Shown here: positions 1-64,000 of the stretch, in pieces
Numbering within the stretch: position 1 is the stretch's first letter
How the letters are laid out: each line of letters begins with the position of its first letter
From: Pholiota molesta
Taxonomy: Eukaryota; Basidiomycota; Agaricomycetes; Agaricales; Strophariaceae
NCBI GenBank assembly: GCA_014925825.1
Contig: JACGCK010000143.1
Location: 1-64,000 of the forward strand
Direction: 5' to 3'
Length of the DNA stretch: 64,000 bases
Notes under the pieces: generated by a model
Database searches by the model: none
What the model saw: the letters and a program-made list of their open reading frames with translations, nothing else
Told to the model about the DNA's origin: nothing
Translations under genes and position numbers: made by a program

Positions 1-197
1 TAGACGCCGAACAAACGCCGAAAGCGTCTCTCAGTGAGTCAGACGAGTAACAAGTTCCCAACATACTTTCCGTTACATCTTGCTTTACTTTTATAATAGA
101 GTATGCCCTGATCTCCTATATACGAGCAATGCAATTAGGGAACATACTAGAATGCAGTTGCTGAATCGGGACGTTATGCATATTTTTCACTGTTATC

Positions 198-284
198 GGT
201 CCAATGGTCTAGTGGTTATGATTTCTGTCTTACAATTCTTGTAAAGTACACAGACGGTCTCCAGTTCGACCCTGGATTGGACCA
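198..284 (+). tRNA. tRNA-Val (anticodon TAC) with a 14-nt intron
   Basis: The sequence folds as a tRNA. The 7-bp acceptor stem is GGTCCAA with TTGGACC, the T arm is TCCAG-TTCGACC-CTGGA, and the anticodon stem is TCTGT with ACAGA. The loop reads CT-TAC-A, then 14 nt (235-248), then C, so the anticodon TAC lies at 231-233 and the intron sits at the canonical place one base 3' of the anticodon. The D arm TAGTGGTTA is also standard, and A284 is the discriminator base. TAC reads valine GTA codons. The call rests on the fold, not on a covariance search. Confidence 0.9.
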
Positions 285-926
285 GTTTTACAGGACTTCT
301 TCCTCGCTTTTTGAATCAAAAAATTAAGCAAAACCTTAAGGCCACTCATTCGGAATTCCATGCATTTTGATTCCTGAAGTTCTCAGTTCGGCCTGTTTGT
401 TGCCTGTTTGGATTCATAATTAGCATACTACATAATTTTGCAGCTTGCTACATAGAAATACTAGTAGTATTTTTTCTATTTAGAAAGTTGCTAGAACCTT
501 CAATCACTCAAGGAGACGTTCTCAGATAATTTCTTCCTGTGCCATATATGCTATGGCCATGGAAAGGTCGTCACCGAAGGCAAAGCAGTATTTCAAGAAA
601 ACCAATTAAACATTTTATAAAAGAGTTAAAATAAGAATGTTTTACCATTTATTATATTTCGTGCTCCTCGTGCAGCTGAATTTCGTGACAGGCCAGTTTT
701 CTAGCAAGCCACTGAAGCTTAAATACTTCTATTTTTCTTGCAGGAGGTATAGATTTGCTGCGCGAATTATGGGCGAGGCAAATGATAGAAATACTTCCTT
801 TTTAAGGCGTTGTATTCGGTTGTATTTCACTGTTTGACGTAGTCTGCCCCCGTAATCTATGAAACAGTACCGCCTTCCCTAAGCCTACGATCAGCTGGGC
901 CACTACACTCCACTTCTGGCCAAGAA
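285..926. other. Intergenic, upstream of HSF1
   Basis: No gene is supported. One 66-codon open frame (637-837) is AT-rich, has no recognisable domain and lies in a region expected to hold the HSF1 promoter and 5' UTR. No clear TATA box or heat shock element array was identified by eye. Confidence 0.6.
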
Positions 927-3436
927 ATGGCCTCAGACCATCAAGTTGCGCTCTCTAGGTCTCACAGAATGCCAACTCCATCAACACATATCTCCAAAGC
1001 GGCTAGACAAGTCGTACCGGCATTTCTGCAAAAACTCTACGAGTAAGCGCTTTGCAGATCGTTTCTTATTTCATTCAACTAATTTTTGCCGTTCAGAATG
1101 GTAAACGATCCTAACAACGCCGAGCTCATTCGTTGGTCAGAAGCTGGTGATTCGTTCTTTGGTGCGTACTCGAAGTCCGAATTCTCATAATCACGTACTG
1201 ATATCTTATTGCTTAGTCCTGGACCACGAGCGCTTCGCTCATGAAGTGCTTGGAAGATGGTTCAAGCATCGGAACTTCAGCTCATTTGTTCGCCAGCTGA
1301 ACATGTACGGCTTTCACAAAATCCCACATCTCCAACAGGGTGTTCTCAAAAGCGACACCGACACAGAGTTTTGGAATTTCGCCCATGCCAACTTCCATCG
1401 TGGCCAGCCGGATCTGCTGTGCCTAATACAGCGCAAAAAGCAAGTACCACAGCCTGGAGAAGAGGGCGCTCTTGACTTCCGTGACTCAACGACCGGCCTG
1501 GCTCTGCCCGCCCCCACAGCCTCGCACACCAATCCGACAAATCCAGCGCTGTCCTCCGGACAGATCCTTGACGTCAACTCCATTGTCAATGGGATCGCTG
1601 CCATAAAACGACACCAGACGACGATATCAGCCGAGCTGAATGAATTGAAGCGTTCGAACCAGTTACTATGGCAGGATGCGCTGGCTGCTCGTGCGAAACA
1701 CCAAAAACAACAAGACACTATCAACAGGATCCTCAAGTTCCTCGCAGGAGTGTTTGGGCAGCAGGCATCCACAAGTAGCCCTGTGGCAGGGGCATCGCCG
1801 AATGTTTCGGGTGGGCAACAAAAAGAGGGTGGTATGGGAGACACTATGTCGTCTGGAACGAGGCGGAAGATGCGGCTCATGATTGAAGATGCAAAGAGGG
1901 ATGGCCCGAGGAAAAGCATGGTTGAAGAGCTTACTGAGATTCCAATGGAAATGGATGACGCGATGTTTGAGCCTAGTAAGTCTCGTTTTTGTGCATCTTT
2001 CAAAACACTGACCAATTATTCTAGGTTATCCTATGATTGAAACCCCGAATTCTGTGCCCTCTCCCTCTCCCTCCACTGCAGCGTCAGACGGAATTTCGGT
2101 CGGCGGCGCTTCAGCGTACTACAATAGTAACATCAATAATACCACTACGCCCACTTCAGACTCCAATTCAACCAAATCGGATACCAGAAGCACCCCATTG
2201 GTGTCCACGACGACTGATCCAGGATATAACCAGCAACAAACCCAACATCAAACCCAACAACAAACTCAACAACAAACGCAGCAACAAACGCAGCAACAGC
2301 AAGGCAAACAAATATCGAGAGCCGTTACTCCTGCTCGTCCTGCTTCATCCTTTGAATTCGACCCTCGGCTGCAAGGCGTCTTGAATCAACTCACTCCATC
2401 TCAGCTTCAGCACCTCCTTTCATCCCTTGCTTCTCAATCCCTCAGCGATCCCACTCCGCCAGGACCTTCCATATCCAGTGGCACTATTAACCCTAGTGCA
2501 ACGAACAATACAAATGGCCTTCTTACCGCCTACCAACAACCAACCTCCTTTGACTTTTCCATCAATCCCTCTGCCCAAACCAATGTGTACAACAGCGCCG
2601 GCATCCATTCTATTTCACCAGACGGCTTAATTCCGTTCGATACCTATGATCCAGGATCCCCAAATGACGATCGCCACGACGGAAACAGCAATTCGGGTCT
2701 CGCGAACAACTCTAATCCAGAGCAGCAGCAACGTGAAGCTCGAGTGGAAAGGAGCTGGCAGGCGACTGAGGACATTGACAAAGACGTGAACGCTCTGAAT
2801 ACGAGTATCAACTCGCTCATCCAGACATACGGCCTTGATCCATCCCTAATGGACGATAATCTAAACCCTGGATTGGGTAGCGGAGATAATACGGTGCCGC
2901 TCACACATGACGACAATCTTCAAGGAAACGCAGAACCACCTGAATCGAATGTCAACGCTTCCGACTTCGATTTTTTCAACTCGTTCTTCAATAACATGTC
3001 AGCAGCAGCTGGGGGTGCCGCTGGACTGCACGGCGTGGACAACGTCGCTGGTGGCAATACCACAGGCGACATGGACTACGGCGATCTCGCCTCGACGGCC
3101 TTTCTAGATGAAGCGCCGACACCCATGTCCGACCTGACAGCATCGCCGGCGCAGTCTCTGAGGCAGGTTTCTCCCGGGTTGTTGGACTTGGGTACTGCTA
3201 ATGGCAACGATGACTCCTCCCCTAGTTCTGGCCTTAATCTTGCGTCGTCTGGGGGTGGGACGAAAGCGGCTCCTACGGGAAGTGATGTTCCAGGAGGAGG
3301 GCGACTGAAGAGGAAGTCAGACGTCATTTTGGATTTTGAGGGTATGAATGCGGCGGCTGGTGCAGACGAGCAAGGCCCGCCAACGAAAACGACGGCGACT
3401 TCGACATCGAAGACGAAAAGAAGAAAAGACAAGTAG
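927..3436 (+). CDS. HSF1: Heat shock transcription factor (HSF1 type)
   Basis: Four exons: 927-1042, 1097-1161, 1217-1975 and 2025-3436; 783 residues. Residues about 29-135 form a complete HSF DNA-binding winged helix: VPAFLQKLYE, then the recognition helix in NFSSFVRQLNMYGFHKI, and the end FHRGQPDLLCLIQRKK. A heptad region at about 185-245 (ending INRILKFLAGVFG) is the HR-A/B trimerisation coiled coil, which separates it from SKN7-type proteins. The C-terminal half is disordered, with a Q/TQ run at about 380-405, acidic and serine-rich stretches expected to activate transcription, and basic clusters near the end that could be nuclear signals. HSF1 binds nGAAn repeats in heat shock promoters. 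The start ATG was chosen because it gives the shortest N-terminal lead into the domain and all splice phases fit. Confidence 0.95.
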
Positions 3437-4496
3437 GAATACAACACCATCTGGAACCCGGGGTACGCAATCGTGTGTTGATACATGGTCGTTGACGCTC
3501 GGATGCTCTCCGCCCGCCGCCCTCTTCGATTCCGACCTCAAAACCTTTTATTTTCATGCTATATCTCGTCTCTTGACAGAACGAACCTTGCTTTGCTGGG
3601 TCAACCTGCACGACCATGCTTCCTACCTTTCATTCTTACTCTTCTGCCCTCTAGGCGCTCATGTTTTATGTTTATCCACGACATTTCGCCAGCATGATTC
3701 GTGTTTACCTCCTAACGCAACTATCTTCTTCAAGCTTTCAAGGACTCCTCACCGCCATTCAAGCCATACACGCATCACTACATACGTATCACCATCTCAT
3801 GGCCACTTGCCCGCCATCTATCACCACTTCCGTTCCAATTCTTCCTGGTGTACTCTAATTGTTTCCTAGATTGACTGTACCTACGTGTAATATCATTACT
3901 GCAACCCAGAAACCAAATCAAGTGTACTAGTATGTACTTAATATTGCATATTACTGTTGGTTCGCATAAATTCTGGGCAGACTGCCGATACTCAATTCCA
4001 ATCTATAACGCCTCCCTTGTAGTAAAAGCGGGCGGTTAATGGAAATCTTGTTGATTTTCTCATTGTCAAGCTCACTGAGTCACTGTCGAGCTGATGCTGT
4101 GTTGGGTTGATTGCTCCGTTGGTGTGCGCTCGGGCGCTTAAAATAGCTCACCTCAAGTCGCAAGCATGGAGACGCCTCGAATGCCTACTTACATGCATCA
4201 ACTGCTGGTGCAGCAATTATCACTCTTGTCAGAGCGACGATACTGCCTTCCAGGTGAATCAAACTGCATGCAGGCTAGGTGCTGCTGCAGTGCTGCACGG
4301 GATTGGGCGATAGGCGCTAGATATATTTGGCTAGGCACGCCGAGTAAACGTGGGCACAACAAGGCACAACATGTGCTCAGGGTTCTCAGCAAACGTTCAA
4401 GAACGTATTCTCAACCTACAGACAACATACAGAACCCATGGGCTCATAGCCATCACCAAACTTGTTATCGACACTCATATCCCAACTACATTTGCA
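3437..4496. other. Intergenic between HSF1 and the NACHT-like gene
   Basis: It contains the HSF1 3' UTR and the presumed promoter of the next gene. Open frames of 60-170 codons here have no coding-like composition or recognisable motif. The frame entering the next gene is open from 4350, so an upstream start at 4350 or 4380 is possible. Confidence 0.5.
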
Positions 4497-7177
4497 ATGG
4501 GAGAAACAACACCACATGACAGATCACTTGCTGAAGATGCCACGGATGACGCTGGTGATCCTCCAGAGGAAGAGGACGATGATATTTCAATGAATACCAA
4601 CAATTTAAGGGTCTCTGAGGAAGACGGTACGCCATCGCTGCAATAATTTTGTTCGGTTCATGTATCCATTCGTTATGCAGGACTTGATTTGCTCAATCGA
4701 GTAGTCCTTCATGATGCAATAAGCAATGGGTACGACGGTTATCCGCCTCCAGACCTACTGTTAAAGCCAAGCACACTTGTGGAACAAAACCTTAAAGACT
4801 GGGTCGATAATCCAACGCCTTCATCCCGCATCCTGTGGCTTTCAGTTTCCAAGGGCCTTAGCAAATCGGCCGCTGCTCGAAAAGTCGTTGAACACTGTCA
4901 AGCCAGTAATCGATTTGTAGCAAGCTTCTTTTTCCATAGCGAGAAAGGATACGATCAGGGTCGCGGACTGTTTCCAACCATTGCTTACCAACTGGCCAAT
5001 AACCTTGAAGACTTGCGTGCGCCTATCAATCGTATTGTGTTACAGGATCGTTCTTTACTTGACCAGGATTCCATTGGCGCCCAATTTCAATCATTGATCG
5101 TTCGACCTTTCCAAGAGTCAACTTCAATTCCACTTCTATCTGCTATTGTCGTCATCGTTGGTCTAGAGGAATACAACGAAAAACAGTCTCAATTGGAAAT
5201 ACTAGACCTCATCGCGAGTGCCGTGACAAAATACCAACTTCCTCTCCGATTCCTCATTTCCACGCGTTCAGAACCCTACTTTGAGACCGCGTTTGGCGAG
5301 GAACCTCTCAAAGACTGCAGCCGCATAATAAAGTTTAGCGACAATATTTCCATCGCCACGGAAAGCTCGGCACCCTCTGATCTACTCCATTCCCACTCTG
5401 ACAGCGCTTCCCATCCTTTTCTGCGGCGTCTACTTCCTTCCGTTAAAAGCAGACGTGGTCGAATTTCCCATACCCATAGACGCGCAGGCTACATGGATAG
5501 CTTCCCTAGGTTGGTCACAATCGAAAGCAGCAATGGCCGTGCAGAGTCGTACTCTCGATCACTGATGATGAAAGGACACGGTTTCCCACTCTGGTACCCA
5601 GGCGGTGACTTGGGTAAGCCTATCGAATACTTACAAAAAGGTGTGAGTATTGGCGATGTCGGTGTTTTGGACCGCGACGGTCTTTTCGACTTCTGCTTCA
5701 ATATTTTCTTGCCACCAGACGACCCCAAACATTCGCATTTAGCACCTGAGGAGTTCAAGCCTATCGAAGGAGGTTTGGATCCGTCAGAAGTCCACACACA
5801 GCCAGATTATTTTAAGCCAGGATCGGTGATAACGAGCAAGGGAGTTACTGTTACACGGCGTTCTGAAAGTCCACTGTAAGGCCGTTCAGTTAATACGTCT
5901 ACCTCGCTCTAACTCCTTTTTCGACTTTGCAAGGGATATCTCATTTTCATCTACTGAGCAAGAAGGCGGGATTATCATATTACCAGATGGCGCTTTTCGC
6001 GAGGATATGATCAACACGGATCGTATTCATGAATACGCCAAACGACATGCGCCCTATTGGTATCAGGATGTCAACGGTTATGGGGGCGTCGTTCATACGA
6101 ATGGGTCTCTGTTCCTCGTGACAGGCTGCGACAAGGCCAACGACTGGGCAATAGCTTCTTTTCCGTATTACTCTGGTACAAAAACGCAACTTGACCTTCA
6201 ATATACCCAGCAGCCTGATTTTGGACCTCCATGGGTGGACCACAGTACAGCGCGTACCGATTTCTATGCGCCTTCTACTTCTAAGTCTATACCAACGAAT
6301 GCTGACTCGCGACATCAGTGCATCTTCGTTCGCGGGATGCGAATATCCTTGAGTCTCAAATCGTGGAACGAGGCCATGCCTGTCACACAATCAGCGCGGT
6401 TATACTACTCTTATATCTTACACACACCGACGTCGCTGGAGCTATTGATGAACACTATCTTAATATGCCTGCGATTGCGTCTGTCGGAACGCAGGGCAAT
6501 GAAAAAGGTGACCCCAAGCCGCTTGGTGAGCCGCACGTCCTGCCATATTATATATACACTCAATAAAGCGGGTCGATAAGCAATTATTCCACCCTAATTT
6601 TGTCATCGGACAAGTGCTTTTGCAACGGGTAAGTCGTTATTCCAGAACTAACGAGGAAATTGCTAAGATGGCTTCTTCAAGCACCCTGACTCTGAAGTAG
6701 CGCTTGTCGACGATTCTGTCTGGTGTTCTCTAACTCATGAGGTATTCCTCAGATCTTCATTCCGAACCAGCTTTAACCATACCATGTTCATTACCCTTAG
6801 AGTCTGTGTACAATATCTGAGGTCAACGAGCTTGTCACAGCTGTATTCAATCAAAACGACGTCGTTGAGAAAGATGGTAATACAAAACTATCTATGCGGC
6901 AGTGACCTCAATTAAACGGCTCAATTTTCCCAGGAGTAGTCACCCTCGTATCGAAGACGGACAGTGGCTATGGAACGGTATTTATATTTTCTAGATGGTC
7001 TACATTATTCGATGACGGATTCTTCTTTTCTAGCTACCAAAATCCCCGCCTCCTCCACGAAGAGCGCCTTGGTCAACTCTCCCACTGCTTCCCAAATTTC
7101 TCAAGCAGAACCCTGAGAAGAAAGATCTTCACTGGGTTCAGGATATACCGGTCTCTGAGCATGCTAAATTATTCTGA
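4497..7177 (+). CDS. NACHT/NWD-like NTPase with degenerate P-loop and a C-terminal agaricomycete domain
   Basis: Exons 4497-4626, 4681-5875 and 5934 onward are clear; the junctions between about 6330 and 6640 are not resolved. The final exons (about 6670-7177) end in a conserved-looking tail with HPDSEVALVDDSVW. After an acidic N terminus comes the typical lead of mushroom NACHT proteins (DLLNRVVLHDA, then SSRILWLSV). The Walker A site reads VSKGLSKS where GPAGAGKS is usual, and Walker B reads VVIVGLEEY instead of the usual hydrophobics-D-x-LDEC. Both glycines and the metal-binding Asp are therefore lost, and ATP hydrolysis is doubtful. The C-terminal part (HGFPLWYP, SIGDVGVLD, IIILPDG, HAPYWYQDV, NGSLFLVTG, CIFVRG) is shared with the protein at 11399-12517. 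In this class the NTPase is usually thought to sense or scaffold, but no function can be assigned here. Confidence 0.75.
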
Positions 7178-8451
7178 TTGTGCGGACTGTGATCTCACTT
7201 CTAATTACATACTCGTATAATCATTTCTTTCCGTATATCTGATTTTTGTCTGTGCTATATGGTTTCTTTATCGCTTTGCATAGATTACTACTTCTACGAT
7301 TCTTTCGTGAACTTTTAGATCTCTATATATATACTTGGAAACTTCCTGTCGGAACTGAGGTGAGTATTGCAGTGCTCATATGGATAAATCAAGAGCCGGA
7401 CGGACGTTGAGATATTACTTGTAGTGTCTGGTCGAGTTTTTATTATTCTAATTTATTTTGAACGATTTGATTCAAGTTACTTCTTGAACTTAAACGGAAG
7501 AGGAACCTTCAAGCTTCAAGCTTCAAGACCAGATACAGTCGAAGATTTGACTCAAGATGCAACTCTGTTGTGTTTTGAACGCTGTTCACATTTACTTGAT
7601 TTATTATCCATCTGGATGCTGAGGTTCCTTAGTGCCATTCCGATTTTTTATAACATACATAGTGACAACATAGTGAGGATTTGGTAAGGATAAGACAGGC
7701 CAGCTGCCAGTTGGCTGCCAGCGAGCCACAGATATTCGGAGAATGCCGTTGTTTGTGTGTGCACAGAAGTTTTGTGGTATCGTAGACTTTGACTTCTACT
7801 GTTACTTATCCTTGACTTTCTCTGCTCAAAATGCCCGTTAACTTGTTCCAAATACCACAAATATCTTTCCCAGAGTCCGCCCATCCGTGTATATTCCGCT
7901 CTCTACGGCGATCTGACATTGGACTCGTCCATTCCCATGGGCCGTTATTGCTGCTTAAACTGCCATGTCAAGTGATTAGCCTTCAACCCTATCTCAATTC
8001 AACGAGACAGTATACCGATATACCTCTGATTTTGCTCCTTTAGTCATCGTGGGTCTATATTCTGACCTGGAATAGACAAATTGGCTCCCTTCATACTTTT
8101 ATGGGAAATGAAGTCGGGGTGTTTGTTTTTCAATGCCCTTCAACTTTCGCACCTCAAATCACAAAATTCGCAAGACATTTTGAGTCTTCAACGGACAACG
8201 TGTGGTTAGCCATCAGTCACTATCCTCCAAAGGTGTGCACTGCATCGCCTGACAATCGACATTGTCCAATATTAGGCGCCGACACGAGGAAATTCTGCGG
8301 CCCGAGATTAGTACACATTGGTCTCCTGAACCTAGGGATCTCTCACGTTTCTGTATCACGTCCCCAGGACTAGAGAGTAGCGGCAGCGTCCGAAGGGCAG
8401 CTGTCAGTACTGCGCTACCAAGGACTATCAACCATATCCTTCTCGTTCAGG
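7178..8451. other. Intergenic, no supported gene
   Basis: AT-rich sequence between the NACHT-like gene and a small low-complexity gene. Frames such as 7424-7687 and 8101-8373 show no domain, no fitting splice structure and no sign of conservation. A short direct repeat (aagcttcaagcttcaag) lies near 7509. Confidence 0.5.
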
Positions 8452-9094
8452 ATGTCTGATTCATACCCACCTTACGATCACTCTGAAGGACATTCAAGTA
8501 ATATCTTTCGTTGAATACGACGACAGGAGATTGATTCCCTTTCACAGACCATTCTAGTAGAAGAAAGGGTAAATCTACCGACCAGTAAGTTCCCTACATC
8601 CCATTCTTTCGTTCTGATGTCGCCCATCTCTGAACTACATGAAACGCCTCATCAGCGTTGGGCGCCCAAAGGATGTGAATTACGATTATGTCCAAGGTAA
8701 CCGAATACCAGACGACCCCCCGACATATAACCCCAGCAAGGGTGGCTATCCACTAGCTACCTCGCGAACACAAACTGTACCCAACGTCCGCAACTTCAAC
8801 GATGTCGGCCAATATCCTTCAGAACAACAACAGCAGCTCAACGCATACTCAGTTGCCCCGCTTGCCCCTTATCCGCAAGGAGGTCAATATGCAATCAATA
8901 GTGATACTGGTAATACGACGACTGCTGCTTCGACAAATAGTTTCAACAGGCAGAGAACCGTTGTGTCACAAGGAACTTTGTTCAATGGTGCGGTTTCTGC
9001 TACTTCAAATGTAGTTAATGTGTTCAACTTCCATCCAGGTACGAATATCAGTGTGAACTCTCGGTCTTCTAACTCGTACTTACCTGGCTTTTAA
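8452..9094 (+). CDS. Small low-complexity protein, function unknown
   Basis: Three exons, 8452-8497, 8548-8584 and 8656-9094, with GT..AG introns of 50 and 71 nt; 173 residues. The first exons encode a polar, serine- and arginine-rich start (MSDSYPPYDHSEGH). The middle is rich in Pro, Tyr, Gln and Asn. Near the C terminus is TLFNGAVSATSNVVNVFNF, a hydrophobic stretch reminiscent of the segment that precedes the NTPase in some mushroom NACHT proteins. No catalytic domain is visible. The exon layout (two tiny 5' exons, then a long disordered exon) matches that of the next gene, so the two may be related or once formed part of a larger gene. It could also be a remnant 5' end of a NACHT gene. Confidence 0.6.
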
Positions 9095-9330
9095 CCGACA
9101 GTATCCCCTCCTTCCCTAAATCATCCACCGAATCTAGTTCGTCATCTTAATCCAACCACCCTTGTAGATCCTTTTTCTTACTTTATGTGTCCAGATGCCG
9201 TTGCAACCCCCAGTCCACCCTTCCCAGAGCTACCATAAACACTCAGGTCAGTATCGTCATCAATTTAGTTTAGTTATTCTATACTTCCATCACTATTTAT
9301 TAACGTAACCTAGACCATTCCGCGCCAACA

Positions 9331-11370
9331 ATGCGACCATCGATTTCAGACCCTTCTTATGATCAAGTGAGTTCGTCCTCGCTCCGATTCTACCTTTTGC
9401 TCACAGTCACCCAACACTTTAGCGTGGTGATGCTCGGCATCGGCCTCATCCTAGTAAAGGTAGGCAACATTGTTCAATGAACTCGTGAATGCCATTGATT
9501 CAGACTGACAGATGGGGAGAGTCGCGCTATAAATCGTTCGAAACCGCCCTACCCGTATGGCCAAGAGCAGGTTGCAGAGACCGCATTTGCGCATGATAAC
9601 AAGGAACGCTTTCAACCTCCGAAACGAGACAGGGATGTTCGATATGATTCTTCTGGTGGCTACAAAGATAGAAGTTCCTTTCCATCGTCACAATATCTAC
9701 CCAATCCAGATGAAATCAACCCCCAAGGGTTTATGCCGGAGAGACAACCCGGTAAGGAGGAGTGGGCCAACAGCAATCAGGATATGGTGGACCAACCACA
9801 ACCTCGTCGACCACGGGAAAACAGAAGGCAACCAGAGACGGCTACTCGAGATTGGAGCGACGAGGACGAGGAAACGAGTCGGGAAAGAACACCCAAAGTG
9901 TACTTCAATAAACCACAGCGACCAGGAATGGGTACGCTCCAACCACAGATAAGTACGAGCTGGACTGGCAGAGACGACCAACCTCTCTATGGAAGCCCGC
10001 CAAACGTGTCGGCTCTACAAACGAAGACGTCGAGTTCGGAATCCGTGCTGACCGTCCGACAAGGGAATCTGGGAAGTCAATGGCCGAAAACTCAGGATAA
10101 CGATCTTAACCTGTTTACAAGTCCGGAGCATGGTGGTATGTTGGTAGAGCCTAAAAACCCCGGATCAGGTTCATCGAGGGCTCATACGATCCTATTTTGC
10201 TATCCACAGCCGATTCGAAAGGATCTTCAAAATCCACTTCACTTCCTACCAATTCTTCGTTATCTTCGCAACGACGCCAGAACAGTCAAAGTGGGCGACC
10301 TACGAATCAAGAAGTGCAGGATACATCACCGTATGGCGCCCCATATGGTTCACCTCGGGACCCCCGCAATCAAGGCGCGACCACAGATATGCAGAACGAC
10401 GACAAATACAAGTCGCTGGAAAGAGCACCCCCTCTTGCAAGGGGTGTCTCCCACCCCGCGCAAAGTAGCGAAGGAAGATCCTGGCACAATCTCACTTCCG
10501 ACAGCATCCAGCCCCACACAACTTCTCGCGGGCAATCCAGACAAGAAGATACAACCAATCAAGCTCAAGACTGGACAGGACCCTCAAATCATATCTCATC
10601 TGGACGAAGTTTCTCGGAAGGCCGGCCGAATCTGGACCAATTTTCAGCCAATGTCGCTCCTTACCCCAGCACATTCCAGTACCCGCCAAACCAAATGCCC
10701 CCTTCAGGACAATGGCCTGGTCCTTATGGTATCGTTTCCTCTTATCTAACCCAGGCTACGAAGATTCATAAGATTTTCATCTATCTAAGGACCTCCATCA
10801 AGTTCGGCCTCAGGCTCTGTGTTTCCAAGCGCGGAGGTAAGAATCTGCCCATTCTGTATCATTGGATTTTGAAAGAAATTGTGTGCAGGGTTACTCTCAG
10901 CATCCTGCTGGGCACCATTCAAAGTATCAGAACGAACTCTGTAGGTTCTTGTATTCAATGGTATTCCGGCTACTTAATTTTTTCTTGCAATTCAGCGCAA
11001 CGAATGGCTCAGGCTTCTTTAAGCAATGCCTCACGGGGCCCGCTACAGGTAGCTGTTCTCTTTATTTCTTGATGTGTTTCTTTTAAAGACAGGGACTATT
11101 AGCCAATAATGGAAGCGCAACAACAGTCTTATGCCAATAGCGCGCTTTCGTCGCACATATCGCAAACTTCATTGACAACGATACCAGACAAGTACATTTC
11201 CTTTGGTATGGAATTTGTCTTTTCGATGACTTTTACTAAAGCATATACCCACAGGGAATCCGAGTCTACGTCCGTTCCAGAAAAAGAAGCAGAGCGAGGT
11301 ACTTGATCGCGGCGTACTTAACAAACAAATAGATATACTCACCCTTTTCCTAGAGTTGGAAACGAAATAA
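9331..11370 (+). CDS. Long disordered Pro/Ser/Gln-rich protein, function unknown
   Basis: Ten exons give one consistent frame: 9331-9366, 9423-9459, 9512-10135, 10210-10728, 10790-10836, 10889-10940, 10996-11048, 11103-11191, 11255-11298 and 11354-11370; 505 residues. The whole chain is predicted to be disordered: basic and acidic tracts (RRPRENRRQPE, DWSDEDEE), repeated PYGAPYGSP-like and SSSASGS-like segments, and a QQQ tract. No globular domain is seen. The stop lies only 28 bp before the ATG of the next gene, which is too short for separate fungal transcription units. The two may therefore be one gene with an N-terminal disordered arm and a C-terminal domain, with a splice variant or a base error separating them. 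Confidence 0.6.
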
Positions 11371-11398
11371 ATCCATCGAGGGCCACGTTTCATTATAT

Positions 11399-12517
11399 AT
11401 GACATCGAATATTGTGGATCAAGAGACTGTGCCTCTTTGGTATCCTTTTCCCAAGCTCAAGGGCAGCGATCGAAGACGGCGTGGTATTGAAATTGGTGAT
11501 GTGGGGTACTTGGACGACTCCGGTGACTTTCACGCGCTATTCAATGTTTTCCACACATCGAGCGCCAATCAGTTTCGTGGCGCCACCCCTCCACCCGAAC
11601 ATCACTATCAACCCCTTACCGAGCAACAGGATGTCAGAAAGGTTGATATTCAGAAGCAACATTTTTATCTAAGCGATAACATTCAAAGAGACGAAGGACA
11701 ATCGCGACAGTGAGTAGAACACTTCCATGCTAACATGAAAGCCCACATTGACTATATTATTTATCAAGTAGTTTATATTTCTCAATGAAAAGGAGGGCTG
11801 GCCGCAGCGGAGCAATAATCGTTTTGCCGCATGGAGGCTCAACGTCGACATTGCGCAGTAGATTTTTTCAACTACCCAACGTCAAACACTATTTTCAAGA
11901 ACACGCGGCGTCATGGTACCAACATGCCAACTCACGGCACATTCTAGGTCTATCAAATGGCTCGCTGCTTTTCATTCGAGGTACTCATCAAGCGCGGACC
12001 TGGGGAATTGCAGCATTCATGTCCAAGTCTGACGTCAGAGAAGATCAGAATATCTCGTTTTCTGCTTCAGGCTCGAACCGCTACGAGTACCAATGGGATA
12101 GATTCAACGAGAAGTGGAAAATCGCTGCAGGACCTTCTGTCGCTGAACTGGGTGAGTTGCATAGTGGCGAACCACCGCCTTTGAACCAATGTTTCGGGAT
12201 AATCGCGTCGTCCTTGGAATTGGACAACCAAACCTGGCAACACTATTTCTCGGGGCTAAAAAATCGCAGCCCTACGACCCCCGCCGGAAGAAACCAGAAC
12301 TCAAGTACTTTCGGTCGCATTTTAAGCCGTGTATCGTCCTTCAGTAGCATTCGGGTTGAAAATCCTCCACGTGCGCAATATGCGGTGTCGTTGTCCGATT
12401 CTCAGAGAGGTGAGTTGCACTGTATACATATTTGTGATTTTCCACATTGACATTGGGGATGAAGCTTATCATTCAAACGACTATGACCTTCTTCGAATGG
12501 ATGTCCGGTCTACGTAG
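11399..12517 (+). CDS. Stand-alone copy of the C-terminal domain of the NACHT-like gene
   Basis: Exon 1 runs from 11399 to about 11708, the next starts near 11772 (acceptor ATCAAG or CAAGTAG), and the last exon follows a 56-nt intron and ends at 12517. The protein shares ordered motifs with the gene at 4497-7177: VPLWYP versus FPLWYP, GIEIGDVGYLDDSGDF versus GVSIGDVGVLDRDGLF, AIIVLP versus GIIILP, ASWYQHAN versus PYWYQDVN, NGSLLFIRGT versus NGSLFLVTGC, and NQCFGII versus HQCIFVR. The NTPase is absent. The domain looks like a compact beta-rich module, but I cannot name a family. Gene order suggests a small cluster in which this domain was duplicated or separated from its NTPase. Confidence 0.7.
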
Positions 12518-12677
12518 GCAGCGGTCATTTTTATTGTTTCCATGTTCATTTGTACTACATATCATATATGCAATTATCCCATGTATACGATCTTGTATCT
12601 TATTGTGCCCATCTTGCCTCGAAATTTTGATTACGAACGAGCGAAAAGTCAGCGGGGTGGTGGACGCCTAAACAGGT

Positions 12678-13318
12678 TCAAAAAATCGAACGAAGACGCC
12701 TGGATAAATTATCAGAATAACACCATAAGCAACTACAGAATATAAGACGTACGCGGGTAATGACTGCATTTTCGTTGGTGGGCTTGTGCTCATCCTCATT
12801 GTCGTCGTCGTCGTCACCGTCATCATCATCACCACCGGGTCCAGTGTTAGAGCCCCTGTTATTGTACCACTTCCACAGCTTCCAGCCAAAGAGCCCGACA
12901 CCGCCTGCCAAAAGAATAGATCCAATGGCCAGCACTGCAGGTGATGCAACAACTGCCGTAGCCGCGAATGACTGCAGCACAGAGAATGCGCCGCCGGTGA
13001 ATGCACCATATACTGACGATTGGAGTGCCGCGGCCAAACTGCCTAATGAAAGTTGAAAGTTGAGCATGATTAGGAGACGTAAGACAATAAAGCCATGACA
13101 TATGAATACGAACCTAAAAGAACACCGCTGCTCGTGAAACCCAGTGCATTCACAACCACAAGCGCCAGAGAGGGTAGGAGGACAGCCAGACCTGCGGCCG
13201 ACAGAGTTCCGGCGAGTGCAAGTGCATGCCTCCGCACGATGGCCCTGACTTGGTTGAGCAGCTGGGCGGAGATTTGTGCGACATGTGTGAGAGGCAGCTG
13301 GCTGAGTGCCTGCCTCAT
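12678..13318 (-). CDS. IFI6/IFI27-like (ISG12 family) membrane protein, copy 1
   Basis: Exons 13114-13318 and 12678-13042 on the minus strand; 189 residues from the chosen ATG. The family signature is present: a hydrophobic glycine/alanine-rich block with LPSLALVVVNALGFTSSGVL followed by LAAALQSSVYGAFTGGAF, then two further hydrophobic segments, so three to four membrane helices are likely. Animal relatives sit in mitochondria or ER and affect cell death and antiviral responses; roles in fungi are unknown. After the last helix comes a very acidic tract of about 20 Asp/Glu residues not seen in copy 2. The frame is open well upstream of this ATG, where copy 2 has its start (here ATC replaces that ATG), so a longer N terminus is possible. 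A 3' intron that would change the tail cannot be excluded. Confidence 0.8.
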
Positions 13319-13374
13319 GAGGGTGTTAACGAACGCGTTGATGTTGACGTTTGGGGGCCCAGGACCCCCGTTGT

Positions 13375-13800
13375 TTGAAACGAGGCGCAAACGAAGCAGC
13401 AATTTTTCTATTTTTGGAGCATCGCAGCACTGTCTCCAGAGAAAAGAAACGAACATAGAGGCTACGACTTCGCTTGGAAAGAGTTCAGAGGATGAATCAT
13501 TTGCAGGCTTATCGACGTCCTTGAACGACCAACATGAGTACATTGTCGATGGATATGAGAAAGAACAAAATACCTTACGATGATGCAAGAAACTTCTATC
13601 TTGAAAACGCCAGCCTGCGCAGGAAGGTTAATACTGCTTTTTCCATGCCCGTTTCGAGCTGCGGATGCTAAATATACTCTGGCCATCCTGCACAACATGA
13701 AGCAAAATCAGCTTGTTGTTCAACGTTCTGAATCGAATGCGAACCTAGAAAGCGCGATGGTGACTGCGCGACCTTCGCTATTCAATACGACTGCTTTTTT
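13375..13800 (-). repeat. Duplicated 5' flank of the IFI6-like genes, copy 1
   Basis: This stretch upstream of copy 1 is recognisably similar to 15460-15880 upstream of copy 2 (shared runs such as ttctatttttggagc, tctccagagaa, and ctggccatcctgcacaacatga), and in part to 14030-14260. It probably carries the promoter. Similarity was judged by eye. Confidence 0.6.
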
Positions 13801-14029
13801 TCTCGCGCGACGCCAAAAAAAAGGAGTACAGTCGAGAGCCTCAGGCCTCATTATCCATGTCTGTGATAACCCATAAACTCTCAAATCTCATAGATGGTTC
13901 GGTCCGCCAACCAACCCATAATCTTGGGTACTGTATCGGCTGCAGTAACTAACTGAGTATTGCTGTCGACAGATAACAGAAAGACCAGGTAACCTTGTGA
14001 TGATTCAAGATGCTTCTATCGTGGACTCG

Positions 14030-14830
14030 GACATGCCAACCTACGCAAGCACTGCGTTTTTCATTTCCGTTCGCGCCGCCGCCGCGGATGCCTACAAATC
14101 CTGCACAACATGAGCATACCCCAAATCAGCATCAGCTCTGTTCAGCGTCCGTAAATCGACTAAGTAGTCGGTGGGCACCTATATAGCGCGTTGACGACTG
14201 CGCAAGATTCGCTATCCAAGCTATATTCAAGCTTCAAGAATCAATACATCGTGCCAGTTGGGTCCACTTTTTGGGCTGCCAGGCTAGATAGAAATGGCGC
14301 GATTAGAACAACAGCACAAGATAATAAAACGAAACATACCAGTTGAAAGATAACTTGAAATGTTGATAGGACACTGTCAATGAGTATGTGTGCTTCACTT
14401 GGCTGCTTCTTTACCACTATGCAATTCGTGGTTGGTCGTCAATTGGCTCAAGCCTCAAATCCTTTGATGGGCGTCTGCAACAAACCCAAATAGAGCGCCA
14501 TTCGAAATCAATCAGGTACAGCAGAGAGCCACAAATGTGATGCACATCAAGCGCTGTAAAAAATGGTATCGCGAAACCCGCTTCCAGCCAGCAGCTGCAT
14601 GATAATGAATGCATGTATATACACGCGAGCTCATAATACTCATACCGCACACAGCGCCCAAGCAACTGCATAAAAAAAGGGCTCGTTCGATTCATTCGGT
14701 GTCTATGCATGTATGCAGCAGAAATGGTGGTATGAAAGGGACAGAGCGCGAAGCAGGTGGCGAATAGAAAGGAGGGGGAAAGTGCATATAAACAAGGGAA
14801 AAGTCTGGCTGGCGCGCGTCAACGCGTCAC
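14030..14830 (-). repeat. Gene-less copy of the IFI6-like flanking module
   Basis: The left part (to about 14260) repeats the promoter-like block (ccgttcgcgccgccgcggatgcc, agcgcgttgacgactgcgcaag). The right part (14270-14830) matches 15890-16570 (tggcgcgattagaa, gattggtcgtcaattggctcaa, catcaagcgctgta, tctatgcatgtatgcagcag). No intact IFI6-like coding sequence lies between them. An open frame at 14417-14710 (minus) has a weakly similar partner at 16171-16368; both hold AGFAIPF.TALD in part, perhaps a relic. Confidence 0.6.
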
Positions 14831-14861
14831 TACTGCCATCGACATCATCGGGGCATTATCC

Positions 14862-15315
14862 CTAGGATCCGGCCAACTTCAAGCACCAGAACACGGCTCC
14901 CGCTCCCAAAGAAATCACACCAGAGACGAGCATTAAGGGCGGCGCAATCACCGCCGTGGCCCCGAACGACATAAGCCACGCGAATATACCGCTGGTAAAT
15001 GCACCATAGCAGTACGACTGGATCAATGCAGCGACAGAACCTAATTTAAAAGACCGAGTTGGGAAAGATTAGAAACAAGATACGATGTAGCACTGAAGAC
15101 GCACCTGCAGCAACGCCTGCACTCGTGAAGCCCAGCACATTCACAGAGAATATGGTCAGACTGGGCAGAAGGGCGGCCAGGCCTGTCGCAGACAATAGTG
15201 TCCCGCCGAGTGCGTATATATGGCGGCTGGCGTGACCCAGCAGCTGGGCAGCGAATGGTGCGAGCACATTGACGCCGGGAATTCCGTTGCTGGCGATGGT
15301 ACTTAATGCGTTCAT
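14862..15315 (-). CDS. IFI6/IFI27-like (ISG12 family) membrane protein, copy 2
   Basis: Two exons, 15105-15315 and 14862-15040, with a 64-nt intron in the same place and phase (after the Gly of the GFTSxGV motif) as in copy 1; 129 residues. The order is LLSATGLAALLPSLTIFSVN, then VLGFTSAGVAAG, then SVAALIQSYCYGAFTSGIF, then two hydrophobic segments ending in KLAGS. Nearly all of it is membrane helix, as in animal IFI6/IFI27. Unlike copy 1 it has no acidic C-terminal tail. Start ATG 15313-15315 falls exactly where copy 1 has ATC. The two genes are tandem paralogues about 1.5 kb apart, with their flanks also duplicated. Confidence 0.85.
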
Positions 15316-15459
15316 TGCGTGCGTCGGCTTGTTTAGAAGGGGAGAAAAGAAAGATGCATGGGGTCTTATACCGTAAAATAAGCGCCCACACGCATGCTTC
15401 GTTTACTCACGATATGTACTGGAAGCTTCCGCACACCTTTGCATGTATACCCACACGGA

Positions 15460-16570
15460 TTGAAACGAGGCGTAAATTGTTCTATTTTTGGAGCGTCGCA
15501 ACACTTTCTCCAGAGAGTACACCGAGGCTGCGAAGTCGCTTGAAAAGAGTTCAGAGGACATTCTGTGCACGCTTATCGACGACCTTGAACGACCAAGATG
15601 AGACGACGCATATCACAAAGACCAAAAAACCTTACAACGACAGAACGTGCCGGCCCTGCGCAACAACTGCATTTTTCATTTCCGTTCGAGCCGCGGATGC
15701 CCACAAATACTGCTCTGGCCATCCTGCACAACATGAGCATACCCAGAATCAACTTCACCTCTGTTCAACATGCATGATTGACTAGTGGGTGCGAACCTGG
15801 GAAGCGCGTTGACGACTGCCCAAGCTTCGCTATAAAAGCTTCAAGAATCAATACATCGCGCCAGCTGGGTCCACCTTCCAGAGTGCGTTCAATGTCTCCC
15901 GCGATACGCACTAGATAGAATTGGCGCGATTAGAATAGCCACACATAATGATAAAACAGAACATACCAGCTACAAGAAATATATAGACAGGACAATGACT
16001 ATGAATATGCATGCTTCACCTAAGTAGCTGAGCACTCACTGCTTACTACTATACAGTCCGTGATTGGTCGTCAATTGGCTCAAATCCATTGATGGCATCT
16101 ACAACAAACTCAAAAAAAACAATATTAATAGCGCGCCATTCGAGGCCAGGTACAGCGTGGCCTGGAGCTCTCAAAGAGTCTCAAAGCCGCTTCCAGAGAG
16201 AACCAGAGGGCTGTGAAAGACTTTCCAGACACAGGTCAGTAGCGGGCAAATGTAATCCGCATCAAGCGCTGTAGAAAATGGGATCGCGAAACCCGCGCTT
16301 CCAGCCAACAACCGCATGATAATAAACGCACATATATACATGCAAACCGCGAGCTCAGTATACCGCACACAGCGCCCACGCGACGGAATAAAAAAAGTGC
16401 TCGTTCGATTCGTTTCGGTGTCTATGCATGTATGCAGCAGAAAGGTTGGTATGAGAGGGACAACAGAGCGCGAAGCAGCATAGGGAAACGGGCGGCGAAT
16501 AGAAAGAGGGGGATAAGTGCGATAATAACATAAACAAGGAAATGGTTTGGCTTGCGCGCGTGGGGCAGGT
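15460..16570 (-). repeat. Duplicated 5' flank of IFI6-like copy 2 plus second flanking module
   Basis: 15460-15880 matches the upstream block of copy 1, and 15890-16570 matches 14270-14830. The arrangement gene-flank-module repeated along the minus strand indicates unequal exchange or segmental tandem duplication. No further gene is supported in this stretch. Confidence 0.6.
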
Positions 16571-16656
16571 GTCGGCTGCCCCCATTATTATTATAGAAAT
16601 GTGCCCCGACTTCCAAAATTCGAGAATTCTCATTTTCCGCGACGTAGTTGGGTATT

Positions 16657-17544
16657 CTACTTGGCTTGGACGAAGCCCTTTCCAGAGTATCCTTCCGATG
16701 AGATACCTGAGAGGTAAAATAGGAATGTTTTAGTAAACGTCAAAGAGGATAGGAGAAAGAGTGGACGCGGAGTTGGCTACACGACACGCCCAAGCACACG
16801 GACTTGTCGCGTAGCAAAGATAGGAAACCTGGCTCGAAAAGAGAACAGCACGTACCAGTGATAGGATTCAACTTCATCTCCTTGGCACGCTCGTTCGAGG
16901 CCTCCTGCCATTCCTTGTTGATGGTCCTGGGCGGCGTTTGTCCTATGCGTAGTTACCGACCATCAGCACCCCTCCAGACATCCAGCAGCAACAGAACAAC
17001 ATACCGCGAGACTGGATGGCCAAGAAAACGAGACCGGAGATACCGACAAGCGCAAGGGTGGAGAGGAAGATCTTGAGGTTGTCGCCGGGTTGGCTCGTGG
17101 GGGTCCTGGGACCATGGGGGCCGAACGCCACGTAGTACGCTGCACAAAGGAAAAGAAGCACCCTGCATCAGCAACACGGCGCACACCCGACAGCACGCGC
17201 CACCACGCCACAGGGAGGCCACCACGTCTCCCCCAGTACGGAGCAGCAGCAGGCCACTCAAAACCAACACACCACTCACCGGCCTTTTTCTCGTCTAGCG
17301 ACAGCGTCTTCCAGTCCTTCTGCTGCACGAGCTCTAGCTGCTCGTGCACGGAGGCCTTCTCGTCGTTGGTCATGCGCGCCCACTGCGCCTCGATGTTGGA
17401 GAGCGGGATCGGGGCGACGCGGGAGGACGTCGCGGTGGACGAGCTGGCGGCGGCGTCGACGTGGTTCGCGGTGGCGGTCGTCAGGCAGCGACGCTGCGCG
17501 GCGGACTTGAGGGCCGATGAGCGCGCCAGGCGGAGGGCTTGCAT
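16657..17544 (-). CDS. COX5: Cytochrome c oxidase subunit IV (yeast Cox5 / animal COX4 family), mitochondrial
   Basis: Four exons, 17280-17544, 17005-17139, 16856-16942 and 16657-16706, all joined in phase 1; 178 residues. The N terminus (MQALRLARSSALKSAAQRR) is rich in Arg, Ala and Ser and is a typical matrix presequence. The body has the family landmarks: IEAQWARMTNDEKASVHEQL, DWKTLSLDEKKAAYYVAFGP, one membrane helix (about residues 105-130, IFLSTLALVGISGLVFLAIQ), and INKEWQEASNERAKEMKLNP followed by a short glycine-containing tail. The subunit contacts Cox1 in complex IV and tunes its activity. Only one copy is present in the window. Confidence 0.93.
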
Positions 17545-17841
17545 TTTTAAGATTATTGAGGGAGAGGAGGAGGGGATATATGTACGACAGAAAAGAACCT
17601 CAAGTGCGTCAAAACACGGGTAAATCGGGAATCGTCCGGATCGAGCCGGGGCTCAGCCACACTAGTCTCGCGAGTCTCAGCCCAGCCAATTCTAGAGCAC
17701 GCAATGGTCACTTGTATTTCATTTTACAGTTGGGAACAGCAGAAAGAAAAAAGAGTCGAAGGGATGGTTCAAGATGTAAGCAGCATGTATCGTACACTAA
17801 ACAACGACAAAACTCCCTCCCCCCGTCACAAAAAAAAGCGC

Positions 17842-19342
17842 TTAGGCAGCACCGTCGGCGGCGCCAGCTCCGGGGCAGTCGCGCGAGATGTGCCCTTCAG
17901 AGCCGCAGGTGTAGCAAGCGCGCTTCTGGGGTTGGGGGCAGTCGCGGCTGATGTGGCCCTATAGGAAACAGCATCTCAGAATCAAATCCTGCACAAGAAA
18001 AATACAAGGACTTACGACACCGGAGCAGTTATAGCACTTCGAGCCTTGAACGCAGTCGCGCGACAAGTGGCCGACACCACCGCAGGAGTAGCTATTCGAA
18101 CAGAAGCGGTTGGTATTGTAATCTCGCACAGAAATTATCTATCTTACCAAGTCTTCTGGTTTCCACCACCGAAGGAGCCGTAGCTTCCTCCAGCACCGGA
18201 GGCAGCGTCGGGGCAGGAGCGAGCGATGTGGCCCACCTTTCCGCACTTGTAGCACTCTGTGCCAGCTCCGCCGGAGAATCCTCCTGCAGCAGAGGCACCA
18301 GCATCAGGGCAGTCGCGGGACTACAGCGAAACACATATTTAACATTTAAAGTAGAGGAAGCGCAATGGAAAGACGCACGATGTGACCCTCCTGGCCGCAC
18401 TTGTAGCAAGACTTGGCCTTAGCGGGGGCGCTGCAATCGCGAGAGACGTGTCCCTCAGCACCACCTGTTTAGAGTTTAACAAAGTTGAACAAGCAGAAAA
18501 CTAAGTTTATACGTACAGTTGTAGCTAATGAACAGACCAGCAGAAATAAATCGTTAGTACAAACACTTTCGCGGATAAGAAGTATTGTGCAGTGTCCTCG
18601 GCAAGCCACCTCAGAAGAGACTAGCGAACAGAGCACAAAGGGAATGTCGATGATTTACCAGGTAGGAGTTCCCGCCTTGGGGCAGTTTGCCGCTTGGTGG
18701 CCGACTGTAATGGAGGTAAGATACGGATTCAACACAGCAGAGTTTTTGAAACAGAGAGATGTGTGTAAGTGTGTGTGTGGAGGTAAGGCAAGGTTATACA
18801 GCAACAGATGGCAGGACGCGATGACGGTGATGATATATGCGCATATGAGACAGATGCGATGGATGGAAGGAGCGGGCAAAAAGACAATTTATTGGTTTTG
18901 TGGAGTAACGAGATTGGTTATGCAAACTAAGTTCCAACATGACGAACATATAGATCGACGATAGGGAACATAGAAGCTCTCGTGGGCGAAGAAAACCCGA
19001 TAGAAAAATGAAAGGGCGCCCGCCTCCACTTGCACCCGTCTAAATACAAGAGGTGGGACAGTAATGAGGGAAATAGGGAAAGGCTTGCCCGACTTGCGAT
19101 AGCGCCAGCCAGTCAAAGGGGGTAAAGAAGGGGTAAAAGTGTGGCAGGAAGCAATGCTACCAGCCACGAAAAGGGTATATATGGCCTCCTTTCGCAAGGA
19201 GGAAGGTATAGACACCGACGGGGGGTATGGGAAAAAACGCTCCACACAGAAGGACGACACAGCAAGGGAAAGAAAGGAGAAAACATCAACAACGACAACA
19301 CGCACAACCACCGCAATTGAAACATCCACGAGCACCGGACAT
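17842..19342 (-). CDS. GIS2: CCHC zinc-knuckle RNA/DNA-binding protein (GIS2 / CNBP / byr3)
   Basis: Seven exons: 19306-19342, 18659-18704, 18517-18524, 18379-18464, 18148-18320, 18016-18091 and 17842-17958; 180 residues. Seven CX2CX4HX4C knuckles follow each other: [84 protein letters not shown] and [14 protein letters not shown], with a Gly/Ser/Ala linker before the fifth. Seven knuckles is the same count as in yeast Gis2 and vertebrate CNBP, which bind G-rich RNA and affect translation and stress granules. Exon 3 is only 8 nt, and intron 1 is about 600 nt, far longer than other introns here. The assignment of the first exon depends on that long intron, but its CFNCGG completes the first knuckle exactly. 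Confidence 0.93.
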
Positions 19343-19965
19343 TTTGAAAGTCGTAAGAAGAGGTTTAAGAGAAGAGTTGGTTTTTATTTAGGATCTAAAA
19401 GGAGAAAATATGATCAGTCATCACATCGGGCAAAGACAGCAGGTAGATTAGAGAAGAAATTGAAGCCCTAGTAGACAGCATCGCAGGCAAGCGATATCCG
19501 CCCATAAAGATGGGCTGTGCATGAAACAACAACCACAAAAGAAACGCCCCAGATTTTCCTGTAAGGCTGGCCATTCCTTCGCATGGTCGAGTCCGAAACA
19601 CTCGCGACGCCCAGATCTGCAAGGAAGAGGACTTGAACGTACTTTCTGATAACAAACAACGCCCGTCTGCTGAAGGAGAAAGTGTGTTGGAGAAGCGAGA
19701 TGGTGGTTGAGAAGAAGAGCGATTTTCAGAACCCCACAAGCGCACACAAAAAAATTGTGATCAATTGTTTATGTAATACAACACATGTCTGCTGATGACA
19801 CCGATGACGGCACCGCAGCCTTGCCGCAGCCTCACTGCAATCTGCAACCCAGGTTCGCTATTTGCACTCTGCATATCATAGCAGCACAATGTTGTAACAA
19901 TAAGAAAGGATTGAATTAATACACAAAAAAGGCACAGCGCAGGTAATAGAAAAAAAACCGAAGCT
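19343..19965. other. Intergenic between GIS2 and RPN8
   Basis: It holds the GIS2 5' UTR and promoter (GIS2 starts at 19342 on the minus strand) and the 3' UTR of RPN8. No gene is supported. Confidence 0.5.
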
Positions 19966-21170
19966 CTACTTGTCCGCCTTCTTAGCGCTCTCTGCTTTCC
20001 CAGAACTCGCCTCGCCACTCTCCTTCTTGACCTCCTCCTTCGCGTCCTTGTCCTTCTCCGACTTCTTCTCGCCCTCCTCCAGCTCCGCCCGCCCGATCGT
20101 CGCCTTGTTATCCACGAGCGCATGCAGGGCGATCACCGCACGCAGCAGGCTGCTCAGGTAGACGACGAGCATCTGGTCGTTCGTGCTCGACGCGAAGCTC
20201 TGCGTCGCCACGGGGTCCGACAGATCCGGCAGCAGGTTCAGCGCGTCTTGGAGGAGGTACACGATCTGGTGGTTGACGGGCATCGTGCCTGCGGCGACTT
20301 CGACGAGGTATTTTTGGATATCCGACAAGCGCGATTGCAGGCCGCGGAGCGAGGATAGTTGCTCGCTCACGCGCGTTGCCAGTGTCGTCGTCGTCGAGTC
20401 TTTGATATCGCGTAGGAGGTGCTCTACACCGATCTCCTCTGCCTCCTCCGCCTCGATGGCAGAAGGCACGTGTAGGAACGTTTTCCGCGTTTCTGTGCCA
20501 TCCTACTGTATGTCAGCTGAGAATTCCTGGGCGAGGTATTGCAACATACATCTTTGATTTCCTCCACTGCGAAATAAGAGTCCGTGGGCATCCCCACGAC
20601 CTGTGGCCGCACATCGACGATCACCATGACCGGCCGTGCAATAAATCGTTTGAAAAGGTCGTTGATCTCTTGATCTGAGGCTCGCAATTTTGGTCCAGTA
20701 TGATACCACCCAATCATCCTTTCCCTAGCTAAAGGATTTCGTATGAGCGTTGTGAAAGAAAGTGCCCGAAGTAAAACCTCACCATTAACCTTCTTGAACA
20801 TCTCGTACATGCCCTCAATGTAATTATGGTCCAAGAACCACGTCTTGCTGTCCTTCTCATCTTCCTCGAATGGGATACCAAAGGAATTGGCAACATTTAT
20901 TGTCTTTCCATTATCTTGTCCCAGAAGCACGCCGACGACTCGTTTCTGCGAACTGCGCGAGACAGAGCGGGCATGATGATCCGTCACCGATAGCAGAACC
21001 AAAGGGTGCACGACTGGAAGGAGGGCATTTAGATGTGGCTCAGATCAAGAAATATTACAGACGTACTGACAGTCGTGCTTGCTAGGGCGGTTAGCTAGAC
21101 CAACTTTATCAATGCACTGAATTAGCAAATGTAAAATGTATAGTACCTGCTCTGTTGTTGTTGCTACCAT
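19966..21170 (-). CDS. RPN8: 26S proteasome lid subunit Rpn8 (PSMD7), non-catalytic MPN protein
   Basis: Five exons, 21147-21170, 21067-21094, 20783-21013, 20550-20728 and 19966-20502; 332 residues. An MPN domain starts at [15 protein letters not shown] and continues through [29 protein letters not shown] and [13 protein letters not shown]. Where active Rpn11 has HxH of the JAMM metal site this protein has HTG, so it is the inactive partner that heterodimerises with Rpn11. [17 protein letters not shown] is the conserved end of the domain. The C-terminal half has helices of the lid bundle and then a highly charged Lys/Glu tail. Exon 2 (28 nt) uses the acceptor GGTCTAG; using the nearer CCCTAG would break the frame. 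Confidence 0.95.
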
Positions 21171-21911
21171 GGTGTGCAGATATGCTGCTAGTGCAAGTTG
21201 CCCCCAAGTAGAAAAGACGGAAGGAGTTGAGAATCAGTTGCTACAAGCATCGACTGACGCGTTCGCATCGACGCGTATGTTGTTTTGGTTTGTTATGCAG
21301 TAGCTTCTCGATGTCTGAATTAGGGGCCGCGCATGTAATTCTGTATTCTCTGAATCTACATCACGACGCCGTAGGGCGCTTCATCTGACAGTAAATATGC
21401 AGTACCAGGGTCTACAGAACATGTCGCAAGTCGCTTCAAATTATCATGTAGACCCTTCAACGTCCCTCCCCCATTTCCGCCAGTTCCGCCTAGTATGGTT
21501 GTAACATCGATTCGCGTTTCCGGCGTTTAGTAGCGTTATTTCAACACCACCTAAAAATCGTTAACCCTGAGGACAGTTCGCAACCCTGCCTCTACACGTG
21601 CGATATCCTGTAAGAGATCACTGACTACGAAGAATGCTTAGAAGGCACTGCTGCCTCGAATATTAGAGACTAGAATTATGGAACAGATTGATTGTGGACA
21701 GAGCCACTTCAATCCATGGTGCTATATATACCAATTACAGAAAATGAATAATGGTGGCAAGATAATATGTGAATAAGTGAGTATTTAGATATATCGGATA
21801 ACTTCGTATCAAGAAATACGGCAAAATGGATGTAGTGATAGGATTCAAGAATTCGAAGGGGTTGGACGTATCAAATTGTGTGGCAGGAGCAAGATCACTG
21901 TTAGAGTCAAC
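21171..21911. other. Intergenic between RPN8 and the DUF6697-like gene
   Basis: No gene seen. It contains the RPN8 promoter (minus strand, to the right of 21170) and the 3' UTR of the next minus-strand gene. Confidence 0.5.
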
Positions 21912-24630
21912 TTAAGCACAACGGTGGCCGTCCTCATCAGGAGTTGCGGCGGAATCTAACGGCGTGGTTGATGACTGGCCATTTGTCTGTCTTTTGGCCA
22001 TGGCAGTTTTCTTTCGTGTATTGCTCGCTCGCTCGAGCCTCTTCGCTTGTTCAGCAGCCAATCGGCCTGAATATTGAGGTAGCTTCTGTCTCATATCATT
22101 AGCGAAGACGTGGTCATACTGGACACAACGCATGCGAATGATGTCAATCGCCTTTTTTTTAATACAAAAGCGACCATTGTCAATCTCTACCAGAAAATAT
22201 GAAACAATGGAATTGACATACCTCTTCGCCTTTACAGAAAGCCGTGATAATATCGTCCCTATCAACTGGAGTACCCTCACGGCGTCTGATTCTCAACATC
22301 TCAGTCTCTATGAGGGATTTTTCCTCCTCGTCCTTTTCTTCATCGGTCATACCAACGACTGGAAGGATACCGGCCTTTCTTAAGGCAATCCGAGCGCGCA
22401 TGGCCACATATACATCAAATTTTTGCATGTCAGTAGTGATGTGGCCCATTGATTTTGCACCTTCCAATCGATAAGAAAATTATCGCCATGCCAGGACTAC
22501 AAGGCTACTCACTTGAAAAGGTTGAGAGCGAAACTGCTCTGGCGTTATCACGCCAACGAGCGTGAACTCGTAATCCCCAAGATACAGCCACAGAGCTGGT
22601 GATGTGTCCGATCTCTTGCAGAAGACTGACCAAGGAGGATTTTCCAATATTTCATGGCGCGAGGAATATATAAGCCCTGGCATCCCCGGCCTACTTGGCA
22701 TTGCGGGGTTTAAAGAAAGCGTCGGGAATAACAGCTGACGACGACGGGAGCGATCTGACGGATTTCGCTGTGCCGGAATATACTGCAGCCACGTTTGATT
22801 ACTGCCTCCGTAGGCGGCATGTAAAAATGCTCGAGAGACCTCGATATCGAGTGGCTGGGGACATATTGCGAGAGGCGATGATGACTGGAGATAGGGCTCA
22901 ACGACAGATGGTGAGAGGTTAAAGGCTTTTTGATCGGGCAGACTCCGATTCCGGACAAACTTCAAAACAGGTAGAACATCAGGACTAGAGTAACGCAACA
23001 AAGAGGCCTGAACAAACCGCAGAATTTGCCGTGGACCCCATCAAAGTTGAAGAAGATGCAAAGGCTTGACCTGGAAGTTGCCCAGAGGGTGATGCAGGCC
23101 TCGATTCTTGTACCCAACGCTCGACGGAGTGGTCTAAGATCAAGGATCAAGGAAATCCGCACGAAACTCAGAATCTATGTCGTTCTGCATGGAGTGGACA
23201 TACCTGTCGGGAGGATTCTGACCAAGCTGAAGGTGTAGGGGATTGATATGAGATATCCGACATATAACTCAAATCATCATCGCTTGATTCTCGAACGCTA
23301 GCACTTGGAGCATCGGTCTAACGTAGAAGAATGTGATCATGAATTACAAGCCTACGATGCCATGACAGGAATCCACCTACCTGTTGAGAAGAGATTGGGT
23401 CTTCATTTAATATTTGATCGACTTCGGAATTTTCAGTAACGGAGAGTCCTTGGGAGGTAGACACTTGAGGAGGGTCTGGATGACTCTCTGATTCGTTCCG
23501 AATGCTTTCTCTCTCGACATCCAACATCGTTGAAGGTTCCGGTACTCTATCGCTTGCTGCATGACATGTGAGATTGGCCTAGAGAAAGATCAACGACTCA
23601 GGATACCGATGAATGAAAGAAAAATGAAAGCGTAGACAAACACTAGAGTCGTTTTCCGAGGTCAAAGCCGAAGGGGATGGGGCATTTTGATTGGAGAGTT
23701 GAGAATCAGAGATAGGAGGAGAGGCCGATATTTGTACTGAGGTTGACAAGGGCATATCCTAAAATCAACGAACACGGTCATAAGCTGAAGTATAAGTGAC
23801 TGCGTGTATTCCACTACATCTTCCGAAGCACCTACATCTTCGGAAGGGATTGGGGGTTCACCTTCGTCGACTTCATCCCTCATAAACACGGGATTCTTCA
23901 GTTCGTAGCTTTGATCAACAGATGTTGTTTCCCCATATTTTCAATACCTCCTTCAAGCTCTAAAGCCGACGACGGCCCTGGTACCATGTCATCGCTCTCG
24001 TCCAAGGTCAGATCAATCTGGATGATTTTTGATTAGCCACCTATGATGAAGAGACAAATCGTCCACATACTGTGATAGCGCTGGATGTCTATTGAGTTGT
24101 TAATGCAATTGGATGCAGCAACTATACTGAAAACTCGCCTGAGATACCACAGGAGCTGGGTTCAGTTTTCGGCGCTTGACTCGATTGTTTTCTTCATCAC
24201 TGGCACATCGTTGACTCAGGGGCATTTCGAGCTTTACAGGAGATGCGAAAGTCTGACAGTAATGAGAAGTTAGATAGTGTAGACCAACGTCAACAGATAG
24301 ATATAAGCACTCACTTCTTCTGTTTTGTAAAGAACAGGTGCGTCGATAAGTTCAAGAGAGGGTGACCGACTCTGGTGTCTTTTAACGATGAGCCTTCGGT
24401 TCATGCTCTCCGCGACAACAGCTCGGCCGAGTAATACGCGCGTCTCTTTGAGCTCGTTCTGTGTGTCGGACAGCTGTCTCTTGTACTCTTCATTCGCGCG
24501 CCCTGCGCTGTATAGCCGCGCTTTTACTAGACAGTAAGATGGAAAAGTGTTTGATATCAGTTCCTTCTAGGAAACGATTGAAATATTGAAAGAGCTTACA
24601 TATCACGTTTTCAGCCTCCAAGGCGCGCAT
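21912..24630 (-). CDS. DUF6697-like coiled-coil protein of agaricomycetes
   Basis: The gene starts at ATG 24630 (MRALEAENVI), followed by an intron and a helical Glu/Lys/Arg-rich exon (LKARLYSAGRANEEYKRQLS). Several acidic, Ser-rich exons follow between 24300 and 23000 whose borders I did not fix. The C-terminal half (22950-21912) has the order expected for DUF6697: ALWLYLGDYEFTLVGVITPEQF, QNQWATSLL, MRARIALRKAGILP, DRDDIITAFCKGEE, then AIDIIRMRCVQYDHVFANDM and a basic tail. Between QNQWATSLLTC and KFDVYVAMRARIAL the frame must change by one base at a run of five T (22420-22424, plus strand), and no intron explains this. No molecular role is known. The family name is from memory of the motif pattern and should be treated as likely, not certain. 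Confidence 0.7.
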
Positions 24631-25231
24631 TTTCGTAGCATAGCCCTATCGTTTTCTGTAGCCATTGCGCATCAGACGTTGTTTCGACCTTGATGATCCT
24701 AGGATGACAGAATCAGTGAGACAAGCAGGCAGTCGTTGGGGCCGGGGCAGACGCGTTTCAACGACACATCACGTGTATGAAGCCCGAAAATCATAGGGGC
24801 AAAACACTGTCGACCAGTGGCGACAAACCAGGAATATCATCACAATTTCTTCCAGTTCTATTCATTTTATGTGTATTTATTGAACTATAGTATTCAGAAT
24901 CTTACGGAACATTAATAACAACAAAAGATGGACCAAGCAAACGCTCACTTTACAGTTTAAGCGCCCGCGAATACTGTTCCTTTATTGTGTTTAAAATCCC
25001 GAAACTTTAATCGAATAGCACGCTGAGAAAACATATCCACAAATCCTCAAATTACACGGTATCCAAAGACTCCTAGGGCCTTCATTCCAAGACAACAAAA
25101 AGAACCAGATCAGATAAGTACGACAGAACCCATAAAAGAAACCCCCATTCCCGAAGATGCGTTTTCACGGCCCTGTTCGCAGAGGAGAGTTTTGAGCCTG
25201 CCGACCAATCCAACATAGTTCCCAGAAACGG
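24631..25231. other. Intergenic
   Basis: Promoter side of the DUF6697-like gene and 3' side of the peptidase gene. No gene or RNA recognised. Confidence 0.5.
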
Positions 25232-26456
25232 TTACGCACTGACCGCGCCAGCTTGGACCGCCGCCTCCTCCTTCGCGTCGTCGAGCTGCTGCTCGGAGCA
25301 GACCCAGACGACGATGCGCTTGATGGCATCGGTGACCTCCTCGGAGCTGAGTGGCTTCCCTACTGGCGGGCAGTGCAGGAACAGCACCTGGGTGTGGCGC
25401 CGTTTCTCGTATGGCTTCGTCGAGCGCCGTACTTCAGCCAACGAACAATAGTAGATAAAATCGCAGATGTAGTGCCCAGCATCCATCGAAGTGTATATTT
25501 GCTACAAATTCACCAATTGAGCGTTTCTTCTTTCAAAACTCGAGAAATAGAAGCACATACCTCAACTCCAGATTTCTTGAGATCAGAACCAGCCGCGTCA
25601 CATCGATGTCCGTAGGAATCTCGTCCGGAAAGTTCTCATAACTAGCACCAAAACCCCGCGTCGGCCTGGCAAGCGTGTCGCCGCCCACTTCGACCATGTC
25701 CATCCCTAGCCGCTCCCGCTCTATATTCTCCGCCGACGACGGCCCCGCAGTGATCGCTACCGATCGCCCCCATCCACGCCGCCGAGATCCGCAGCCCCGT
25801 CTCCGCGTCGCCCCGCCGGCTGAAGTCCTTGGGCATCACGCGCACCACGGGCGCGAGCTTACCTTTCGAATCCCGCATGTGGTACCCGAGCTTGTGCCCC
25901 TGGCGCTCCATCCGCAGGGGCCCGCGGCCGGCGACGCCGAGGTGGAACACGAAGTCGTAGTTGATGAGCGGGGGCGGGGCGCACTCCGGGGGCGCATCCG
26001 CGGGCAGCGTGGGGGGCCGGGCGTGCAGCCCGGGTACGATGGCGATCACGTCGTCGTAGGCGACTGGAACTTGGAGGGTGGTTATGTGGATCGGACGGGG
26101 GTGGCTGTTGATACTGACCGAGGGCGTCGCTGAGGTGGTCGGCAAGGACGCTGATTTCGCATGGATTTCGGTGTGCAAGATCGTGTTCTGCAGAGGCTCG
26201 ACGGCCCGCCAGGATGGATTAACGAGGTATTGGGAGAATGGCTGCGGCAAATAATAATATGTCAGCGGAGCCCAGTGTCATTTGAGTGAAATGAGAGGAA
26301 GTTTGCGTCGTCAAACATTGATGTCGTTCTTGGCAACAAAGTGAAGGAAAGGATGGGACGGAAACAATATATACACACCCCAAAACCGGTTACGAGGACA
26401 CGGAATGCATTAGCGGGCACCTGTGGGCGTTGTTCATCTTGGGACACGGCTGGCAT
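25232..26456 (-). CDS. Pyroglutamyl-peptidase I-like cysteine peptidase (C15), with a one-base frame break
   Basis: Four exons: 26379-26456, 25761-26241, 25561-25720 and 25232-25501. FRVLVTGFG is the N-terminal strand of C15 peptidases. Catalytic residues are visible: Glu in RMERQGHKLGY, Cys in DAGHYICDFIYYCSL, and His in QVLFLHCPP. GLRIS and GASYENFPDEIPTDIDV are further landmarks. These enzymes remove N-terminal pyroglutamate from peptides in the cytosol. The exon total is 989 nt, one base short of a whole number of codons after correction, and the frame moves between DVTRLVL and DLKKSGVE at about 25580-25590, where one G seems missing. Everything downstream of that point is well conserved, so a sequence error or a very recent mutation is likelier than an old pseudogene. 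The 40-nt intron before exon 3 is short. Confidence 0.8.
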
Positions 26457-27940
26457 CGTTGCTGTGGGGTATCAAGTAAAAGGAGGTATCTTTGAGCAGT
26501 GGTGAGAGTGGAAGCACTGCCGCTTGGACTCTTATCAGGATCAGAATAGCGTCTATAATTACACCCATGTGACTGCTTCATTCTTATACTCTTGCAGTAT
26601 TGTAGTCTAACTGCATCTAACTATGCGCCTCTGAACATTCCAGAACCAGCTGAGCTATGACGAAAGCTGTAGAATATGATTCTTGAGAATTGTCTGGCAG
26701 TCTATCGGATCTAACTGAGAACCTTCATCTTCGGAAAGCAATTTGAAGCGTACCATCTCCATCCCCAGAAACACGTTGCACCTGTCAAGTAAACTCTTGG
26801 AAACTTCCGCCTTAGTGTACATCGGCCGGGAAAATGCATAGATTGAACAGATACACGTGGGCCATGTACCATACTCATCGATCCAACAGCAGAAAGAGGG
26901 ATATGTATCTCAAAGAGAAAGATCATCACGACAATAACGCACGAAGAGATCATCGCGTACCTGAAGAGAGAGACAATTCTTGGAAGTAGCATTCGCTCGG
27001 ATTCGGACCGCGATGCTGACACTTGACGAGAGACGAGGCCAACACGAGGGCTTGGGCCGGTGGGCATTCCAGGAAAGGCACCTCCGATAACGTGGGCGAA
27101 GACGCAAGAGCTCGTGGTCCGTTTGGGCACAGCATCTTGACTTTCAGGGATTTTGGAACGATGCCGAGGGCAGGAGTCTAATTTCAAACCGTCAGGCATA
27201 AATTTTTGAAAAATTTCGAGGAGGGGCCCCTGAAGCTTGAAGTTTATTTACAGCACGCGCGACGGCAAGACGAAACAGGTGTCATCAAGCCTGCGGTGTG
27301 AATTCATTAAACGCCCACAAGCTTGCTGAAAGCTATTGAAATGTTCCTGCAATCACGTAGATTCTGTAAAATTTCTGAGATGTAGGTTGCAAGAGGAGCT
27401 CTCGCACACCACGGCAAATAAGCAAGCAAGAATTCGCGGATAATACAATGACAAGAGAGCTTGGGCGCACCTCGTTCCGGTTCCGGCTGAAGAACTAATC
27501 TGAAATTTGATAGAGGCAAGGCTGGACGTCGAATAGCAAGCATTTCGAGTCAATCGTATCGCATAAGTAGCAAATGCATCCTTATTCGCCAAGCAAGACG
27601 TCATGCATTCCTTAAACCAACTTGCGGAACAAGGCTCAAGTATTTTATTTGCGCAGTGTGATTGATGATAACCTCGTTGTGATATGCAAGAATCCGGGGA
27701 GAGCGAAGCTTTGTGGCCATTTAGACTTGCAGCAAAGAACGTGGCCAAGTTCAGAGGTTGACAAGAGGAGAGGCAAACACGATGAGGCCAGAAGATCACA
27801 ACAATTTGGGAGATAGATTGAACTTTTTGCATTCAGAAATTATACTTTTCTTATATCTAGCGCCCAAAATACGCGTCAGACCGGTTCTTACACAAAAAAT
27901 TGAAACACAGACGCACCTAATACCTGATGCAGCGCGAGGA
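26457..27940. other. Intergenic, 1.5 kb, no supported gene
   Basis: Minus-strand frames at 26711-27199 and 27353-27832 are long enough to notice but show no domain, no starting context and no coding-like composition. Nothing else recognised. Confidence 0.45.
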
Positions 27941-28382
27941 TCATTGCGTCTGCATAAAATTCCGGTCCTTAATAGCCCGTTGGTTGGCCTTCCGCCTCTC
28001 CATACGCTCCTTCTTTCCTCCAGGACCGTCGTCCTCGTATACCCGAGGTTTCAGGACGTTCCATAGCCATTCTGGGTATTGATCATCTGGAAGGGCGACG
28101 ACGGGTGCTTGGCCCTTCAGGTAGTTAACTCCTGGCAAAATGGTATCTGCCGGACATGAAGAAACGGGTATGCTGGCTTGTGATGAGGGTTCGGCTGAAC
28201 ACGAGGGTGTATGAGTATCGGAAAAACGAAAGTTGACAGGCTGGCTTGAGCTCACCTTTCTTTCCAGACTTCGCGGGTTTTGGTTGCTCAGCAGCAGCAG
28301 ATGCGGCGCTCGCGTATGTCCTGCACGCGCATCGTAGGCGCAACGAAGCTGGTTGCCGGCGGAGGACCTGGAGGAAGGACAT
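27941..28382 (-). CDS. MRPL37: Mitochondrial large-subunit ribosomal protein mL54 (yeast Mrpl37)
   Basis: Two exons, 28256-28382 and 27941-28176, with a 79-nt intron; 120 residues. The N terminus (MSFLQVLRRQPASLRLR) is an Arg-rich matrix presequence ending near TYASAASAAA. The mature part carries the L37/mL54 core: SSCPADTILPGVNYLKGQ, then VALPDDQYPEWLWNVLKP, and a basic tail (KKERMERRKANQRAIKDRN). Length and layout match the family. The acceptor CACAAG at 28177 keeps the frame into ASIPVSSCP. Confidence 0.92.
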
Positions 28383-29762
28383 TTTGGATGACTGGCGAAA
28401 TCGAGTAATTTGGCGGAACCTGGGCGGAACTGCTAAAGGCTTTTGCATCACGTGTTGTTGTGGCATGTTATGGCTGCACCGCCACCTGTCCCTGTCATCT
28501 TCACTCACTGACTGCGAGCATCGCCTTGCAGGAATCATTTTGCCGACCAGGCTCACTAACGCGCACGTTCAGTCAGCGTGCTTGATTACACGGAACAGAT
28601 GAACAGCCTCCCGATACCCTGGAACTATGCCTGTCAACTCTCCGATACCTGTGAAATTCGATCACTTATGGCTTCGAAGGCCAAAGCACCGCCTTGATTG
28701 ACTCTATCATCCACCGCACTCCCTGGGTTCTACAATGAACATGGTTATTTCCATCTAAGCACTTCGGAGTATCATCTTTGCCATTAACTCTGATAGGCTC
28801 GTCCCAAAGTTTCAATGGTCTTCGCCACTCATTCAATGGTGAACATTCGGTCAGCGAATTTTGATTCCCGAAACGGATTAGATCCTTACATTTGCGTCTC
28901 CCGAAATGGAGGAGGTGCTCTAGGTCCTTCATTTTGCAATGACTTGTGGCATTCTTCTCCTGTTGATGTTTCAAAACAGGGCCGCTTGAATGGGACGCAG
29001 TATGTGCCCGACGCCCGACTTTTTTCCAAAATCCACCGCCTCTGAGTCCATTTTCCGTGATGCAAGGGAAAACTCGCAGTAAGTATGTATGATCCATCTA
29101 CTTGCAGATCTAAAATAAACCCGCCCTCTTAGCGCCTTTCCTGACTCCCTCTCACCTCGGATCCAAGAATAGCATGGCACCGGTCTTTCGGGGATTCTCA
29201 GCATATGATCCAGGCCTGATTCCTTCCCAACTCGCAGGTCAGCGGCCACCTCCCCGGATGTCATAACTAGATATATAAACCCGATCTACGTGCAATAGTA
29301 TAAAGGACGACTCATCAATCCCTCTTCGCCCTAGTTTCATCGCGGGCTGCTAGACTTCAGGCTACGGCGCAGTATTCCCTGAAGCTCGCTTAAACCCCCC
29401 ATATAACTAGAGCTCTGTCGCCGCACCTCCTTTCCTCTTGCTAAAACCCAGGACGTCGCTAACGCGTCCTGTCTTATTCCTGGCTCATATTACGTGGTCG
29501 ACGGTGGCTTTCTCCTTTTCTATTATCCTGTATATTGGACTATCTCATAACATAACGCCCATACTTCCTGCCAACTATTTGAAGACCCGAATCTCATTTA
29601 ACCTCCTATTCCATTAATTTTACGAGCCCACTCCCCTCCTCCCTCCCTCCCTCCGCTCTGGAAGCTTGACGCTTCTAGTCTCTCCTCGGCTCTCACTTCT
29701 GGGAGCTCAGTCACGATGATCATGCAAAACAATGGCCGATGGCACCTCCCTACTTATCGACT
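28383..29762. other. Intergenic, 1.4 kb, no supported gene
   Basis: Overlapping minus-strand frames at 28666-29264 (up to 143 codons) have no recognisable motif. The stretch 29580-29700 is rich in C/T, as is common just upstream of fungal start sites, and probably belongs to the promoter of the following gene. Confidence 0.45.
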
Positions 29763-30714
29763 ATGCCAACCTCAACGACGTTTCCGAACATGCATAGCGC
29801 CGACGCCGCTTCATTCCACATTCCTAAATGCGCCGCGTCTTGAGCTCCCCCACCAAAGACCACACCCGCCCCCGCGGCCCATCTGATCCTTACACCGGAT
29901 CGCGACTACCATCTAACGACCACGCACATGATTATACGGAAGAGCATCTGCCCAGCTTCCTACGGGACCGACAATCCACGAATACCAAACAGGCAATCAA
30001 ACAGATGGCCGAACACCGGGTGCTCCTCGACACCAACAAGCTACCGGCGCCGTTGGAGCTTCCGAGGAAGACGACGATGAATATGCGTGGTATCTGCAGA
30101 ACCCGCACAGGTACGTTCGGCGGCCGCGGGACCGGGGGTGCGCGGAAGCAGCGGCGGAAGATGGTCCTGTATGGAGAGATGGTCGACGAGCGGGATGATC
30201 AGCGAACAGGAAGCTGTTTGCGGGGTATCTCGTGCGCCATTACGGCGCAGCCCTATTCCGGGACGAGGTGGAGGACCCACCTGCGGGGCCGTATAGGCGT
30301 TCCGCGCAGCACGCTTCGACGACGCCGTTCAGCAGAGCGACGCGGAATCGCAAGCGTATTGGCACGAGGGCGATGCGAGCGACGGGGACGGCTCGACCGT
30401 GTTCTGGGTCGACGAGTGGGACGTCAGCTCGTCCCCACCCTCGGCGACGCGTCGTCCCGCCACCCGAAGCTCTCGTGTGTATCGTCCATCGATAACCCCG
30501 ACCGCTGCTTTCAGGGTCGTTTGATTTCCCTGCCACCAAGGCCATGCCATGCACGACGCACGACGCGCAGGATTCGGATTCTAAAAAACGGTGGTTCTCC
30601 GATCCTCGGCATCCGGGTGAGGGCAAACGCAACCCGTTTTTCCGAACGAACTCGACAAGGATGCGCTCGGGCAGCCATCGGCGGTTTTCCTTCCTCCGCA
30701 TATTTTCTACGTGA
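29763..30714 (+). CDS. Hypothetical spliced protein, 5' structure unresolved
   Basis: The 3' end is clear: an exon in the frame of AFRAARFDDAVQQSDAESQA, with STVFWVDEWDVSSSP, splices at 30475-30514 (40-nt intron) to an exon reading SFDFPATKAMPC, DSDSKKRWFSDPRHPGEGKR and ending at 30714. Upstream coding-like pieces lie in other frames: EEDDDEYAWYLQNPHRYVRR near 30065-30120, and NRKLFAGYLVRHYGAALFRD near 30215-30270. A donor GTGCGC with acceptor TATAG (ending 30296) can join the last of these to the 3' exons. The 5' exons cannot be fixed; starts at 29763 and 29828 are both possible. The protein would be acidic in the middle and basic at the end, with no domain I recognise. Confidence 0.45.
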
Positions 30715-31751
30715 TGTCAATGTCTATCCCTACTTAATGAATTCCTAACGTCGCTTCGTGTATGTATGTATGATATTGTAGGACCCTTGATTAATTCGCC
30801 TGTGTTTGGGAGTACTAGCTTAGAATAATACCGGTATAATAGTAATTAGAACGTGTTTAATAACAAGTCAAAGTAATTGTATTCTGTATCATTACACTCA
30901 CACGCAATATATGTACGTACTAGTACGTTTTTTTGAACGTGTTTTTCTTCATCGTTTTTCAGGTTAGACGCTCTTTGGTTTACAGATCTTAGATGGCGCG
31001 CAGGATACATCGTGTCTGTGAGATAGGTCAGAGTCAGGCAGATTGCATAAGCCAAGCGACTGTCTCCTTCCAGTTGAATCTCCTGTTTTGTCCTCCCAAG
31101 CTCCATCATCCTTTTGACATCACTCGCGTCGAAACATTTGTCTACCACGAAACATTGTCAAAAGTCAAGACGTTACATTGATACTTCAAATTTGAAAGCC
31201 AGAGACAAAATGACATCGTTTGAAGCCAGTGCCTGCAGTGCTCAAAATTCAATTTCATGGCTATTATTATCTCTGGCTGATGACCGCAAAACAAAAAATA
31301 TGGAACTTGATCCCACAGACGCCGGGTCCAAGTCCATCTGCTTTAGCTCTGCTGCATGTCTGGGAGCCCTCTAGCGACGATGGATATACGCAAAGTGGTT
31401 TCGGCACTGCACACATTCGTTGCAGACCGACCTCGTCTTGCGAGACGGCCCAAGCTGTCTCAAGGTGCTTCTTCTGAATGACGCACCCAATTCTGCTCGT
31501 CCTCGTTTCTCTACCGCTATCCCCACAAAATTCGTAGCAGCAAGTGCCATCTCCAAGACGCGTTGTCCTCGTATTCACTGACCGCGCTTACAAGTTACTT
31601 TTCCCCCAAAGCAGCTGCACCGACATACCGATGCTCAAGTGCCCTCGCTACCAGCCCATGACAGACACCTTGCCTTCGCGCCTCACCCACGCAACCGCCA
31701 CCCGCCCCCCGCTCCGCGCGCAAAACACCGCTTCCCCGGCCCCGAGCACCC
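30715..31751. other. Intergenic, no supported gene
   Basis: AT-rich at the left, GC-rich towards 31700. Frames here are shadows or lack coding features. Confidence 0.45.
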
Positions 31752-32759
31752 ATGCCCGCCATGGGCGTGTTTCTCGGAGTACGCATGGAAGAAGGCCCTC
31801 GCATGAACGAAAGCGAAAGGGCGCTCTCGGACGGGTTTCCGTGGCGTCGCCGGGACTCGGGGCGGGCTCGGAGGCGGGCTTGGGAAGGCGCCGGCTGGTC
31901 GTCCTCGCTATATTATGGCCCCTGCTCGCCGCTGGCGCGCGACGACACCGTCGGGTCGCCGCTGCAGGCCTCCATCGACGCGCATGCAGCGCGCGATGGC
32001 CTATCTCTCCGCGTTCCACGGCCCCGCGCAGGCCGCCAACGCCGGATCCAGGCGCGGAGACGACGTCAAGTCGATCGACAGTGCGTCGTCGTCCCTCTGC
32101 TCCGCGGGCGGCAGCAGCAGCAGCGCGGGAGACGACAGCAGTCCGCGAGCTCGTCGCCGGATGGTACGACGGTCGCGCCGAGCAGCTGGCTGAGCGGCGC
32201 GGACGGCGACGGCGGCGGGGGGCTGTTCGACGCGTGTACCGCGCAGCCAGGATCGACGACGGTCGATGCGGGACATACGCGGCGCGGGTTCGACGCCGAG
32301 AGCGATGGAGATGGGTATGCCAATGCTCGGGCAGGGGAAAGGGAACGGGCCTGGGCGAAGGCAGATACCTGGCACGCTGCGCGACGAGCGTTATCTACAG
32401 AGAATGCTCGATCCCTGCCGACAGCATGCGGCGCCGCATCGGTTACCGCCTGCGACGAGGGGCCGTGGTTCCAGCGCCGCCGAACGACGACGCCACGAGA
32501 ATACGACCGGGAGCCCAGTCTCGTTCCTAGCTTCTACAGCGAGGGCGGGCCACCTTCTCTGGCGAACGACGGTAATAACAACAGCAGAAATGGAGGCGGG
32601 CATAGTCTCACGGGCATGAGGTCTGCTTTGCGCCGGCGATATGTTGCTGTCAGCTATAAGGTGCGGCTGGCTGTGTTTCGGACGGAGAGGACGGTGGGGC
32701 GGAAGTTGAGTCGTCGGCGCAGGAGGATGGGCGAGAAGGAGGAGGGCGGCGATGTATAA
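31752..32759 (+). CDS. GC-rich hypothetical protein
   Basis: One frame is open for 335 codons (stop at 32757-32759). Its start (MGVFLGVRMEEGPRMNESER), middle (SSSPDGTTVAPSSWLSGADG, then FDAESDGDGYANARAGERE) and end (GMRSALRRRYVAVSYKVRLA, then a run of Arg) look coding. Between about 31990 and 32130 the better reading is in another frame (RAMAYLSAFHGPAQAANAGS, then Ser/Gly-rich sequence), so two compensating frame changes are suspected. Alternatively an intron was missed. Low-complexity charged sequence; no domain. It could be a spurious GC-rich frame, but the mixture of acidic, aromatic and structured segments argues for a real gene. Confidence 0.4.
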   Translation: MPAMGVFLGVRMEEGPRMNESERALSDGFPWRRRDSGRARRRAWEGAGWSSSLYYGPCSPLARDDTVGSPLQASIDAHAARDGLSLRVPRPRAGRQRRIQARRRRQVDRQCVVVPLLRGRQQQQRGRRQQSASSSPDGTTVAPSSWLSGADGDGGGGLFDACTAQPGSTTVDAGHTRRGFDAESDGDGYANARAGERERAWAKADTWHAARRALSTENARSLPTACGAASVTACDEGPWFQRRRTTTPREYDREPSLVPSFYSEGGPPSLANDGNNNSRNGGGHSLTGMRSALRRRYVAVSYKVRLAVFRTERTVGRKLSRRRRRMGEKEEGGDV

Positions 32760-34081
32760 GAAAGAAGATACTGCAATTTCATGCAGATTTGATGCATCGA
32801 GTGTTTCAATGTGAATTTCGAAATTGACCGCCTTGATAGCAGGATTAAAGGCTAGACTCGCCGCGATCTGATAGAGAGCAGTCGGTGTACTCTCATCGAC
32901 AAAGACTATCGACAAAGACCATTGGATATGCCCGGAAAGCGGGAAGCACACTTGAAAGGATGGATATGAGTAGTGTTGTATATGAGAGGTCTGGGTTCAT
33001 GTCAATTAACCAGACTTTAGAAGAGTTACCTCGAAACTCTGATGTTTGAGTATGGTGTACGTGGATTGCGGCTTGGCTTCGAAAGGCATGTATTACGGAT
33101 ACTCGGGGGTGAAACGACAGACTACATAGCCGATGAAGGCTTCTGGGATGTGTAAATTGAGGTGCGCGGCCTGTGGCAATATTGGGCCGTGCATTGATTA
33201 AGTTTGAGAATCTAATGGCATGGCTAGTTCTGCGGAGCAGTTCGGTCTTCCGAATCACGAAATTCACTCGGCCACGTTTTATGGTGCCGGTGGAGAACAC
33301 AGGAAAAGTGAGAGAAGCACAGTCTGTATTCGCACACGGACCCTAGTATAATTATCAGTCAGCGCAGGGCTATGAATAAAAGTGACTCACTTTGCATGAC
33401 CTATGCACGAGTCAATAGCTAACAAAGCGAATTAGGAAGCCAGGAATCGACTAGCTTGCCTGTCATGCAAGCGACAGAAGGTTCCAGCGATGATGACCTC
33501 CAGCGCTTGAGGGAAGGACGACTAAAATAATTCATTTGAGTTCCGCAAACCATTGAAAGCGATGCACGCGACTCTGACAGAGTTGATGTCGATAGGGGTC
33601 TCCTGCGACGCTGTGTATGAGCTGCAGGCGGTCAATCAAAATTAGGATAGATTCCTTGTAGAAGACATGGAAATAAGCCTTGAAAAGGATAAGAAAGAGC
33701 AGACGTTCTGTGATGGTGATACGGGGGCAGATGTTGGCGGTGTTTGCATTTGTTGAGAGGCGTCTAAAAATCTTGTCATTGCTCCTCTGATCTCACCATC
33801 GCCCTCCTCCAGCCCTCCAACACGCCACCCACTTCGCCAGCCCCCCAGCGCACCGTCCGCGACAGCCGAGTCGTACATCGGACAGCAGCCACGCTTCACG
33901 GCTACAGAGGCTATTACGCGGCCCCATCACACTCACCAACCACATTCGTCTTCTCTCGGCCTTGCTTGACTTAGCCGTCCATCTTAGTAGGTCTCTTTTA
34001 CATATTATCTGACGGGACTAGGCAGTTGAGACAGGTTCTCTTAGAAAGTTTACCGAAGAGTTCCTCGAATTCTTCGCGCCC
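32760..34081. other. Intergenic, 1.3 kb, no supported gene
   Basis: Includes the promoter of UBP3; the last 250 bp are C/T-rich. Minus-strand frames at 32893-33300 and 33642-33899 have no recognisable features. Confidence 0.45.
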
Positions 34082-37000
34082 ATGGCAAGCCATCCAGCTT
34101 ACCCTCACCCAGGCCCCGGACCTTCTTCCTACTACCAACAGCCTCCACCTCACCCTCACGTCTACGGAACTCACAGTCCGGCACCACGACCAAACTACTA
34201 TCCCTATCCCGCACCACCACCGCCGCACATGAATTCACCCCAGCCAGGCCAATACCACCACCAACCAGGACCATCGCGAGGAAACCACCGCGGAGCGAAC
34301 CACCTCGGCGGGTCGTACAACTCAAGAGGAACGCACCATTATCACCACAACTATCAACAACCCCATCAGCAGCAGCCACACTTCGCCCACTCCCATGTCA
34401 ATCCTGCCCTTGGCGTACACACCCAGCACCACCCACATTCCCCACAACACATGTACTCGCCCCAGTCCGCAAAATACAACCAACCCTTTACACCATCTTA
34501 CCCATACCCTTCACCCACGGCACCCGTTTTTACCCCTTCATGGCAGCAGCAACCTATTTCGCCATTACCTAAACAGCTCTCCATGCCCCCTCCTCAAAAC
34601 GTGCCCCAATCTTTCTACGAACCGCCACCGGCGCCTCCGCCCGCAGAACGGGTTATTTCCACTCCATTAAGCCCTGCCGCGCCTCCAAAAGCGCCCGAAC
34701 CTACTGAAAATCCAGAAACCCCTGTAACTGACGAGAAGATTGAATCCGATGCTCCATCTCCATCGACCCCTCCGCCTGCAACCTCGTCCACTCCGGAACC
34801 CACATCATTACCTCAGACCTCATCTTACTCACATATGGGCACCATTTCGACGACAGATACCACATCTCCTGCCCCGTCGCGAAGTGCGTCACCCTCTCCA
34901 GGGAAGGCTGTCAACCCCATCGCAAAATGGGCCATCTGGTCTCGTCGGCCCCAAGATCCATCACACGCCCCAAGCATCATTATCTCTCCAAAAGCGCGCC
35001 CACCTCCCGATGTTGTGCAGCAAGCGCTCGATCTGAAAACGCCGCCGCCTTCTGCCCCTGCCTCGCCTGCGCCCGTGGTGTCCAAGTTGCCTCCTGCGAC
35101 GGAGGTGCGATTCATACAGGCGCGGCCGTCAGCGTCGTCCTCTGCGGCAGGAATATCCACGATATCGTTCCAATCCGCGGATGAAAGCGTTGCGGCCGCT
35201 TGGGCTTCTCAGACCAACTCTTCTGTACCTTCGTCATCTGTTACAGAGAATGCGGATACACCCACTGTTCCTGGCTCTCCTGCGTCCTCTCATACTTCCG
35301 TGTCCATCTCAGGCACTCTTACGAAAGAGCTGAAAAAGATTCCAACACAGGCTGCGGAGGCTGACGTGGCCGCCACTGTAATTGCAACCTCAACCTCAAC
35401 TGCTGTGCCTACTGCTATCTCTGAAGCAGAGTCATCGTCGACATTAACACCTGCATCTGTGTCCGCGGAAAAGGACCAAGCCACACCGGCAGAGCCAGCG
35501 CCTGCTGCTACCTCAACGTCCAGCGCTCCTGTCTCTTCTCCCTCCGTTCAGCAAACCGACATGCTCGCAGCGCCCCTCCTCGCGGCGCCCCCCCACGCCC
35601 GCCGCGTCCTCTGCCTCCGCCTACCCGCTCCCGTCGCCGCGCCGCCCAAAAAATCCTGGGCGTCCCTCCTTCGGCCCGCCGCGGCGTCGCCGACGTCGCC
35701 GCCGGGCCCGTCGCGCAACGCGCTCCCCACGTCCTCCGTCGTCGGCTTCTCCATCCCCGCGGCGGGCCCGCGCCCGCCGCGCCCGTGTCGCCGACCGTGA
35801 AGTCCGCGCTTGCCACGCTGCTGACGTCCGGGCCGGCGGCGGCGGCGGCGCTGAGGATCCGCCCGCGCGGGCTGGTGAATAGTGGGAATATGTGCTTTGC
35901 GAACGCGGTGCTGCAGGTGCTCGTGTACTGCCCGCCGTTCCACCGGCTGTTTGCGGAGCTGGGAAGGGTGCTTGTCGGCCCTGTGGTTGGGGGTGGCGGT
36001 GGTGCGGGTGTGGGTGCGAAGGAGGAGAGGGTGGGGGCGGTGGCGGCGCAGGGGAGTGCGACGCCGCTGGTGGACGCGACGATCGAGTTCCTGCGCGAGT
36101 TCGCGGAGGACCGGAAGAAGAGGGACAGGGCGCGGCTGGAGGTCGTCAGCCGGAACGGCGTCGGCGCCGGCGGGAGCGGGCGGGGGAAGGGCAAGGAGCG
36201 GGAGGTCAGGGGCGAGGCGGCGGCGGCGGAGGAGGAGGATGATTGGGATGGCGATTCCTTCCTGCCGACGTACATATACGACGCGATGAAGGAGAAGAAG
36301 CGGTTCGATAATATGCGGGTGCGTGCTTTTCCTCCTTTTTTCGTGTAACGTTTGTGCTGATACCGGTTTATGTGATTTAGGGCGGACATCAAGAGGATGC
36401 GGAGGAGTTCTTTGGGTTCTATCTGGACACCCTCGAGGAAGAGCTGCTCGCGATCCTGCACAGCGTGCACCCGCCGAAGGGCAAGGGGGGCGCGGCCGGC
36501 GGCGCCGTCGAGGAGACGGAGGAGGCCGCGCCGCCGGAGGAGGACGGCTGGCTCGAGGTCGGCCGGCGGAACAAGATGGTCGTGACGCGCACGGTATGTA
36601 CCCTTTTTCTTTTCTTCACCCCTGCATGCGAGAGTGGGTTTGCTGATGATGATGGTTGTCTGTGTGGATTGATAGGTGAAGGCGACGGAGAGCCCGATTA
36701 CGAGGATATTTGGCGGGAAGTTTAGGTCGACGCTGCGCGCGCCGGGCCAGAAGGACTCGGTCGTCGTGGAGGATTGGCGCTCGTTACGCCTGGACATCCA
36801 GGTTTGTCCAACTTGACTTATCCTCCATGTCAATCCATTTCTCATCATCATCATTGCTATGCATGTACAGCGAGACCAAATCCACACTATCCAGGACGCC
36901 CTGTCCTACATCTCCGACCCGCAGCCGGTGCAGGTGACGCAGGCCGCGCGGCCGGGCATTACCATCGAGGCGCACCAGCAGGTGCTCATCGAGGCGCTGC

Positions 37001-37524
37001 CCCCGATCCTGGTGCTGCACATCAAGCGCTTCTGCTACGATACTGCTGTCGGCGGCGTCGTGAAGGTCGGTAAGCAGGTCCGGTTTGGGCCGGAGCTGGA
37101 GATCGGCGCTAGTACGTCTCTCTTTTATTCATTTGTTGGTGAAGGATCGACGGAGGCTGATGCGCTGTTTTTTTCGCGACAGATATTATGGTGCCTGCTG
37201 CGAAGAAGGCGCAGCCAGCGCGGTATAAGCTCTTTGGAGGTGCGTAACCTCTTCCGACTGCTTTCCCTTCGATCATCATCGCTTATCCATGTCGTGGATA
37301 TAGCCCTGTACCACCACGGCGTCTCGGCGTCGGGCGGCCATTACACGCTGGACGTCCTCCATCCGAACCGCTACCCGAACGTGAACCCGGGTGCGAAGCC
37401 GAGGGAGGGCTGGGTGCGCATCGACGACGACCTCGTGTCGGACGTCCGGCCGGAGGACGTGTTTGGCGCGGCGGAGCGCGATGATGCGCGGTGTGCGTAT
37501 TTGCTGTTCTACCGGAGGATATGA
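34082..37524 (+). CDS. UBP3: Ubiquitin carboxyl-terminal hydrolase, Ubp3/USP10 type
   Basis: Exons 34082-36318, 36381-36593, 36676-36801, 36871-37111, 37183-37239 and 37304-37524. The first 500 residues are disordered (Pro, His, Gln, Ser), with the conserved short motifs KKSWASLLRP and SSVVGFSIPA just before the catalytic part. Catalytic Cys box: GLVNSGNMCFANAVLQVL. Gln/Asp region: GGHQEDAEEFFGFYLDTL. His box: LYHHGVSASGGHYTLDVLHP, followed by VRIDDDLVSDV. ILVLHIKRFCY is also typical. A basic, Gly- and Glu-rich insert separates the boxes. Ubp3/USP10 removes ubiquitin from 40S ribosomal proteins and from trafficking and signalling proteins. The N-terminal frame does not run directly into the catalytic frame: a one-base change is needed near 35757-35775, and a pair of changes at C7 (35586-35592) and A6 (35648-35653) would restore a more natural sequence. 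Confidence 0.9.
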
Positions 37525-38028
37525 TTTTTTTCTTTCTTTCTTCTTCCCTTTTGATCGAGGGTTTCGTTTTCGCCTCTGTTTTGCGTGTTTTTGTCCTCTC
37601 TTTTTCTGTTGCCGTTGCGTTGCTGGTTAAATGGAGTGCGTTTTGTGGTAGTGTAGAGCGGCTGGTTGTGCTGGTTTGTTGTTTTAGTGTAGGCTATACC
37701 AAGAAACATTTGCATAAAATAAAAATTCTACTCTATTCTTTTCAATCCGCTCTTCTCGAAGTGAACCCTTCATGACTCATCTCGCCTATAACCTATCCTC
37801 AATGACACACTAGCCTACGTTTTCATGTGTTTCGCATTAGATGTTGTGCGCGCCGACGGTCAAGGACTCAGCCAAGAGTCTAAGACGCAAGTGATGGCGG
37901 CACCGAGATCAGGTGACTACGAGGAGACCCGAGATGTGATAAAATAAAAATCCTACACTGAACTCTTACAAGCTCATATACTTACATTATCTCAAGTACC
38001 ATCTACTCTCTACATCTTGCCAAAGAAC
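37525..38028. other. Short intergenic region between UBP3 and HEL2
   Basis: Only about 500 bp separate the UBP3 stop from the HEL2 start, both genes on the plus strand. It holds the UBP3 3' UTR (T-rich at 37525-37620) and the HEL2 promoter. Confidence 0.55.
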
Positions 38029-40705
38029 ATGTCTGCAGAAGTCGCCACCCAGAACCAAAACCGCGCGTCCGGACCCGGGAAGAAGGGGAACTCAAACAGG
38101 CCACCTCGGGGCGGCAATCGAGGATCTAATCGCACTGCGCGCCCAGGGCCGCAGGTGGCACCCCCCAAGCGAACGACGCCAAGCGCAGCAACGACACCGG
38201 TGCGCCTGCTGCTGCTGCGGAGCCTGCGTCCGCTGCGACCCGCCAGCCGATCGCCGCCGCTGCGCCGCTCTCGGACGCGGGCGAGGAGGTGTGCTGGATC
38301 TGCGCGGAGCCCGTCAAGTACTATTCGGTGTCCGAGTGCAACCACCGGACGTGCCACGTCTGTGCGCTGCGCCTGCGGGCGCTGTACAAGAAGACGCAGT
38401 GCACGTTCTGCAAGGTGCGTGGAGGTGGGCCCCCGTGGCAATGGTATCCGTCCGGAGCTGACGCTGACGGCACGGATGTTGGGGTTCGGTTAGGTCCCGC
38501 AGACCCACGTCATATTCACGACGTCGACGGACGCGCTGTATGAGTCGTATACGCCGGAGGCCATCCCGTTCAAGGACGCGAAGTTGGCGATATCGTTCGA
38601 GACGGAGGAGATGATGGAGGAGACGCTGATTCTGCTGCGATTCAACTGTCCGGATCCCGAGTGCGACTACATCGCAAACGGCTGGAGTGATCTAAGGCTT
38701 CACGTACGTGGAATGCACGGGAAACTCATGTGGTACGTTCGCTCTATATTCGCTGGCCATCTCATTAGCTTATCCGACATCGACGCAGCGACTTGTGTAT
38801 TCGACACAAGAAAGTATTTTCCCATGAGCACAGTTTATACTCTCCAGCGATGCTTGCTGCCCATCTGCCATCGACTACTCAAGCCCAACGATCGGGCAAA
38901 AGCGCGGTGAAAGAGACCCCGGCTGGCGGCGTGCACCCCTTGTGCGCATTCTGCCACGAGTGTTTCTTCAGCGACGACGAGCTGTACGCCCACATGCGCG
39001 AAAACCACGAAGAATGCTTCATCTGCAAACGAAACGAGGTCCGAGATCAATATTTCCAAAACTACGAGAGCCTTGTGAGTTATATTCGCCCATTCAACGG
39101 AATTTAAACTGAGGATATTCTTTTATCTCAGGAACGACACTTCAATACTGTTCATCAGCCTTGCACGCACCCGGATTGCTTAGCACAAAAATTCGTAGTC
39201 TTCAACACCCCGCTCGACCTCAAGGCACATATCGTCGAAGTGCATGGCGGCGACATGAGCTCGAGAGACAAGAAAGATGCACGGCGGATCCAGGCCGATT
39301 TCGTGTTCGAAGAAGTCGGCTACGGCGGTCGCCACGGACGCGGAGGCCGCGACAGAGACAGAGACCGGGATCGAGACAGGGAGCGCACCCGTGAGCCGCC
39401 GCCGCATCAGCCTGCGCCTCCGCCTCCGCCTCAGCAGCAGCCAGCCGCTACTTCGCGTCCTACTCCACCTCCAGGAGGCCGAAGGCGAGAAGGCTTTGGA
39501 GGGGCGTTAACGACGGATTCTGGACCGGCGGCGGCGTCTTCTAACGCTGGCCGCGGGACACGACCTCCTTCTCCTCAGCCTGCGACCGATATTGACCCAG
39601 AAACTGCGCAGTATGTTGAGCTTCTAATTTATTTGGCCAGATTCTTATTCGTATCTCGTTATTAGGAGACATGCTGCGTTCCTTGCGCGCCTTCAGTCTC
39701 TAGCGCCTAATCCTACTGCGGCCGTTCCTGCAGTGAAAGCTGCGACACGTAGTTACAGACATTCGGAATCGAGCGCTCGCGATCTGATTCAAATCATCTG
39801 GAACGTCATGGACACCAGCTTGGAGTCAACAGCGAGCATTGTCAACGCCTTTGTCGATCTCGTGGATGAGGAAGAAAAGAAGCAAGACTTGCTTGCATCC
39901 TGGAAAGGGTTTGCCATCGAGGTCCGTTTTCCTGCCATATTTTTCTCCGCTCTAGCGCAACTAACACCATCCCATTCTATAGCAACGCCGCCAATTCCCA
40001 GACCTCGTACCCACCGCCATAGGCTCAGGCTACGCCGGCATCACCTCCGGGCGCGTGCTCAACGCCAAACACTCGACCGCCACGCGATCGTCGCAGAACC
40101 AGCAGGTCTGGAACCGCGTCGAGATGGCCGCGAGCTCTTCGTCCGCCGCGCCCGCGCTCCCCCCGCCCCGGCCCGCCGTCGAGCGCTTCCCCGTCCTCGG
40201 CCGCGCGTCTCCTGCACTGCAGCACCACCCGGCCCCGCCGCCGCCCGCCGTCGCGCAGAGCTTCCGCGGCACCGGCGGCCCGCGCAGCACGCCGTGGTCC
40301 GGGAGCTCCATGACCCCGCCCGCGCTGCGCACGCAGCAGCAGCCCGTCGTCGCGGCGCCCGTAGTACGCAAGGCGGCGGCGGGCGGGAAGCAGGCGCCGC
40401 CGCCGAAGCTGTCGAGCGCGCTGTTCCCGGAGCTGCCGTCGTCCGCGGGCGCGCGGTCGAAGCTGCAGGTGAGCGGGAACGTGTCGCTGAGGAATATCCT
40501 GGGGACGGGCGGCGCGCCTGCGGTGGCGGCGTGGAGCGCGGGGCCGTCGGGGTCAGGTAGTGGGACGTCGTCGTCGCAGGCGGCGGCGGCAGAGCCAGAT
40601 GCGGAGGCGGATGTGGCGGCGGCGCCTGCTGGGAATGGGAAGGGGAAGAAGGCGAAGGGGAAGCAGAAGCAGACTCTGTTTACTTTGGGTTCGTTCCCGA
40701 CGTAA
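38029..40705 (+). CDS. HEL2: RING E3 ubiquitin ligase Hel2/ZNF598 (stalled-ribosome sensor)
   Basis: Exons 38029-38414, 38494-38732, 38789-39074, 39132-39610, 39666-39921 and 39983-40705. The RING finger is CWICAEPVKYYSVSECNHRT followed by CHVCALRLRALYK and CTFCK. Then come the C2H2-type fingers of the family: CPDPECDYIANGWSDLRLHV, CDLCIRHKKVFS, CAFCHECFFSDDELYAHMRENH-C..C, and HQPCTHPDC...LKAHIVEVHG. The C terminus is Pro/Ala-rich and ends in a Lys-rich stretch. Hel2 detects collided ribosomes and ubiquitylates 40S proteins to start ribosome quality control. N-terminal residues (MSAEVATQNQNR to QVAPP) are one frame away from the RING frame; the change falls at C6 (38161-38166). A 29-nt intron (from GTGGCA) would also fit but is very short. 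Confidence 0.93.
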
Positions 40706-41087
40706 GGTTGGATTGATTAGTGTGGTTTCTTGTACATGGCTCGCCCAATTTATTGCTTTGAATGTCTGCGCTGGGTGATATTCAAAGAATAGAATTTACC
40801 ATCATTCATTTCTCCGTCTTTCACGAGGCCTGAACGTTGGGCCCGAAGGCTTTTCAATAGTCAGAAATTAGAATTGAAGAAACTGCTTTGCGTCGAGTCT
40901 CACACTGGCCTCCCCATTAACGCAATACACACATTTTGAAGAATCTGGCGGAATGGGCGTTTTGCCGTTTGCTTGTTGATGAAGGTTTACAAGATGAAAA
41001 AGAAATTATTCCTCGATCTCCTCGAGGTTCAAGAATCAACAGCCTCCTGCAACTTTGAAAGTCGTTGCGGTCGAAGGACAAAAAAAT
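40706..41087. other. Intergenic between HEL2 and tRNA-Leu
   Basis: HEL2 3' UTR; no gene seen. Confidence 0.5.
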
Positions 41088-41203
41088 TGACAAGAGTGGG
41101 ACTTGAACCCACGCCACATTACTGTGATGAGAATGCGCTGTTGCCTGCTCAAAGCAGGAAGCTAAGCTTGAGTCACACGCCTTAACCGCTCGGCCATCTT
41201 GCC
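41088..41203 (-). tRNA. tRNA-Leu (anticodon CAA) with a 38-nt intron
   Basis: Read on the minus strand, the acceptor stem GGCAAGA pairs with TCTTGTC (one G-T), the T arm is GTGGG-TTCAAGT-CCCAC, and the D arm GGCCGAGCGGTTAAGGC and long variable arm are those of a class II tRNA. The anticodon stem is TGTGA with TCACA, and the loop CT-CAA-G is followed by a 38-nt intron (41129-41166) and then A. The anticodon CAA reads leucine TTG. Introns in tRNA-Leu(CAA) are common in eukaryotes. Confidence 0.92.
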
Positions 41204-42058
41204 TTGAATACCTTTACAATTCTATCTGAATACAGTGCCACAGTGTTTGCTTATTTCGCAGGCCGCGGCCAAACAACGCGTTATCTGCATGTCCGTTTGT
41301 TCCGTTCCGTTCAACTCTTGTGCCTTTCTTTGTTTTCTGACAAGACCGATCAGCTTGGTGCAGATACGGCAAACATTTTCGACAAAGACATCAGTCATGG
41401 TATATCAATATGCTCGGAAAGATAAATTATATTATCGCAAGATCTCATCGCTCAAATCAAGCTCAAATGCAAGAATAGCGCTGAACCACCGTCAAATGGT
41501 ACGTGGCTGCTTGCGTTCTGAAAGCCTGCTTCTTTGACTCATTGTACCCCAACTTTCCAACTACAGGCCCATGGGATCCGTGGCATCAGAGTGACTGCCC
41601 AACGCGTCTAGAATGCGACGGCTCAGAGCTCGACAATTTCATATCATCATCACTGCGCCTCGAGCCCAGTCAACGAGCACGTACCAGGAGTACCATTATT
41701 GCTCTCTCTTTTCCCCCCATGCCCGGACTCCCAGTGGGCATGATGATCAGAGCTCGCCTCGAGGCTGTCAGTGTCAAGCCCACTCACGCGTCACATAATT
41801 TAAATCATCACCCAGAGGGCGACCCGCGGGCCTTGTGCGAGCCACCAGCGTTTCCTTGTTCTTTTTAAAAATCCGCCACGCGCTAGCATGGTTGCTGCTG
41901 CGTGCTGGGCCGCTGCCACCCACACTTCCCTTCCTTCCCTTTCTGCCAGTCACCAGCAGTCACCCCCCGTCCGCACGAAAAGGCTGTGTTGTTGGCATTG
42001 CGTTGTCGCCTGCCCGTGCCAGAGCCAGACGCGTCTGCACCGACCACCCGCCCCAAAC
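41204..42058. other. Intergenic, no supported gene
   Basis: Open frames at 41204-41868 have no domain. The last 200 bp are C-rich and probably promoter of the next gene. Confidence 0.5.
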
Positions 42059-42955
42059 ATGGCCATGTCTCACTTCCCGTCTCTTGTTGCGATCACCCAC
42101 GTTCGGACTACTAGTACCGCTTCGGCGAGAGGCGCCTCCCATCAGTACACGATTATCGCCGACGGAATGTTCTCGTCTCGTGGCCATGGCGTATCTAAGA
42201 TATCCAAGAGGCAAGCAGGCTTCCCCACCGCTTCCTCCAGCACTCTGAATAACCATCCATCCTAACTTGTGTGCTCTCCCAGAAAGCCCTCGTCACTCTC
42301 GCCCAACGCACCCCCCCGTATCAGCACCGCCAAATTAGCGCTGGCGTCAGAGCCCGCTGGCCTCGTCGCGCCTCCTGGCCCGGGCACGCCGACACACCGC
42401 CGGATCGTCCGCAGGAAGCTGGGTCTGGCGGTCTCGGGCATGCGGGCGATGTCAGACACCCCGCAGCCCCCCGACGGCGATGTACACGGCGATGCGGACG
42501 TCGACGCCTCGGCCACGGCCGACTCGGACGACGAGAGCACCCTCGTAGGCGCTGACCACAGCACGCACACCGAGGTGGAAATACCGTGGCCGAAGGCGCT
42601 GGGCGAGCCGGGGCTGGGGCTGACGCAGAGGAGCGTATGTCAGCCTCCACACATGGTCTCGCGGAAGATCATGGAACATATCGCTGAGTTCTCGCATCAT
42701 GAGGAGGATCCAGATCCAGATCGGAAAGACGACGACGACGCCGGAGTAGCAACTGATCCTGTCGCCAAAGCGTCCAAGTCTGTCCCCTTTGTACCCTGGA
42801 GCCTTGGACATACGCACAACCCAGACTACGAGATCTGCGTCGAGGCACGGACGATCGTGTACCATACAGAGCTCAGCCCTCCGCCGTGGCATCGTCAGCG
42901 GCGGATGGCGAACGCATTCGTGTTCGAGGAGGACGTCCCTTCCAGTTCGTCGTGA
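42059..42955 (+). CDS. Hypothetical protein with a GC-AG intron
   Basis: Two exons, 42059-42210 and 42283-42955; 274 residues. The intron starts GCAAGC after AAG-AG, has a branch-like CCTAACT 24 bp before the acceptor, and ends CCCAG. A GT donor that would keep the frame is not present, so this is a GC-AG intron. The protein begins MAMSHFPSLVAITHVRTTST, then a basic stretch (HRRIVRRKLGL), two acidic tracts (about residues 120-150 and 200-215) and an aromatic C-terminal region (KSVPFVPWSLGHTHNPDYEI, then PPPWHRQRRMANAFVFEED). No domain recognised; the conserved-looking C-terminal block may be the functional part. Confidence 0.7.
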
Positions 42956-43441
42956 CAGTTGGGTGCCATCTCAAAAACTCCTGCCTCATCTTTCTTGGTC
43001 GTCTATTTCTGCCGCAATGCGAACATCAACAGCGGCGCTTTGTTTCTTTTCTTGTGGTATTCCTGCTTCATTCTCTTCTAATTAATTTACAGGGGCACAA
43101 ACAGATAATCATATATCTGCTTAATCATGTAGAACTTAATGTATTTCTCTGGATGTATTTGGGATGTATGTAAACTATTGTACTTATAGTATCCTATCAC
43201 ACCGTCATAGTATCCCACATCAATCATGTATTTCTTGCTACCTCTCCGCGGGCGTAATGACAAAGCAGGAGATCAAAATTCGACGATTCTTACTAGCTAG
43301 ACATACAGATAACAAGAAACTCGGGGCAGCAAATCTCCCTCTTTTTGCAGAGGACATATGCACTGTGCATGCAAGAGCTACCTACTCATCCCACAACAAA
43401 AAAACCTAGGGCATGCACGGTTGATTCATGCTCCTCCTCCC
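42956..43441. other. Convergent intergenic region between the hypothetical gene and SCD6
   Basis: The two genes point towards each other, so this is 3' UTR on both sides; AT-rich, no gene. Confidence 0.5.
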
Positions 43442-44943
43442 TCATCCGCGCGCCTGGGCCTGGACGGCAGGCGCACCAGTCGCACCCCCACGACCGCCGC
43501 CTCCACCCCGACGCGGCCGCCCTCCGCGCCTGCCATACCCGCCCCAGCCGCTGACATACCCCCCAGGGCCCAACAGCCCGACACCCCCCGGCTCGCCGAA
43601 CGTCGCCACGTTCTTCTCCCGCTCCTCCTCGCGCCTGTTCCGGCCCGCGCCCCCTGGCCCGCCGCCGCCCCGTCGCCCACGGTAGTTGCCCTGGTGGCCG
43701 CCGCCACCGCCGCCGCCGTGCTGCTGGTGCTGCGGCGCGCCCGTCGCCGAGGACAGCGAGTCGAAGAACGACTTCTGCGGGTTGTACGCGGGCGCTGCGG
43801 CCTCCTTCTCCGCCGGCGCCGCCGCCGCAGCGGACTCCGAGCCCGACGTCGCGGTGCCGTCCTCCGTCGCCTCGCGCGCCGCGCCCGCGGGCGAGTGCGC
43901 GGCCTTGTCGAACCTGGCGTTGCTGCCCTCGAAGTCGAAGTCCGTCGTGGGCACCTTGAGCTGCGTCTCGCCATGGCGGCCGCCGCCGCGGCGCCCACCG
44001 CGGGGTGCGTGCGCGGGCGCACCGCCGCCGTTGACGCGCAGGTCGCCGAGCGCGCGCTCGACGGTCTCGAGCGAGGCGGCGGCGGAGTGCAGGGGGTTGG
44101 GGCGGCGGTTGTTAGGCGCGGGGCCGCCGCGGTTGGCGGCCTGCTGCGGTTGGGCGGATGGCTGTTGTTGTTGTACCGCGGGCATTGGCTGGCCTTGTTG
44201 GAGGTAGGGTTGAGGAGGAAGAGTGGAAGGAACGGGGGCAGCGCCGCCCGGAATTGGTGTACCGGCGGGATAAGGAGGGTATGCGGGTTTGGGCATTGGT
44301 GCAGATGCCTGGGATAGAAATCAGTCAGTGGCCTGGATTTTCAAAACGTTGGAACAGAATCAGAAGGAAGGCAACGGAAAGATCCACATGGGGTTTTGCG
44401 CTCTCGGATATGTTTGTAATTTTTACATCCGTGATACTTCATCATATGCAAAGAAACAAAAGGATGAGGACGTACCCCAAGGACAGCAGGATCATCGTGC
44501 ACACTAGGACCTGGCGTCGTCGCTGGCTCGTCTACCGCAAGATCCTTGACTTCGGAAGCTCGGAAGATGATATACGCATACGGATCCTGCACTGGTGCAA
44601 TGAACTGGTTTGGGGGCCTGTACTCGTCATTGACGCTTAGTTCCTTGCTCATGATCAGAAGGCGAATGCGGAGTAACTCACCGCCGTGATTCAGTTCCCA
44701 TAGAGTACACTAGTCGATAACTATCAGTATAAGGAGTAAAAGTGACGATGAAAGCGATGCTCACCATTCGAAAGCTGGATAGTCGAGGCCTGCGGGTCGA
44801 TGCCCGCCAGAATACCTCGGTAACGAACATCTGAATGCGAAATGAGAGATATTGGCTTCCTGTGAGATACATGTTAGTTCCCAGTGGTCGCTGAAGGCCC
44901 TATGTTGCGAGAGACAGGCATACCCAATGAAACTGAGCGCCAT
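43442..44943 (-). CDS. SCD6: P-body / translation repressor protein Scd6/LSM14
   Basis: Five exons, 44924-44943, 44765-44859, 44682-44709, 44476-44635 and 43442-44308; 389 residues. The N-terminal LSm domain starts MALSFIGKPISLISHSDVRY and continues RGILAGIDPQASTIQLSN, VYSMGTE, YAYIIFRASEVKDLAV. After a Pro/Gln linker comes the DFDF motif (TTDFDFEGSNARFDK), the FFD box (YNPQKSFFDSLS) and the TFG box (NVATFGEPGG), with RGG-rich segments around them. This is the full LSM14 layout. The protein binds the helicase Dhh1, decapping factors and eIF4G and represses translation. The 20-nt first exon encodes only MALSFIG. That exon and its 5' flank were copied to about 47,883, next to a DUF6533 gene. 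Confidence 0.95.
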
Positions 44944-45238
44944 TAGAAAGTGTAGAGATTGAGGTAAGGAGGAAGAAGCTCAGGCGCGTGTTGACGTGTT
45001 TGCGCATTGCTTCAATTCAAGCTCCGACAGCACTCCCAAAAGAGGCGAAGTTGGTCCATCTTCGCTTGTAACTCGCAAATAAAATCCCTTTCAGAAATGC
45101 AAAGACATTAGTTGATTCGTAAAACAAAACAATAGACATGCACATAAACAACAGATAAGTATATACTTTAGCTTGAAGGGTCGTAAAAAGAGCAATGCGA
45201 GTGTGGGGTTGTCTAAAAACCTACGATTTTAGAATCGT
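44944..45238. other. SCD6 5' flank, also 3' flank of DUF6533 copy A
   Basis: This segment separates SCD6 from the first DUF6533 gene and is part of the duplicated module: its sequence (aagagcaatgcga, ctacgatttt) recurs at about 48,280-48,420, and a partial match (ggatatgcacgtaaata) occurs near 52,060. Confidence 0.55.
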
Positions 45239-47121
45239 TTAGCTGTCTACGGCGGAAGATGCGATAAGTTTGGATCTGATAGGATCTGATAATAGTGTAG
45301 TAGGTAGGTGGAGGCTGGTTCGATTGCTTTCGGAGTCCATTAAAGTATCCACACGAATACTAAACTCCTGATCATATGGTTCGTAATACGACTCTCGCAG
45401 ATTTAGGATGAGTCGCGATCCAAAAATGGCGGATAGGATAACGGGAAAGAGGAGCGTTATATGCACTATGTCGTGCTAAATTAGAGGGGGAAAAAATGAC
45501 AGGTCTCGTCAATGAGATTCTAGTGAAAAAAGGACAGTATTTGCACATACCCTTAGTTTAGTTGCAGTCAGGAAAAAAACACTCAAGTTGAGAATGCCAA
45601 CTAAAGCAAAGCTATAAAAGACTATCAAGAAAAGTTATGTAGTGATAGAAAAATGCGCAACTCACATGATGGGGAAGATTATACTATCCCTGAGAAGAAT
45701 ATACAGCAAAGATGTTTCCCTATTGCTATTCCGATAATCCAAGAACATCCGGTGGTTTCCAACTGCGAGATAATACTTGATTCCGAGCGCCAATGCAAGA
45801 CCGCATATCAGGAGTTCAAATGAGACAATAGGAATCCAAACGACGAATTCCCATGATGTAATTTTCTCTTTTGCGCAGAAGCCAACAGGGGCCTCACCGT
45901 ATACATCTGGCACCAATCTATTTAGGACTCAGAGGGATTATTTACATCGACAAAAACTCACCTGCAGTGTTCACATTTGAGCCGTCAAGCCATCCCACCA
46001 ATTGGATAATCGGGACGGAGAGCAGTTCGGTCGCGAAGGCAGCGATGAGGATTCGCAAAATTTTCTGATCATGTGTGTACATGCTTGAAACACGATATAT
46101 CATGATGCCTGCGACAATATCAGAATTTAACGGACGAGAAATGATGTAAAGGGTGAATTTTACCATGCATTGCGAAGATCGTCACAGCTGCCAGAGGCCC
46201 ACTAATTTTGTTGAAAGCATCGCCTTAATCAATCGTGCCCAGCACTTTCATAAGCGAGTGTTAAGATATTAAAAGTGATTAAAAGATGGCTTACAACTAG
46301 AGGGTAGATAAAATAATTAAGCATATGCTTTCTTCAGAATGCTTATGTGCTTACCTGGCTCTCTTATGGTACACCAGAAACGATCGGTTAAAGAACGCGA
46401 TATCAGGAGACATCAAGGTATCACATCAAAATATAAATCTAACCTCTGTAGAGTCCCTCAGAAGATTATTTATGAAGACTGGATAGCGTTCTTAATTGGA
46501 TGGCGCGAGATGCAAAATAAGAGGCGCACATGAGGCCGTATAGCTATATGAATCTCTGGTAAACGTCCCAGGACGAGCGGTGCCACAAGTGAGAACATAC
46601 ATTTGCAAGCCAAGGCCAACATATCGGTTCTGATCGTTCGCAAAACGAGGTAGTGAATATTTTATCATATGCGCGGGAACCTCACGCTTACTATCAAGAA
46701 TAGACCTTGAGGAATTTTCCATTTTGGCCGGTTCTAAAGTCCAAATCAGCTACTGTGTAAATCTTGCGACGTCTTCTGAGGTACTTGCCCAAATGATCTC
46801 AATCTATGGAACAGAATAAATATTAGTCCCATCTATGCCAGTAATATGATAGAAAATTTCGAACCTCGACGTCAAGTGTAGTTACTATGGTGGTGGAGAT
46901 ATTCCATTCACCGATTTAGCATAGGCTTTACTCAACCAAGATCTAAGAACACGCACGATGATCGTAGATCATACATGTAGCGCCAGCGACTAATAGAAAT
47001 ATACATAAAATAAATTTGTTCAGCGTTGGTTAGCTGAATAATTGACTGAGACCAACTTACGCGCGAGATATGATAGAACAGTATCCCCAGGGAATAGCAC
47101 CTGATTAACTTGAGCGTCCAT
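45239..47121 (-). CDS. DUF6533-type seven-helix membrane protein, copy A
   Basis: The start is MDAQVNQVLFPGDTVLSYLA at 47121. The following short exons encode a first helix and the DUF6533 core (YDH..T.D.E.E..W, then a basic PKWQIPQFLF-type segment and NRYVGLGLQMY). Later exons carry RVSSMYTHDQKILRILIAAF, FCAKEKITSWEFVVWIPIVS, FELLICGLALALGIKYY and ILLRDSIIFP. The final exon has LSAIFGSRLILNLRESYYE and a polar tail ending AVDS. At least 10 small exons; not all borders were fixed. The family is large in agaricomycetes and resembles serpentine receptors; no ligand or function is known. Copies B and C lie downstream in the same orientation. Confidence 0.7.
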
Positions 47122-47882
47122 TTTCGTCCCAGTTTAAGCAAAGTTTAAGCAGATTCCTTCAGCCTTGGCTGGTAATTGAGCCCTCAGAGATAGTGGCGGC
47201 TCTCCGCCGCCAGCAAGGAAGAGAGACAGTTATGTAGATGGCGGTAGCGGTTCAACAGAGATGGTGGTTGGATGGCAGACCTCAATTCGATGCGACCCTG
47301 CTAAGTATATACTAGGAACGGGGCCGAATTTCCATGCTTCCGACAGCTTCCGTCTAAGTAAATGGCAACGGCTTATGTATCAGATAACGCTGCCAATTTA
47401 GCGCCAGTAATGTTACTACTTATGTCCTCGGGAAGTAGAGATTCCCGAGGCCATAGTAGAGTAACAAAGTAAAAGCCAAAACTTGAAGCAGAAGCAGAAG
47501 AAATCGAGCCAGACCTGGTAATTTCTTGGCTATGTATAATCTTGAAAACGCGCTTCTATCCAGATCCCGAATGTGCAGGTACTTAACCACATCGATATCA
47601 GATAAATAGCGAACGCTGAAGGTGGTTGCCGAAGACAAGATTTTTTATTGACCGTTCAAACGTTCACTATTCACGTGTGTTGGTCCCATATGTTCATTAA
47701 TATTGGATCATGATTCGACTGAATTGGATCCATTATTCATGATCAAGACTCAAGTTGCTGCTGCGAGCCTGCAGACGCCCAGAGAAGCCCGCCCAGGTGA
47801 TGTCGTACTTTTTTGGTTGGGTTGGTCGCTGCTGGTCGAGCAGAAACCAAGCCAGGCACCATCATATGTAAGGTTGGCTCAT

Positions 47883-47966
47883 CCAATGATACTGAGCGCC
47901 ATTGGAAAGTGTAGAGATTGAGTGAGGTAAGGAGGAAGAAGCTCAGGCGCATGTCAATGTGTTTTT
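47883..47966 (-). pseudogene. Orphan copy of the SCD6 first exon and 5' flank
   Basis: Near-identical to 44,924-45,005: the minus strand reads ATGGCGCTCAGTATCATTGG (MALSIIG instead of MALSFIG) and continues into the same upstream flank (tctaatttc-like and agcttcttcctccttacctca). The splice donor is lost: where SCD6 has GGGTATGCC this copy has GGATGAGCC, which gives an immediate stop. No SCD6 exon 2 follows, so it cannot make an LSm domain. Confidence 0.8.
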
Positions 47967-48484
47967 CTGCTTGATATCGCGTCTGGAGAGCTGATCAAGA
48001 GCTGATGTATAGGTCTGATGAGAGCTGATGCATGATGTGGCGCGAGATAGGTATTTGATGCGTACCAGCTAGTACCCGGTAGTACGACGGTTGCGCACTT
48101 ACCGCTGGACAGCAGGAAGCAGTGAAGTTGTGTGATGTGGAGTGCTAAAGTAAAACAAAATGCGAGGATCAATGAGAATCTACTTAGCAAACTAGGAAAG
48201 CATTGACTTTAACAGAGAAGACGCACCCATAGGTACGCTAGTCCGGATAAAAAGATTTTAGAAAAATTGGAAAACAATGGATATGCACATAAATGACCGA
48301 TAAATATATACATCAGTGTCCGAAAGCATGCTAAATGATTGCAAAGAGGTTGCAAAAAGAGCAATGCAAATGTGGCCTCGGCTAAAACCTACGATTTTGA
48401 AATCGTTAACTCCCCTTGTATGTACAAGTACCTCTCCTCTGAATAAACTTTCGATGAGGGACTGATTCTAGGAGCCTGAGCTGT
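47967..48484. repeat. Duplicated SCD6/DUF6533 intergenic segment
   Basis: The right part (48,270-48,480) matches the spacer between SCD6 and DUF6533 copy A, placing the orphan SCD6 exon and copy B in the same relative order as the original pair. Confidence 0.6.
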
Positions 48485-50348
48485 CTACGGCTCTAAGGTG
48501 CGACGTGTGGCAAGGTGTAGATCTGGTATTCCTGTGGGAAGGTCGAGGCTGTTGTGGTTGTCTTCTGGATCCATTGAGGTGTCCACACGAATGCTAAACT
48601 CCTGATCGTACGATTCGTAATATGACTCTCGCAAATTCAGGATGAGGCGCGATCCAAAAATGACCGATGCGACAACAGGAAGGATGAAACTTGCGTGTGC
48701 TACGGCATGCTTCATTAAAACGTCAATAAGAATTAACTCAGCAAAAGAGAGGAAAGCATTCGAACGTACTCTCAAGCCCGTTGTGTTTGACCAAGCAACA
48801 AGCAAGTTGAAAATACAGAACAAAGAGAAGCTATATTTGGGGAAAATATCAGGCGAGGCTCGATGTCGATTAGACGGACGGTGGGACTCACAAAAAGGGA
48901 AATATTATACTATCCCTGAGGAGTATATACAGCAGAGGTGTTTTCCTGTTACAATTCCGATAACCTGAGAATATGCGGTGGCTTCCAACTTCACGATAGT
49001 ACTTGATACCGAGCGCCAATGCAAGACCGCATATCAGGGACTCAAAAAGCACCACCGGAATCCAGATGGCGAATACCCACGATGTATACTTCTCTTTTGC
49101 ACAGAACTCAACAGGGGTCTGAATGGATATACCTGGAACATCAAGCTATTTAGAATCGCTCATAGCAAACATATTATGATAAGCTCACCTGAATCAGCCG
49201 TATTCGAACCATCAATCCTTGACACCAACTGCATGATTATGAGGCAGAGAAGTTCAGTCGCATAGGCCGTCAGGAGGATCTTCAGAATTTTCCGATCATG
49301 TGCGTACATGCTTGAAACGCGGTACACCATGATTCCTGACGATATCAGAATTTAAATGATGAAAAATAGTGTAAAATCTCATCCTCATACCGTGCATTGT
49401 GAAAAATGTCACAGCTGCTAGGGACCCGAGGACAAGATTGAAAGTGTCGCCTAAATTAAGATACCCCAGGATTTCTTGTAAGCAAGTGTCTAAAGGAGTT
49501 TCAAAGATGGCGTAGGCGTACAACTAAAGGAGTGCAGGAGTGCACAAATTATATCAGCGTATACTTGCCTCATGATGCTTATTTACTTACCTATATCTCT
49601 GATAGTACGCCAGAAGCGATCAATATAAAAAGGGAGACCTAGACATCACGTCAAAATGTAAATATTTACCTGTGGAGAATGTCCTAGCAAATGTTTTATA
49701 AAGACTGAAGGGTTTCATTGAATTGGATGACGAAGGATATAAAAAGGCGCCACGTACACGAAGCGGTATAACTATATGAATTTCTCTGGTGAACGTCCCA
49801 GGACAAGCGGTTCTGTAAGTGAGAACGTACATTTGCAAGACAAGGCCAACATATCGGTTCTAACCAGTCATAGATTCAGATAATGGATACTTCATTCTGC
49901 GTAAATTCAAAGCTTACGAGAAAGAATAGAAATTGAGGAATTTGCCATTTCGGCCGGTTCTAGAGTTCCAATCGCCTACTAGGTAAGTACATCGAGATCT
50001 TCTAAACAGTGGTACTTACCCAAACGACCTCGATCTATGAAACCGAGAAAATATGAGTGATTTCATACCCATTAATATGACGGAAAGTAACGAACCTCGA
50101 TATCGAGCGTGGTTACTATGATGGTCAACATATCGCGTTCGCCAATTTAGCATAGGCTCCACTCATTCAAAGTTAAGAAGACTCACAGTGGTCGTAGATC
50201 ATACATGTGGCTCCTGCGACTGATAGAGGTATATAAAAATGAAATTGTCAGGCTGGCTGGCTGGGTAGCTGACTGAGGCCAACTTACGTGCGAGGTATGA
50301 TAGCGCTGTATCCGCAGGAAGCACTATCTGATTGACTTGAGTGTCCAT
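48485..50348 (-). CDS. DUF6533-type seven-helix membrane protein, copy B
   Basis: The start lies at 50348 (MDTQVNQ). The body is parallel to copies A and C, with QMYVLTYRTACPGTFTRE, a THDRKILKILLTAYATEL-like segment, then AEFCAKEKYTSWVFAIWIPV-like and SLICGLALALGIKY segments. The last exons are FCIFNLLVAWSNTTGLR, and SFILPVVASVIFGSRLILNL followed by RESYYESYDQEFSIRVDTSM; the stop is at 48485. Closely similar to copy C over both coding and intron sequence, less so to copy A. Small exons were not all fixed, so I cannot exclude a broken splice site. Confidence 0.65.
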
Positions 50349-52548
50349 TTCCGAACTGGAGCCTCGATTGGGTCGTTAGAACTGGTGGGCTGCCAGTAAG
50401 AAAGAGAGATGACTATGAGAAGGCAGTAGCGGTTCAACAGAGATGTAGGCACCAGACCTCGGAAATTCAATGCTAATTCAATGCAACCCTAGGAACGCCG
50501 CTCGAAACCGGCTACTAAATAGCAGCACTTAGTTGACTTCGTATGTATGTAAAGCTGTCAAGCACTGGCGCCGGTGCCAATGCTGACTAATTTCAAGTAT
50601 CCTGTGTCTAGCTGCTGACTCTAGCACCGCTCGTTCAACTGGAGGCTGGTGGATGTAAACGATCTTTTGGGCATATAAGTTCCGAACAAAAATGGTTTGC
50701 TGATTATTGTCGTCAAGGTAGAGCTAACGATGAATTCAAGTTTGCCGACATAGCTTTAAGTTTGCCTTATGGCTCATGACAACACCGCTCCAAATCGCAA
50801 CCTCTTGTTTGTGCTCTCCTCCTTCAGCTGCATGGCGTCGTGAGTAAGCATAGGCACGGTCTCGGTCTTGACTGCTGCCTCCGTGCATTCTGCGGACGTT
50901 CGAGATTCCACTCTGCAGGATATTCGGGCGGTACGCGCTCTTGCGGGCGAAGACTGCAGTTGACAAGCAGTAGACGAGGTTAACAGCCTTGGCGTCCGAC
51001 CTCTTGAGTCAGTGATAGGGCATCACTTCATAATTATCATACCAGTGCGCCTCGTCTGTGTTTAGTCGTAAGAATTGATGGAGATGAAACCGCTCGCGGC
51101 ATGCCTGAATTGCAAGAAAGAGGTAAATATCCTTCAAATCTCGACCTAACCAAGGCTATATAGTCTATACTCACCGGGGAGAAGGTTCGTTGCTTGTAGC
51201 TGACAGAGTACCCAGTACTCTTCGCCGATAATTGTGCGTGAATTTTTCCTCCAGATGATCGAAATGGGTCGATACCGTTAACAAAGAGGAAGCGGACTCA
51301 ATGATATTGGCGCGACATTGGCGACAAGGAAGTAGCCCTTAAGTACCCTCAATGGGCAGTACCTGAGTACAGCTTTAAGATCGTGCCCTCCTAGTGCGAT
51401 CTCTGAATGCGCTGCGAGCGCCGAGAAGTCTTATGATGTTGGCAATGAGGAAGCCTCTGAGATTCTCTTCTCTTCGCCTATCTGCAACCTGTTCGGTGTT
51501 CGACCAGGAGGCCGACTGACGGTGCTCGTAAAGTGTTTCGCTAGCTCGCAACCTAGGTCTATTAACGGTGAAAAATCTTATCGTTGGTGTAGGTCGTAGG
51601 TGGCAGAATCGCGTTTTGTAACAAGGCGGGCACCAGTTTGTAAAAGCCCAGCACCTTGATATGGGAGACTAATTGTCGTTATCAAAGGACGAATCTGGGG
51701 TAAAAGCAGATGGCCATCCAGCAATAAGGCGACGCGCTCCTGCTCTCGGCGATCGTAGGAGGGGCGATCGTGGTGAAAAAATCGTCAGACATGCAGTATG
51801 TCGTTTGTATATGCAGAGTATCTTGCTTGGAAAGATCGCAGTCGGTGGGAAGGACATGCATAGGAAGGACGTGAGCGATTGCCTGGAGCACGATGATGGT
51901 AGGATGTCGGAGGCTTTAAATTCGCGGCAAGCAATACCGTGACTGACGACGCGAGACTCGATGCGGAATTTGCCGATGCCCCATTGTACAATGTACAGAA
52001 GTAACTTGGAGATATCCCTCGCAGAAATACAAAAATCTGCACGAGGTTCACAAAATAATGGATATGCACGTAAATAAAAGGTAAGTATATACAGCTGTTT
52101 TTGAAGGCAATGAATCGAAAGGCGTGGCGTGGCTACCGAAGAGACATTGTTAGTTCCAGGTTCACAGGATATATTGCGGTGACAGTTCCTTCACGGTTTC
52201 CCGAGATACAGTGATCAGCCAAGCCTCACAGGATAGAAAGGTAATTCTGCTAGCGTCGAAAAATCGCTTGTTTGCGTTGGCCGCCCGTCACAGGGCTGGA
52301 ATCCGGGAGGTCTTTGCAGCAGTTCCGCAGTCAGAATGATTGTTCAGACATTCTTCGTATAATCACTTGGGGCATGTTTTATTGTTTCGCCTGCGAATTC
52401 ACCCTCAAATTCAAAAGTTTTGGCTCTGCAGTAAATTCTACGCATAGCAATACACATTAAGAATTGCAGACATGATTCCTCATACCTCCAAAATCTAACC
52501 AAAAGCCTTAGTCTAGATCATCAGGCAGCGGGCGCCTCCATAAGAGCG
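50349..52548. other. 2.2-kb region with no supported gene, partly duplicated
   Basis: A minus-strand frame at 50736-50966 (with RRMHGGSSQDRDRAYAYSRR) could be a 3' exon of a lost gene; a CAG acceptor precedes it, but no partner exons were found. 51,645-51,710 recurs at 55,740-55,805 (gcaccttgatatgg.agactaattgtc). 52,290-52,510 recurs at 57,145-57,360. Nothing else recognised. Confidence 0.5.
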
Positions 52549-53052
52549 TCAATCACTGTTGTCCGTGCTAATTAAATTTTTCATTAACGGAGGCTCAGTG
52601 GTATGAATAAAGTGGCGACAAACCCTATATTTTCTCCAGTCTGCGCGAGCAGTGAGTTCAGGAGCTTCATCCTCAAACCCACGCCTGTTTGGTGAGAAAG
52701 CATCGGAGACCCTACATATATGCGAAGACACGGTGAGTGACTGCTTGCCGCTGATGATGACAAAGTGCTTACTGGTTGTAAGTGTCCGCAATTCTGGCGG
52801 CACCTCTTGCACCTTTTATGATATGACGGCTGTGGGGGCGGGGTGCATGGCGTATAAGTTTGACAGCACCGCCTAGCCTGATGGGTTCGCGTTCTTGACT
52901 GAGTTGAGTAGGCATAAAGATCAGTGTGTCGAGTGAAGAATAGAGCAGCGGACATACAGATTGACAGTGTCAGCATTGACGGGGTATGCAAGCGAAGAGG
53001 TGATGACAGTAGCGAGAAGAAAGATAGAGGCAGAGAGGTTGATTTGAACCAT
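52549..53052 (-). CDS. Small secreted protein with conserved basic core, copy 1
   Basis: Three exons, 52958-53052, 52773-52898 and 52549-52711, in consistent phase; 127 residues. The N terminus MVQINLSASIFLLATVITSS followed by LAYPV is a clear signal peptide, with cleavage likely after LA. Exon 2 (126 nt) encodes a basic segment that starts QEREPIRLGGAVKLIRHAPR and ends ARGAARIADTYNQ; it differs from copy 2 at only three positions. Exon 3 (VSDAFSPNRRGFEDEAPELT, then YRVCRHFIHTTEPP) is much more variable, apart from FEDEA and RVCRHFI. There is an Arg-Arg pair where a Kex2-like protease could cut. One cysteine, so not a disulphide-rich effector. No known family recognised; a processed peptide or effector is an inference only. 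Confidence 0.75.
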
Positions 53053-53614
53053 GATGATGATATTTAGCGCGAAGGTCGTTAACGTTAACTTGACTGTGAA
53101 AGAGCTTTAGAGGAGTGCGATCAACGCTAGAGTTATCGGGGTGAGACCAGCTAAAGAAACTAGGAAGTGAAATAGAACCTTTATATATGTTCTCATGATC
53201 CACCCAAATAGTGCAGAATAATTGCATGTCAATGTGGTTCTATTTGAAGACGAAACATATTGATTGACAGGCTCCTGTAACCGTTCAGAAATAAAAATTG
53301 AAAGATCAACACTCGGATATACGGCAACCGTGTAGTGAATCAGTGATAGGTGGAGTTAAAATGACCACCGTTCCCTGCGATTCAACTGCGATTCAGAACT
53401 TTCAGTTATTGATAACAGGCTTGAATATTTGAACTCACATTCAAATGCGTCGTGCAATTGAGAGGCGCTTCCTATGTTATTACATAGGAGCAATGGATAA
53501 TTACTTCCTTTTTGTGTATACGCATTTTGAATTGATGTAGATTGTCCAGTATATTTTTAGACGAACTTTCTGGTTCAAAGCGGTGTAAGCAACAAAGGTT
53601 CGTGTTAGAGCTGT
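53053..53614. repeat. Duplicated intergenic segment, empty site of the inverted-repeat element
   Basis: 53,270-53,530 matches 55,825-56,017 plus 56,607-56,700 and, more weakly, 58,170-58,500. The run gaggcgcttcctatgttat (53,461-53,480) continues directly into tacatagga, with no inserted element, unlike the copy at 56,000. Confidence 0.7.
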
Positions 53615-55462
53615 CTACGGCTCTAAGGTAGGACGTGTGGCAAGGTGTAGATCTGATATGGCTGTGGGAAGGTCGAGGCTGATGCGGTTGTCTTCTGGAT
53701 CCATTGAGGTGACCACACGAATGCTAAACTCCTGATCGTACGACTCGTAGTATGACTCTCGCAAATTCAGGATGAGGCGTGATCCAAAAATTACCGATGA
53801 GACAACAGGAAGAATGAAACTTGCATGTGCTACAACGTGCTTCATTAGGACGTCAATAACGATTAACGCAGCAAAAGAGAGGAAACCATTTGGACATACT
53901 TTCAACCCCGTTGTGTTTAGCCAAGCAACAAGCAAGTTAAAAATACAAAAGAAAGAGAAGCTATATTTGTGAAGAATATCAGGCAAGGTGTCGATTAGAC
54001 GGACGGCGGGACTCACATAAAGGGAAATATTATACTATCCCTGAGTAGTATATACAGCAGAGGTTTTTTCCTGTTACTATTCCGATAACCTGAGAATATG
54101 CGGTGGCTTCCAACTTCACGGTAGTACTTGATTCCGAGCGCCAATGCAAGACCACATATCAGGGATTCAAAAAGCACCACGGGAATCCAGAGGACGAATA
54201 CCCATGATGTATACTTCTCTTTTGCGCAGAACTCAACAGGGGTCTGAATGAATATATCTGGAACATCAAGCTATTTAGAATCACTCAGAGCGAACATATC
54301 ATGATAAGCTCACCTGAATCAGCCGTATCTGAACCATAAATCCTTGCCACCAACTGCATAATTATGAGGCAGATCAATTCAGTCGCATAGGCAGTAACGA
54401 GGATCCTCAGAATTTTCTGATCATGTGTGTACATGCTTGAAACGCGGTACACCATGATTCCTGACAATATCAGGATTTAAATGATGAGAAACAGTGTAAA
54501 ACCTCATCCTCATACCATGCACTGCGAAAAAGGTCACAGCTGCTAGAGAACCGATGACAAGATTGAAAGTGTCGCCTAAATCAACATAGCCCAAGATCTC
54601 TTGTAAGCAAGTATCGAAGGAGTTTCAAACACGGCGTAGGCGTACAACTAAAGGAGTGCACAAATTATATCAGCGTATATTCTCCTCGGAATGCTTATTT
54701 ACTTACGTATATCTCTGATAGTACACCAGAAGTGATCAATATAGAGGGGGAGACCTAGACATCACGTCAAAATGTAAATATCTACCTGTGGAGAATGCCC
54801 CAGCAAATGTTCTATGAAGACTGAAGGGTTTTATTAAAATGAATGACACAGGACATAAAAAGGGACCACGTACATGAAGCGGTATAACTATATGAATCTC
54901 TTTGGTGAATGTCCCAGGACAAGCGGTTCTGTAAGCGAGAACGTACATTTGCAAGATAAGGCCAACATATCGGTTCTAACCATTCGTAAATTCAGATAAT
55001 GGATATTTCATTCTGCGTAAATTCAAAGCTTACGAGAAAGAACAGAAATTGAGGAATTTGCCATTTCGGCCGGTTCTAGAGTTTCATCAGCTACTAGGTA
55101 AGTACATTGAGATCTTCTAGACAAGGGTACTTACCCAAACGACCTCAATCTATGAGACCGAAGAAATATGAGTGAAATTCATACAATAGAGTGACGGAAG
55201 GTAACGAACCTCGATATCGAGCGTGGTCACTATGATGGTCAAGATATCGCGTTCGCCAATTTAGCATAGGTTCCACTCATTCAAAGTTAAGAAGACTCAC
55301 AGTGGTCGTAGATCATACATGTGGCTCCTGCGACTGATAGAGGTATATAAAAATGAAATTGTCAGGCTGGCTGGCTGGGTAGCTGACTGAGGCTAACTCA
55401 CGTGCGAGATATGATAGAGCTGTATCCGCCGGAAGTACTATCTGATTAACTTGAGTGTCCAT
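53615..55462 (-). CDS. DUF6533-type seven-helix membrane protein, copy C
   Basis: The first five exons fit exactly: 55402-55462, 55301-55333, 55210-55229, 55135-55149 and 55034-55075. They read MDTQVNQIVLPADTALSYLA, then LAGATCMIYDHLTTLDIEIE, VVW, and NRPKWQIPQFLFFL, the DUF6533 domain. Then come NRYVGLILQMY, VYRVSSMYTHDQKILRILVT, FCAKEKYTSWVFVLWIPVVL, FESLICGLALALGIKYY, LRDSIIFP, FFCIFNLLVAWLNTTGLK and SSVIFGSRLILNLRESYYES; the stop is at 53615. Several helices alternate with short loops; the C-terminal tail after the last helix is about 45 residues, polar and acidic. Exon borders between 54,950 and 54,000 were not all fixed. Nearly the same as copy B in both coding and intron sequence, so a recent duplicate. 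Confidence 0.7.
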
Positions 55463-56018
55463 TTCCGAACTGAAGCCTCGACTGGGTCATAAGGACTAGT
55501 TAACAGTGGCGGAGGGCTGCCAGTAAGGAAGAAAGAAGACTATGAGAAGGCAGCAGCGGTTCAGCAGAGAGATATAGGCACCAACCCTCGGAAATTCAAT
55601 GCGAGTCGGCGACCTTAGGAACGCCACTCGAAACCGGCTACTAAATAGCAGCCACTTACGTTGACTTCGGTATGTAATGGCATCGCGTTTGTCACCCATT
55701 GCGACAGTGCATTCAGATGGTGCGCCGTGCGCGAAGCAGTGTTTAAAAGCGCAGCACCTTGATATGGAAGACTAATTGTCATTGTCAAAGGACGAATTTG
55801 GGGTAAGGCGAAACATCTTGGCTCCTGTAACCGTTCAGACTAAAAGTTGATAGAATCAACACTCGGATATACGGCAACCGTGTAGTGAGTCAGTGATAAG
55901 TGGAGTAATAATGACCACCTTTCCCTGCGATTCAGACTTTCAGTTATTGATAAAAGACTTGAATATTTGAACTCACATTCAAATGCGTCGTTCAAATGAG
56001 AGGCGCTTCCTATGTTAT
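55463..56018. repeat. Duplicated intergenic segment left of the inverted-repeat element
   Basis: Contains copies of sequences from 50,349-50,560 (5' flank of copy B), 51,645-51,710 and 53,270-53,480. No gene. Confidence 0.6.
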
Positions 56019-56606
56019 TGGGTGACTTTCCATAACGCTAACTTGAATTATTTAGAAGTTGAATTGTTTAGCGACGTCAGTCGGAGTTCCAATGGTGAAA
56101 AGTCGAATTTCCATAACGCCCATAAACGCACATTTGGAGATTCGAAAGGGCGAGCTCGTCAAAAAGTCCTTTCCAAGGCTCTCTGAAGCATCCCATCCTA
56201 TTTTTGGGGATGCAAAAGTGTGTTGTCCATAGTAATATATATGACGATGCTATTCCTCAATTTTTCCTCAATAACGCGAGCCAGCAGGCAAAGCTGTTGC
56301 ATTTGCGAATGCAATGAGCGGGAGGACGCCGAGCAAGGGTCGGCATTGATGCCGGTGTGCCGGAAAGGGACATCTGGCGAGAAAGGAAAAATAGGGTCCT
56401 GATTGGCAACCGCTGACAGTTTTTGACAACTCAAGATTTGGAAGAGGGGGGGTAGAGGCCTCTTCTAAATACGAGGTTTAGACCTGTCAACTTGAAAGCC
56501 AGTTGACAGCCCGGAGGTTGTACCGTCAACGGCACCTCGGCCAAGGACCCTTGTTGCCATGTATTTAGAGATAGATATTCAAGTTAGAGTTATGGAAAGT
56601 CACCCA
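56019..56606. mobile_element. 588-bp non-autonomous element with 30-bp terminal inverted repeats (MITE-like)
   Basis: The left end TGGGTGACTTTCCATAACGC (56,019 onward) and right end GTTATGGAAAGTCACCCA (to 56,606) are inverted repeats over 30 bp with one mismatch. The flanks read TA-T and T-TA, which fits a TA target duplication of the Tc1/mariner kind. The interior has no transposase frame. Sister copies of the same flank at about 53,480 and 58,415 lack it, so the insertion came after the module duplication or was lost in the other copies. The interior includes a T-rich and a GC-rich part and several short internal inverted repeats. Confidence 0.85.
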
Positions 56607-56823
56607 TTAGGAAGTAGACCTTCAGCAACGAATGACTACTTCCTATCGGTGCATATAACACGCATCTTGAATTGATGTTGCCTAATATTGTCCACTATAT
56701 TTTTAGATGAACTTCCTGGTTCAAAGTGGTGTAAGCAACAAAGTTTAGTGAGACAAGATCGCAGCACAGGAAATCGAAGAATGCTCAGCGCTCAGACCCA
56801 AGCGGTCGCCAGACAACGAACAG

Positions 56824-57123
56824 TGTTGTAACGCCTAGTCGTCGCCTGAGGCTTTGTTCTTTTTTGCTTCCCTTTGGCCTTCCTCGTGGCCTCTTGGCCA
56901 AATTCTCTGCCGTGCCAGACTTGTAGGGCCTGTACCTTTTTGGGCTGTTTAGTTGGAATGAAGGCATGCCTAACATTATTAGGCTCACCTTGTCATGATC
57001 TTTATTTATGTTTCGATAACGACTCAAAATCAATGTATGCCTTGGGAGATATAACGCATGCGCACGACGCACTTCTCGAAGACAATCCAGCAGCCGTATG
57101 TGCTCGCTTTCCAGTCTATTCAT
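56824..57123 (-). pseudogene. Truncated copy of the AT-hook gene
   Basis: The minus strand shows NRLESEHIRLLDCLREVRRA (compare LESERTRLLNCLREVRR in the intact gene), YRNINKDHDKV (compare YRKINEDRDKV), then a direct jump to SGTAENLAKRPRGRPKGSKK (compare SAGTAESLAKRPRGRPKGSK). The exons for the middle coiled coil and the whole 5' half, including the Gln-rich arm, are missing. The junction is a deletion of about 400 bp relative to 58,700-59,180. Confidence 0.8.
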
Positions 57124-57418
57124 CGTAATTCATGATTAGATTGCGCGTAGAATCCGAGAGGTCTTTGCAGCAATTCAATAAAAGTCAATCAGATTGATCT
57201 TTCGGACATTCTTTATGAAATCAGGACACGTTTTATTGTCCGACTGTGAAGTCACCCTCAAAATCCAGAGTCTTGGTTCTGCAATAAATTATATTCATAG
57301 CGATATACAATAACAATTGCGGACATGATTTTTCATACCTCCAAAACATAGCCAAAAGCTCGAGTCTAGATCGCCAGGCAGTGAGCGCTTCCAAAGAGCG
57401 TTAATGTTGTTTTGCGTG

Positions 57419-57896
57419 CTAAACAATTTTGAAATTCAACAGAGACCCAGCGGTACAGATAAAGTGGCGACAAACCCTAACTCCGCCCCATGTCCACCGC
57501 CGATCCAGTGCTTCATCCTCGAAGTCACGCCTGCCTTGAGAGAAAGTATTGGAGACCCTATATGTATGCGAAGACACGGTGAGCGACTGCTCGCCGCTGA
57601 TAATGACAGAATGCTTACTGGTTGTAAGTGTCCGCAATTCTGGCGGCACCTCTTGCACCTTTTATGATATGACGGCTGTGGGGGCGGGGTGCATGGCGTA
57701 TAAGGTTGATAGCGCCGCCTAGCCTAACGGGTTCACGTTCTTGACTGGGAAGAGTAGGCATAAACGTTAGTGGGCCGATGGAAGAGATAGAGCAGGAAAC
57801 ATACAGCTCGACAGCATCAATATTGACGGGATATGCAAGTGAAGAGGTGATGGCAGTAGCGAGAAGAATGATAGAGGCGAGGTTGATTTGGACCAT
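57419..57896 (-). CDS. Small secreted protein with conserved basic core, copy 2
   Basis: Three exons, 57805-57896, 57619-57744 and 57419-57557; 118 residues. Signal peptide MVQINLASIILLATAITSSL-AYPV. Exon 2 has the same 126-nt length as copy 1 and encodes QEREPVRLGGAINLIRHAPR to ARGAARIADTYNQ, with three substitutions in 42 residues. Exon 3 keeps VSNTFSQGRRDFEDEA and RVCRHFI but has a different, shorter end (CTAGSLLNFKIV). An excess of change in exon 3 against near-identity in exon 2 suggests that the basic core is what matters. Flanking sequence is also shared with copy 1. Function unknown. Confidence 0.75.
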
Positions 57897-58649
57897 GATG
57901 ATGATATCTGGCGGAAAGGTCGTTTGATTGAATGCGAAAGAGCTTTAGAGGATTGCGATCAACGCTAAAGTTATTGGGATGAGACCAGCTGAAGAAACTA
58001 AGAAGTGAAGCAGACCCTTTATATATGCTGTGGACCGGCGTCATGATCCACCCAAATAGTACAGCAGCATGCATAGAAAGATGCTTGGGGCCGCCAATCT
58101 TTCAGTCGTATATGCTGTGTTGAAAGATTGATCATTGCATGTGTCGGTCTGATCAGTCGAAAGCTGTCGACAGGCTTCTGTAACAGATCAGAGATGAGGT
58201 TGATAAGATCAACACTTGGAGTACGTCGCTACGCGGCAACTGTGTAGAGAGTCAATGACGAGGGTAGTGAGAATGTCCACCATCTGTTCCTATAATCCAT
58301 GTAGCAGCGTTGTAGTCATTCCTGCGGAAAGTGGGATTTAGACCTCTGCAAGTGATAAGAAGCTTCACATGATTGAACTCACATTCGATTGCGTCGTTCA
58401 ATTGCGGGAAGCTGCGTATGTGATGTAGACCTTTAGCAATGAAATGGTTACTTCCTATCGGTGTAAACACATTTTGGACTGATGTAAATTGTCCAGTACA
58501 ACTTTAGACACGAACTTTCTGATTCAAAGAATTGTAAGCAAAACATACAACATAGTTTAGTATTACACGGATCGCAGCACAAGAAAGCGAAGAAGATGAA
58601 ACTCAGACCCAAGCGGTCGCCAGACAACGAACAAACAGTGTTGTAATGC
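57897..58649. repeat. Duplicated 5' flank of secreted-protein copy 2
   Basis: Resembles 53,053-53,560 and 55,825-56,017/56,607-56,750. It includes a second empty site for the inverted-repeat element near 58,410 (gtatgtgatgtagacctttagcaa). The last part is the 3' UTR of the AT-hook gene. Confidence 0.55.
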
Positions 58650-59863
58650 CTAGTCGTCGCCTGAGGCTTTGTTCTTATTTTTGCTTCCCTTCGGCCTTCC
58701 TCGCGGCCTCTTGGCCAAACTCTCTGCCGTGCCAGCGCTTGTAGGCACAGTGCGTTTTTGGCCCGTTGTACTTGTGTTCCCAGATCCGCTTCGAGATGGA
58801 CCTGCGACTGACGCTGATTGGCTTTCGTTACCACTTATGCGACGTTCGGTGAGGTATCTAGTGACAGATTAGATCAAGGTGAAAGGAAACCATCAAACAC
58901 GACTGACTGTGATGTCTTTTCGTCCAACGTACTCTGGAGACTCGGTAAAGGAGGTTGCCCAAGTTCTTGCCGAAGCCGATCGACATCTGCCTTTGCAACC
59001 GCATAGTCGTTTTCTGTGAGCTGTGCGATCTTTGCTTGCGTTTCTCGACACCTGTAACTGGGGGTAAGCGTCCTGATAACAACAAGAAAATATGAAACTG
59101 ACTCTTTCTCCAATGACGATTCCATTATGTCTACCTGCCGACGATTAGATGGAATGAAGGCATGCCTAACATCGCTAGGCTCACCTTGTCACGATCTTCG
59201 TTTATCTTCCGATATGTCTTAGAACCAATATGCCTGGTGAAAATATAGAAGACGACGCACCTCTCGAAGACAATTCAGCAGCCGTGTACGCTCGCTTTCT
59301 AGTCTACCAATCGAAATCCATGATTAGATTGCGTGGTGTGAAAATAGGGAGGGCATACTTGTGTTTCTGTTCCCGAAGATCTTGAATAGCCTTTCCCTTC
59401 TGCTCAAGCGAGGCATGTGCCGATAAGATATGTGCAGTATGCAGCTGCAGCGTTAGCGCATGCTTTCTGAAAGACACATAAATAGGATCGTAAATGCCAG
59501 TATATGCGAAGGGGACGGCGATATGATAAGAATGGACTCGGGGACGCACTTCAATTCGGCTGTCTTTGCAAGATGAACCAAGTCTTTCGTCCAATCCCCT
59601 TTAGCGACCAATGGTGTGCTGGTCGACCCGCTTGCCTGGGCTGACGTCCCTGGCTGCACACCATGTTGTTGTTGTAGTTGCTGCTGGTGCTGGTGCTGTA
59701 CTAGCTGAGGCGCGTGTTCGGGCTGCTTTTGCTGCACTACTGGCTGGCGCTGGGTATCCTTCGGAGCGATATGGGTGACAGGAATCTGTTGTTGGAGATG
59801 TGGAGGGTTGTAATGAACGTATTGCGTTTGTTGTACGTGGTGATGTTGAATATGTTGCGACAT
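58650..59863 (-). CDS. Gln-rich coiled-coil protein with one AT-hook
   Basis: Seven exons, 59550-59863, 59359-59466, 59261-59303, 59185-59217, 59103-59134, 58908-59051 and 58650-58857; 293 residues, with all phases and the total fitting. Residues 1-75 are rich in Gln and His (QHIQHHHVQQTQYVHYN, HQHQQQLQQQH). Residues about 105-225 form a helix/coiled coil split over several small exons (LQLHTAHILSAHASLEQKGK, LESERTRLLNCLREVRR, ECRETQAKIAQLTENDYAVA). The C terminus is Ser-rich and ends with the AT-hook KRPRGRPKGSKNKNK, which binds the minor groove of AT-rich DNA. A nuclear, chromatin- or transcription-linked role is inferred. An upstream in-frame ATG at 59905 would add 14 residues. Confidence 0.8.
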
Positions 59864-60278
59864 TTTGGCAGGCAGCAGGGGATTGTATGTTATACCGCTA
59901 GTCAAGGTCCTTGGGGTCTTGCAACACCTTAATTTTTTTAATCTCAGAAGTGGCAGAAGGCTGGTTGTTGTGCTGTGTTATTGCCATTTGTAGAATCAAC
60001 CGTTGGACATACGCGCTCTCCAAGAGTCGTCGCGTTTATTCAAACTTATACTGTGTTAAGGTCTATGGACGTTCCTTTTGACCCATAGAAACAATAGGAG
60101 TTTTCTTTCTTTGTATATCACTTAAAATTTATATTTTGTCAAGAGGATGAAGTTGCTAGCACCAAGCGTCTCTCGTATATTGAATTTGGGAAAGGGAACT
60201 ATTGGCCAAGAAAATGAGTTAGACGATAGAATTCGTCAGTGGTAGAATGAATCAGTCTTCGTCCTTAGCGCGGATCCC

Positions 60279-60605
60279 TCAATCGTAAAGATATCCCATC
60301 CCAATGATTCCCGATGAGCAAAAACAGAAAGTAAGCAACATCTTCGTTTGCACCCTTCCAGATCTGTGGAGTCGCTCTCCTCCATGCTGTGGGTTCTTGA
60401 AACCCATGCAGCACCTTGTGTAAAGATTTAGACAGGTACACGATACGAGAACGGGATCATAGAAAGGTATGCATGCCTTATGGAGATGAACATCAGAGTG
60501 CAGCCATCCAATAGCCGGGGACGTACACATTGGCGCGTCGAAGATTTGTGGTCCGACCATTTGATAATGATTCCTAACTTCGGGTTTTTTGCTTGTGGTT
60601 GCCAT
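60279..60605 (-). CDS. 70-residue protein with one C-terminal hydrophobic helix
   Basis: Two exons, 60529-60605 and 60279-60414. It reads MATTSKKPEVRNHYQMVGPQ, IFDAPM, then MGFKNPQHGGERLHRSGRVQ and a hydrophobic segment (KMLLTFCFCSSGIIGMGYLYD). The size, a polar N terminus and a single helix at the C terminus are like small accessory subunits of respiratory complexes, and the next gene is COX16, but I do not recognise the family. The 114-nt intron is long for this locus, so a missed small exon is possible. An in-frame ATG at 60632 would add nine residues. Confidence 0.6.
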   Translation of the reverse strand: MATTSKKPEVRNHYQMVGPQIFDAPMCTSPAIGWLHSDVHLHKACIPFYDPVLVSCTCLNLYTRCCMGFKNPQHGGERLHRSGRVQTKMLLTFCFCSSGIIGMGYLYD

Positions 60606-60913
60606 ATTCGCTTCCGGATTCGAGGTTTGCACATCTTGTCAACGAGAAGCAACTAAATGAGATAGTAGGGATGCCGTCCCAGCTGTGGGCGATGTACGCA
60701 TCGAGAGCAAGTCGTCCCAGTCAAGTTTTCAATCGACTCAGCAAGCGTTTCTACACCCACGTGGCAGTTTTTGACGTTATAGGACCATAGCACACCATGG
60801 TGAAACACAGCAGTAGATCTGAGATCGTGACAGGTTGGGTCGAAGATGGTGTTATTGTAGTACAAGTTGCGTAGAGAATTATACAGAGAATAAGGATAGC
60901 AGAAAGCGAAAGA

Positions 60914-61357
60914 TCATGATGAAGTTGATTTGGATGGAGGTTCTGTGGGAGGCACACCCCATTCAGGAACGCCTTTAGGACGTGCAATGCGTTTTGGTTC
61001 CCAGTCTTCATTGGCGTCAGCACTTAATCGCTATTACACAAGAAATGATTGCTTAGAAGATTCAACGGGAATAGATTGACGCTACTCACAAAATATTCCT
61101 CCCGAATGTCAAACTTCTTCCTGTTCTGGTCCAATTTGAGTTCCTGTTCCTTCGTTACCTGCAAGTATCGTTCTGGATTAGATATCTTTGAACAGGCCCG
61201 GATTTGGAACATAAAGGAAACGTACATGCTTGACTTTCTGGTCGTGCATATCATACCTCGTTTGAGTAAAAGTCGTCATACCAAATGACGCAGCGACCAT
61301 GATCAGCAAGAAAGGAACGCCGAAGAGACTTGGATGTTTTCTGACAAGCCGGTTCAT
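60914..61357 (-). CDS. COX16: Cytochrome c oxidase assembly protein COX16
   Basis: Three exons, 61226-61357, 61090-61158 and 60914-61030; 105 residues. A membrane helix is followed by the family signature: LFGVPFLLIMVAASFGMTTF, then TQTRYDMHDQKVKH, LDQNRKKFDIREEYFRLS and DWEPKRIARPKGVPEWG. COX16 is an inner-membrane protein needed for Cox2 metallation and complex IV assembly. Length and order match fungal homologues. All introns are phase 0. Confidence 0.93.
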
Positions 61358-61460
61358 ATTGGACTTCTGTTGTCACCTGGCTGTAAAGCATGGTCCCACC
61401 CGGTCGAAATTAGTAACATGAACAAACAACCCGATTTAGCAACATGTCGGTTGATGATGT

Positions 61461-61657
61461 TGGGTACTCGTTTGAAAGTCGCCCCCGAACAAACATGTGC
61501 AAAGCGTTCGTAGGGGGCGAGTTCAAAAGTTGCCCCCGAACAAATAAGTACAACGTGAACAGGCTGGGTACTCGTTCGAAAGTCGCCCCAAAACAAACAT
61601 GTGCAAATCGTTCGTAGGGAGCGAGTTCAAAAGTTGCCCCCCGAACAAACAAGTACA
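61461..61657. repeat. Two-copy tandem repeat, period about 104 bp
   Basis: Copies start at 61,461 and 61,565 with TGGGTACTCG. Each has two half units around GTCGCCCC..AACAAACA and GTTGCCCCC.GAACAAA, so four similar pieces of about 50 bp occur. It lies 100 bp upstream of the COX16 start. No coding sense. Confidence 0.8.
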
Positions 61658-61932
61658 TGGGGAGAGGGGAGGGGGCGGGATAAAATGTCTTGAAAAAATC
61701 CACTATGACGGTTGACACCTGTGCGACAAAATGTCTGAGAAACTTACTGTGTATTTAAAACAACCATTCTAGTTTAACTCCTTTATCCAACAATTCCAAT
61801 GTCGCTACCCGTCATAAATGCTATCACGCATGCGCTTTAAACTTTGCATACTTCTTTGATACTTCTTTATTGATGCTGAAATATTTCTAGAGATGAACGT
61901 ACTGCAAGTACTTTAGTCTTTCACAGATATCT
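61658..61932. other. AT-rich intergenic
   Basis: Nothing recognised. Confidence 0.4.
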
Positions 61933-62121
61933 GTGGAATATGGTTTAGGATCAGTCACCGAATTTCGAATGCTCATGAAAATGACCCATACTATCATATC
62001 TGGTTCCTGGGCCCTCTATGTCATATTCCCTGGAACCTTTACTCCCGGAGATCTAGATCTCTACACTGCTGGTCAAGACATCCGACGTGTCAATCTATTG
62101 ATAAGATCAAACCCGACATAA
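61933..62121 (+). pseudogene. Fragment of a nucleotidyltransferase-like protein
   Basis: A 62-codon frame includes HTIISGSWALYVIFPGTF and TPGDLDLYTAGQD. The pattern GS..AL (10-15 residues) DLDLY resembles the active-site strand pair of nucleotidyltransferase-fold proteins that are common, and often truncated, in mushroom genomes. Sequence on both sides is AT-rich and frameless, so it is read as a relic. It could also be one exon of a gene whose other exons I missed. Confidence 0.4.
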
Positions 62122-63693
62122 ACTTAAAAAATATATGAGGTGCAATTGAATTAATGGAAGTTAGTGCCTACTACATCAGACCAACATACATGATACAGTG
62201 GTCTTGGCCAAATCCCTTATGACCTACATATGATTATTGCTGCTGGTGCGAAATTCTGGAAATGTCTGAGAAACCCAAGATAAAACAACTAGGCATCAAA
62301 AGATCTTGAGTTCTTCACTTCACATCATCTTATTTCCTTATCTCCTATGTTGCTACCAGCAACATACAATAATATTCATAAATTTGAATCATTTACCATC
62401 CTTGACAAATGTACTTCTTTGTAAACACCACTTAATCCTAAGTTCTAACATCAACCTAATAAAAATAAAGCTCATTTAATTATCATCGGGAAAATGCTTC
62501 TTTCCCAATTATCTTTAATATTAGAATAAAGTCCAGGAATAAGAACAATTATCACACTTCTCCTCGTTATATATCATTATCCATAATGTGTATAATCCAA
62601 GGCCCCGACTAATTTGGCCGCCGAGGTTGAATTCAACTTCTAGCAGTACTATTTGCTCGAGTATAACGACCGTGACTAGCAGTGCTCTTAAATGTGATAT
62701 GTGATATGTTTATATTTCTGCTTCGTGTGAATGTCAGTTGGAGTATATGACTAACAGCACTACAAGGTTTGTTCTGACTGCGCGCCCCCAAATTGTGCAG
62801 CAACATTTTGGTGAATTATCAATAATTGTGTCGGAAGATAGTCGGGCGCCGCAGATTATAGAATATTATTGAAAATGATGTAGACGTTCTCTGCGTGTGA
62901 TTATATTATTCAAAATCAGGCCAATTGTGTGATAATGTCCCGAAATTAGTGGGCTTTGCTCAATGTTGGTATATTATCTACTAATTGAAGACAATTCTTT
63001 CTAATTATCACAGGAGGATTTTCCTGATGATGATACTAATACTTAATGTTTACAATGTTCGGCCAAAAAATCTGTACATGTTCCTACATACTTGACGCCA
63101 TAGCCAAACAGCATACTACAGCCAGGTGCTGAGGCGACGCAGTCGACCCTTTATTGTCCAAACGGACGCGATTCAAATACAGCCATGGCAGAGCTTTCCG
63201 TCACCCAGATCAAGGTTCGTTGTCGACGAAGGAAGCCAGATATCAACGAATGTAGTGCAAGTTCAAGTTAAACATTGCTGAGCACGCTGTCGCCGGTTTG
63301 CAGGAATCGGCAACCCCCGCCAAAGCCATGTGCCGGACTTCTTCGAACTGAAGGTTCTTCTTAACGGTTCCCTGCACGTATAACGGTATAAGAATTTTGA
63401 AAATGACTTTCCTCGGAGTTTCTCTTATCTAACCTCTCTCGTTTCTATACGAAGGCGCCCAATCTCCCTCCGCCCCAAGTTCACCCCAAAGAGTTAAAGT
63501 GTCGGAGACCAAACTATTCAATTCGGCAGGACACGGCCGATCAAATAATTTCGAGTTGAGCCAAGCAAAGATAAAATGACTCTTCTCCCGACCCTCCTCG
63601 AGAGATTTCTTTCTCGCACCGTGAGCGCAAGGCTCATCCACAAACAAATAGCAAAGGCTCGATCTACGGCCCAGTAAAAATCTCAGGCGAAAC
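62122..63693. other. AT-rich, gene-poor region up to ADE12
   Basis: 62,120-63,080 is distinctly AT-rich with many short runs and no open frame of note. At 63,186 ATGGCAGAGCTTTCCGTCAC is followed by a possible donor and several CAG/TAG acceptors, so a short unrecognised gene at 63,186-63,420 cannot be excluded. The minus-strand frame 63,429-63,695 lies in the ADE12 promoter and is probably a shadow. Confidence 0.45.

Positions 63694-64000
<307 letters not shown>

Follow-up and report, generated by a model that had tools for sequence, protein, structure and literature searches.

Why do two neighbouring genes of Pholiota molesta, each encoding a small protein with a signal-peptide-like start, share an almost unchanged 42-residue core while the rest of the protein has diverged? 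The initial annotation of this locus, made on a window of 64,000 nucleotides (the whole stretch of DNA analysed, on the contig called C50 here), took the pattern to fit selection on a released basic peptide. We weigh that proposal against homogenisation of the DNA within a tandem array.

Gene models and predicted proteins

Both paralogues lie on the minus strand where they had been placed (52549-53052 and 57419-57896), and both are real genes (copies A and B, Table 1). The deposited P. molesta proteins imply four exons, not three, with a third intron followed by a tiny exon 4; the spliced translation of copy B equals deposited protein P0002 exactly, and that of copy A is contained in P0001, which has two extra residues before the ATG. 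An in-frame TAA inside a GTAAG was considered as the end of the protein and rejected, as the deposited proteins run on past it. The introns measure 56-61 nt and their donors and acceptors are present in all four genomic copies, two on C50 and two on C623, a contig of the assembly searched (65.6 Mb, 625 contigs) that looks like the other haplotype carrying a second pair of the small genes. Exon lengths differ between A and B by 3, 0, 6 and 3 nt (all multiples of three), and on C50 the length difference is 1 nt in introns 1 and 3. With four exons, two details of the initial annotation change. The strong divergence after exon 2 stands, but the exon 3 described there extends into intron 3; and of the 'one or no cysteines' none is found in the spliced mature chains, the exon-3 cysteine of copy A being intron 3 sequence.

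Table 1. Positions of the small genes, the DUF6533 genes and the identical runs in the window.
Feature	Position	Strand	Remarks
Small gene copy A, BJ912DRAFT_995344 (partial)	CDS 53052-52553	minus	107 aa
Copy A exons	53052-52958, 52898-52773, 52711-52624, 52567-52553	minus	deposited protein P0001
Small gene copy B, BJ912DRAFT_1066073	CDS 57896-57401	minus	105 aa
Copy B exons	57896-57805, 57744-57619, 57557-57476, 57418-57401	minus	deposited protein P0002
93-nt run identical in A and B	52766-52858	minus	86 nt of exon 2 (last 28 codons + 2 nt) and 7 nt of intron 2
DUF6533 gene copy 1	45247-47121 (approximate)	minus	PF20151 E = 1.2e-13, hand-spliced exons
DUF6533 gene copy 2, co-duplicated with copy A	48485-50348 (approximate)	minus	89.6% block identity, bounds read from sequence
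DUF6533 gene copy 3, co-duplicated with copy B	53615-55462 (approximate)	minus	PF20151 E = 7.4e-15, hand-spliced N-terminal exons
122-nt run, candidate gene-conversion tract	50158-50279, identical to 55272-55393	minus	89 nt intronic by hand splicing

At 105 and 107 aa both proteins are well below the 300-aa limit for small secreted proteins. They share, as had been proposed, a hydrophobic N-terminus of the MVQIN..SSLA type that by eye resembles a signal peptide, and the putative mature chains following SSLA/SSFA (85 aa in A, 84 aa in B) are indeed basic, with a pI of 10.2-10.7. All four mature chains are free of cysteine and thus lack the conserved cysteines by which hydrophobins and disulphide-rich effectors are recognized. 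The core contains a cationic amphipathic stretch at about residues 50-73 (best 18-residue windows); the seven best of 68 windows have hydrophobic moments of 0.65-0.71, with p values of 0.002-0.009 per single window, uncorrected for the number of windows. Two dibasic pairs occur in each protein (83-84 and 100-101 in A, 82-83 and 92-93 in B), all of them after the core, and in neither copy does a pair adjoin it. This arrangement, in which no repeated unit is visible by eye, is not that of a Kex2-processed repeat protein. The AlphaFold model of the small protein is poor (pLDDT 54.8).

The initial annotation recognized no family for the pair, and the databases agree. Beyond the P. molesta pair itself, three protein-database searches, the first with a 74-aa two-exon form as query, returned a single ORF (P0003) from a locus resembling copy B; as all three depend on five-residue words in common, more distant relatives would escape them. 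P0003 was added by the second of these searches, made with a profile. As a distant homologue it was rejected, since it is an other-frame ORF reading through intron 2 of the copy-B-like locus and is 83% identical to copy B in that frame; its contig (source jgi) is no longer than 2873 bases. The third search, with a profile built on that frame, gave no further relatives, and the 15 residues that P0003 shares at the end of exon 2, which fix in-frame third positions, do not suffice for a choice between conversion and constraint. An earlier Pfam scan of the 74-aa form and three-exon forms yielded no usable match; in the later scans of the deposited four-exon proteins, Pfam gave only a chance match below the cut-off (E 0.15) and NCBIfam no match, and a PDB sequence search with the small protein also gave none. 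In the genomic stretches searched by tblastn with the small protein, matches with E < 0.01 were restricted to the C623 copies. Neither protein is named in the parts of the literature searched, which included sections of PMC10949477, PMC8955403 and PMC7105643.

Constraint and homogenisation in exon 2

Conservation within the gene is highest in exon 2, just as had been claimed: 120 of its 126 nt are identical between A and B and three of 42 residues are changed (all identities compare the two C50 copies, gap columns left out). Identity is 81/92 in exon 1, 60/77 in exon 3 and 12/15 in exon 4, and amounts to 46/59, 54/61 and 43/56 in introns 1, 2 and 3, 158/180 in the upstream flank and 156/189 in the downstream flank. 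Introns and flanks conserved as strongly as exon 2 would have meant recent duplication and nothing more; both are less conserved. The six differences within exon 2, three synonymous and three nonsynonymous, all fall in the first 14 codons (the first third), and the last 28 codons have none. The resulting 93-nt identical block runs on for 7 nt beyond the splice donor, and its end does not coincide with a protease site. Shuffling of the block's differing sites reached a run of this length in 0 of 5000 trials (median longest run 29 nt, 99th percentile 50 nt); as the test takes all sites, protein constraint can contribute to this result.

Exon 2 might encode a bioactive basic peptide held by purifying selection, with the remainder of the protein a freely drifting carrier, and some of the substitution counts between A and B are in its favour. 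Nonsynonymous sites of exon 2 have changed less often than silent sites (3/94 versus 121/680, Fisher p = 7e-5), and those of the last 28 codons less often again relative to the silent rate (0/63, p = 2e-5). Such a deficit is missing in exon 1 (7/67, not significant at p = 0.17), and exons 3 and 4 together have an excess (22/75, p = 0.02), here with an uncertain alignment of the tail. Yet the silent sites of the same 28 codons are frozen as well: 0 of ~21 have changed in each of the six pairwise comparisons of the four genomic copies, and the only two changes that these codons carry among the four copies both alter an amino acid. For exon 2 as a whole dN is 0.032 and dS, at 0.101, is low too, though its silent rate is not significantly below that of the rest (p = 0.24), and the nonsynonymous comparison of exon 2 with exon 1 reaches only p = 0.09. 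The release of a peptide is further disfavoured by the lack of a flanking dibasic pair at the core. We regard a selected peptide within a drifting carrier as a possible explanation, but not as the probable one.

The silent sites by themselves are no proof of conversion. With the analysis limited to these 680 sites, 121 of them different, the longest run of identity is 35 sites and falls in the same stretch, and 10.4% of 20000 shuffles reach it (p = 0.10 after scanning); unscanned, the silent-site identity of the 28 codons has p = 0.016. The second haplotype gives an indication of timing. Haplotype-sharing sites, at which both C50 paralogues have one base and both C623 paralogues another, number three in 1079 columns of the small gene with none inside the 93-nt run, so that conversion in exon 2, if any, would predate the haplotype split. 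We infer that gene conversion accounts for at least part of the identity over the 3' two-thirds of exon 2 and that protein constraint adds to it; conversion is a probable contributor, and selection on the protein may act alongside it. The nonsynonymous deficit speaks for the proposed selection on a released basic peptide; with silent sites frozen too and the dibasic pairs away from the core, the proposal as a whole is not established.

The extension of identity to silent sites and to seven intron bases could also be explained if the block were kept as nucleic acid, that is as an RNA structure, splicing or regulatory element over exon 2 and its donor. This is very unlikely, because the region 51500-58800 has no Rfam match at E 0.1, the RNA fold is ordinary (folding z-score -1.29), exon 2 DNA finds only the four known places in the genome, and C623 tolerates two changes in the block and one changed donor base. 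A dispersed repeat was rejected on the same genomic search, the four places being copies A and B and the corresponding pair on C623.

A tandem array with DUF6533 genes

Self-comparison of the window places the small genes in a tandem duplication that includes a larger neighbour. The segments 48478-50547 and 53608-55676 are 89.6% identical, and the small-gene block 52299-53216 is 80.3% identical to 57150-58064. The larger segments hold DUF6533 genes (copies 2 and 3), and an older copy 1, 70-71% identical, lies in the same window, where no small-gene match is found beside it. The Pfam scan of these genes covered copies 1 and 3. Related DUF6533 genes occur elsewhere in the genome on contigs C113 (several), C59, C322 and C618, and C2 and C246 carry weaker matches. 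A PF20151 scan of the genome, in which at most 100 candidates were scored, gave at least 85 matches; the DUF6533 copies of the window are not among the matches listed, a probable reason being that several exons share the coding of their domain.

Within the duplicated DUF6533 gene, copies 2 and 3 share a 122-nt run of identity that is mostly intronic (shuffle test p = 0.0012), and the intron concerned is diverged in copy 1. Three of the six haplotype-sharing sites of the DUF6533 block fall inside this run, all three in the intron; their clustering has p = 0.004, a generous value since a site of the opposite cross-pattern is by definition excluded from a run identical in C50. Over the whole block (2023 columns) six haplotype-sharing sites stand against five of the opposite cross-pattern, so there is no excess. 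The run suggests gene conversion within the array.

The duplication of both genes together is the sole basis for a reading in which the small protein is secreted as a ligand, the DUF6533 protein next to it is the receptor, and the two were duplicated as a pair. It would accord with Snowball (SNB1), a DUF6533 protein described as a predicted seven-helix protein of the plasma membrane, for which the authors allow a role as transporter, channel or receptor (PMC10949477). However, neighbours are expected to co-duplicate anyway, DUF6533 copy 1 stands in the window without a small-gene match beside it, and a search with the small protein of the stretches around the DUF6533 genes on C113, C59, C322 and C618 gave a best tblastn E of 0.61. 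A ligand-receptor pair is accordingly highly improbable. Its most elaborate form, a receptor-ligand module in which a Pholiota-specific secreted basic protein acts on the co-duplicated DUF6533 membrane protein, the identical core binding the receptor while specificity differs between the copies through their hypervariable tails, is more improbable still.

A and B are tandem paralogues of an orphan gene for a small, predictedly secreted protein, and a gene for a DUF6533 membrane protein was duplicated along with them; that the two copies evolve partly in concert we consider slightly more probable than not. The pair is an ordinary lineage-specific one of the small secreted kind, with secretion predicted by eye and probably some concerted evolution.

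Relation to known proteins and significance

Fungal small secreted proteins (SSPs) are shorter than 300 aa and mostly orphan (PMC7105643). The P. molesta pair resembles them in being short, in its signal-peptide-like start and in having neither a Pfam domain nor known relatives, but differs in its position beside a DUF6533 gene in a tandem array and in the identical block shared by the copies. The adjacent gene matches PF20151 and so belongs with the DUF6533 family, e.g. SNB1; the small protein is not a member.

With cationic linear antimicrobial peptides the pair shares, judged on sequence alone, a basic and cysteine-free chain with a cationic amphipathic stretch; unlike them, it has no sequence relative that was found, and ~85 aa is long for such peptides. 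Cleavage of the signal peptide after SSLA or SSFA would release a basic, cysteine-free chain of ~85 aa, the cationic amphipathic stretch of which (about residues 51-73) may bind to anionic surfaces, either walls or membranes, on the cells of competitors or on the fungus's own hyphae. A cationic protein acting at cell surfaces is our best guess at the function; taken on its own, this predicted step is tentative and rather doubtful.

The locus carries a caution for similar cases: a conserved core in tandem copies can mimic selection on a peptide, and homogenisation of the DNA may explain part of it. Silent sites together with a second haplotype are what can separate the two. Should the protein constraint be true, P. 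molesta would possess a cysteine-free cationic protein, predicted to be secreted and outside the family models tried, adjoining a DUF6533 gene.

Divergence of the exon 3 tail

The paralogous small genes A and B, which encode probably secreted proteins, diverge towards the close of exon 3 (about 52624-52665 in A, 57476-57511 in B), by eye far more strongly than in the flanks. All 88 nt of exon 3 are identical between copy A of the window's own contig and copy A of C623, a contig that looks like the other haplotype. The tail may have been replaced, or changed by diversification.

Surroundings of the copies

Beside copy B, inverted arms of 33 nt each (94% complementary, separated by 528 nt) delimit 56016-56609, a candidate MITE-like insertion; the corresponding site at copy A (about 53481-53489) appears empty. 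Upstream of copy B, window self-comparison reveals a partial copy (56611-57145 and 58422-59333, pieces 79-80% identical) of an ORF containing the AT-hook-like stretch KRPRGRPKGSK. Two direct repeats of 86 nt (90% identical, 104 nt start to start) lie at 61452-61641, and the self-comparison also gives a local duplication at 13389-16561 (69-78% identity among pieces). The Pfam scan covered 10 ORFs of the window, five of which scored above the respective cut-offs.

Neighbouring ORFs with Pfam matches
ORF	Position	Pfam cut-off
HSF DNA-binding	1105-2040	above
NPHP3_N	4647-5879	above
COX4-matching	16963-17652	slightly under
JAB	20424-21044	above
DUF6697	22480-23040	above
UCH	35425-36348	above

Downstream flank elsewhere in the genome

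The segment directly downstream of the small gene (52363-52519) is 70-72% similar to C113:392400-392564 and C59:91578-91740, each ~2.3 kb from an exon of a DUF6533 gene, the type duplicated in tandem with the small gene. Tblastn of the stretches around these DUF6533 genes did not find the small gene beside the flank-like places. The likeness may reflect a neighbour since lost, or an element in common.
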